Shown here: positions 1 to 37,486 of the stretch, one piece after another | Numbering within the stretch: position 1 is the stretch's first letter | Layout: every line of letters starts with the position of its first letter | NCBI RefSeq assembly: GCF_023614315.1 | Contig: NZ_CP095474.1 | Location: 2,939,282-2,976,767, forward strand | Reading direction: 5' to 3' | DNA: 37,486 nucleotides | Origin: Streptomyces sudanensis | Lineage (GTDB): Bacteria > Actinomycetota > Actinomycetes > Streptomycetales > Streptomycetaceae | The notes under the pieces: model-generated | Seen by the model: the letters and a program-made list of their open reading frames with translations, nothing else | Told to the model about the DNA's origin: nothing | Database searches by the model: none | Translations under genes and position numbers: made by a program

Positions 1-26
1 GGCGGGAACGCCCCGGGGCGGCGCCC

Positions 27-836
27 CTACCGGCCGCCGGACGCCGGGCGGTCCGGTGCCGCGACGCCCAGCACGCGGTCCTTGAGCGCGGGGAACCGCT
101 CCCGCGTCGCGGCGACCCGCGCGGGGTCGAGGTCCACGGTCAGGACCTCCTCCCCGCGGCCCGCCTCGCCCAGCACCTCGCCCCAGGGGTCCACGACCAC
201 GCTGTGCCCCGCCTGCTCGACCCCGGCGTGCGTCCCGGCCGTCCCGCACGCCAGCACGTACGCCTGGTTCTCCACCGCCCGGGCCCGCGCCAGCAGCGAC
301 CAGTGCCCGAGCCGCCGGGCCGGCCACCCCGCCGGGACGACGAAGGCCGCGGCCCCCGCGTCCACCAGCCCCCGGAACAGCTCGGGGAACCGCAGGTCGT
401 AGCAGGTCGCCAGGCCGAACGGCAGGTGCGGGCACGGGGCGACGGCGAGTTCGCGGCCCGCCGACATCAGCACCGCCTCGCCCTGGTCGAAGCCGAACCG
501 GTGGATCTTGCGGTAGGTCAGGGCGAGCCTTCCGTCGGGGGAGAAGACCAGCGAGGTGTTGTAGAACGCGTCCCCGTCGCGTTCCACGAAGGAACCGGCG
601 TGCAGCCACACCCGGGCGTCCGCGGCCGCCGCCGCCATCGCCTCGTACGTCGGCCCGCGCAGCGGCTCCGCCTCCGCGGCGAACGCCTCGTACGCGAACG
701 CGCCGACCGGCCACAGCTCCGGCAGGACCACCAGGTCCGACGCCGACTCGTCGCGCACGAGCGCGGCGGCGCGCCGCCGTCGCGCGTCCACCGTTTCGTC
801 CGGGTTGACCGCAATCTGGATCAGAGAGGCGCGCAC
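27..836 (-). CDS. carbon-nitrogen hydrolase (nitrilase superfamily)
   Basis: 269-residue cytoplasmic amidohydrolase of the nitrilase superfamily, closest in motif style to Nit2/omega-amidase-like proteins. The catalytic Glu-Lys-Cys triad is visible: E40 in VVLPELW, K110 in YRKIH and C145 in ATCYDLRFPELFR. The length is normal for the family (about 260-280). I chose GTG at 836 because homology begins at RASLIQIAVNPDE; an in-frame extension to 1025 would add a Pro/Arg-rich stretch with no family resemblance. Upstream purines (AGGACGG) give a weak ribosome site. It diverges from the maleylpyruvate isomerase-like gene, so the 837-1035 interval should hold both promoters. The substrate cannot be told from sequence; an omega-amide or a deaminated-glutathione-type compound is possible but unproven. 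Confidence 0.85.
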   Translation of the reverse strand: MRASLIQIAVNPDETVDARRRRAAALVRDESASDLVVLPELWPVGAFAYEAFAAEAEPLRGPTYEAMAAAAADARVWLHAGSFVERDGDAFYNTSLVFSPDGRLALTYRKIHRFGFDQGEAVLMSAGRELAVAPCPHLPFGLATCYDLRFPELFRGLVDAGAAAFVVPAGWPARRLGHWSLLARARAVENQAYVLACGTAGTHAGVEQAGHSVVVDPWGEVLGEAGRGEEVLTVDLDPARVAATRERFPALKDRVLGVAAPDRPASGGR

Positions 837-1035
837 ACTACCACCGTCCTGGCGTTGAGGCCGTCCATACGGGCCTACGATCGTCACACGAAAGCACTGC
901 CGAGGGGCCGGGGGGAGCGTACTGTTCTCCCCTGGGGGATCCCTCCCCCGAGGACCGCGTCCAGGGGAGGCCTCCGGGGCTCCTCGGCGGATGCCACTGC
1001 ACCCAGCCCGCGTACCAAGCCGCACGAGGGGTCCC

Positions 1036-1860
1036 GTGACCGTCCATCCCAGCCTCCAGACCTACGCCGACGCCTGGACCCACTCCATCGAAGCCGTGGC
1101 CGAGCTGGTGCAGCCGCTCGTCGAGGGCGAGTGGAACCGCGCCACCCCGTGTCCCGGCTGGTCGGTCCGCGACGTCGTCTCCCACATCATCGGCATGGAG
1201 TGCGAGATGCTGGGCGACCCGCGCCCGATCCACTCCCTGCCCCGCGATCTGTACCACGTGCGCGGTGACTTCGCGCGCTACATGGAGATGCAGGTCGACG
1301 TGCGGCGGCACCACACGGGGCCGGAGATGACGGCCGAGCTGGAGTACGTCATGATCCGCCGGGCCCGCATGCTGCGCAACGAGAGCCGCTCCCCCGACAC
1401 GCTGGTGCGCGCCCCGCTGGGCGCCGAGCAGAGCCTTGAGGTGGCGTACCGGACGCGCGCCTTCGACGTGTGGGTGCACGAGCAGGACCTGCGCACCGCG
1501 CTCGACAGGCCCGGCAACCTCGACTCCCCCGGCGCGTACGTCGTGCGGGACACCCTGCTGACCCTCCTGCCGAAGGTCGTCGCGAAGGACGCGGGCGCCC
1601 CGCCGAACACGGCCGTGGTCTTCGACGTGAGCGGCCCCGTCGAGTTCCTGCGGACGGTCCGCGTCGACGCGGAGGGGCGCGGCCGGGTCGACGGGGCCCC
1701 GTCGCTGGGTCCGGCCGCGACGCTGGCGCTGGACTGGGAGACGTACGTGCGCCTCGCCTGCGGCCGGGTGCGGCCCGCCGCGGTCGCCGACCGGGTCAAG
1801 GTGGAGGGCGACGAGGACCTGGCGGGCGCCATCCTCGCCCACTTCGCCGTCACGCCGTAG
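1036..1860 (+). CDS. maleylpyruvate isomerase family mycothiol-dependent enzyme
   Basis: 274-residue member of the DinB/MDMPI fold group (TIGR03083-type). The N-terminal signature TPCPGWSVRDVVSHI, with its metal-binding His, and the later FDVWVHEQDLR segment are typical of actinobacterial mycothiol-dependent maleylpyruvate isomerase relatives. These use a divalent metal and often mycothiol as thiol cofactor. The start is GTG at 1036, preceded by GAGGGG; the in-frame ATG at 991 lacks a ribosome site and adds non-conserved residues. The gene converges on the MFS transporter with only 23 bases between stops. The C-terminal SCP2-like domain (about residues 165-274) is consistent with the two-domain MDMPI layout. 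The actual substrate is unknown. Confidence 0.85.
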   Translation: MTVHPSLQTYADAWTHSIEAVAELVQPLVEGEWNRATPCPGWSVRDVVSHIIGMECEMLGDPRPIHSLPRDLYHVRGDFARYMEMQVDVRRHHTGPEMTAELEYVMIRRARMLRNESRSPDTLVRAPLGAEQSLEVAYRTRAFDVWVHEQDLRTALDRPGNLDSPGAYVVRDTLLTLLPKVVAKDAGAPPNTAVVFDVSGPVEFLRTVRVDAEGRGRVDGAPSLGPAATLALDWETYVRLACGRVRPAAVADRVKVEGDEDLAGAILAHFAVTP

Positions 1861-1883
1861 CGGCTCCGCGCGGGGTGCGGGCG

Positions 1884-3197
1884 TCACGCCGGGACGCGGG
1901 GCGGCGCCGCGCGGTCGGCGGCCGGCCGTTCGCGCTCCCGGCGCGCCGTGCGGGCGCGGAGCCGGAGGATCTGGGTGACGCCCAGCGCCTGCAGGACGAA
2001 GACCGACGAGAACGCCGTCCGGTAGTCGCCGCCGGTCGCGTCCAGCAGGACGCCGATCGCCAGGAGCGCCGCCATCGAGGCGGTGAACCCGCCGATGTTG
2101 ACGATTCCCGAGGCGGTGCCCTGCCGTTCCGGCGGGTTGGCGGGCCGTGCGAAGTCGAAGCCGATCATCGACGCCGGTCCGCACGCGCCGAGGACGGCGC
2201 ACAGCGAGACCAGGAGCCACATCGGCGCCCCGTCGTCCCCCGGGTACGCCAGGACGGCCGCCCACACCAGGGCCGTCGCGCCCACGGTGCCCAGCGCCAG
2301 GGGGGCGCGCGCCGCGTGGCGGCGGGCGATCAGCTGCCCGTACGCGAGGCCCACCGCCATGTTGGAGAGCACCACCGCCGTCAGCAGCTCGCCGGCCCGG
2401 CCCCGGGACAGGCCCTGCGCCTCGACCAGGAACGGCATCCCCCACAGCAGCAGGAACACCATGGCGGGGAACTGCGTCGTGAAGTGCACCCACATGCCGA
2501 GCCGGGTGCCCGGTTCCCGCCAGGCGCGGGCGATCTGGTGCCGTACGTACGCGGCCCCCGCGTGCGGCACGGGCTCCGGTTCGAAGCCCTCGGGATGGTC
2601 CTTCAGGAAGACGGCGACCAGCACCAGGACGGCCAGCCCGGCCAGGGAGCTCCCGGCGAACGTCGCCGTCCAGCCCAGCCCTTCCAGCATCCGCGCCAGC
2701 ACGATCGTCGACAGCAGGTTGCCGGCGACCCCGAACAGCGCCGCCACCTGCGCGACCACCGGGCCGCGCCGCGCCGGGAACCAGCGGCTGCCCAGCCGCA
2801 GCACGGAGATGAAGGTCATCGCGTCGCCGCAGCCCAGGAGCGCGCGGGCCGCCAGCGCCGTCCCGTACGACGGGGACAGTGCGAAGCCGAGCTGCCCGGC
2901 CGTGAACAGCACGATGCCCAGGGTCAGGACCCTCCGCGTGCCCAGCCGGTCCACCAGCAGGCCGACGGGTATCTGCATGCCCGCGTAGACGAGCAGCTGG
3001 AGTATGGAGAACGCCGACAGCGCGGAGGCGTTGACGTGGAAGCGGTCGGCGGCGTCGAGCCCGGCCACGCCCAGCGAGGTGCGGAAGACGACCGCGACGA
3101 GGTACACGCAGACGCCGGCGCCCCACACGAGGACCGCCCGGCGGCCGCCGGGCGGATCTGCGGGGAGCGCGGCGGCCGGGGAGGGGGCGGGGATCAC
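1884..3197 (-). CDS. MFS transporter
   Basis: 437-residue integral membrane protein of the major facilitator superfamily, with about 12 hydrophobic segments. The region after TM2 carries the family-typical basic loop (VDRLGTRRVL, about residues 83-92), and a second basic segment follows the central loop. The N-terminal tail is Pro/Ala-rich and the C-terminal tail Arg-rich, both cytoplasmic by the positive-inside rule. The start is GTG at 3197 with GGGGCGAGG upstream. It resembles the nitrate/sialate/metabolite porter side of the family, but no substrate can be assigned. It lies downstream of the first BCKDH operon on the same strand, separated by 314 bases that contain a strong hairpin, so it probably has its own promoter. 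Confidence 0.85.
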   Translation of the reverse strand: MIPAPSPAAALPADPPGGRRAVLVWGAGVCVYLVAVVFRTSLGVAGLDAADRFHVNASALSAFSILQLLVYAGMQIPVGLLVDRLGTRRVLTLGIVLFTAGQLGFALSPSYGTALAARALLGCGDAMTFISVLRLGSRWFPARRGPVVAQVAALFGVAGNLLSTIVLARMLEGLGWTATFAGSSLAGLAVLVLVAVFLKDHPEGFEPEPVPHAGAAYVRHQIARAWREPGTRLGMWVHFTTQFPAMVFLLLWGMPFLVEAQGLSRGRAGELLTAVVLSNMAVGLAYGQLIARRHAARAPLALGTVGATALVWAAVLAYPGDDGAPMWLLVSLCAVLGACGPASMIGFDFARPANPPERQGTASGIVNIGGFTASMAALLAIGVLLDATGGDYRTAFSSVFVLQALGVTQILRLRARTARRERERPAADRAAPPRVPA

Positions 3198-3378
3198 CGG
3201 GCCTCGCCCCGGAGCACGGTCCCCGCCCTGCCGGCGCGGCGGCCGGGGGCCGCCGCCCCGGTGTGGACGCGGACCCGTGCGGCGGCGGGCGGGGACGGGT
3301 GCGCGACGGGTGGCATGTACACAGGATAGGTACGGGCGGGACGCGGCGGAGGGCGCGTCCGGCGCGCGGACCGGGCCC

Positions 3379-3444
3379 GGAGGACCGGAAGGATCCGGAG
3401 GACCGGAAGGATCCGGAGGACCCGGAGGACCGGAAGGACCCGGA
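3379..3444. repeat. 18-bp GC-rich tandem repeat
   Basis: An 18-base unit (GGAGGACCGGAAGGATCC) occurs perfectly at 3379-3396 and 3397-3414, then a 9-base half unit, then a near-perfect copy at 3424-3441. The array sits in the 314-base gap between the MFS transporter start and the BCKDH E2 stop, beside a hairpin. No coding function is supported there; it may be a replication-slippage product or part of a transcription-stop region. Confidence 0.8.
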
Positions 3445-3462
3445 CGCTCGTCGGCGTCCGGG
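3439..3462 (-). terminator. hairpin terminator after BCKDH operon 1
   Basis: Perfect 9-bp stem CCCGGACGC / GCGTCCGGG with a 6-base loop TCGTCG, about 50 bases downstream of the E2 stop. There is no U-tract, as is usual for Streptomyces terminators. It probably ends the E1alpha-E1beta-E2 transcript before the MFS gene. Confidence 0.5.
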
Positions 3463-3511
3463 CCCTCCGGGCGGCGCGGCGGGCGGGGGCCCGCTCACGC
3501 CGGGGTGTTCG

Positions 3512-4912
3512 TCACGCCCAGGTGATCAGGCGCTTGGGGTTCTCCAGGACGGCCGCGATGTCGGCCAGGACCTTCGATCCCAGTTCGCCGTCGACGAGCC
3601 GGTGGTCGAAGGAGAGCGCCAGCGTGGTGACGTGGCGCGGCTTGACCTTGCCCTTGTGCACCCAGGGCTGGAGCTTGATCGCGCCGACCGCGAGGATCGC
3701 CGACTCGCCGGGGTTGAGGATCGGCGTGCCGGTGTCGACGCCGAAGACGCCGACGTTGGTGATCGTCACCGTGCCGCCCTGCATGGCCGCCGGGGTCGTC
3801 CTGCCCTCGCGGGCGGTGGCGACCAGTTCGCCGAGCGCCTGCGCCAGCTCCGGGAGCGTCTTGGCGTGGGCGTCCTTGATGTTCGGCACGATCAGGCCGC
3901 GCGGGGTGGCGGCGGCGATGCCCAGGTTGACGTAGTGCTTGACCACGATCTCCTGGGCGGCCTCGTCCCAGGAGGCGTTGATCTCCGGGTTGCGGCGGAT
4001 GGCGACGAGCAGGGCCTTGGCGATCAGCAGCAGCGGGTTGACCCGCAGCCCCGCCATGTCCTTGTCCGCCTTCAGCTCCTCGACGAGCCGCAGGGTGCGG
4101 GTCACGTCGACCGTGACGAACTCGGTGACGTGCGGCGCGGTGAACGCCGAGCCGACCATGGCCTGCGCCGTGGCCTTGCGCACGCCCTTGATCGGGACAC
4201 GGGTCTCCCGGGCGCCGACGGCGGCCGGACCGGCCGCCGGGGCCTGCGCCTCGTCGGGCGCCGCGGGGGCCGGGAGCTGCGCGGGGACGGCCGCCGGGGC
4301 CTGCTCGGGAGCGGCCGCCTTGTGCACGTCCTCGCGGGTGACGATCCCGTCGGGGCCGGTCGGGACGACCGTCGCCAGGTCCACGCCCAGGTCCTTGGCC
4401 AGCTTCCGCACGGGCGGCTTGGCCAGGGGGCGGGCCTGCGGCTCGGGCGCCACCGGGGCGGGGGCCCGGCCGTTCAGCTCGCCCTGGACGGCCGCGCGGG
4501 CGGCCGGGGCGGGGGCGGTGGCGGTGTCCTGCCTGCGCGGGCGCCGCTTCGTGGACGACGCGGCCACGCCGTAGCCGACGAGGACCGGCTGGCGGCCCTG
4601 CGACTCCTCCGGGGCCTCCACCACCGCCGGGGCCGGGGCGGCGGCGGGGGCCTCGGCGGCCTCCGGCTCGTCGCCGCCCACGTTCACGGAGATGATGACC
4701 TCGCCGACGTCGACCGTCGTGCCCTCGGGGAAGCGCAGCTCGTGCACCACCCCGTCGAACGGGCACGGCAGCTCCACGGCGGCCTTCGCCGTCTCGACCT
4801 CGCAGACGGCCTGCCCGTCCGTGACGGTGTCACCGGGCTGGACGTACCACTTGAGGATCTCGGCCTCGGTGAGACCCTCGCCGACGTCCGGCATCTTGAA
4901 CTCGCGGATCAC
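3512..4912 (-). CDS. bkdC: 2-oxoacid dehydrogenase E2, dihydrolipoamide acyltransferase (BCKDH 1)
   Basis: 466-residue E2 core of a branched-chain 2-oxoacid dehydrogenase. It accepts the acyl group on lipoyl-lysine and transfers it to CoA. Visible domains: lipoyl domain at residues 1-80 with the lipoylated K43 in ETAKAAVE; Ala/Pro linkers; E3-binding domain around PVRKLAKDLGVDLATVVPTGPDG; catalytic domain to the C terminus with the active-site HRLVDG in SFDHRLVDGELG. The ATG at 4912 follows GAGAGGACATCCCG. It is the last gene of a three-gene operon, 13 bases after E1beta. The product supplies isobutyryl-, isovaleryl- and 2-methylbutyryl-CoA. The BCKDH (not pyruvate) assignment rests on separate E1alpha/E1beta neighbours and on the two-cluster layout known for Streptomyces; paralogue numbering is not resolved here. 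Confidence 0.92.
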   Translation of the reverse strand: MIREFKMPDVGEGLTEAEILKWYVQPGDTVTDGQAVCEVETAKAAVELPCPFDGVVHELRFPEGTTVDVGEVIISVNVGGDEPEAAEAPAAAPAPAVVEAPEESQGRQPVLVGYGVAASSTKRRPRRQDTATAPAPAARAAVQGELNGRAPAPVAPEPQARPLAKPPVRKLAKDLGVDLATVVPTGPDGIVTREDVHKAAAPEQAPAAVPAQLPAPAAPDEAQAPAAGPAAVGARETRVPIKGVRKATAQAMVGSAFTAPHVTEFVTVDVTRTLRLVEELKADKDMAGLRVNPLLLIAKALLVAIRRNPEINASWDEAAQEIVVKHYVNLGIAAATPRGLIVPNIKDAHAKTLPELAQALGELVATAREGRTTPAAMQGGTVTITNVGVFGVDTGTPILNPGESAILAVGAIKLQPWVHKGKVKPRHVTTLALSFDHRLVDGELGSKVLADIAAVLENPKRLITWA

Positions 4913-4925
4913 GGGATGTCCTCTC

Positions 4926-5906
4926 TCAGTACGCCAGCGAGCGGTCGACGGCGTCGAGCACCCGGTCCAGACCCGGCAGGTACTCCTCCTCCAGGCGGGC
5001 CGGCGGGTACGGCGCGTGGTACCCGCCCACCCGCAGCACCGGGGCCTCCAGGTGGTAGAAGCACCGCTCGGTGATCCGGGCGGCGATCTCCGCGCCGGAA
5101 CCGAAGAACACCGGGGCCTCGTGCACGACGACCAGGCGGCGGGTCTTCTCGACCGAGGCCTGGAGGGTGTCGAAGTCGATCGGGGAGATCGAGCGCAGGT
5201 CCACGACCTCGACCGACCGGCCCTCCTCGGCGGCGGCCGCGGCCGCCTCCAGGCAGGTCTTCACCATCGGGCCGTAGGCGACGAGGGTGAGGTCCGTGCC
5301 CTCGCGGGCGACCCGGGCCCTGTGCAGCTCGCCGGGGATGGCCTCGGTGTCGACCTCGCCCTTGTCCCAGTAGCGGCGCTTGGGCTCGAAGAAGATGACC
5401 GGGTCGTCGCTCTGGATCGCCTGCTGGAGCATCCAGTAGGCGTCGGACGAGGTGGCCGGGGTGACGACCTTGAGGCCCGCGACGTGCGCGAAGAGCGACT
5501 CGGGCGACTCGGAGTGGTGCTCGACGGCGCCGATGCCGCCGCCGTACGGGATGCGGATGACGACCGGCATCTTCACCGTGCCGAGCGAGCGGGCCCGCAT
5601 CTTCGCGAGCTGCGTGACGATCTGGTCGTACGCCGGGAAGACGAAGCCGTCGAACTGGATCTCCACGACCGGCCGGTAGCCGCGCAGCGCGAGGCCGATC
5701 GCGGTGCCCACGATGCCGGACTCGGCGAGCGGGGTGTCGACGACCCGGTCCTCGCCGAAGTCCTTCTGCAGGCCGTCGGTGATCCGGAAGACACCTCCGA
5801 GCTTGCCGACGTCCAGGCCCATGACGACGACCTTGGGGTCGGTCTCCAGGGCCTTGCGCAGCGACTCGTTGAGCGCCTTGGCGAGGGGAAGCTTCTGAAC
5901 AGCCAT
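4926..5906 (-). CDS. bkdB: 2-oxoacid dehydrogenase E1 beta subunit (BCKDH 1)
   Basis: 326-residue beta subunit of the thiamine-diphosphate-dependent E1 component, which decarboxylates branched-chain 2-oxoacids together with E1alpha. Typical transketolase-pyrimidine-domain motifs are present: VVVMGLDVGKLGGVFRIT near the N terminus, DTPLAESGIVGTAIG, EIQFDGFVFPAYDQI and RIPYGGGIGAVEHHS. The C-terminal half holds the transketolase C domain (EVVDLRSISPID, VVVHEAPVFFGSGAEIAA). The start is ATG at 5906, two bases after the E1alpha stop, and the downstream E2 follows 13 bases after its own stop, so the three genes form one transcript. Length and motifs are complete, with no sign of decay. Confidence 0.92.
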   Translation of the reverse strand: MAVQKLPLAKALNESLRKALETDPKVVVMGLDVGKLGGVFRITDGLQKDFGEDRVVDTPLAESGIVGTAIGLALRGYRPVVEIQFDGFVFPAYDQIVTQLAKMRARSLGTVKMPVVIRIPYGGGIGAVEHHSESPESLFAHVAGLKVVTPATSSDAYWMLQQAIQSDDPVIFFEPKRRYWDKGEVDTEAIPGELHRARVAREGTDLTLVAYGPMVKTCLEAAAAAAEEGRSVEVVDLRSISPIDFDTLQASVEKTRRLVVVHEAPVFFGSGAEIAARITERCFYHLEAPVLRVGGYHAPYPPARLEEEYLPGLDRVLDAVDRSLAY

Positions 5907-5908
5907 GG

Positions 5909-7108
5909 TTACTCGGCCTCTCCGTTCGCGAAGGACGCCTGGTAGGCGGCGAACTGCGCGCGCTCCTCGTCGACGAGGGCGTGCCCGTCCGCGTACACGT
6001 TGTCGAACATCGCCATGTGCTCCGGCACGGGCATGGCGCGGACGACCTCGCGGACCTGCTTGCCGAGGGCCTCGCTCTCCGCCTCCAGCTCCTCGAACCA
6101 GGACGCGTCGGCGTGGCCCTGGGCCTCCAGGTAGCGGCGCAGGCGCAGGATCGGGTCCTTCGCCTCCCAGGCGGCCCGCTCGTCGTCGTGCCGGTAGCGG
6201 GTCGGGTCGTCGGAGGTGGTGTGGGCGGCCATGCGGTAGGTGAACGCCTCGATGAGCGTCGGGCCCTCGCCGCGGCGGGCGCGCTCCAGGGCCCAGCGGG
6301 TGACCGCGAGGCAGGCCAGGACGTCGTTGCCGTCGACGCGGACGCCGGGGAAGCCGAAGCCCTGCGCGCGCTGGTAGAGCGGGACGCGGGTCTGCTTCTC
6401 GATGGGCTCGGAGATCGCCCACTGGTTGTTCTGGCAGAAGAACACGACCGGGGCGTTGTAGACGGCGGAGAAGACGAACGACTCGTTGACGTCGCCCTGG
6501 CTGGAGGCGCCGTCCCCGAAGTACGCGATCACGGCGGAGTCCGCGCCGTCCTTGGCGACGCCCATGGCGTAGCCGGTGGCGTGCAGGGTCTGCGAGCCGA
6601 GGACGATCGTGTACAGGTGGAAATTGTTGGTGCTGGGGTCCCAGCCGCCGTTGTTCACACCGCGGAACATGCCGAGGAGGTTCGTCGGGTCGACCCCGCG
6701 GCACCAGGCGACGCCGTGCTCGCGGTAGGTCGGGAAGACGTAGTCGTCGTCCCGCAGGGCGCGGCCGGAGCCGATCTGCGCCGCCTCCTGGCCGAGCAGC
6801 GAGGCCCACAGGCCCAGCTCGCCCTGCCGCTGGAGCGCCGTGGCCTCGCCGTCGAAACGGCGGGTCATCAGCATGTCGCGGTACAGGCCGCGCAGCTCGT
6901 CGGCGGTCAGGTCGACGTCGTACTCGGGGTGCCGGACGCGCTCACCCTCGGGCGTCAGCAGTTGTACGAGCTGCGGCTCGGAGTCGGAACTCCGCGGCTT
7001 CCTCGCGCGGGCGGCGCGCTTGGCGGCACCGCCCTCGGCGGCTTTGGCGCCGCTGCTGGTGCCGCCGCTGCGTCGCGGCTGACGCGCGGCAGTGCTGTCC
7101 ACGGTCAC
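5909..7108 (-). CDS. bkdA: 2-oxoacid dehydrogenase E1 alpha subunit (BCKDH 1)
   Basis: 399-residue alpha subunit of the E1 decarboxylase. The thiamine-diphosphate/Mg motif runs from G198-D199-G200 (YFGDGASSQGD) to N227-N228 (CQNNQWAIS). Start GTG at 7108 has GGAGG upstream; the frame stays open to 7282, but that extension has no family resemblance. An N-terminal tail of about 45 residues rich in Ala, Arg, Lys and Ser precedes the conserved core and is absent from the second E1alpha in this window. The loop AHTTSDDPTRYR (T297) aligns with the loop phosphorylated in mitochondrial BCKDH E1alpha. It is first in the operon, so the promoter lies in the 7109-7637 interval. Confidence 0.92.
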   Translation of the reverse strand: MTVDSTAARQPRRSGGTSSGAKAAEGGAAKRAARARKPRSSDSEPQLVQLLTPEGERVRHPEYDVDLTADELRGLYRDMLMTRRFDGEATALQRQGELGLWASLLGQEAAQIGSGRALRDDDYVFPTYREHGVAWCRGVDPTNLLGMFRGVNNGGWDPSTNNFHLYTIVLGSQTLHATGYAMGVAKDGADSAVIAYFGDGASSQGDVNESFVFSAVYNAPVVFFCQNNQWAISEPIEKQTRVPLYQRAQGFGFPGVRVDGNDVLACLAVTRWALERARRGEGPTLIEAFTYRMAAHTTSDDPTRYRHDDERAAWEAKDPILRLRRYLEAQGHADASWFEELEAESEALGKQVREVVRAMPVPEHMAMFDNVYADGHALVDEERAQFAAYQASFANGEAE

Positions 7109-7637
7109 GTGCGTGCTCCTCCGTCTGTCCGGGCTCCCGGGGTCCGCCGGGTGGCCTGGGGTTCCCCGCTCCTGCGGAGCTCGGGAAAGCGGCTCGCCTG
7201 GTCCGTGCTCGGTGCACGGGGTGGGTGCCCTCGGCCGGAAACAGGCGTGACAAGTGTTCCGGCGAGCGCCTGTGGTAAGCACGTTACCCAGTGTGCGGCC
7301 ATCCCGCTAACCCCCCTGACCTGCGATTTTTCTTGGATTTCCAAGTAATTCGAGGAATCTGGGGCGAAGCCCGGTCGCACCGCTGGCACCGCTTGGACAA
7401 CACACTGGCAACAGCCTCACGGCCGCCGGAACACCGGCACGTTATCCCGCGCACCCCGTTGTCGGGAAGAGTTCACAGGACCGTGATGTGACCCGGGTCA
7501 TCCCGTGACGACCCGGTATCCGGCATATGCCGCACGGGCCCGCGGCGGCTCCGCCTCCGCCCCCGGCCCGTCCGGCCGGGCGCCGCGGAGGCCCGGGCCG
7601 GTGCGCGGCGCGCTCCCCGGCCGGGGCGGCCGGGGCC
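7109..7637. other. 529-bp intergenic region upstream of BCKDH operon 1
   Basis: No gene is supported here. It should contain the promoter of the minus-strand BCKDH-1 operon. The middle (about 7310-7365) is unusually A/T-rich for this DNA and holds the inverted repeat CTTGGATTTCCAAG at 7332-7345. The half near 7500-7637 is GC-rich with short palindromes (for example CCCCGGCCGGGG just after 7614) and probably serves as the 3' end of the kinase gene. Confidence 0.6.
7332..7345. promoter_or_regulatory. inverted repeat, possible operator of BCKDH operon 1
   Basis: CTTGGA-TT-TCCAAG, a perfect 6-bp inverted repeat in an A/T-rich island about 225 bases upstream of the E1alpha start. Its form would suit a dimeric regulator. 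No matching copy was seen upstream of BCKDH operon 2, so a shared regulator is not supported by this element. Confidence 0.3.
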
Positions 7638-9400
7638 TCAGCCGCCGGTGGTGGAGCCGCCGTCGGCGGCCGTGGACCCCGTCGTCATTCCGCCCTGCTG
7701 ACCGGAGCCGGTCACTCCGGTGGTGTCGCCGCCGCTGCCGCCGCCCGTGTCGGTCGAGCCGGTCGTCCCGCCGTCGCCGGTGCCTCCGTCGCCCGTACCG
7801 CCGTCGCCGGTGCTGCCGCCGGTCGTGCCGCCGTCGGTCGTGCCGGTGGTGTCGCCGCCGCCGTCGGTCGTGCCGGTGGTGTCGCCGCCATCGGTGGGAC
7901 CGTCCGTCGTCGCCCCCGTGTCACCGGTGCCGCCGCTCGTGGAGAACGTCGGCGGCCGGCTGTACGACGGCGCCCTCGGGGGCCACGACGGGCGGTCCCC
8001 GCCGCCGTTCCCGCCGCCGCTCGACGTGCCGGGCTGCTGCGTCTCCTCCCGGGGCTCCGATGCGGACGGGGTGGGGGGGTGGGGGTGAGGGTGGGCGAGA
8101 CCGACGGGGTCGGGCTGGTGGTCGGCTTCATGTCCGTGCCGGGCGTCGTCTCGCCCGCGTTCATCGCGTACACGATGCCCGCCACGATCGCGACCAGCGC
8201 GAACGCGACGAACAGCAGGACCTTGCCGCGGCCGCCGCCCCCGCGTTCGTACCCGCCCGGGTAGGCGCCGTCGTCGGGGTTCGGCGGCGGCAGGATCGGG
8301 GCCTGCGAGGTGTCGCCGTGCAGCGGCATCGGCCGGGACGGCGTGGACGGGCCCGCCAGCCCGCCCATCACGGCGGTCGCCGCGACGCCGCCGCGCGGGG
8401 TGTGGCCGCCCTCGTGCAGGTCGACCTGCCCGGTGCTCCACGTCCCGGTGTGGCCGCCCTGCTCCTGGAGCATGCTCAGCCCGTACTGGATCAGCCCGCG
8501 CATCTCCTCGGCGCTCTGGAACCGGTCGTCCGGGTCCTTCGCCAGCGCCCGCATCACCAGCCCGTCCAGCTCCGGCGGGGCCTCGTCGAACACCTGGGAC
8601 GGCGGTACCGGCACGTCCTGCACGTGCTGGTACACCACGGACAGCGGCGTCTCGCCCACGAACGGGGGCCGCAGCGCCAGCAGCTCGTACAGCAGGCAGC
8701 CCGTGGCGTACAGGTCGGAGCGGTGGTCGACGGCCTTGCCGAGGGCCTGCTCGGGCGACAGGTACTGGGGGGTCCCCATGACCATGCCGGTCTGCGTCAT
8801 CGTCGTGGACGCCCCGTGCAGGGCGCGGGCGATGCCGAAGTCCATGACCTTGACGGCGCCGCTGTTGGTGATGATGACGTTCGCCGGCTTGATGTCGCGG
8901 TGCACGATGCCGTGCTGGTGCGAGTAGGCCAGCGCCTCCAGCACGCCCGACACGATGGCCAGCGCCCGCTCGGGCGGCATCGTCTCCGCGCCGACCAGCA
9001 GCTCCCGGATGGTGCGGCCCTCGACCAGCTCCATGACGATGTACGGCACGGACTGGCCGTTCACCTCGTCCTCGCCGGAGTCGTACACCGCCACGATCGC
9101 GTGGTGGTTCAGCCCCGCGACGGACTGGGCCTCGCGCGTGAAGCGGGCCTTGGAGACCGGGTCCTCCGCCAGGTCGGCCCGGAGGAGCTTCACCGCGACC
9201 GTCCGGCCCAGCCGCACGTCCTCCGCCGCGAACACCTCGGCCATGCCGCCGCGGCCGAGGCGGCGGGTCAGGCGGTAGCGGCCGTCGCCGACCAGGCCGC
9301 CGGCGCCGAACTCGACGGCTTCGCCGCGCCCCGGCGCCCCGTCGTCCGACACGCCGCCGCCACCTGCTTCGGATCCGGGTGCCATCGTCCTCGCCGTCAT
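7638..9400 (-). CDS. membrane Ser/Thr protein kinase with apparent -1 frameshift in its tail
   Basis: Hanks-type kinase. Kinase-domain landmarks: glycine loop LGRGGMAEVF (about 48-57), K71, catalytic H167-R168-D169 in GIVHRDIKPANV, D187-F188-G189, and activation loop STTMTQTGMVMGTPQYLSPEQ. A juxtamembrane linker leads to one membrane helix at about 392-413. At the C7 tract (8079-8073) the frame with natural G/C third positions switches by -1. Read on in that frame, the protein ends at 7638 with a Gly/Thr/Ser/Asp-rich extracellular tail, about 587 residues in all. Without the switch it would end at 7712 with an Arg/Ala/Pro-rich tail that looks out of frame. No PASTA repeats are seen. ATG 9400 is the longest plausible start; ATG 9385 is an alternative. 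It diverges from another kinase gene at 9698. Confidence 0.75.
7831..7890. repeat. 30-bp tandem duplication in kinase tail
   Basis: Two adjacent 30-base copies (7831-7860 and 7861-7890) that differ only in the last base. They encode part of the Gly/Thr/Asp-rich tail of the minus-strand kinase. The length is a multiple of three, so copy-number change would keep the frame. Confidence 0.75.
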
Positions 9401-9615
9401 TTCCGTTGCCGTCCGCGCGCTGTGCCCGCGAGCGGTGTGCCGCCGTCTTCCCAGGGGTGCTTCGCCACGTCACGCTACAGCCTTCGTGTGACGCGCCGGT
9501 TCGGGATGGACCGGCCATCCAACCGGTTTCCCGTACGCCCGTGCAAATTCCGCGCGGTCCGCGTGACGCTTCCGGGACGCTTCCGGTGCGTACGGTCACG
9601 GAACAGGCCTCCGGC

Positions 9616-9643
9616 TTGACGTGTCCGTGCCCTGGGGCAGACT
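9616..9643 (+). promoter_or_regulatory. candidate housekeeping promoter for plus-strand kinase
   Basis: TTGACG (9616-9621), a 16-base spacer, then CAGACT (9638-9643). This is a close match to the Streptomyces vegetative sigma consensus TTGACN / TAGACT-type elements, 55 bases upstream of the kinase start codon at 9698. It is assigned by pattern only. Confidence 0.5.
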
Positions 9644-9697
9644 TGGCCCGTATATCCGGCAGATCGCCGCGGGCACGCGCGCGTAGGGGGAAGCACG

Positions 9698-11359
<1,662 letters not shown>

Positions 11360-11502
11360 CGCCGCCGCCTCGGCGTTTCCCCGCCGTTCGCCGCACGTTC
11401 CGCCGCGCGCACTGGGCCGTTCGGCCGTTTCGGGAGGCCCGGTGCGGCGCCGTGTGTGAGGGTGGGCGGAAACGAGCAACGCCGCGCGAAAGGGAGTCCC
11501 CG

Positions 11503-12246
11503 ATGGCTCCACGTCCTCGCACCGGACGGGCGGTCGCGCTGAGCTTCCTCCTCCTGTGCGCGACGGGCCCGCTCCACCTCGCGCACGCGGACGGCGGTGC
11601 GCCGCCGCGGGCGGGCACGGCGACGGGGCCCGCCGGGACGGCCTCCCCCACGCCCGGTACGGGGACGACGGCCCCGGGGCCCACCGCGTCCGGACCGGAC
11701 GGGCGGCCCGGCCCGCCCGGCTCCCCGACCGGCTCCCCGACCGGTGGGCCGGCCTCCCCGACGGGTGCTCCGCCGACTTCCTCCACCGGCCCCTCTCCCA
11801 CCGGACCGGGCGGTGCCGAGGCCGGTACCCCGGCCCCGCCGGGCACCGGGGAGCCCTCGCTGGCGGGACGGCCCGCCGGGGCCGGGCGGGAGCGGCCCGG
11901 CCGTCCCGAGCGCCCGTCCCCGAGCCCCTCCGCCACCCCGTCGCCGTCCTCCTCGCCGTCCGCCGGCCGCACGCGCACCGGTACGGTGCCGGAGCTCGGC
12001 CGCCACCACTGGGCCCCCTGGGACCACCGGGAGCGCTGGGACGCGGGACCGAAGACCGTACCGGAGCAGGGTTCGCACGCCGTCGTACCACCGCGGGGCA
12101 CCCCCTCCGCCGCCGCCTGGGAGCCGCACGGGCAGGCCGCCGAGACCGGCGTCGACCGGCGCGTCCCCGTCCTGACACTGGGCCTGGGGCTCACCCTGAT
12201 GGGAATCGGCTTCGGCTTCATCGGGCTCCGCGTCCGCCGTGCCTGA
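11503..12246 (+). CDS. secreted, C-terminally membrane-anchored Pro/Ser/Thr-rich protein
   Basis: 247-residue protein of unknown function. A signal peptide is visible (RPRTGR basic start, hydrophobic VALSFLLLCATG, likely cleavage after AHA at about residue 29). A long disordered Pro/Gly/Thr/Ser region (about 30-165) follows, then a short more ordered segment with several Trp, and a C-terminal hydrophobic helix (about 224-243) ending in RVRRA. That gives an outside protein tethered by its C terminus; no sortase LPXTG/LAXTG motif was seen. ATG at 11503 follows AAAGGGAG. It lies 143 bases downstream of the kinase on the same strand, so co-transcription is possible. It could be a cell-surface substrate or partner of that kinase, but this rests only on position. 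Confidence 0.7.
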   Translation: MAPRPRTGRAVALSFLLLCATGPLHLAHADGGAPPRAGTATGPAGTASPTPGTGTTAPGPTASGPDGRPGPPGSPTGSPTGGPASPTGAPPTSSTGPSPTGPGGAEAGTPAPPGTGEPSLAGRPAGAGRERPGRPERPSPSPSATPSPSSSPSAGRTRTGTVPELGRHHWAPWDHRERWDAGPKTVPEQGSHAVVPPRGTPSAAAWEPHGQAAETGVDRRVPVLTLGLGLTLMGIGFGFIGLRVRRA

Positions 12247-12471
12247 CGCCGCCGTCCGCGGTCGGGCCGCCGGGGGCCGGGGCCGCGTGCCTCCCGCGGA
12301 GGCCGGGGCGGCCCCGGGTGGCCCGGGACCGGCGCGGCCGTTCGGTACGGCTTGGAGGCGGCGTGGCCGTTCGGGGAGGATCGCACCGGTTCGTGCGTCC
12401 CGTACGGGGGTGGATCGTCCGTGTGCGGGGGCACACCGTGTGGTGAGACACCCGTGCGAGAGAATGACGGC

Positions 12472-13011
12472 ATGGAGATGCCGAGGAATGAACGGTCGCA
12501 GGAGGCCCCGCAGGTCCTGGTCGTCGGGCAGGACGGCATGGCGCTCGGTGGCGAGGGCGACGACGAGTCCCGTGAGACCCCGGTGACGGAGATGGTCGAG
12601 CAGCCGGCCAAGGTCATGCGGATCGGCAGCATGATCAAGCAGCTGCTGGAGGAGGTGCGGGCGGCTCCCCTCGACGAGGCCAGCCGCGTCCGGTTGAAGG
12701 AGATCCACCACAGTTCCGTGAAGGAGCTGGAGGAGGGACTGGCCCCGGAGCTCGTCGCGGAACTGGAGCGGCTGTCCCTCCCGTTCACCGACGAGAAGGT
12801 CCCCTCGGAGGCGGAACTGCGGATCGCCCAGGCCCAGTTGGTCGGGTGGCTGGAGGGCCTCTTCCACGGCATCCAGACGGCGCTGTTCGCCCAGCAGATG
12901 GCGGCCCGCGCCCAGTTGGAACAGATGCGCCGGGCCCTTCCCCCGGGCATGGCCGCGCCGCACGACGACGAGGGACACGGCCGCGCCCGGACCGGCGGCC
13001 CGTACCTGTGA
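12472..13011 (+). CDS. bpa: bacterial proteasome activator Bpa
   Basis: 179-residue homologue of Bpa/PafE, an ATP-independent ring that docks on the 20S proteasome and opens it for unfolded proteins. The helical core is visible (TEMVEQPAKVMRIGSMIKQLLEEVR, then LKEIHHSSVKELEEGLAPELVAEL, then long helices to about residue 165), followed by a short flexible tail ending GGPYL. The known docking tail in mycobacteria ends GQYL, so the terminal Tyr-Leu is kept but the Gln position is Pro. Start ATG at 12472 has GAGAGA upstream; ATG at 12478 is possible. The frame is open further upstream but without family resemblance. It ends before a strong bidirectional hairpin. Confidence 0.9.
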   Translation: MEMPRNERSQEAPQVLVVGQDGMALGGEGDDESRETPVTEMVEQPAKVMRIGSMIKQLLEEVRAAPLDEASRVRLKEIHHSSVKELEEGLAPELVAELERLSLPFTDEKVPSEAELRIAQAQLVGWLEGLFHGIQTALFAQQMAARAQLEQMRRALPPGMAAPHDDEGHGRARTGGPYL

Positions 13012-13025
13012 CCCCGTAGGCCCGC

Positions 13026-13076
13026 GAACGGCGAACGGCCCGGCACACCTCCCGTGCGCCGGGCCGTTCGCCGTTC
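13026..13076. terminator. bidirectional terminator between bpa and quinone oxidoreductase
   Basis: Perfect 19-bp inverted repeat (13026-13044 pairing with 13058-13076) with a 13-base loop, placed between two convergent genes, 14 bases after the bpa stop and 20 bases from the oxidoreductase stop. It can work in both directions. Confidence 0.8.
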
Positions 13077-13096
13077 CGCGGTGCCCGAGGCGGTCC

Positions 13097-14086
13097 TCAG
13101 GCGGCCGCGTCCGTGGTCAGCAGCACCTTGCCGACGTGGGTGCCGGCCTCCAGCACCCGATGGGCCTCCGCGGCCTGTGCCAGGGGGAGGACGCGGTGCA
13201 CGACGGGGCGGACGACGCCCGCCTCGATCAGCGGCCAGACGTGCTCCCGTACGGCGGCGACGATGGCCGCCTTCTCCTCCGGCGACCGCTGCCGCAGCGA
13301 GGTCGCCGTCACGGCGGCCCGCTTGGCGAGCAGCGCCCCCAGGTTCAGCTCGCCCTTGACACCGCCCTGGAGGCCGATGACGGCGAGCCGGCCGTTCACC
13401 GCGAGCGCCCTGACGTTCGGCCCCAGGTACTTGGCGCCCATGATGTCCAGGATGACGTCCGCGCCCGCCCCGTCGGTGGCCCTGCGCAGTTCCTCCGCGA
13501 AGTCCTGGGTGCGGTAGTCGATCAGGATGTCCGCGCCCAGCTCGGCGCAGCGGGCCAGTTTCTCCGGGCCGCCCGCGGTCACCGCGACCCGGGCGCCGAC
13601 CGCCTTGCCGAGCTGGATCGCCATCGTCCCGATGCCGCTGGCGCCGCCGTGCACCAGCAGGGTCTCGCCCGGGCTCAGGCGGGCCACCATGAAGACGTTC
13701 GACCACACGGTCGCGGTGACCTCCGGCAGCGCCGCCGCGGTCACCAGGTCGACGCCCTTCGGCACCGGCAGCAGCTGGCCGGCGGGGACGGCCGCCTTCT
13801 CGGCGTACCCCCCGCCCGCGAGCAGCGCGCACACCTCGTCGCCGACGGTCCAGCCGGAGACGCCCGGGCCCAGCGCGGCGATCCGGCCCGAGCACTCCAG
13901 GCCGGGGTACGGGGACGCGCCCGGCGGGGGGTCGTAGAAGCCCTGCCGCTGGAGCAGGTCGGCGCGGTTGACGGCACCAGCCACCACGTCGACGAGGACC
14001 TCGCCCTCTCCGGGCACGGGGTCGGGCACCTCGGACCAGACGAGCGCCTCGGGGCCTCCGGGTTCGGAAATCGTGATCGCACGCAT
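13097..14086 (-). CDS. NAD(P)H:quinone oxidoreductase, zinc-independent MDR family (PIG3-like)
   Basis: 329-residue medium-chain dehydrogenase/reductase of the quinone oxidoreductase group. The N terminus MRAITISEPGGPEAL and the PGLECSGRI segment match the PIG3-type (TIGR02824) pattern. The nucleotide-binding site is LVHGGASGIGTMAIQLGK. The Cys/His ligands of zinc alcohol dehydrogenases are absent, as expected for quinone reductases. It probably reduces quinones or enals with NADPH in the cytoplasm. The ATG at 14086 lies 10 bases after the K+ channel stop on the same strand, so it is the last gene of the mobA-moeA-channel-oxidoreductase operon. Ribosome-site evidence is weak. Confidence 0.88.
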   Translation of the reverse strand: MRAITISEPGGPEALVWSEVPDPVPGEGEVLVDVVAGAVNRADLLQRQGFYDPPPGASPYPGLECSGRIAALGPGVSGWTVGDEVCALLAGGGYAEKAAVPAGQLLPVPKGVDLVTAAALPEVTATVWSNVFMVARLSPGETLLVHGGASGIGTMAIQLGKAVGARVAVTAGGPEKLARCAELGADILIDYRTQDFAEELRRATDGAGADVILDIMGAKYLGPNVRALAVNGRLAVIGLQGGVKGELNLGALLAKRAAVTATSLRQRSPEEKAAIVAAVREHVWPLIEAGVVRPVVHRVLPLAQAAEAHRVLEAGTHVGKVLLTTDAAA

Positions 14087-14096
14087 GGCCGCGAGG

Positions 14097-15218
14097 CTAC
14101 TCCGCCGCCATGCCGGTCGAGGAGCCGTTCCACGCCGCGCCCTTCGGGGCCGCCACGCCGTTGGCGCCCTTCGACCGCTTGATCGCGATGACCCGGTCGG
14201 TCAGCTGGAGCGGGCTGGCCTCCGGGTCGTCGTACCCGATCAGGCGGTGGCCGCGCAGCACGCTCACCACCAGGTCCTCGGTGTCCCGGACGCTCCGGCC
14301 CGCCTCCGCCTTGGTCACCGGCCGCTCCACGATGTCGAGTCCGGTGCCCTGGTGGATCAGGTCCTCCAGTACCGTGCCCGCGCTGGGGCTCAGCACGGAC
14401 AGGCCGAGCAGCCGTCCCGCGGCGCTGGCACTGGTGATGACGGCGTCCGCCCCGGACTGGCGCAGCAGCGGGGCGTTCTCCTCCTCGCGCACCGCGGCGA
14501 TGATCTTGACTCCCCGGTTGAGCTGGCGCGCCGTGAGGGTGACGAGGACGGCGGTGTCGTCCCGCTGGGTGGCGACGATGATCTGGCGTGCCCGCTGGGC
14601 CTCGGCGCGGAGGAGCACATCGCTGCGGGTACCGTCGCCGACGACGCCGGTCAGCCCCTCCGCGTTGACCATCTCGATCACTTTGCTGCTCGGGTCGACC
14701 ACCACGACCTGCTGTTTCTTCAGCCCCGTGGCCATCAGGGTCTCCAGTGCGGAGCGCCCCTTCGTACCGAATCCGACGACGACCGTGTGGTCTCGCAAGG
14801 CCAACCTCCAACGCTTCTGGCGCCACTCCTCGCGGGTGCGCTCGGCCAGCACCTCCAGGGTGGTGCCGACCAGGATGATCAGGAAGAGCACGCGCAGCGG
14901 GGTCACGACCAGCACGTTGACCAGCCGGGCGCTGTCGCTCGCCGGCACGATGTCGCCGTAGCCGGTCGTCGAGAGCGTCACCGTGGCGTAGTAGACGGCG
15001 TCGAGGGCGCTGACCTGCCCGTCGACGTTGTCCTTGTACCCGCTGCTGTCGGCCACGACGATCAGCACCGTCACGAGCAGGACGAGAAGGGCGAGTGCCA
15101 GCCGCTGGCCGACCTGCCTCAGCGGATGCTCGACGATCCTCCTCGGCAGGCTGACCCGGCCGGTGGCCAGCTGGTCCTCCTCATGGCTGGCACGGGCTTC
15201 CCTGCTGGGGTGTTTCAC
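14097..15218 (-). CDS. potassium channel with RCK/TrkA-N domain
   Basis: 373-residue two-helix potassium channel subunit. TM1 is about 39-57, the pore has the selectivity filter TTGYGD at 84-89, TM2 is about 98-122, and a cytoplasmic RCK/TrkA-N Rossmann domain starts near residue 144 (VVVGFGTKGRSALE). A C-terminal TrkA-C-like part ends the protein. Start GTG at 15218 overlaps the moeA stop as GTGA, with AGAGAGG upstream; this start codon lies inside a parS palindrome. The frame remains open upstream to 15260, but those residues overlap moeA and are not channel-like. It probably forms tetramers gated by a cytoplasmic ligand such as a nucleotide or Ca2+. Confidence 0.9.
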   Translation of the reverse strand: MKHPSREARASHEEDQLATGRVSLPRRIVEHPLRQVGQRLALALLVLLVTVLIVVADSSGYKDNVDGQVSALDAVYYATVTLSTTGYGDIVPASDSARLVNVLVVTPLRVLFLIILVGTTLEVLAERTREEWRQKRWRLALRDHTVVVGFGTKGRSALETLMATGLKKQQVVVVDPSSKVIEMVNAEGLTGVVGDGTRSDVLLRAEAQRARQIIVATQRDDTAVLVTLTARQLNRGVKIIAAVREEENAPLLRQSGADAVITSASAAGRLLGLSVLSPSAGTVLEDLIHQGTGLDIVERPVTKAEAGRSVRDTEDLVVSVLRGHRLIGYDDPEASPLQLTDRVIAIKRSKGANGVAAPKGAAWNGSSTGMAAE

Positions 15219-15225
15219 GTGAAAC
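15212..15225. promoter_or_regulatory. parS: parS site (ParB binding)
   Basis: GTTTCACGTGAAAC, a perfect 14-base palindrome identical to the Streptomyces parS sequence, which is clustered around oriC and bound by ParB for chromosome segregation. Here it contains both the moeA stop (15215-15217) and the channel start (15216-15218), so parS is written into the coding junction. The extended form TGTTTCACGTGAAACG departs from the 16-base consensus only at the last base. Confidence 0.9.
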
Positions 15226-16527
15226 GCCTCTCTCGGGCCGGTGCCGCCGCGGCCGCCCACGGCAGGTCGAGGACCTCCGGCACGTCACCGGGCCGGGCGC
15301 CGCCGGGCGGCACCACGGCGAACCCGTCGGCGGCGGCGAGGCCGCGCAGCATGGCGGGGCCGGTGTAGTGGAGGGGCACGACCTGCCCGGTGCGGTGGAC
15401 GACCGGCACGAGGCGGGTGTCGTGGGGATGGCCGTGCACCTCGTCGCGCAGGGGTGCCCGGCGCGGCTCGGGGGGCCGGTGCCCGACGAGGCCGCGCAGC
15501 AGCGGCTCGGCGAGGGTGAGCAGCCCGGAGACGGCGGCCAGCGGGTTGCCCGGCAGCCCGACGAGGTACCGGGACGGGGTGAGGCGGGCCAGCAGCATGG
15601 GATGCCCCGGCCGCACCCGCACGCCGTCGACGAGGAGTTCGGCGCCCGCCTTGAGCAGGACGGGGCGGACGTGGTCGACCGGTCCGGCGGCGGTGCCCCC
15701 GGTGGTGACGACGAGGTCGGCGCCCGACCCGGTGACGGCCTCGTACAGCGCCTCCGCGTCGTCCCCGATGCGCCGCACGGCGACGACCTCCGCCCCCAGG
15801 GAGCGCAGCCAGGGGCCCAGCATGGGGCCGAGGGCGTCCCGGACGAGCCCGTCGTGGGGGACGCCCGAGGCGAGCAGTTCGTCGCCGAGGACGAGGATCT
15901 CGGCACGGGGCGGCTCGACGGTGGCCAGTTCGTCGTACCCCGCGGCGGCGGCCAGGCCGAGGGCGGCGGGGGTGAGCACCGTGGCGGCGGGGAGGAGTTC
16001 GTCGCCGGTGCGGCACTCCTGGCCGCGCGGGCGGATGTCCTGGCCGGGCGCCGGCTCGTACCGGGCGTGCAGATGGCCGCCCGGTCCCGTGCCGCCGCGG
16101 CCCGCCTCGGTGCGGGCGTGCTCGGAGCGGACGACGGCGGTGGTGTCGGCGGGGACGCGGGCGCCCGTCGCGATGCGCACCGCGACGCCGTCGGGCAGTA
16201 CCGGGACCCCGCCGCGGCCCGCGAGGACCGCCTCCCCCTCGCGGACCTCCCACGGCCCGGGACCGGCGACCGCCCAGCCGTCCATGGCGGCGGTGTCGAA
16301 CGGCGGCAGGTCGGTGAGGGCGGCCAACGGCTCGGCGAGGACCCGTCCGAGCGCTTCGTGGAGGGGCACCCGGCGGGTCCGGGGAGTCGTGCCGCGGCCC
16401 GCGCGGTCGGCCGCGGCGCGGGCCCGGTGCCAGGGGGTGCCGCCGGGCGGGAAGGTCGCGGGAGGGCCGGCGGGGGGCCGACCAGGGCGAGGGCTTCGTC
16501 GACGCCGTCGGCGTCCTGCTCGGTCAT
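15215..16527 (-). CDS. moeA: molybdopterin molybdenumtransferase MoeA, apparent -1 frameshift near N terminus
   Basis: MoeA inserts molybdate into adenylylated molybdopterin to form Moco. The clear open part runs from 16369 to 15215 (384 residues): VPLHEALGRVLAEPL, the hallmark FDTAAMDGWAV, the VVTTGG region, and GLPGNPLAAVSG. The natural start is ATG at 16527, which overlaps the mobA stop as ATGA and begins MTEQDADGVDEALAL, but in another frame. Adding one C to the C6 tract (16477-16472) would join the two frames and restore a typical MoeA N terminus (PWHRARAAADRAGR before VPLHEAL). So the gene as written is broken by one base or needs -1 slippage. The stop lies in a parS palindrome and overlaps the channel start. 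Confidence 0.78.
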
Positions 16528-17363
16528 CCCGCGTCGGCCTCGCCGTCCCAGCGGCTCGCGAGCGCGGCCGCCTTCCGGACCGCCTCCGCCACGGCCTGCG
16601 GGCCGCCCTCCGCCGTGGCCGCCGCGTACCCCACGAGGAAGGTCGTGAGCGGCGCGGCGGGCCGGGCGACGCCGTGGGCTGCGTCGCGGGCCAGGTCGAG
16701 CAGCAGGGCGGTGTCGACGTCGAGTTCGACGCCGAGTTCGGCCTTCACCGCGGTGATCCATTCGTCCAGCACGTTCCCATGCTCCCTGATGCGGGCCCGG
16801 GCCGCGGCGAGGTCTTCCCAGGTGTCGCAGTCGAACGCGGCGAGCGGCCGGGCGGGGACCCGGGCGATGTCCAGTTCCTGCGTCAGCAGACGCAGGGGCA
16901 ACCCGGAGAGAGGACCGTGCTCGGTGGCGAGGAGGGCGATCTCGCGGCGCAGCGGTTCGGTGCGGTAGGCGGCGAGGAGGGGTTGGTCGCGTCCCTCCTC
17001 GTCGACGGCGAGGACGGCTTCGGCGGTCGACGCGGCGAGCGCGTCGACGAGGTGCCGCACGGCCGCTCGGTCCAGGAACGGCAGGTCGCCGCCGAGGGCG
17101 ACGACCGTGTCGGCGCCGACGTGCCGCACCCCGGCGGCCAGGGCGGCGACGGGCCCGCCGCCCGGCGGTTCCTCCCGCGCCCACAGAACGGGCCGGGAGG
17201 TCGGTCGCCGGCCTCCGACCACCACGGCCCGCCCGGCGTCGCGGCAGGCGTGCAGCACCCGGTCGAGCAGGGTGCGCCCCCCGACGCTCAGGCCGGGCTT
17301 GTCCGCGCCACCGAGTCGCCTCGCGGCGCCTCCTGCCAGGACGACGGCGTCGAATCGGGTCAC
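16524..17363 (-). CDS. mobA: molybdenum cofactor guanylyltransferase MobA fused to a DUF6457-type domain
   Basis: 279 residues. The first about 190 form an NTP-transferase fold: signature VVLAGGAARRLGGADKP (7-23), a LGGDLPFL metal-site segment (90-97), and PLSGLPLR later. This matches MobA, which adds GMP to Mo-molybdopterin. Residues about 198-270 (LDEWITAVKAELGVELDVDT ... AHGVARPAAPLTTFLVGYA) match a small helical domain annotated as DUF6457 in actinobacteria, here fused to MobA. Start GTG at 17363 (TRFDAVVLAGG follows); the open frame extends upstream without resemblance. Its stop overlaps the moeA ATG, so translation is coupled. It is first gene of a four-gene operon insulated from BCKDH operon 2 by a hairpin. 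Confidence 0.87.
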   Translation of the reverse strand: MTRFDAVVLAGGAARRLGGADKPGLSVGGRTLLDRVLHACRDAGRAVVVGGRRPTSRPVLWAREEPPGGGPVAALAAGVRHVGADTVVALGGDLPFLDRAAVRHLVDALAASTAEAVLAVDEEGRDQPLLAAYRTEPLRREIALLATEHGPLSGLPLRLLTQELDIARVPARPLAAFDCDTWEDLAAARARIREHGNVLDEWITAVKAELGVELDVDTALLLDLARDAAHGVARPAAPLTTFLVGYAAATAEGGPQAVAEAVRKAAALASRWDGEADAG

Positions 17364-17394
17364 GTGCCCAGTATGGTCGCCGCCGGGGCGGAGC

Positions 17395-17427
17395 GGGACC
17401 CGGCCCCGGGGAACGGGGCCGGGTCCC
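17395..17427 (-). terminator. hairpin terminator after BCKDH operon 2
   Basis: Perfect 13-bp stem (17395-17407 with 17415-17427) and a 7-base loop, beginning only 3 bases past the E2 stop and 31 bases before the mobA start on the same strand. It should end the second BCKDH transcript. Confidence 0.75.
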
Positions 17428-17430
17428 GGA

Positions 17431-18798
17431 CTACAGGGTGCGCAGCAGCACCGAGGGGTGCTCGACGCAGTCGGCGACGTACCGCAGGAAGCCGCCCGCC
17501 GTACCGCCGTCGCACACCCGGTGGTCGAACGCGAGGGACAGCTGCACGACCTGGCGGACCGCCAGCTCGCCGTTGTGGACCCACGGCTTCGGGATGATCC
17601 GGCCCACACCGAGCATCGCCGCCTCGGGGTGGTTGATGATCGGTGTGGAGCCGTCGACGCCGAACACGCCGTAGTTGTTCAGCGTGAACGTGCCGCCCGT
17701 CAGGTCGGCCGGGGACAGGGTGCCCGCCCGTGCCACCTCGGTGAGGCGGGCGAACTCCGCCGTGAGGTCCTCGGCGGAGCGGGTGTGCGCGTCGCGGACG
17801 ACGGGCACGACCAGGCCGCGGTCGGTCTGGGCCGCGAAGCCCAGGTGCACCTCGGGAAGCCGGACGATCTCGCGGGCGTCGAGGTCGACGCGGGAGTTCA
17901 GCTCCGGGTAGCGGGCGAGCGCGGCCGTGCAGATCCGGGCCAGCAGCGCCAGCAGGGAGATCTTCGGCCCGCCGGCGGCGTTCATCGCGGCGCGCGCGGC
18001 CATGAGCTCCGTGGCGTCGGCGTCGACCCAGCAGGTGGCGTCGGGGATCTCCCGGCGGCTGCGGCTCAGCTTGTCGGCGACCGCACCGCGCACCCCGCGC
18101 AGCGGCACCCGCTCGGCCCCGGCCGGTGCGGGCCGCGCCGGAGCGGCGGCCTGCGCCCGGTCCTGCGCCCGGTCCTGGGCCCGTTCGACGTCGGCCCGCA
18201 GGATCAGCCCGTCCGGGCCGGAACCGCGCAGCTGCCGCAGATCGACCCCGCGCTCCCGGGCGAGCTTCCGCACGAGCGGCGAGATCACCGGCACCGGACC
18301 CTCCGCGGGCACGGCGGGAGCCGGCACGGGAGCGGGCTCCGGTGCGGGAGCGGGTGCGGTCCGGGGGGCGGACGCGGCGATCGGCGCCGCCGGACGGACC
18401 CGCCGCCTGCGGGCGGACGCCGTGCTCGTGCCGTAGCCGACCAGCACGTTCCCCGAGCCCTCGTCGGCGGGTTCGGCGCATCCCCCGACGGTGTCCGCCT
18501 GCAGGGCCGCACCGGGCTTCCCGGGCGCCGCGGAGGCGGCCGGCGCCTCCGTGGCGCCGACGGCGACGGTCAGCAGCGGGGCGCCGACCGGCAGCTCCTC
18601 GCCCTCCTCGCCGAAGCGGGCGGTGACCACGCCGCCGTAGGGGCAGGGGACCTCCACCATCGCCTTGGCCGTCTCGACCTCCACGACCGGCTGGTCGATG
18701 GCGACGACGTCCCCGACCGAGACGAGCCACCGCACGATCTCGGCCTCGGTGAGTCCTTCGCCGAGGTCGGGCAGCTTGAACTCCAGAACCTCGCTCAT
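17431..18798 (-). CDS. bkdC: 2-oxoacid dehydrogenase E2, dihydrolipoamide acyltransferase (BCKDH 2)
   Basis: 455-residue E2 acyltransferase, paralogue of the protein at 3512-4912. The lipoyl domain is at 1-80 with K45 in ETAKAMVE; the E3-binding domain is around PLVRKLARERGVDLRQLRGSGPDG; the catalytic domain contains the active-site HRVCDGG near the C terminus. The start ATG at 18798 overlaps the E1beta stop as ATGA. Compared with copy 1, the catalytic motif reads HRVCDG instead of HRLVDG, keeping the His and Asp, and the lipoyl domain is clearly diverged. It is part of a tightly overlapped operon ending in a strong hairpin, whereas the copy-1 operon has small gaps. Confidence 0.92.
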   Translation of the reverse strand: MSEVLEFKLPDLGEGLTEAEIVRWLVSVGDVVAIDQPVVEVETAKAMVEVPCPYGGVVTARFGEEGEELPVGAPLLTVAVGATEAPAASAAPGKPGAALQADTVGGCAEPADEGSGNVLVGYGTSTASARRRRVRPAAPIAASAPRTAPAPAPEPAPVPAPAVPAEGPVPVISPLVRKLARERGVDLRQLRGSGPDGLILRADVERAQDRAQDRAQAAAPARPAPAGAERVPLRGVRGAVADKLSRSRREIPDATCWVDADATELMAARAAMNAAGGPKISLLALLARICTAALARYPELNSRVDLDAREIVRLPEVHLGFAAQTDRGLVVPVVRDAHTRSAEDLTAEFARLTEVARAGTLSPADLTGGTFTLNNYGVFGVDGSTPIINHPEAAMLGVGRIIPKPWVHNGELAVRQVVQLSLAFDHRVCDGGTAGGFLRYVADCVEHPSVLLRTL

Positions 18799-19814
18799 CG
18801 GCTCGTCGCCTCCCACTGGAGCCGGGCGACCGCGTCCAGGACGCGGTCGACTCCCGGCAGGTGATGCCGCTCGAGCATCGGCGGCGGGTACGGGATGTCG
18901 AAGCCGGCCACCCGCAGCACCGGAGCCTCCAGGTGGTGGAAGCACCGCTCGGTGACCCGGGCGGCGATCTCCGCGCCCGGCCCGGCGAAGCCGGTGGACT
19001 CGTGCACGACGACCGCGCGGCCCGTGCGGCGCACGGACGCGCAGACGGTCTCGTCGTCGAACGGCACCAGCGAGCGCAGGTCCACGACCTCCAGGTCCCA
19101 GCCCTCCGCCTGCGCCGCCTCGGCCGCCTCCAGGCAGACCGGCACGGACGGGCCGTACGTGATCAGCGTGGCGCTGCGGCCGCTGCGGCGCACCACGGCG
19201 CGGCCGATCGGCTCCACGGCGGCCGGGTTGTCGGGCGACCAGTCGGACTTCGACCAGTACAGCCGCTTCGGCTCCAGGAAGACGACCGGGTCGTCGGAGG
19301 CGATGGCGGCGCGGAGCAGCCCGTAGGCGTCGTCGACCGTCGCGGGGGTGACGACGTGGAGCCCCGGGGTCGCCATGTAGTACGCCTCGGAGGAGTCGCT
19401 GTGGTGCTCGACACCGCCGATCCCGCCGCCGTACGGAACGCGGACGACCAGCGGCATCGGCATCGCGCCGCGCGTGCGGTTGCGCATCTTGGCGACGTGG
19501 CTGAGGAGCTGCTCGAAAGCCGGGTAGGCGAAGGCGTCGAACTGCATCTCGACGACCGGCCGCAGCCCGTACATCGCCATGCCGACGGCCGCACCGAGGA
19601 TGCCGGCCTCGGCGAGCGGCGTGTCGGCGCACCGGTCCTCGCCGAACTCCTTGGCGAGCCCGTCGGTGACGCGGAAGACACCGCCCAGCGTGCCGACGTC
19701 CTCGCCCATGACGTACACGGTCGGGTCCTCGGCCATCGCGTCGCGCATGGCCCGCTGGAGGGCCTGCGCCATGGTGGCGGGCTTGGCCGCCTTCTTGGCT
19801 GCCACGGTGGTCAT
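18795..19814 (-). CDS. bkdB: 2-oxoacid dehydrogenase E1 beta subunit (BCKDH 2)
   Basis: 339-residue E1 beta subunit, paralogue of that at 4926-5906. Shared motifs: VYVMGEDVGTLGGVFRVT, DTPLAEAGILGAAVGMA, EMQFDAFAYPAFEQLLS, RVPYGGGIGGVEHHS and VVHESTGFAGPGAEIAA. The N terminus carries a short Lys/Ala-rich extension (TVAAKKAAKPATMAQ). ATG at 19814 overlaps the E1alpha stop as ATGA and its own stop overlaps the E2 start the same way, so all three subunits should be made in step. It pairs with E1alpha as alpha2beta2 in the cytoplasmic complex. Confidence 0.92.
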   Translation of the reverse strand: MTTVAAKKAAKPATMAQALQRAMRDAMAEDPTVYVMGEDVGTLGGVFRVTDGLAKEFGEDRCADTPLAEAGILGAAVGMAMYGLRPVVEMQFDAFAYPAFEQLLSHVAKMRNRTRGAMPMPLVVRVPYGGGIGGVEHHSDSSEAYYMATPGLHVVTPATVDDAYGLLRAAIASDDPVVFLEPKRLYWSKSDWSPDNPAAVEPIGRAVVRRSGRSATLITYGPSVPVCLEAAEAAQAEGWDLEVVDLRSLVPFDDETVCASVRRTGRAVVVHESTGFAGPGAEIAARVTERCFHHLEAPVLRVAGFDIPYPPPMLERHHLPGVDRVLDAVARLQWEATSR

Positions 19815-20953
19815 CGGTCGTCACCTTCCGCTTCGGCGTCCAGCTCGGCCCGCAGCTGCGCGGCCTGCTCCCTGAGCTGCGCGGTCTGCTCCGCGTAGAC
19901 GTGGGTGAACAGGTCCATGGGGTCGAGCACGGCGTCGGCGTTCATCCGCTCGCGCAGTCGTGCGGCCATCGTCTCGGCCTCGTCGGCCGCCTCGCGGATG
20001 CCGTCCTCGTCGATGAGGCCGCGCTCCGTCAGTTCCCGCTCCAGCAGCTCGATCGGGTCGTGCCGCCGCCACGCCTCGACCTCGTCGGCCTCGCGGTACC
20101 GGGTCGCGTCGTCGGCGTTGGTGTGGGCGTCGACGCGGTACGTCACGGCCTCGACGAGCGTGGGGCCGCCGCCGCGCCGGGCGCGGGCCACCGCCTCGGA
20201 GAGCACCTGGTGGACGGCGGCCGCGTCGTTGCCGTCGACGAGCCGGCCGGGCATGCCGTAGCCGACGGCCTTGTGGGCGAGCGACGGGGCCGCGGTCTGC
20301 TTGTGGAGCGGCACGGAGATCGCGAAGCCGTTGTTCTGCACGAGGAAGACCACGGGGGCCTGCCACACGGCGGCGAAGTTCAGGGCCTCGTGGAAGTCGC
20401 CCTCGCTGGTGCCGCCGTCGCCGATCATGGCCAGCGCCACGACGTCGTCGCCCTTGAGGCGGGCCGCGTGGGCCAGGCCCACGGCGTGCGGGAGCTGCGT
20501 GGCGAGCGGGGTGCACAGGGGGGCGATGCGGTGCTCGCGCGGGTCGTACCCGGTGTGCCAGTCGCCCCGCAGCAGCGTCAGCGCCTCGACGGGGTCCAGT
20601 CCGCGTGCCACGGCGGCCAGGGTGTCCCGGTACGACGGGAACAGCCAGTCCCGCTCCTCGAGGACGAGCGCGGCGGCCACCTCGCAGGCCTCCTGGCCCG
20701 TGCTGGAGGGGTACACGGCCAGACGGCCCTGCTTGGTGAGCGCGGTGGCCTGCGTGTTGTACCGGCGGCCGCGCACCAGCTCGGCGTAGAGCCGGCGCAG
20801 CACGGCGGGGGCGAAGCCGGCCGCCGCGTCCGTGCCCAGCACCCGGTAGGGCTCGGGGTCCGGGAGCAGCGGCGCGGGGTCCGTGCGCGGCTTCCACGCC
20901 GGCGGCGGAGTGGGTCGGTAAGAGGCCGCGCCGGGCAGCTCTTGGACCGTCAT
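19811..20953 (-). CDS. bkdA: 2-oxoacid dehydrogenase E1 alpha subunit (BCKDH 2)
   Basis: 380-residue E1 alpha subunit. The thiamine-diphosphate motif runs from G178-D179-G180 (MIGDGGTSEGD) to N207-N208 (VQNNGFAIS). The loop AHTNADDATRYR places T278 at the position phosphorylated in mitochondrial BCKDH. The ATG at 20953 follows a strong GAGGAGG; the frame is open to 21010 but without resemblance. It lacks the Arg/Lys-rich N-terminal tail of copy 1 and instead starts with a Pro-rich segment. It is first in the operon and divergent from an Lrp/AsnC regulator. The 181-base promoter interval contains a PaaR-like operator and a DnaA box. Confidence 0.92.
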   Translation of the reverse strand: MTVQELPGAASYRPTPPPAWKPRTDPAPLLPDPEPYRVLGTDAAAGFAPAVLRRLYAELVRGRRYNTQATALTKQGRLAVYPSSTGQEACEVAAALVLEERDWLFPSYRDTLAAVARGLDPVEALTLLRGDWHTGYDPREHRIAPLCTPLATQLPHAVGLAHAARLKGDDVVALAMIGDGGTSEGDFHEALNFAAVWQAPVVFLVQNNGFAISVPLHKQTAAPSLAHKAVGYGMPGRLVDGNDAAAVHQVLSEAVARARRGGGPTLVEAVTYRVDAHTNADDATRYREADEVEAWRRHDPIELLERELTERGLIDEDGIREAADEAETMAARLRERMNADAVLDPMDLFTHVYAEQTAQLREQAAQLRAELDAEAEGDDR

Positions 20954-21019
20954 GACAGCACCTCCTCGTGGGAGTGGGCATATGCCCCGGGGACGGCGCG
21001 GGTGTGGCACGCCTCACCT

Positions 21020-21033
21020 ACCGATTGTTCGGT
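21020..21033. promoter_or_regulatory. PaaR-like TetR operator, BCKDH 2 / Lrp intergenic copy
   Basis: ACCGATTGTTCGGT: inverted repeat ACCGA-N4-TCGGT. It differs by one base from the operator at 23966-23979 and, read on the other strand, from the one at 28493-28506. It lies 66 bases upstream of the BCKDH-2 E1alpha start and about 100 upstream of the Lrp gene start, and could control either gene. Confidence 0.6.
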
Positions 21034-21067
21034 CGCGGAGCCATTCTGGCTACAGGCGCCCCGACCC

Positions 21068-21076
21068 TGTGGACAA
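21068..21076 (-). promoter_or_regulatory. DnaA box (exact TTGTCCACA)
   Basis: Reads TTGTCCACA on the minus strand, the preferred Streptomyces DnaA box. It lies in the BCKDH-2/Lrp divergent intergenic region, 58 bases before the Lrp gene start. It is an isolated single box, not an origin cluster. Confidence 0.55.
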
Positions 21077-21134
21077 ACGGTTTTGCACAGCCCGGGGCGA
21101 GGGCAGCCCGTCCATGAGAGAAAGGTGGGGGGAT

Positions 21135-21662
21135 ATGGACGCTGAACAAATGGCCAACGGTTGGGGGCAGGCTTCGCAGGGTGACGAGCGTGCTCCGGCG
21201 CCGCGTCCGCTCGACGCCGTCGACCGCGACATCCTGCGGATCCTTCAGGTGGACGGGCGGGCGTCGATACGGTCGGTCGCCGAGCGGGTCCACGTGTCGC
21301 GTGCGAACGCGTACGCGCGGATCAACCGGCTCATCGACGACGGGGTGATCCGCGGCTTCGGTGCGCGCGTCAACCACGAGCGGGCGGGTCAGGGGGCTTC
21401 CGCGTACATCACGCTCAAGATCGTGCAGAACTCGTGGCGCACGGTCCGCGAGCAGCTGCAGACGCTGCCGGGCGCGGCGCACATCGCCCTGGTCAGCGGG
21501 GACTTCGACGTGCTGCTGCTGGTGCACACGCCGGACAACCGCAGCCTGCGCGAACTGGTCCTGACCAGGCTCCAGGCGATCCCGGAGGTGCTGTCCACGC
21601 GCACGCTGCTGGTGTTCGAGGAGACGGAGCTCAACCGCAGGTTCGCGGCCGACGGGGTGTAG
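21135..21662 (+). CDS. bkdR: Lrp/AsnC family transcriptional regulator (BkdR-like)
   Basis: 175 residues. The N-terminal winged-helix DNA-binding domain is clear: LDAVDRDILRILQVDGRASIRSVAERVHVSRANAYARINRLIDDGVIRGF. The C-terminal RAM ligand-binding domain follows (AYITLKI ... GAAHIALVSGDFDVLLLVHT ... TRTLLVFEE). The start is ATG at 21135 with a strong purine run (AAAGGTGGGGGGAT); about 35 disordered residues precede the HTH. It diverges from the BCKDH-2 operon; Lrp-type regulators in this position control BCKDH operons in Streptomyces (the name bkdR is used there), presumably sensing branched-chain amino or keto acids. It ends at a bidirectional hairpin shared with the convergent TetR gene. 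Confidence 0.88.
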   Translation: MDAEQMANGWGQASQGDERAPAPRPLDAVDRDILRILQVDGRASIRSVAERVHVSRANAYARINRLIDDGVIRGFGARVNHERAGQGASAYITLKIVQNSWRTVREQLQTLPGAAHIALVSGDFDVLLLVHTPDNRSLRELVLTRLQAIPEVLSTRTLLVFEETELNRRFAADGV

Positions 21663-21693
21663 GGGCCCGGCGGCCGGGACGGAGCGCGGGAGG

Positions 21694-21741
21694 CCCCGCC
21701 GGGACGCGCCCTTCCCGGGTGGCGGGGGCGTCCCGGCGGGG
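21694..21741. terminator. bidirectional terminator between Lrp and TetR genes
   Basis: Perfect 14-bp inverted repeat (21694-21707 with 21728-21741) separated by 20 bases, located between two convergent stops at 21662 and 21770. Confidence 0.7.
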
Positions 21742-21769
21742 GGCGGCCCGGTCCCCCGCCGGGAGGGCC

Positions 21770-22363
21770 TCAGCGGCTGGTGCGCAGCCCCTCGAAGGCC
21801 AGGCGGACCAGCGTGTCCGCCACCTGCCGGCGGCCGATCCCGTCGCCGGCCTGGGGGCGGTACCACTCGACGAGCGAGTTGACCATGCCGAACAGCAGCC
21901 TGGTCGCGATCCTTATGTCCACGTCGGAGCGGAGGTCCCCCTCCGCCGCCGCCGCCTTCATCAGATCGGCGATGCGGTGGTCGAACTCGCGGCGCCGCTC
22001 CAGGGCCCAGCGCTCGGTCCGCGTGTTGCCGCGCACCCGCAGCAGCAGCGTCACGTACGGCAGTTCGTCGATCAGCACCTCGACCGTGCGCCGGGCGACG
22101 TACTCGACCCGCTCGACCGCCCGGCCGTGGGTGGCGGGCTCCTCGTCGAGCACGGCGAACAACCCGTCCAGGGCGCGGCTGACCGCCCGTCGCAGCAGCT
22201 CCTCCTTGCCGGTGACGTGGTGGTAGATCGAGGACTTGGAGATCCCGGCGGCCCTGGAGAGGTGCTCCATCGACGTGCCGTCGTAGCCGCGCTCGTTGAA
22301 GACCCGGACGGCGACCGAGAGCAGCGTCTCGGGCGTGTAGGCGTCGCGCCTGACGCCCGTCAC
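21770..22363 (-). CDS. paaR: TetR family regulator (PaaR-like)
   Basis: 197-residue TetR repressor. The N-terminal helix-turn-helix is plain: TPETLLSVAVRVFNERGYDGTSMEHLSRAAGISKSSIYHHVTGKEELLRRA. The rest is a helical ligand-binding domain. Start GTG at 22363 overlaps the paaH stop as GTGA, so it is translated together with that gene, and through the operator upstream of paaH it would repress itself. Related TetR proteins next to paa genes (PaaR) release DNA on binding phenylacetyl-CoA; that ligand is inferred here from context. Three copies of a matching palindrome in this window are the likely targets. Confidence 0.8.
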   Translation of the reverse strand: MTGVRRDAYTPETLLSVAVRVFNERGYDGTSMEHLSRAAGISKSSIYHHVTGKEELLRRAVSRALDGLFAVLDEEPATHGRAVERVEYVARRTVEVLIDELPYVTLLLRVRGNTRTERWALERRREFDHRIADLMKAAAAEGDLRSDVDIRIATRLLFGMVNSLVEWYRPQAGDGIGRRQVADTLVRLAFEGLRTSR

Positions 22364-23910
22364 CGCTCGCTCTCCCGCTCGTCCTCGGCGTAGGAGTGGC
22401 GGTAGAGCGCCAGGGAGGGCGCGTAGCGTCCCGAGGGGTCGCGCTGGTGGAGTTCCTCCAGGATGCCGTACGCCCAGCTCCTGCCGAGCCTGCGGCTCCA
22501 CTCGAGGGGACCCAGGGGGTAGTTGACGCCGAGCCGCATCGCGGTGTCGACGTCCTCCTCGGTGGCGACGCCCTTGGCGACCGCGTCGTGCGCGAGGTCG
22601 ATGAGCCTCGCCACGGTCCGGGCGACGATCATGCCCGGCACGTCGCCGATGACGCTGACCTTCTTGCCGAGCGCCTGGAAGAGGCCGATCGCCTGGTCGA
22701 GGGTCTCCTGCGAGGTGTCGGGGCCCGCGGCGAGCGCGATGCGGGTCGCCCGGCGGTAGTCGAGGGCGAGGTCGAAGTAGACGACGTCGCGGAACTCCAC
22801 GGAGGTCTGGCCGTCGGCCGGCACCAGCTGGCCCCCGCTGGGCAGCTCCAGGCGCGTGCCCCGGTCCTCCTCCTCCTCGCGGAGGGGGATCCCGGCCTCG
22901 CGGATCAGGTCGAGCACCTCGCCGCAGGGCGCGAGGTCGCCCTCGACCACGACGTACGCGGGCGGGTCGGCCGGCTCGGCGGTGTGCGGCTCGGGGCGGT
23001 GGACGCCCCGGTCGTCGTAGGAGTACCAGCCGCGGCCCGACTTGCGGCCGAGCATCCCGGCCTCGACCAGGCGCCGCTGGGCGAGCGAGGGGCGGAACCG
23101 GGGGTCCTGGAAGAACGCCTCCCAGACCGAGGTGGTCACCGCCTCGTTGACGTCGTGGCCGATGAGGTCGGTCAGCTCGAAGGCGCCCATGCGGAAGCCG
23201 CCGGACTCGCGCAGGACGGCGTCGATGGTGGCCGGGTCGGCGCCCTGCTCCTCGTACACCGCGAACGCCTCGGCGTAGAAGGGGCGGGCGAGGCGGTTGA
23301 CGATGAACCCCGGGGTGTCGGCGCAGGCCACCGGGGTCTTGCCCCAGGCGCGGGCCGTCTCGTACGCACGCGCGGCGAAGGCGGCGTCGGTCGCGAAGCC
23401 GCTGACGATCTCGACGAGGGGGAGCAGCGGCGCCGGGTTGAAGAAGTGCATGCCGACGAAGCGGCCGGGGAGGCGCAGCGCGCCGCCGACGGCGGTGACG
23501 GAGAGCGAGGAGGTGTTGGTGGCGAGCAGGCAGTCGTCGCCGACGACCTCCTCCAGCGCGGCGAAGAGCTCCCGCTTCACCTCGAGCCGCTCCACGATCG
23601 CCTCGACGACGAGCGCGGCGTCGGCCAGCTCGTCGAGGGAGGCGGCCGGGTGGAGGCGCGCGGCGGCCGCGTCCCGCTCCTCCGGGGTGAGGCGGCCCTT
23701 GGCGACCAGCCGGTCCAGCCGTCCGACGACGGACTCGGCGGCCTGCTCGGCCCGGCCCGGCACGGCGTCGTGGAGGCGCACGGGGTGGCCCGCGACGAGC
23801 GCGACCTGCGCGATGCCCTGGCCCATGGTCCCCGTGCCGACGACGGCGACCGTCCGGTCGCGTCCGACGGCGGTGCCGGCCGCCCGGCCGGTGGTCTCGG
23901 TGCCGGTCAT
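22360..23910 (-). CDS. paaH: 3-hydroxyacyl-CoA dehydrogenase, PaaH type
   Basis: 516-residue NAD-dependent dehydrogenase with two tandem C-terminal 3HCDH domains, matching the long phenylacetate-specific family (TIGR02279-like, about 500 residues) rather than the 280-residue butyryl type. The Rossmann motif is VAVVGTGTMGQGIAQ (21-35). The NTSSLS and GMHFFNPAPLLPLVE segments surround the catalytic His-Glu region, and GRKSGRGWYSYD ends the first half. A second 3HCDH domain follows (about 385-500, ending WSRRLGRSWAYGILEELH). It oxidises the 3-hydroxyadipyl-CoA intermediate of phenylacetate breakdown. ATG at 23910 follows GGGGAGGATC. It is translationally coupled to the TetR gene and divergent from paaN, with an operator between them. 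Confidence 0.85.
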   Translation of the reverse strand: MTGTETTGRAAGTAVGRDRTVAVVGTGTMGQGIAQVALVAGHPVRLHDAVPGRAEQAAESVVGRLDRLVAKGRLTPEERDAAAARLHPAASLDELADAALVVEAIVERLEVKRELFAALEEVVGDDCLLATNTSSLSVTAVGGALRLPGRFVGMHFFNPAPLLPLVEIVSGFATDAAFAARAYETARAWGKTPVACADTPGFIVNRLARPFYAEAFAVYEEQGADPATIDAVLRESGGFRMGAFELTDLIGHDVNEAVTTSVWEAFFQDPRFRPSLAQRRLVEAGMLGRKSGRGWYSYDDRGVHRPEPHTAEPADPPAYVVVEGDLAPCGEVLDLIREAGIPLREEEEDRGTRLELPSGGQLVPADGQTSVEFRDVVYFDLALDYRRATRIALAAGPDTSQETLDQAIGLFQALGKKVSVIGDVPGMIVARTVARLIDLAHDAVAKGVATEEDVDTAMRLGVNYPLGPLEWSRRLGRSWAYGILEELHQRDPSGRYAPSLALYRHSYAEDERESER

Positions 23911-23932
23911 GTCAGTGATCCTCCCCGCTGGG

Positions 23933-23941
23933 TTCTCCACA
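23933..23941 (+). promoter_or_regulatory. DnaA box-like element (TTCTCCACA)
   Basis: Fits the degenerate Streptomyces DnaA box (Y-Y-G/A/C-TCCACA). It lies 22 bases upstream of the paaH start and could be chance on its own. Confidence 0.35.
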
Positions 23942-23957
23942 GGTCCGAGAGACCCCC

Positions 23958-23985
23958 TTGTCCCGACCGATCGTTCGGTTACTCT
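23958..23985 (+). promoter_or_regulatory. candidate paaN promoter
   Basis: TTGTCC, a 16-base spacer and TACTCT, 48 bases upstream of the paaN ATG. The operator occupies the spacer. It is a pattern match only. Confidence 0.4.
23966..23979. promoter_or_regulatory. PaaR-like TetR operator, paaH/paaN divergent promoter
   Basis: ACCGATCGTTCGGT. The 18-base stretch 23965-23982 is an exact reverse-complement copy of the element upstream of paaA (28492-28509). It lies about 55 bases from both divergent starts and fills the spacer of a candidate paaN promoter (TTGTCC 23958-23963, TACTCT 23980-23985), a classic repressor position. Confidence 0.78.
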
Positions 23986-24033
23986 AGCTCTGTCCGCCTG
24001 TCCCTGCCCAGCTCATCGAGGAGTTGGTCCGCC

Positions 24034-25728
24034 ATGGCCGCCGAGCAGCTGACCCCCGCCCACCTGTCCGAGAGGCACCGTCCCACGCTCGACCAGGCGC
24101 TGGAGGCGATCCGTACGCGTGCCTACTGGTCGCCGCACCCGGAGCACCCCAAGGCGTACGGGGAGAACGGCTCGCTGAGCGCCGCGGAGGGCCTCGCCGC
24201 CCACCGGGCGGTCCTCGGCTCCCGCTTCGACCTGGACCAGCCGGGCACGGACGGCTGGACCGGCGGGGAGGTCTCCCCGTACGGCCCGGCGCTCGGCGTG
24301 GAGTACCCGCACGTGGACGCGGACGTGCTGCTGCCGGCGATGCGCGCCGGCATGGGCGCCTGGCGGGACGCCGGCGCGGACACGCGCGCCCTGGTCTGCC
24401 TGGAGATCCTCGCCCGCATCAGCGCCCGCACGCACGAGTTCGCGCACGCGGTGATGCACACCAGCGGGCAGGCGTTCATGATGGCGTTCCAGGCGGGCGG
24501 CCCCCACGCGCAGGACCGCGGCCTGGAGGCGGTGGCCTACGCGTACGCGGAGCAGACGCGGACGCCCCTGGAGGCCGACTGGTCCAAGCCGCAGGGCAAG
24601 CGGGACCCGCTGGAGCTCCGCAAGACCTTCACCCCGGTCGGCCGCGGCGTCTCCCTGATGATCGGCTGCAACACCTTCCCGACGTGGAACGGCTACCCGG
24701 GCCTGTTCGCCTCCCTGGCGACCGGCAACGCCGTCCTGGTCAAGCCGCACCCGCGCGCCGTGCTGCCGCTGGCGCTGACGGTGCGGATCGCACGCGACGT
24801 GCTGGCCGAGGCGGGCTTCGACCCGAACCTGGTGGCGCTGGCCGTCGAGCGCCCCGGCGAGGGCATCGCCAAGGCGCTGGCCGTCCGCCCGGAGATCCGG
24901 ATCATCGACTACACGGGCTCGACGTCGTTCGGCGACTGGCTGGAGGCCAACGCCCGCCAGGCGCAGGTCTACACGGAGAAGGCCGGCGTCAACACGATCG
25001 TCGTCGACTCCACCGACGACTACAAGGGCATGCTGGCCAACCTGGCCTTCTCCCTGTCCCTGTACAGCGGCCAGATGTGCACGACCCCGCAGAACCTGCT
25101 GATCCCGCGCGGCGGCATCACGACCGACGCCGGCCCCAAGTCGTACGACGAGGTGGTCGCCGACCTCGCCGCCGCCGTGAGCGGCCTGCTGGGCGACGAC
25201 GCGCGGGCGAACGGCCTGCTGGGCGCGCTGGTCAACCCGGACGTGAAGGCCCGCCTGGAGGCGGCCGCCGACCTGGGCGAGGTCGCCCTGCCGTCCCGCG
25301 AGGTCGTCAACCCGGACTTCCCGGACGCCGTGGTGCGCACCCCGCTCGTGGTCAAGCTGGACGGTTCCAAGCCGGACGCCGAGGCCGCCTACATGTCGGA
25401 GTGCTTCGGCCCCGTCTCCTTCGCCGTGGCCGTGGACTCCACCGCCGACGCGCTGGAGCTGCTGCGGCGCACGGTCCGCGAGAAGGGCGCGATGACGGTC
25501 GGCGCGTACACGACGTCCCCGGACGTGGAGCGCGCGGTCGAGGAGGTCTGCCTGGAGGAGTCGGCGCAGCTCTCGCTGAACCTGACGGGCGGCGTCTACG
25601 TCAACCAGACCGCCGCGTTCTCCGACTTCCACGGCTCGGGCGGCAATCCGGCCGCGAACGCCGCCCTGTGCGACAGCGCCTTCGTGGCCAACCGCTTCCG
25701 GGTGGTGGAGGTCCGCCGCCCGGCGTGA
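24034..25728 (+). CDS. paaN: phenylacetic acid degradation protein PaaN (aldehyde dehydrogenase family)
   Basis: 564-residue aldehyde dehydrogenase-like protein of the PaaN type (TIGR02288-like), without the fused MaoC hydratase of E. coli PaaZ. Visible: TPVGRGVSLMIGCNTFPTWNG, NAVLVKPHPRA, nucleotide-binding DYTGSTSFGDW (292-302), general-base E316 in YTEKAG and nucleophile C349 in SGQMCTTPQN. It probably oxidises the ring-opened semialdehyde of the phenylacetyl-CoA pathway, so a separate hydratase or hydrolase would be needed. The ATG at 24034 follows GAGGAG. It is divergent from paaH-paaR with a shared operator, and its 3' end faces the convergent RNA methyltransferase gene across a hairpin. 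Confidence 0.87.
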   Translation: MAAEQLTPAHLSERHRPTLDQALEAIRTRAYWSPHPEHPKAYGENGSLSAAEGLAAHRAVLGSRFDLDQPGTDGWTGGEVSPYGPALGVEYPHVDADVLLPAMRAGMGAWRDAGADTRALVCLEILARISARTHEFAHAVMHTSGQAFMMAFQAGGPHAQDRGLEAVAYAYAEQTRTPLEADWSKPQGKRDPLELRKTFTPVGRGVSLMIGCNTFPTWNGYPGLFASLATGNAVLVKPHPRAVLPLALTVRIARDVLAEAGFDPNLVALAVERPGEGIAKALAVRPEIRIIDYTGSTSFGDWLEANARQAQVYTEKAGVNTIVVDSTDDYKGMLANLAFSLSLYSGQMCTTPQNLLIPRGGITTDAGPKSYDEVVADLAAAVSGLLGDDARANGLLGALVNPDVKARLEAAADLGEVALPSREVVNPDFPDAVVRTPLVVKLDGSKPDAEAAYMSECFGPVSFAVAVDSTADALELLRRTVREKGAMTVGAYTTSPDVERAVEEVCLEESAQLSLNLTGGVYVNQTAAFSDFHGSGGNPAANAALCDSAFVANRFRVVEVRRPA

Positions 25729-25741
25729 CCCGGCGGCACGC

Positions 25742-25785
25742 GGCGCCTGGTACGTGATCCCGCGTACGGACATGTTCCAGGCGCC
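25742..25785. terminator. hairpin between paaN and RNA methyltransferase
   Basis: 9-bp inverted repeat GGCGCCTGG / CCAGGCGCC (25742-25750 and 25777-25785) around a 26-base interior that can itself fold (TACG/CGTA). It lies between convergent genes. Confidence 0.5.
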
Positions 25786-25800
25786 CCGCTCCCCCGCCCC

Positions 25801-26469
25801 TCAGGCGGGGGAGTCCCCGATCTCGGCGTACCGCTGGATCCAGGCGTGCATGGCGATCGCGGCGGCGGCCCCGGCGTTGATGGAGCGGGTCGAGCCGAAC
25901 TGGGCGATGGAGCACACCGTCCGGGCGTGCTCACGGGCCTCCTCGGTGAGGCCCGGCCCCTCCTGCCCGAACAGCAGCACGCAGCGGCGGGGCAGCTCCG
26001 TGCGTTCCAGCGGCACCGCGCCCGGCAGGTTGTCGATGCCGATGATCGGCAGGCCCTCCGCCTCGGCCCAGGCCGTCAGCGACGCGGTGTCGGGGTGGTG
26101 GCGCACGTGCTGGTACCGGTCGGTGACCATCGCGCCGCGCCGGTTCCAGCGGCGGCGGCCGACGATGTGCACCTCCTTCGCCAGGAAGGCGTTGGCGGTC
26201 CGGACGACCGATCCGATGTTGAAGTCGTGGCTCCAGTTCTCCACGGCCACGTGGAAGTCGTGGCGGCGGGTGTCCAGGTCGGCGACGATCGCCTCGCGCG
26301 TCCAGTACCGGTAGCGGTCGACGACGTTGCGCCGGTCGCCCCCGGCGAGCAGCTCGGGGTCGTAGCGCCCGTCCTGCGGCCAGGGCAGGGGGTGCGGCCC
26401 GACGCCGACCTCGGAGCCGTAGCCGTCGTCGTACTGGAGGGGGACGTCCGTCCGGGTCTCGCTGTTCAC
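25801..26469 (-). CDS. SpoU/TrmH family RNA methyltransferase
   Basis: 222-residue SPOUT-class 2'-O-methyltransferase. The three knot motifs are present: NWSHDFNIGSVVRTANAF (motif 1), PRRCVLLFGQEGPGL (motif 2) and FGSTRSINAGAAAAIAMHAW (motif 3), which together bind S-adenosylmethionine in the trefoil knot. Start GTG at 26469 overlaps the HTTM gene stop as GTGA and lacks a good ribosome site of its own, so translation probably depends on coupling. It is the last gene of the DUF5819-HTTM-methyltransferase operon. Substrate (tRNA or rRNA 2'-O-ribose) cannot be told; the N-terminal about 65 residues are outside the knot. Confidence 0.88.
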   Translation of the reverse strand: MNSETRTDVPLQYDDGYGSEVGVGPHPLPWPQDGRYDPELLAGGDRRNVVDRYRYWTREAIVADLDTRRHDFHVAVENWSHDFNIGSVVRTANAFLAKEVHIVGRRRWNRRGAMVTDRYQHVRHHPDTASLTAWAEAEGLPIIGIDNLPGAVPLERTELPRRCVLLFGQEGPGLTEEAREHARTVCSIAQFGSTRSINAGAAAAIAMHAWIQRYAEIGDSPA

Positions 26470-27689
26470 CCGACGAGGGTACGGGGGGCCGGCGCGTCCG
26501 GGACGGGGTCCCGTCCCTCCCTTCCCGTCGCGCGGCCGGGCCGCAGCCGCCTCCCGGCGCGGCGGACCCGGCCCTCCAGCCACAGCAGGAAGACCGTCGG
26601 CAGGAACACCGCGTCCGCGGTGATCATGGCGAGGGAGAAGGCCGGCAGCCCGAGCAGCACCGCGATCCCCGCGTGCTCCATCATCATCACCGCGAGCAGC
26701 ACGTTCTTGACCCTGCGGTTGAACAGGGTGAACGGGAAGGCCACCTGCACGATCACGGTGCCGTAGGTGATGATCATGACCACCAGGCTGGCGCCGGCCA
26801 GCAGACCGGACAGGGCGGGCCACGGGCTGAAGTAGTCGAGTTTCAGCGGGTAGTACAGGGCGGTGCCGTCCTGCCACCGCGAACCCTGGATCTTGTACCA
26901 GCCGGCCGTCGCGTAGATCAGGCACACCTCGGCCATGATCACCGCGAGGGTGGCGTTGTGCAGCAGGTTGGCGAGGACGTCGAGCAGGACGCGCGGCTGG
27001 CCGGGGGCGATGCGGCACACCAGCCACCACGCGCCCTGGGCGAGCCACAGCAGCCACAGCAGCGCGACGATCCACGGCTCGCCGCTCCTGTCGTGGAACA
27101 GCAGGACCGCCACCAGGCCGAAGCCCAGCACCGACCACAGCACCACTCCCGCCGGGTCGGTCCCGGCGCCCGCGGGGCGGCGGGACCGGCGGCGCGCGTC
27201 CAGCGACCAGACGCGCCCGCAGCGGGTGAGGACGAGGTAGATCGCCATGAGGTGGATGACGTTGTCACCGCCGTCGCCCATGAAGACGGAGCGGTTCTGC
27301 AGCGAGAGGACCCCCACCATGAACAGCGCCGACGTGGCCCGGGTGCGCCATCCGACCATCAGCAGGGCACTGGAGAGCACGGCGCCCGCGTAGACGGCCT
27401 CGAACCACAGGACGGAGTCCGTCCACACCAGGACGGTGAAGGAGTGGTTGTCCGCGATCAGCTGCCGCGCCATGTGCCAGCCCCACGGGCCCTGGGGCCC
27501 GTACAGCTCGTGGCGGTGGGGGAACTCGCGCAGGAGGAAGACCAGCCAGGTCGCGGCGAACCCGATCCGGACGACGGCGCTCTGGTAGGGGCCCAGGGCG
27601 GTTCCGGTGAGCCGCTGGACGGCCCTGGCGAGGCGCTGGTCGGGGCTCTCCCGGCGGTCCGCGTGCCGGGGTGCGCTGCTCGGGTTCAC
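26466..27689 (-). CDS. HTTM domain membrane protein (vitamin K-dependent carboxylase-like fold)
   Basis: 407-residue integral membrane protein with a short hydrophilic N terminus and about 9-10 hydrophobic segments. The HTTM pattern is visible: LGPYQSAVVRIGFAATWLVFLL near the start, then a helix-loop NRSVFMGDGGDNVIHLMAIYL, LIYATAGWYKIQGSRWQDGTALYYPL and FPFTLFNRRVKNVLL. These motifs are shared by HTTM/SdpB-like proteins and vitamin K-dependent gamma-carboxylases. The C-terminal tail is basic and Pro-rich. Start GTG at 27689 overlaps the DUF5819 stop as GTGA, and its stop overlaps the methyltransferase start likewise. In Bacillus the HTTM protein SdpB works with SdpA to mature a secreted peptide; the paired DUF5819 protein here makes a similar two-protein unit plausible. 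Confidence 0.85.
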   Translation of the reverse strand: MNPSSAPRHADRRESPDQRLARAVQRLTGTALGPYQSAVVRIGFAATWLVFLLREFPHRHELYGPQGPWGWHMARQLIADNHSFTVLVWTDSVLWFEAVYAGAVLSSALLMVGWRTRATSALFMVGVLSLQNRSVFMGDGGDNVIHLMAIYLVLTRCGRVWSLDARRRSRRPAGAGTDPAGVVLWSVLGFGLVAVLLFHDRSGEPWIVALLWLLWLAQGAWWLVCRIAPGQPRVLLDVLANLLHNATLAVIMAEVCLIYATAGWYKIQGSRWQDGTALYYPLKLDYFSPWPALSGLLAGASLVVMIITYGTVIVQVAFPFTLFNRRVKNVLLAVMMMEHAGIAVLLGLPAFSLAMITADAVFLPTVFLLWLEGRVRRAGRRLRPGRATGREGRDPVPDAPAPRTLVG

Positions 27690-28408
27690 CGGTCTCCCCC
27701 CGCCGTCCGGCCGCCGGTGACGCCGCCCGGCAGATCGGCGGCGGTCACGGTCCACCAGGGCAGGATCCGGTGGTACGGCCGCGTGTCGGTCCGCTCGCGG
27801 CTCCACGGCGGAGCGGCCACGTTCGTGGTGGTCGAACGTATCTGTATCCGCTCGACCCTCCCGCCCAGCCGGTGCTCCTCCAGCCGCATCATGGCGATGC
27901 GCCGCACGTAGCGCTCGGAGAGGCCGGCGCGCAGGGGGTCCGCCGGGTCGCCGTCGTGCTGGTTGGCGTAGAAGTCCCAGGCGCGGCGCAACTCGTTCTG
28001 CTGCGTGTGGCTGGGGAAGGGGTTGCCGCGGATCGCCGCGGCGTCGTCGGCGGTCAGGTCGATCCACGGGGTGACCTCGCGGACGCCGCCGTCCACCACC
28101 TCGGCGCGGACCTGGACCGCGACGTTCTGCTGGAGCGGGTTGGGCGCGAAGAGCTTCCAGTTCTGCTCGAACTCCGGCATGACCCAGTCGTCGACGGTCT
28201 CGCCGTGCTGCTTGGACAGCGTGTTCGACGGTGCGACGTGCAGGAACACCACGCCCACGTGGAAGCAGGCGACCAGCCCGATCACCGCCAGGGCGACGGC
28301 TCCCACCACCTGGTAGGGCAGGGAGAGCGCCGCCAGCCCGGTGCGATCGGGGCCTTCCGCGCCGGCAGCGTCCCCGGCACGTCCGCGCCGCTCGTCGTAC
28401 GACTCCAT
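27686..28408 (-). CDS. DUF5819 family membrane-anchored protein
   Basis: 240 residues. A cytoplasmic N terminus of about 35 residues is followed by one membrane helix (LPYQVVGAVALAVIGLVACFHVGVVFLHV, about 30-58) and an extracytoplasmic domain. That domain starts with the typical EFEQNWKLFAPNP segment and ends ILPWWTVT. It belongs to the DUF5819 family, commonly encoded next to HTTM proteins in actinobacteria. Topology and the W-FAPNP motif are reminiscent of SdpA, the partner of SdpB, but this is a resemblance, not a demonstrated homology. Start ATG at 28408 has GGAGCGGGG upstream; the frame is open to 28489. It is first in its operon and divergent from paaA, 112 bases apart. Confidence 0.8.
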   Translation of the reverse strand: MESYDERRGRAGDAAGAEGPDRTGLAALSLPYQVVGAVALAVIGLVACFHVGVVFLHVAPSNTLSKQHGETVDDWVMPEFEQNWKLFAPNPLQQNVAVQVRAEVVDGGVREVTPWIDLTADDAAAIRGNPFPSHTQQNELRRAWDFYANQHDGDPADPLRAGLSERYVRRIAMMRLEEHRLGGRVERIQIRSTTTNVAAPPWSRERTDTRPYHRILPWWTVTAADLPGGVTGGRTAGGDR

Positions 28409-28438
28409 CCCGCCCCGCTCCGCGTCTTCCCGCCCCGG

Positions 28439-28447
28439 TTGTCCACA
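28439..28447 (+). promoter_or_regulatory. DnaA box (exact TTGTCCACA)
   Basis: Exact TTGTCCACA, immediately upstream of the candidate paaA -35 element and 31 bases upstream of the divergent DUF5819 start. Confidence 0.55.
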
Positions 28448-28450
28448 GGG

Positions 28451-28480
28451 TTGACACCATACGGGCCGTCGACTCACCAT
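28451..28480 (+). promoter_or_regulatory. candidate paaABCDE promoter
   Basis: TTGACA (28451-28456, a perfect -35), an 18-base spacer and CACCAT (28475-28480). A transcript starting near 28487 would begin just before the operator, so a bound repressor would block it as it starts. Confidence 0.5.
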
Positions 28481-28492
28481 TGAAGCCATTCA

Positions 28493-28506
28493 ACCGAACG
28501 ATCGGT
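28493..28506. promoter_or_regulatory. PaaR-like TetR operator, paaA copy
   Basis: ACCGAACGATCGGT, 14 bases before the paaA ATG and just upstream of its GGGGG ribosome site. It is part of an 18-base stretch (28492-28509) identical, reverse-complemented, to the paaH/paaN operator. Confidence 0.78.
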
Positions 28507-28520
28507 CGGTAGGGGGCCCG

Positions 28521-29510
28521 ATGACGGCAGTGACTGCGGACTCGCAGGAGGCTTACGAGGCGGTGTTCGACGCCGCCGTCGCCGCCGACGAGCGCATCGA
28601 ACCGCGCGACTGGATGCCGGAGGCATACCGCGCCACGTTGATCCGGCAGATCGCCCAGCACGCCCACTCCGAGATCATCGGCATGCAGCCCGAGGCGAAC
28701 TGGATCACCCGTGCGCCCTCCCTGCGGCGCAAGGCGATCCTCATGGCCAAGGTGCAGGACGAGGCGGGCCACGGCCTGTACCTGTACAGCGCCGCCGAGA
28801 CCCTGGGCGTCAGCCGGGACGAACTGCTGGACAAGCTCCACTCGGGCCGCCAGAAGTACTCGTCGATCTTCAACTACCCCACGCTGACCTGGGCCGACGT
28901 CGGCGCGATCGGCTGGCTCGTGGACGGCGCCGCGATCACCAACCAGGTGCCGCTGTGCCGCTGCTCCTACGGGCCGTACGCCCGCGCGATGGTCCGGGTG
29001 TGCAAGGAGGAGTCCTTCCACCAGCGCCAGGGGTACGAGGCGCTCCTCGCCCTCTCGCAGGGCACGCCGGCCCAGCACGAGATGGCGCAGGACGCCGTCG
29101 ACCGCTGGTGGTGGCCGTCGCTGATGATGTTCGGTCCGCCCGACGACGAGTCGGCGCACTCCGCGCAGTCCATGGCCTGGAAGATCAAGCGCCACTCCAA
29201 CGACGAGCTGCGCCAGCGCTTCGTCGACATCTGCGTCCCGCAGGCCGAGTCGCTGGGCCTGACCCTGCCCGACCCGGACCTCCGGTGGAACGAGGAGCGG
29301 GGCCACTACGACTTCGGCGTGATCGACTGGACCGAGTTCCGCGAGGTCCTCAAGGGCAACGGCCCCTGCAACGAACAGCGGATCACCCAGCGCCGCCGTG
29401 CTCACGAAGAGGGCGCCTGGGTGAGGGACGCGGCGGCGGCGTACGCCGCGAAGCACAGCGATCGGAACAAGGGCGACGAGTCCGGGGACACCGGGGAGGC
29501 GACGGCATGA
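28521..29510 (+). CDS. paaA: 1,2-phenylacetyl-CoA epoxidase subunit PaaA
   Basis: 329-residue catalytic subunit of the diiron monooxygenase that epoxidises the ring of phenylacetyl-CoA. Diiron ligand motifs are present: D80-E81-x-x-H84 in [11 protein letters not shown] and E164-x-x-H167 in [13 protein letters not shown], embedded in the usual four-helix core. [17 protein letters not shown] and [16 protein letters not shown] are typical PaaA segments. ATG at 28521 follows a G-rich ribosome site right after the operator. It opens a five-gene operon paaABCDE in which every junction overlaps or abuts; its TGA overlaps the paaB ATG. No key residue is missing. It acts in the cytoplasm with PaaC as structural partner, PaaB as bridge and PaaE as reductase. 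Confidence 0.96.
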
Positions 29511-29794
29511 CGACCAGCGACTGGCCGCTGTGGGAGGTGTTCGTGCGCTCGCGCCGCGGGCTGTCCCACACCCACGCGGGGAGCCTGCACGCCCCGGACG
29601 CCGAGATGGCCCTGCGCAACGCCCGCGACCTCTACACCCGGCGCAACGAGGGCGTGTCCATCTGGGTCGTCCCCGCCGCCGCGATCACCGCGTCGTCACC
29701 GGACGAGAAGGACCCGTTCTTCGAGCCGTCCGCCGACAAGCCCTACCGGCACCCGACCTTCTACGAGATCCCCGAGGGGGTGCAGCACCTGTGA
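29507..29794 (+). CDS. paaB: 1,2-phenylacetyl-CoA epoxidase subunit PaaB
   Basis: 95-residue small subunit, full length for the family. It starts [24 protein letters not shown], the standard PaaB signature, and ends [10 protein letters not shown]. It links PaaAC heterodimers into the higher-order complex needed for activity and for contact with the reductase. ATG at 29507 overlaps the paaA stop by ATGA, and its stop overlaps the paaC start as GTGA. Confidence 0.95.
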
Positions 29795-30531
29795 CGGCCT
29801 CCCTGAACACCGCCGCCCTCGCGCTCGGCGACGACGCGCTGGTGCTGTCCCACCGACTGGGCGAGTGGGCGGGCCACGCGCCCGTGCTGGAGGAGGAGGT
29901 CGCCCTCGCCAACATCGCGCTGGACCTGCTCGGACAGGCCCGCGTCCTGCTCTCCCTCGTCGGCGACGAGGACGAGCTGGCGTTCCTCCGCGAGGAGCGT
30001 GCGTTCCGCAACGTCCAGCTCGTCGAGCAGCCGAACGGCGACTTCGCCCACACGATCGTCCGCCAGCTGTACTTCTCCACCTACCAGCGCCTGCTGTACG
30101 GGCGTCTCGCCGCCGCCGACGTGCGCCCGGACGACGAGGCCCACGAGGCTCTGCGCGGCCTGGCCGCGAAGGCGGTCAAGGAGGTCGCCTACCACCAGGA
30201 CCACGCCGAGCAGTGGACGCTCCGCCTTGGCGACGGCACGCCCGAGAGCCATGACCGGATGCGGACCGCCTGCGACGCGCTGTGGCGCTTCACCGGTGAG
30301 CTGTTCCAGCCCGTCGAAGGCCTCGACGTCGACTGGCGGGAGCTGGAGGCCGACTGGCTGACCTCGGTGTCCGCCGTGCTGACCCGGGCGACCCTCCCCC
30401 TTCCCGAGGGAGCCCGGACGACCGCGTGGAGCGCGGGCGCGGGCCGGCAGGGCGTCCACACCGAGTCGTTCGGGCGGATGCTCGCCGAGATGCAGCACCT
30501 GCACCGCAGCCACCCGGGAGCGTCATGGTGA
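29791..30531 (+). CDS. paaC: 1,2-phenylacetyl-CoA epoxidase subunit PaaC
   Basis: 246-residue structural subunit with the same ferritin-like fold as PaaA but without the diiron site. Typical segments: GDDALVLSHRLGEWAGHAPVLEEEVALANIALDLLGQARVLL, FRNVQLVEQPNGDFAHTIVRQL and VKEVAYHQDHAEQWTLRLGDGT. Start GTG at 29791 overlaps paaB by GTGA. The C terminus runs into the start of paaD with a 7-base overlap. Length is normal. Confidence 0.95.
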   Translation: MTASLNTAALALGDDALVLSHRLGEWAGHAPVLEEEVALANIALDLLGQARVLLSLVGDEDELAFLREERAFRNVQLVEQPNGDFAHTIVRQLYFSTYQRLLYGRLAAADVRPDDEAHEALRGLAAKAVKEVAYHQDHAEQWTLRLGDGTPESHDRMRTACDALWRFTGELFQPVEGLDVDWRELEADWLTSVSAVLTRATLPLPEGARTTAWSAGAGRQGVHTESFGRMLAEMQHLHRSHPGASW

Positions 30532-31019
30532 CCATGACTCCGCTCGAAGAGGAGCTGAGCCGGCTGGCCGGTTCGGTGCCCGACCCCGAGATGCCCGTGC
30601 TCACCCTGGAGGACCTGGGTGTGGTGAGGGGCGTACGGGTCCTCGGTCCCGGCAAGGTGAAGGTCGAGCTGACTCCGACGTACACGGGCTGCCCGGCGAT
30701 CGAGGCCATGTCCTCGGACATCGAGCGGGTCCTCCACGACCGGGGCGTCGAGGAGGTCTCGGTCGTCACGGTCCTCTCCCCCGCCTGGTCCACGGACGAC
30801 ATCAGCGACGAGGGCCGGAGGAAACTCGCCGAGTTCGGCATAGCACCGCCCCGTCGGCAGCAGTCCGACGGACCCGTGCCGCTCACCCTCGCCATCCGCT
30901 GCCCGCACTGCGGCTCGACCGACACCGAGCTGCTGAGCAGGTTCTCCTCGACCGCGTGCAAGTCGCTGCGCCGTTGCGCCTCCTGCCGCGAACCCTTCGA
31001 CCACTTCAAGGAGTTGTAG
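30525..31019 (+). CDS. paaD: phenylacetate degradation protein PaaD (MIP18/SufT-like)
   Basis: 164 residues. The N-terminal MIP18 domain (VPDPEMPVLTLEDLGVVRGV, then TPTYTGCPAIEAM) is shared with iron-sulphur assembly factors. The C terminus holds a zinc-ribbon-like set of four Cys (CPHCGS and CASCREP). PaaD is thought to help mature the Fe-S centre of the epoxidase reductase PaaE. ATG at 30525 has GGGAG four bases before it; GTG at 30528 would give a GTGA overlap with paaC and is equally possible. It is followed directly by paaE, whose ATG uses the last base of the paaD TAG. Confidence 0.92.
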   Translation: MVTMTPLEEELSRLAGSVPDPEMPVLTLEDLGVVRGVRVLGPGKVKVELTPTYTGCPAIEAMSSDIERVLHDRGVEEVSVVTVLSPAWSTDDISDEGRRKLAEFGIAPPRRQQSDGPVPLTLAIRCPHCGSTDTELLSRFSSTACKSLRRCASCREPFDHFKEL

Positions 31020-32081
31020 ATGTTCCATCCGCTCCGGGTGAGCGAGGTCGAGCGGCTCACGGACGACTCGGTGGCCGTCACCTTCGCCGTCCCGCCAGAG
31101 CTGCGGGAGGCGTTCCGCCACACCCCCGGCCAGCACCTGACGATGCGCCGGACCACCGCCGAAGGCGAGGAGATCCGGCGCACGTACTCGATCTGCTCGC
31201 CCGCCGCCGCCCCCGGTGAGGACCCGGTACTGCGCGTCGGCATCCGGCACGTCGAGGGCGGCGAGTTCTCCACCTACGCGCTGAAGGAACTCGCCGTCGG
31301 CGACACGGTGGAGGTCATGGAGCCGATGGGCAGGTTCGTCCTGCCGCCGCGGCCCGGGCACTTCGCGGCGATCGTCGGCGGCAGCGGCATCACCCCCGTG
31401 CTGTCGATGGCGGCGACACTGCTGGCGCGGGAGCCGCAGGCCCGCTTCTGCCTCGTGCGCAGCGACCGCACGGCCGCGTCGACGATGTTCCTCGACGAGG
31501 TCGCCGACCTCAAGGACCGCTACCCCGACCGCTTCCAGCTGGTCACGGTGCTGTCCCGGGAGGAGCAGCAGGCCGGGCTGCCGTCCGGTCGGCTCGACGA
31601 GGAGCGGCTGTCCCGCCTCCTGCCGGCGCTGCTGACGGTGGACGAGGTGGGAGGCTGGTTCCTGTGCGGCCCGTTCGGGCTGGTCAAGGGCGCCGAGCGG
31701 GCACTGCTGGGCCTGGGCGTGCCGAAGAACCGGGTCCACCAGGAGATCTTCCACGTGGAAGACGGCTCGTCGGCGACCCGTCGCCCCACGCCGGGCGAGG
31801 TGCCCGCCGCCACGCTGACCGCCACTCTGGACGGCCGGTCCGGGACATGGCCGGTCCAGGAGGGCGAGTCCCTGCTGGAGACCGTGCTGCGCAGCCGGTC
31901 GGATGCGCCGTACGCCTGCAAGGGCGGCGTATGCGGTACGTGCCGGGCGTTCCTGGTCTCGGGTGAGGTCCGGATGGACCGCAACTACGCGCTGGAGGCC
32001 GAGGAGACGGACGCCGGCTATGTGCTGGCGTGCCAGTCGCATGCGATGACGCCGGAGGTCGAGCTCGACTTCGACCGGTGA
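31020..32081 (+). CDS. paaE: 1,2-phenylacetyl-CoA epoxidase reductase PaaE
   Basis: 353-residue flavin and iron-sulphur reductase that passes electrons from NADPH to the PaaA diiron centre. Order of domains: FAD-binding (RTYSIC at 54-59), NAD(P)-binding (VGGSGITPVLSM, 119-130) and C-terminal plant-type [2Fe-2S] ferredoxin with C300, C305, C308 and C338 (CKGGVCGTC ... ACQS). The ATG begins at the last base of the coding end of paaD (TAGATG junction, 31020). It is the last gene of the operon. A 16-base perfect palindrome with a CACGTG core lies inside the coding region at 31747-31762. Confidence 0.95.
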   Translation: MFHPLRVSEVERLTDDSVAVTFAVPPELREAFRHTPGQHLTMRRTTAEGEEIRRTYSICSPAAAPGEDPVLRVGIRHVEGGEFSTYALKELAVGDTVEVMEPMGRFVLPPRPGHFAAIVGGSGITPVLSMAATLLAREPQARFCLVRSDRTAASTMFLDEVADLKDRYPDRFQLVTVLSREEQQAGLPSGRLDEERLSRLLPALLTVDEVGGWFLCGPFGLVKGAERALLGLGVPKNRVHQEIFHVEDGSSATRRPTPGEVPAATLTATLDGRSGTWPVQEGESLLETVLRSRSDAPYACKGGVCGTCRAFLVSGEVRMDRNYALEAEETDAGYVLACQSHAMTPEVELDFDR

Positions 32082-32622
32082 TGCACGACGGCGGTGACGG
32101 TGTCCGCGACACGGGTCGCACACCGTCCCGCCGGGCCTCGCCGTCCCGCCGGGCCTCGCCGTCCCGCCGGGCCTCGCCGTCCCGCCGGATCGCTCCGGGC
32201 CACCGGGCGGCGCCGGAGCACGAATCGCACCGCCCGCCCGGCCGCGTCGGACCATCGGACCGCTCTGGACCTCACCGCCCCGTCGCACCGTCCCGCCGGA
32301 TCGCTCCGGGCCACTGGCGTGTCCCCGTGCCCGCCGTCCCCGTGCCCACCCAGCCGCCCCGGATCGTCAAGCGCCCTCCGGGCCCGGCCGCCCCGCTCCC
32401 GGCCGCCCCGGGGCACCGGACTCCACTCGTGGCCCGCCGGGAGCCCACCGCCGGGGCCGTCGCCTGGGGCCGTCCGGGTCCTTCGCGGCGCCCGACGCCC
32501 GACACCCGGCGCCCGGGAGGCCGCTTCTCGCCACGCGGTTTCCGGTACCACTTGGCCGACGGCCCTCCCGGCCTTTGCGACCGGGTGAGCCCGCCGTGTC
32601 CGGGGCGCCGCCCGGACGTCGG
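32082..32622. other. 541-bp gene-free region with GC-rich repeats after paaE
   Basis: Lies between two convergent stops. Long frames on both strands here are low in complexity and look like no protein family; none has a ribosome site with sensible codon bias. It contains the 18-base tandem array at 32123-32188 and a 27-base direct repeat (32177-32203 and 32288-32314). Transcription of paa probably ends here, but no single clear hairpin was found. Confidence 0.6.
32123..32188. repeat. 18-bp tandem repeat array
   Basis: CCGTCCCGCCGGGCCTCG repeated exactly at 32123-32140, 32141-32158 and 32159-32176, followed by a partial fourth copy of 12 bases. The fourth copy runs into a 27-base element that recurs at 32288-32314. 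Confidence 0.85.
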
Positions 32623-32967
32623 TCACACGACGACCGCGGGACCGCCGTGCTCGCTCACCATGGGCCGGCCGGCCCTTTCCCAGGCGAGCATCCCGCCGTC
32701 GACGTTCACCGCGTCGATGCCCTGTTGCACCAGGTACTGCGTGACCTGCGCGGAGCGACCACCGACCCGGCACACCACATGGGCGCGCCGCCCGTCGGCC
32801 ACCGCCTCCGTCACCTCTCCGAAGCGGGCGACGAAGTCGCTCATCGGCACGTGCAGAGCGCCCTCGACATGTCCGGCTGCCCATTCGTCGTCCTCGCGCA
32901 CGTCCAGGACCAGGGCGTCAGCCGGTACGGACGCGGCGTCCACGGCGGGCAGCGGTGCGAAGTTCAT
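32623..32967 (-). CDS. rhodanese-like domain protein
   Basis: 114-residue single-domain rhodanese, normal length. The substrate-entry segment LVLDVREDDEWAAGHVEGALHVPM and the active-site loop VVCRVGGRS with catalytic C66 are present, so a persulphide-transfer activity is likely. The loop CRVGGR matches the small actinobacterial single-domain type. ATG at 32967 has AGAGGAATG upstream. It follows the J-domain protein by three bases on the same strand and converges with paaE across 541 bases. The sulphur partner is unknown. Confidence 0.88.
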   Translation of the reverse strand: MNFAPLPAVDAASVPADALVLDVREDDEWAAGHVEGALHVPMSDFVARFGEVTEAVADGRRAHVVCRVGGRSAQVTQYLVQQGIDAVNVDGGMLAWERAGRPMVSEHGGPAVVV

Positions 32968-32970
32968 GGG

Positions 32971-33951
32971 TCATTCCTCTTCCCGGGGCGGATACGCAGA
33001 AGTCGTCAGCGTCGCGAGCTCCGCCTCACGCTCGGACACCTGGGCGAGCAGTTGTTCGGCCACCTCGTCGAGGAGCCGGTCCGGGTCGTCCGGCGCCATC
33101 CGCAGCATCGCACCGATCGCGCTCTCCTCCAGCTCCCGCGCGACGGCCGTCAGCATCTCCTTGCGCTGTGCCAGCCACTCCAGGCGGGCGTACAGCTCCT
33201 CGCTCCGGCTCAGCAGGGGCACGGCGGGCGCGGGGCCCGCCTCCCACTCGTCGGCGAGCCGCCGCAGCTGCGCCTCGTCCCCGCGGGCGTACGCGGCATT
33301 GACCCGCGTGATGAACTCGTCCCGCCGAGTGCGCTCCGCCTCCTCGGCCGCCAGGTCCGGGTGGGCCTTGCGGACGAGGTCGCGGTAGAGCCTGCGCGCC
33401 TCGTCCCCGGGCCGAACCCGGCGGGGCGTCTGCACGGGCTGCTCGTTCAGCATGGCGGCGGCCTCCGGGGACAGCCCCTCGGAGTCGATCCAGCTGTGGA
33501 AGAGTTCGTCGACCCCCGGCATCGGCAGCACCAGGGCCCTGGCCTCCTGCGCCCTGCGCAGGTCCTCCGGGTCGCCGGTGTGCGCCGCCCGCGCCTCCGC
33601 GATCAGCGCGTCCAGCTCGTCGAGTCGCGCGTACATCGGGCCGAGCCTCTGGTGGTGCAGCCGGGAGAAGTTCTCCACCTCGACCCGGAAGGTCTCCACC
33701 GCGATCTCGAACTCGATCAACGCCTGCTCCGCCGCCCGTACGGCACGGGCGAGCCGCGCCTCCGGGGCCTCCTGCGGCCCGCTCGCCCCGGCGGGGCCGG
33801 GCGTCTCCCCGGCACCGGGGGCGTCGGGCCCGCCGGGCACACCGGAGGCGCCGGGCCCGCCGGGCGGAGGCCACTCGGGCTGCGGAGGCCGCTCGGCGGC
33901 AGCGGCCTCGTCCACGGGGGCGCCGGTCGGGTCGTCGCTCGGGGTCGTCAC
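32971..33951 (-). CDS. J-domain protein with N-terminal coiled coil
   Basis: 326 residues. A disordered Pro/Gly/Ala-rich N terminus (1-65) leads to a long helical region (about 66-145, ALIEFEIAVETFRVEVENFSRLHHQR), a J-like domain at about 183-222 with the essential H197-P198-D199 in YRDLVRKAHPDLA, and a C-terminal coiled coil (about 240-315). HPD is needed for stimulating DnaK-type chaperones, so this looks like a specialised co-chaperone without the Gly/Phe and zinc regions of DnaJ. Start GTG at 33951; upstream ribosome site is weak. It is the middle gene of DUF2252-J protein-rhodanese, with gaps of 34 and 3 bases. Confidence 0.75.
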   Translation of the reverse strand: MTTPSDDPTGAPVDEAAAAERPPQPEWPPPGGPGASGVPGGPDAPGAGETPGPAGASGPQEAPEARLARAVRAAEQALIEFEIAVETFRVEVENFSRLHHQRLGPMYARLDELDALIAEARAAHTGDPEDLRRAQEARALVLPMPGVDELFHSWIDSEGLSPEAAAMLNEQPVQTPRRVRPGDEARRLYRDLVRKAHPDLAAEEAERTRRDEFITRVNAAYARGDEAQLRRLADEWEAGPAPAVPLLSRSEELYARLEWLAQRKEMLTAVARELEESAIGAMLRMAPDDPDRLLDEVAEQLLAQVSEREAELATLTTSAYPPREEE

Positions 33952-33985
33952 CCGACCAGACTACGGGCGACCGGCACCCCGTCCG

Positions 33986-35482
33986 TCACACGCCCAGTTC
34001 GGCGGCGACACGTCCGGCCCGCACGGCCGCGACCAGATCGGCGTGATCGGCCTCGGTGCGGTCCGCGTACGCCACGGCGAAGGAGGCGACGGCGGCGTCG
34101 AACTCGTCGTTCTTGCCGCAGTACGCCGCTATGAGCCTCGGGTCCGCGCTGTGCGCGTGCGCCCGCGCCAGCAGAGCACCGGTCATCCGTCCGTAGTCGT
34201 CGACCTGGTCGGCCGCCAGTGCCCCCGGGTCGACGCTGCCCTTCCGGTTGCGGAACTGCCGCACCTGGTAGGGCCGCTCCTCCACGGTCGTCCACCCGAG
34301 CAGGCTGTCGCTGACCACCTGCATCCGCTTCTGGCCCAGCACGACCCGGCGCCCCTCGTGCCCGGCGTCCTCGACCTTGAACCCGGCTTCGGGCAGGTAC
34401 GGCACCAGCGCCGAGGGCCTGGCCTCCTTCACCTGCAGCACCAGCGCCTCCCCCCGGTGGTCCAGGAGCAGCACCACGTACGACCGGGTGCCCACGCTGC
34501 CCGTGCCGACGACGCGGAACGCCACGTCCTGGATCGTGTACCGGGCGAGCAGCGGCAGCCGGTCCGGCGGCAGCGTCCCCAGGTACGGGCCCAGCGCGGA
34601 GGCGACGAGCGCGGCCTCCGCGTCCGGCACGCGCGACAGCACCGGCGGGGCGTCCACGAACCGGCGCGAGCCGTCCTCACAGGTCTCCGTCGCCTTCGCG
34701 GCGAACCGGGCACTCGTGTTGCGGCGGGCCTTCTCCGAGACCCGCTCCAGCGTGCCGAGCAGGTCCCGCGCGTCCGTGTGCGAGACGAGTTCCTCGTCGG
34801 CGATGGCGTTCCAGGCGTCCAGCACCGGCATCCGCGCCAGCAGCCGCATGGTCCGCCGGTAGGCGCCCACCGCGTCGTGCGCGGCCGCCCGGCACACGTC
34901 CTCGTCGGCCCCGGTCTCCCGCCCGGCCAGCACCAGGGAGGTGGCGAGGCGCTTGACGTCCCACTCCCACGGGCCGACCACGGTCTCGTCGAAGTCGTTC
35001 AGGTCGATGACCAGCCGGCCGCTCGCGTCGCCGTACAGGCCGAAGTTGGCCGCGTGGGCGTCCCCGCATATCTGCGCGCCCACGCCCGTGACCGGCGTAC
35101 CCGCCAGATCGTGCGCCATCAGCCCGGCGGCACCGCGCAGGAAGGCGAACGGCGTCGCCGCCATGCGCCCGACCCGTATCGGTGCCAGCGCGGGCACCCT
35201 GCCGCGGCTCGACTCCTCGACCGCGCGCACCGCGTCGGGCCGCCCGGCACGCAACGCCAGCGCGTCGTGCGCGGCGCGCGGCACCCGCTCCCGCAGGGCC
35301 TTGCCGTATTCCTTCGGCCCTCCGGCCCCGCCCGGCCCGTACCCCCCGGTGTGGTGCCGTGCGAATCCCGGTACGACCGGGATCCGCCCCGCGCCCCCGT
35401 GCGCGTCCGCACCGGCCGACCGGGCACCCGCGACACCGCCGCCCGTGCGCTGCGCGGGCACCGTGGCCCGGATCTCGTCCAT
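33986..35482 (-). CDS. DUF2252 family protein (phosphotransferase-like)
   Basis: 498-residue DUF2252 protein of unknown function. It contains ICGDAHAANFGLYGDASGRLVIDLNDFDET (138-167): D141 and N146 fit the catalytic loop, and D163/D165 the metal-binding loop, of aminoglycoside-phosphotransferase/choline-kinase-like folds. A small-molecule or protein kinase activity is therefore possible. The first about 55 residues are Gly/Ala-rich and variable. Start ATG at 35482 follows GGGGGATGT; another ATG at 35494 is in frame. It is first of a possible three-gene minus-strand unit. A DnaA box (35555-35563) and the palindrome ATCACGTGAT (35493-35502) lie upstream. Confidence 0.85.
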   Translation of the reverse strand: MDEIRATVPAQRTGGGVAGARSAGADAHGGAGRIPVVPGFARHHTGGYGPGGAGGPKEYGKALRERVPRAAHDALALRAGRPDAVRAVEESSRGRVPALAPIRVGRMAATPFAFLRGAAGLMAHDLAGTPVTGVGAQICGDAHAANFGLYGDASGRLVIDLNDFDETVVGPWEWDVKRLATSLVLAGRETGADEDVCRAAAHDAVGAYRRTMRLLARMPVLDAWNAIADEELVSHTDARDLLGTLERVSEKARRNTSARFAAKATETCEDGSRRFVDAPPVLSRVPDAEAALVASALGPYLGTLPPDRLPLLARYTIQDVAFRVVGTGSVGTRSYVVLLLDHRGEALVLQVKEARPSALVPYLPEAGFKVEDAGHEGRRVVLGQKRMQVVSDSLLGWTTVEERPYQVRQFRNRKGSVDPGALAADQVDDYGRMTGALLARAHAHSADPRLIAAYCGKNDEFDAAVASFAVAYADRTEADHADLVAAVRAGRVAAELGV

Positions 35483-36467
35483 ACATCCCCCCATCACGTG
35501 ATCTCGACCGGACGTGCGACGACCGTACCCTTCCGCCACCCACCCGTCTCCCCCTGTGGACAACCCTCACTCACACGTTCCCGCCGTCTCCGCCGCCGAC
35601 CGCTTCCACGGCATCCCGGACGCCGGCGTACGAGCCGGCCACCGTACGAGCCGCCGTCGGCCACCGCGCACGCCCCGCCGCACCGAGCGCCCCACCGGAC
35701 ACCAGTGGCGACCACGCCCGGGTACTCCGGACGCCGTCTCCGCCCGCGTCGACCGGGAACGAGAACCCCACCGCCGCATCCGTCCCATCACCCGCCTCCG
35801 CCACCGATCCGCCCCGGTTCCCCTCCTGACATCCCTGTCACCGGGGCCGTCCCCTCCTCCGGCCGCGATCCGCACCCCTCCCGTCCGCCGCGGGCCCCTG
35901 CCGCGCCGCGTCAGGACCCGCCGGTGCCGGCCCTCAACCGGCACGTCCGGCAGGCGCACGCCGGGGAGCCGCCGGGCCCGGGTGGCGGCCGCGGTACCGG
36001 GCGCCCTTTTCGAGGGCCGCGCCGAACGAGCCGGGGAGCCGTCAAAGCCCTCCGCGAAGCGGAGCGCGGCGGCACCGCCGTCGACCCGGAGGTCGTGCGG
36101 CAGCCGCCACGAGGGCGCCGGGCCCGCCGGAACGCCCCGCTCCGCGCGGACGGAAGGGCGCTCATCCGTGGTCCGGAGCGCTCCGGCGACGCGGTCGCGT
36201 GCACCGGTGGTTCCCGGGACCCCGGTCGACGAGCACGTCGGCGAGGTCCCGGCCGGACCCGGCCGCCCTGGCCGAAGAGGTCCACCACGGCGCCACGGGG
36301 TGCTTCCGGTCCCCGCCCGCGCACGAGGCCGGCTCACCGCGCCACCCGGCCCCGGCCCCAGTCCTCACCCGGTCCTGAAGACCACCCCGCAGACCCGTGA
36401 GGCCCCGCGGGCCCACGAGAAAGGGCCCCCACCCGGACTCTCGTCCTGGTGGAGACCCTGTCTCCTG
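35483..36467. other. 985-bp region without a supported gene
   Basis: Between the DUF2252 start and the tRNA. Open frames of 100-300 codons exist on both strands but are Arg/Pro/Gly-rich, lack ribosome sites and match no family I know. The side near 35483-35570 should carry the DUF2252 promoter (ATCACGTGAT at 35493-35502, DnaA box at 35555-35563). The rest shows nothing I can name; decayed coding sequence is possible. Confidence 0.5.
35555..35563 (-). promoter_or_regulatory. DnaA box (exact TTGTCCACA)
   Basis: Exact match on the minus strand, 72 bases upstream of the DUF2252 start. Confidence 0.55.
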
Positions 36468-36554
36468 TGGTGCGCGAGGGGGGAGTTGAACCCCCACGCC
36501 CTTGCGGGCACTGGAACCTGAATCCAGCGCGTCTGCCTATTCCGCCACCCGCGC
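36468..36554 (-). tRNA. tRNA-Leu (anticodon CAG)
   Basis: Class II tRNA read on the minus strand. Acceptor stem GCGCGGG pairs with CTCGCGC (one G-U); anticodon stem CTGGA/TCCAG with loop TTCAGGT, anticodon CAG; long variable arm TGCCCGCAAGGGCGT; T-arm GGGGG-TTCAACT-CCCCC; discriminator A at 36471. CCA is encoded (36470-36468). It reads CUG, the most used Leu codon in high-GC DNA. No direct repeat or integrase suggests use as an attachment site. Confidence 0.95.
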
Positions 36555-36845
36555 ATTTGGGTGTCGTCTCCTCGGGCCCCACCTTTTCGGCGCGACCGCT
36601 TGGCGACATCTGAAGATTAGCACGTCGTACGGGGTGGATTCACATCCGTTGTTTCGGGCGGTCGGCGGGCGAACAAGGACAGGGAGGGGCGTGCGCCGGA
36701 GCACCCGCGCGCCGCTCCAGCCCCGCACGACACACGCGACGGAGACGCGCACATGGACACCCCGCCAGGGGACGAGGGACAGGGACCGGCACGGACCGGC
36801 ACGCCCCGCCCCCGACCGTCCCGGGCGGCCCCCGGGTGCGGGACA

Positions 36846-36854
36846 CTGTCCACA
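36846..36854 (+). promoter_or_regulatory. DnaA box-like element (CTGTCCACA)
   Basis: Fits the degenerate Streptomyces DnaA box. It is the first of two in the fhaA upstream region. Confidence 0.4.
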
Positions 36855-36896
36855 GGCCACCTCTACGATCCGTACGGGAGATGTGAGAGGTGACAC

Positions 36897-36905
36897 TCGT
36901 CCACA
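36897..36905 (+). promoter_or_regulatory. DnaA box-like element (TCGTCCACA)
   Basis: Fits the degenerate Streptomyces DnaA box, 51 bases (about five helical turns) from the first copy and 88 bases before the fhaA start. Confidence 0.4.
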
Positions 36906-36993
36906 GGACAGGGAAGGGGAACCAGCCGATTTCCCGACGCGTGGATACGATCGGTAAGCAGTACCAGGACGGCAACGACGGAGGAGGTGCCCC

Positions 36994-37486
36994 ATGGGAG
37001 TCCTGAAGCGGTTCGAGCAGCGACTCGAAGGCCTGGTCAACGGCACCTTCGCCAAGGTCTTCAAGTCCGAGGTCCAGCCCGTCGAGATCGCCGGGGCCCT
37101 CCAGCGCGAGTGCGACAACAACGCGACGATCTGGAACCGCGAGCGGACGGTCGTCCCCAACGACTTCATCGTCGAGCTGAGCGCGCCCGACTACGAGCGC
37201 CTCAGCCCGTACTCAGGGCAGCTCGGCGACGAGCTCGCCGGCCTGGTCAGGGACTACGCCAAGCAGCAGCGGTACACGTTCATGGGCCCCATCAAGGTCC
37301 ACCTGGAGAAGGCCGACGACCTCGACACCGGCCTCTACCGGATCCGCAGCCGCACGCTGGCCGCCAGTTCCTCGCAGTCGGCGCAGCCCGCCGACGGCGC
37401 GCACCCGGCGGGTCCGCCGCAGGGGCCGGGCGGCCGTCCCGGCGGTTACGGATACCCGCCCGCCGGCGCCCCCGATGCCGACGACC
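36994..37486 (+). CDS. fhaA: FhaA-like DUF3662/FHA domain protein, 5' part
   Basis: Partial: 164 codons, cut by the window end. The DUF3662 domain is complete (MGVLKRFEQRLEGLVNGTFAK start, then VQPVEIAGALQRECDNNA, VVPNDFIVELSAPDYERL and YTFMGPIKVHLE, about 1-120). A Pro/Gly/Gln-rich linker begins at about residue 125; the FHA domain expected at the C terminus lies outside. In actinobacteria this gene opens the cluster with a PP2C phosphatase, FtsW/RodA, a penicillin-binding protein and PknB, and FhaA binds phosphorylated partners in cell-wall synthesis. ATG at 36994 follows the strong site GGAGGAGG. The assignment from N terminus plus context is firm; the FHA part is assumed. Confidence 0.85.
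   Translation, partial: MGVLKRFEQRLEGLVNGTFAKVFKSEVQPVEIAGALQRECDNNATIWNRERTVVPNDFIVELSAPDYERLSPYSGQLGDELAGLVRDYAKQQRYTFMGPIKVHLEKADDLDTGLYRIRSRTLAASSSQSAQPADGAHPAGPPQGPGGRPGGYGYPPAGAPDADD

Follow-up and report, generated by a model that had tools for sequence, protein, structure and literature searches.

Does the repressor of phenylacetate degradation in Streptomyces also act on a branched-chain 2-oxoacid dehydrogenase (BCKDH) operon? The question is raised by a 37,486-nt stretch of the Streptomyces sudanensis genome (assembly GCF_023614315.1, contig NZ_CP095474.1, positions 2,939,282-2,976,767, forward strand; hereafter the window), in which bkd and paa genes lie side by side. Our analysis points, with a probability of roughly 80%, to a PaaR-type protein that represses paaH-paaR, paaN and paaA-E as well as the bkdA2/bkdR region, and that would be released by phenylacetyl-CoA.

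The bkd-paa locus and its three operator copies

The features of the window that bear on this question are as follows.

17431..18810, minus strand: bkdC2, E2 acyltransferase, with 2-oxoacid_dh, Biotin_lipoyl and E3_binding domains; 5' end provisional
18795..19814, minus strand: bkdB2, E1 beta; matches to PRK09212 and PRK11892, both below cut-off
19811..20953, minus strand: bkdA2, 2-oxoacid dehydrogenase E1 alpha; TIGR03181 above cut-off
21020..21033, plus strand: putative PaaR-type operator ACCGATTGTTCGGT in the divergent bkdA2/bkdR intergenic region
21067..21090, plus strand: another conserved block, CTGTGGACAAACGGTTTTGCACAG, which forms an imperfect inverted repeat, from the conserved columns of 84 sequences
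21135..21662, plus strand: bkdR, Lrp/AsnC-type regulator; Pfam AsnC_trans_reg and HTH_AsnC-type
21770..22363, minus strand: paaR, encoding a TetR-family repressor; its GTG start overlaps the stop of paaH
22360..23910, minus strand: paaH, 3-hydroxyacyl-CoA dehydrogenase; PRK08268 above cut-off, TIGR02279 at 583 bits, short of its cut-off of 669
23963..23980, plus strand: putative PaaR operator (18-mer, core 23966-23979) between paaH and paaN
24034..25728, plus strand: paaN; TIGR02288 (PaaN_2), 962 bits
28492..28509, minus strand: putative PaaR operator (the same 18-mer, core 28493-28506) directly upstream of paaA
28521..29510, plus strand: paaA, which opens the phenylacetyl-CoA epoxidase operon; TIGR02156 above cut-off
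29530..32081, plus strand: downstream epoxidase genes paaC, paaD and paaE; TIGR02158 and TIGR02159 above cut-off, TIGR02160 slightly below

TIGR03181, the profile matched by bkdA2, carries the label pyruvate dehydrogenase E1 alpha, and the name bkdA2 is taken from locus order (PMC12323332). The bkdR gene encodes an Lrp/AsnC protein and is divergent from bkdA2B2C2, as expected of a SCO3832-type BkdR; it is named for its position beside bkdA2, following what the relevant parts of PMC8176718 and PMC12323332 give for SCO3832. The paaB gene is expected at the start of the 29530..32081 stretch, and our guess is that the block at 21067..21090 may be a BkdR site. The product of paaR matches TetR-family profiles, all below their curated cut-offs, and its gene lies near paaN and is coupled to paaH, as an earlier note on this DNA had claimed, because its GTG start (22363) overlaps the paaH stop (GTGA, 22360-22363). 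Its best solved relative is PDB 2iai (E 7.4e-90), the S. coelicolor protein SCO3833, deposited as a putative transcriptional regulator under an entry name that gives no target.

The 18-mer upstream of paaA, AACCGAACGATCGGTCGG, recurs as its reverse complement CCGACCGATCGTTCGGTT between paaH and paaN, with the identity ending at 18 bases; the earlier note had recognized this identity but placed the second copy at 23965-23982, two bases off. The third copy lies inside the 181-base gap (20954-21134) between bkdA2 (minus strand) and bkdR (plus strand) and, as had been noticed from the sequence, differs from the 14-base paa core by a single change, a C to T at core position 7. All three sites share the arms ACCGA-N4-TCGGT, an imperfect palindrome.

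When the whole 5.26-Mb genome was scanned with the 14-base core, as previously proposed, perfect ACCGANCGNTCGGT occurred only at the two paa sites. Allowing at most one mismatch gave 27 places including these two (6 for the reversed control), so that about 0.001 would be expected by luck within a 181-base gap. Within the window there were 12 matches at three mismatches or fewer, against a mean of 4.59 and a maximum of 10 in 100 shuffles. The exact arms occurred at nine places in the genome (control, 1), three of them being the window sites; the other six were set aside, since a composition test placed each of them within a coding-like frame, albeit weakly for L139 and L143. The paaH/paaN core falls within a 16-base spacer between a -35-like TTGTCC (23958-23963) and a -10-like TACTCT (23980-23985), boxes that were picked by eye, and the paaA operator is just downstream of a promoter-like pair. 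A consensus scan of the bkdA2/bkdR gap found no sigma-70-type promoter.

Conservation of the bkd copy and its association with PaaR

The exact 14-mer ACCGATTGTTCGGT was present between bkdA2 and bkdR in all 85 Streptomyces loci read, 83 of which had the gene pair in the stretch first fetched and the other two after their pairs were fetched. In 84 sequences, the window included, it was the sole fully invariant 14-base window among 244 columns, and it was also exact in 13 of 13 loci from other genera, chosen from genomes with at least one match. The paa copies were similarly constant: the paaH/paaN core was exact in 85/85 loci, with largely conserved flanking bases, and the paaA operator in all 67 loci counted, including that of the window. 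The T at position 7 of the bkd copy, where the paa copies have C, was itself invariant, so this base may be kept by more than PaaR binding alone. Conservation of the third site in relatives, on which the earlier note had staked its proposal, was thus found in every Streptomyces locus read and in 140 of the 143 PaaR-bearing genomes of the family; together with the controls, this invariance rules out a chance match.

The site also tracked its presumed regulator. A search with ACCGATYGTTCGGT gave 552 matches in 199 genomes, exactly three of them in each of 146 genomes, and only 2 matches in total for the reversed control. PaaR was found in 194 of the 199 genomes, none of which lacked a site altogether, and four of the five PaaR-less genomes had no site, one of these four (G001) being only 79% complete; G198, with no PaaR and 81% complete, carried three. 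The recognition region of PaaR, RGYDGTSME.LS.AAGISKSSIYHHV, was unchanged in 85 + 13 PaaR proteins. A fourth exact site lay directly upstream of paaK in G018, and an extra site in G057, inside a coding-like frame, was set aside. More than three matches were also seen in G019, G044, G060, G065, G150 and G185.

The 140 family genomes with both PaaR and the bkd 14-mer come from a set of 150 Streptomycetaceae, and in 139 of them the 14-mer and PaaR shared a contig and were no more than 8.2 kb apart (no more than 3 kb in 133). The three PaaR-bearing exceptions were G484 and G518, whose PaaR is 55-57% identical, and G502 (61%), which has the bkdR-bkdA2 pair. Two of the seven PaaR-less family genomes (G487 and G512) contained the 14-mer, neither at the bkd locus; these copies were excluded as bkd sites since they are not beside bkdR, bkdA2 or PaaR. 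In G492 (93% complete), in which PaaR was not found, bkdR-bkdA2 and the neighbouring conserved blocks are kept and the operator is lost, the one genome that offers a clean case of operator loss. The PaaR-less G037 and G156 also lack the site and keep a divergent paaA elsewhere; they were dropped as clean co-losses of PaaR and operator because bkdA2 is missing beside bkdR as well.

Predicted mechanism and alternative readings

From these observations a mechanism can be predicted as to binding, ligand, direction of control, promoters and purpose. A dimer of the paaR product (21770-22363) would bind ACCGA-N4-TCGGT at the three places. At paaH/paaN and paaA it would block transcription of paaH-paaR, paaN and paaA-E, its own gene included, because the operators lie in a -35/-10 spacer or just downstream of a promoter-like pair, and at the third copy it would repress bkdA2B2C2, bkdR or both. 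Release by phenylacetyl-CoA would then switch on the phenylacetate genes and BCKDH-2 together, the likely reason being that BCKDH-2 can make phenylacetyl-CoA from phenylpyruvate, or that it replenishes acyl-CoA during the breakdown of aromatic amino acids. With an operator in its promoter region that is conserved along with the regulator, bkdA2/bkdR appears to be a member of the PaaR regulon.

Published expression data from Streptomyces rimosus, obtained independently, are consistent with such joint control (PMC10612213, Table 2), in which the locus tags of the BCKDH and paa genes fit the bkd-paa locus. In strain HP126 relative to its parent, the log2 changes were +5.0, +4.6 and +4.7 for BCKDH E1 alpha, E1 beta and E2, +4.1, +3.5 and +3.3 for paaE, paaD and paaC, and +3.1 for paaK, with valine dehydrogenase at -1.7. 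In HP126 dv3 relative to HP126, the same BCKDH genes fell by 2.9, 2.7 and 2.7, paaE and paaD by 1.4 and 1.0, and paaK by 1.3, with paaC at 0. This co-expression is weak evidence, because HP126 has been through heavy mutagenesis (2497 of 8534 genes changed), dv3 carries further rearrangements, paaC is unchanged in dv3, and PaaR goes unnamed in the main text. Taken with the conservation of the site and its tracking with PaaR, it nevertheless supports the earlier suggestion that PaaR control may extend to the BCKDH operon or its Lrp regulator.

Even if PaaR does operate at the bkd site, its control could still stay within a single pathway instead of linking two: BCKDH-2 might act as a phenylpyruvate dehydrogenase on the way from phenylalanine to phenylacetyl-CoA and be induced with its substrate, a reading that we consider quite possible, if somewhat doubtful. 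It would fit the available account of S. pristinaespiralis, in which PDH-like PglB/C are suggested to convert phenylpyruvate to phenylacetyl-CoA (PMC7089894), the lack of a near-match of the operator at the window's other 2-oxoacid dehydrogenase operon, the joint absence of PaaR and bkdA2 from the bkdR locus in G037 and G156, and the rise of BCKDH in S. rimosus while valine dehydrogenase falls. However, published accounts treat the complex as branched-chain, and 89 of 101 Streptomyces genomes, that of S. sudanensis included, have an above-cut-off PaaK, the ordinary source of phenylacetyl-CoA, so that this role for BCKDH-2 is not required; a need for BCKDH in Streptomyces for want of PaaK was discarded as an explanation. 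Rather unlikely, in our estimate, is that the PaaR site mainly controls bkdR, so that phenylacetyl-CoA would act on morphogenesis and antibiotic production through BkdR and not directly on BCKDH-2. Conservation extends from the operator in the direction of bkdR, whose inferred start is 102 bases away from the 14-mer in most loci (range 81-243), while that of bkdA2 lies at a varying distance of 56-148 bases, and bkdR is reported in the title of Sprusansky 2005 to be required for morphogenesis and antibiotics; the BCKDH genes, though, lead the S. rimosus table, from which bkdR is absent.

Two further readings would remove PaaR from the site. The protein bound there might be a different TetR-family member with the same class of operator, given the invariant base by which the centre of the bkd site differs from the paa copies and the citation, in the portion of PMC8176718 concerned, of PccD of Saccharopolyspora as a controller of the BCKDH operon. 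This is improbable: the site follows the presence of PaaR genome by genome, the operator is lost in the PaaR-less G492, and the PccD and AccR motifs printed in part of PMC10933834, against which the 14-mer was compared by eye, differ from it, so it was rejected as a site for either. Hardly credible is an accidental likeness to the paa operator in what would be a BkdR (Lrp) site or promoter element, although the 14-mer stands upstream of bkdR beside other conserved blocks. Both arms equal those of the paa operator, accident would leave the PaaR tracking unexplained, and the 14-mer, rejected as a BkdR site on this ground, is absent from six other bkdR-bkdA pairs read (L102, L119 and L123 within the family; L122, L124 and L125 outside it).

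Implications and relation to known systems

Control of the bkdA2/bkdR region by PaaR would matter because BkdR and BCKDH set the branched-chain acyl-CoA supply for polyketides, and bkdR is reported to be needed for antibiotic production. The level of phenylacetyl-CoA, and hence the use of aromatic amino acids, would then influence this supply in a very large set of antibiotic producers, and one repressor probably controls two acyl-CoA sources that feed antibiotic production. PaaR control would also offer a simple reason for the joint rise of BCKDH and phenylacetate genes in an oxytetracycline hyperproducer. A bolder picture, which we hold only tentatively and think likelier wrong than right, makes BkdA2B2C2 an aromatic and branched-chain 2-oxoacid dehydrogenase that supplies the paa pathway with phenylacetyl-CoA, with a feed-forward switch by PaaR and phenylacetyl-CoA over BkdA2B2C2 and BkdR that is fixed in most Streptomycetaceae and through which an aromatic acyl-CoA governs the availability of branched polyketide starters and, via BkdR, development. 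A named regulator and a named operator are now at hand for testing. In our literature search, bkd was nowhere reported to be under PaaR control, Zhao et al. 2015 being a possible exception.

Among known regulators, PccD of Saccharopolyspora erythraea and AccR of S. avermitilis are likewise actinomycete TetR proteins of branched- and short-chain acyl-CoA metabolism, but their motifs (T/ATGACGG/CTGT/CTGT/A and GTTAA-N6-TTAAC; PMC10933834) are unlike the bkd site, and the sections of PMC8176718 and PMC10933834 that describe them mention no aromatic link. PaaR of Thermus thermophilus is also a TetR-type paa repressor, for which a title cited in PMC9493321 gives phenylacetyl-CoA as effector; its consensus there, CNAACGNNCGTTNG, has arms that differ from those of S. 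sudanensis. PaaR of S. pristinaespiralis (SSDG_03033), presumably of the same protein lineage as the S. sudanensis TetR, regulates paa genes and is tied to antibiotic precursor supply; the passages on it in PMC10933834 and PMC7089894 name the paa cluster and no BCKDH target, and give a putative motif, AACGA-N4-TCGGT, in a register that the bkd site lacks. Unlike the system proposed here, PaaR of Burkholderia cenocepacia is described in the corresponding part of PMC9493321 without mention of a branched-chain dehydrogenase target. According to the same part of that review, however, it is released by a compound II that we take as phenylacetyl-CoA, and its validated operator ACCGACCGGTCGGTT, at the paaA, paaH and paaZ promoters, has the same arms, ACCGA-N4-TCGGT, as the S. 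sudanensis sites.

Operator copies in the window and the genome

The earlier note had placed one TetR operator at paaA, at paaH/paaN and in the gap between the BCKDH and Lrp genes, and all three copies are present in the sequence. The 18-mer at 28492-28509 is the reverse complement of the paaH/paaN copy, as claimed, although the latter lies at 23963-23980, two bases lower than had been given. The third copy, the bkd site, departs from the 14-base core ACCGATCGTTCGGT by the single change described, and the TetR gene (paaR) is indeed coupled to paaH, its GTG start overlapping the paaH stop.

Features around the bkd site
19811-20953, minus strand: bkdA2
21020-21033: bkd site, ACCGATTGTTCGGT, inside the 181-base gap between bkdA2 and bkdR
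21135-21662, plus strand: bkdR
21770-22363, minus strand: TetR gene (paaR), GTG start

The genome-wide scan for the core that had been proposed found the perfect ACCGANCGNTCGGT at the two paa sites only (5.26 Mb, one contig). A scan for intact arms (ACCGA-N4-TCGGT) returned nine places, and its reversed control returned one. Three of the nine are the window copies, which are located between gene starts; each of the other six falls within a frame that looks coding, with a weak signal for two of them. The paaH/paaN operator occupies the 16-base spacer between TTGTCC and TACTCT, in largely conserved sequence, and the paaA operator follows a TTGACA...CACCAT pair (all boxes named by eye), layouts that would suit a repressor. 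No promoter was resolved by a consensus scan of the bkdA2/bkdR gap. Elsewhere in the window, two adjacent, opposite PknB-like Ser/Thr kinase genes (7712-11359; profile matches just below cut-off) sit between the two 2-oxoacid dehydrogenase E2 genes.

Conservation of the bkd site and its tracking with PaaR

Conservation of the third site in relatives, a check raised by the earlier note, was evident across 85 Streptomyces loci (L006-L090; 80 stretches down the PaaR similarity list and five named records): the exact 14-mer is present in 83 of the 83 with a bkdA2-bkdR pair in the stretch, and in G188 and G089, where the pair is relocated or at the stretch edge, it was found once the pair was fetched. 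All 85 loci have an exact site at paaH/paaN (or paaN), and all 67 loci counted for paaA, window included, have an exact one there. In an ungapped alignment on the bkd site (84 sequences including the window, 244 columns), no 14-base window other than the 14-mer is fully invariant. Conservation is next highest in a stretch resembling GGCTACAG and in CTGTGGACAAACGG...CACAG, which are taken to be putative promoter and BkdR elements. The bkd copy invariably has T at position 7, which might give it a different affinity or be part of a promoter. A conserved imperfect inverted repeat 5' of bkdR (21067-21090, CTGTGGACAAACGGTTTTGCACAG) is a candidate site of BkdR self-regulation. In 23 of the 85 loci (L016-L018, L021, L023, L025-L027, L029-L031, L033, L035, L036, L038, L041-L046, L056, L080) paaH was not found between paaR and paaN, which there adjoin with the operator between them.

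In other Streptomycetaceae genera the 14-mer lies between bkdA2 and bkdR in 13/13 loci (L126-L138, chosen from genomes already having at least one operator match); there the paa sites vary in their central four bases, and the sequence around the bkd site has drifted. The DNA-reading helix region is unchanged across 85 + 13 PaaR proteins, and the nearest solved structure to the TetR protein is SCO3833 (PDB 2iai).

Searching 199 Streptomyces genomes with ACCGATYGTTCGGT gave 552 matches, versus two in all for the reversed control. Of these genomes, 146 have exactly three matches, 39 have two, seven have four, two have one, one has six and four have none. PaaR was detected in 194 of the 199, and the four site-less genomes (G001, G037, G121, G156) all belong to the five without it; G001 is just 79% complete, and three sites are present in the remaining PaaR-less genome, G198 (81% complete). 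G037 and G156 are less informative on this point because bkdA2 beside bkdR is missing too; in both (L091, L092) bkdR and paaN are still near each other, with a more divergent paaA elsewhere.

Among 150 family genomes, PaaR occurs in 143 and the bkd-type 14-mer in 142, namely 140 of the 143 with PaaR versus two of the seven without. PaaR and the 14-mer share a contig in 139 of these 140 (133 within 3 kb, maximum 8.2 kb); in the remaining genome, G521, they fall on separate contigs, with PaaR at a contig edge. The three genomes with PaaR and no bkd-type site (G484, G502, G518) have a divergent PaaR (55-61%), and G492 (93% complete), with no PaaR match, keeps bkdR-bkdA2 and recognisable intergenic neighbour blocks, the operator being gone. 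In G487 and G512, which have the 14-mer without PaaR, BkdR was absent and none of the paa/bkd genes sought was found near the match. In G487 a cluster of near-copies (L099:8004-9657; e.g., ACCGAACAATCGGT, ACCGAACGATCCGT), several spaced near 138 or 276 bases and likewise away from the genes sought, looks like a repeat-rich stretch.

Across the class, 92/296 genomes, own genus included, have a PaaR relative (E 1e-35). Fifteen such loci outside the family (L104-L118) were read for sites at, or close to, the start of paaA, paaN or paaR; the arms are exact in four, one mismatch away in eight more, and three loci have no site. The site is missing from all six further bkdR-bkdA pairs read: L102, L119 and L123, which belong to the family, and L122, L124 and L125, which do not. 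Because paa sites occur outside the family and these other pairs are without one, the paa operator looks old, and the copy at bkd looks like a later addition within Streptomycetaceae, held fixed since.

Predicted control and published expression

The proposed link between phenylacetate and branched-chain catabolism through a PaaR-like TetR stands as a strong prediction, given the invariance of the site and its tracking with PaaR; binding, direction and purpose are the predicted part. The regulator is a known one, and the bkdA2/bkdR region would be a new target for it, held fixed in most members of a large family. Ligand-free PaaR would sit at the operators and be released by phenylacetyl-CoA, switching on phenylacetate breakdown and BCKDH-2 together, with bkdA2, bkdR or both as the predicted target at bkd. 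The cell might thereby couple aromatic and branched-chain supply, or BCKDH-2 might accept phenylpyruvate, for which the available text of PMC7089894 offers PglB/C as a suggested precedent; such activity would be possible and not needed, since PaaK is over cut-off in 89/101 Streptomyces genomes.

Published expression data would be consistent with shared control. In S. rimosus HP126 relative to wild type (log2; PMC10612213, available in part), BCKDH E1 alpha, E1 beta and E2 rose by 5.0, 4.6 and 4.7, phenylacetyl-CoA epoxidase E, D and C by 4.1, 3.5 and 3.3, and phenylacetate-CoA ligase by 3.1, with valine dehydrogenase at -1.7. In HP126 dv3 relative to HP126 the BCKDH values were -2.9, -2.7 and -2.7, the epoxidase values -1.4, -1.0 and 0, and the ligase -1.3. 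The spacing of locus tags 19935-19945 and 19995-20005 fits the window gene order, from which we infer the same locus; PaaR is absent from the paper's main text. The strains carry many changes, and this co-change is thus support, not proof. In a S. coelicolor Lon study (PMC13033682), bkdA2B2C2 was up to 20.6-fold higher; "paaA" and "phenylacet" are absent from its main text as available.

Comparison with known PaaR systems

That PaaR controls paa genes in Streptomyces has already been published (PMC10933834, PMC7089894; both available in part), and BCKDH has been placed under the TetR regulator PccD, as cited in the accessible part of PMC8176718. Searches of the accessible literature, which did not cover the original Streptomyces PaaR paper, turned up no account of bkd being controlled by PaaR. 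In G018 a fourth exact site (L098:4747-4760) lies directly 5' of the phenylacetate-CoA ligase gene paaK (695 bits), to which PaaR control may extend in that genome. The S. pristinaespiralis motif, quoted as AACGA-N4-TCGGT in the portion available of PMC10933834, is a register four bases over; it is exact in the window paaA operator (28497-28510) and absent from the bkd site, which a scan with it would therefore miss. In B. cenocepacia the operator of PaaR, ACCGACCGGTCGGTT, which has been tested by reporters and gel shift, shares its arms with the window operator; according to the review, its compound II, taken to be phenylacetyl-CoA, brings about release (PMC9493321, in the sections available).
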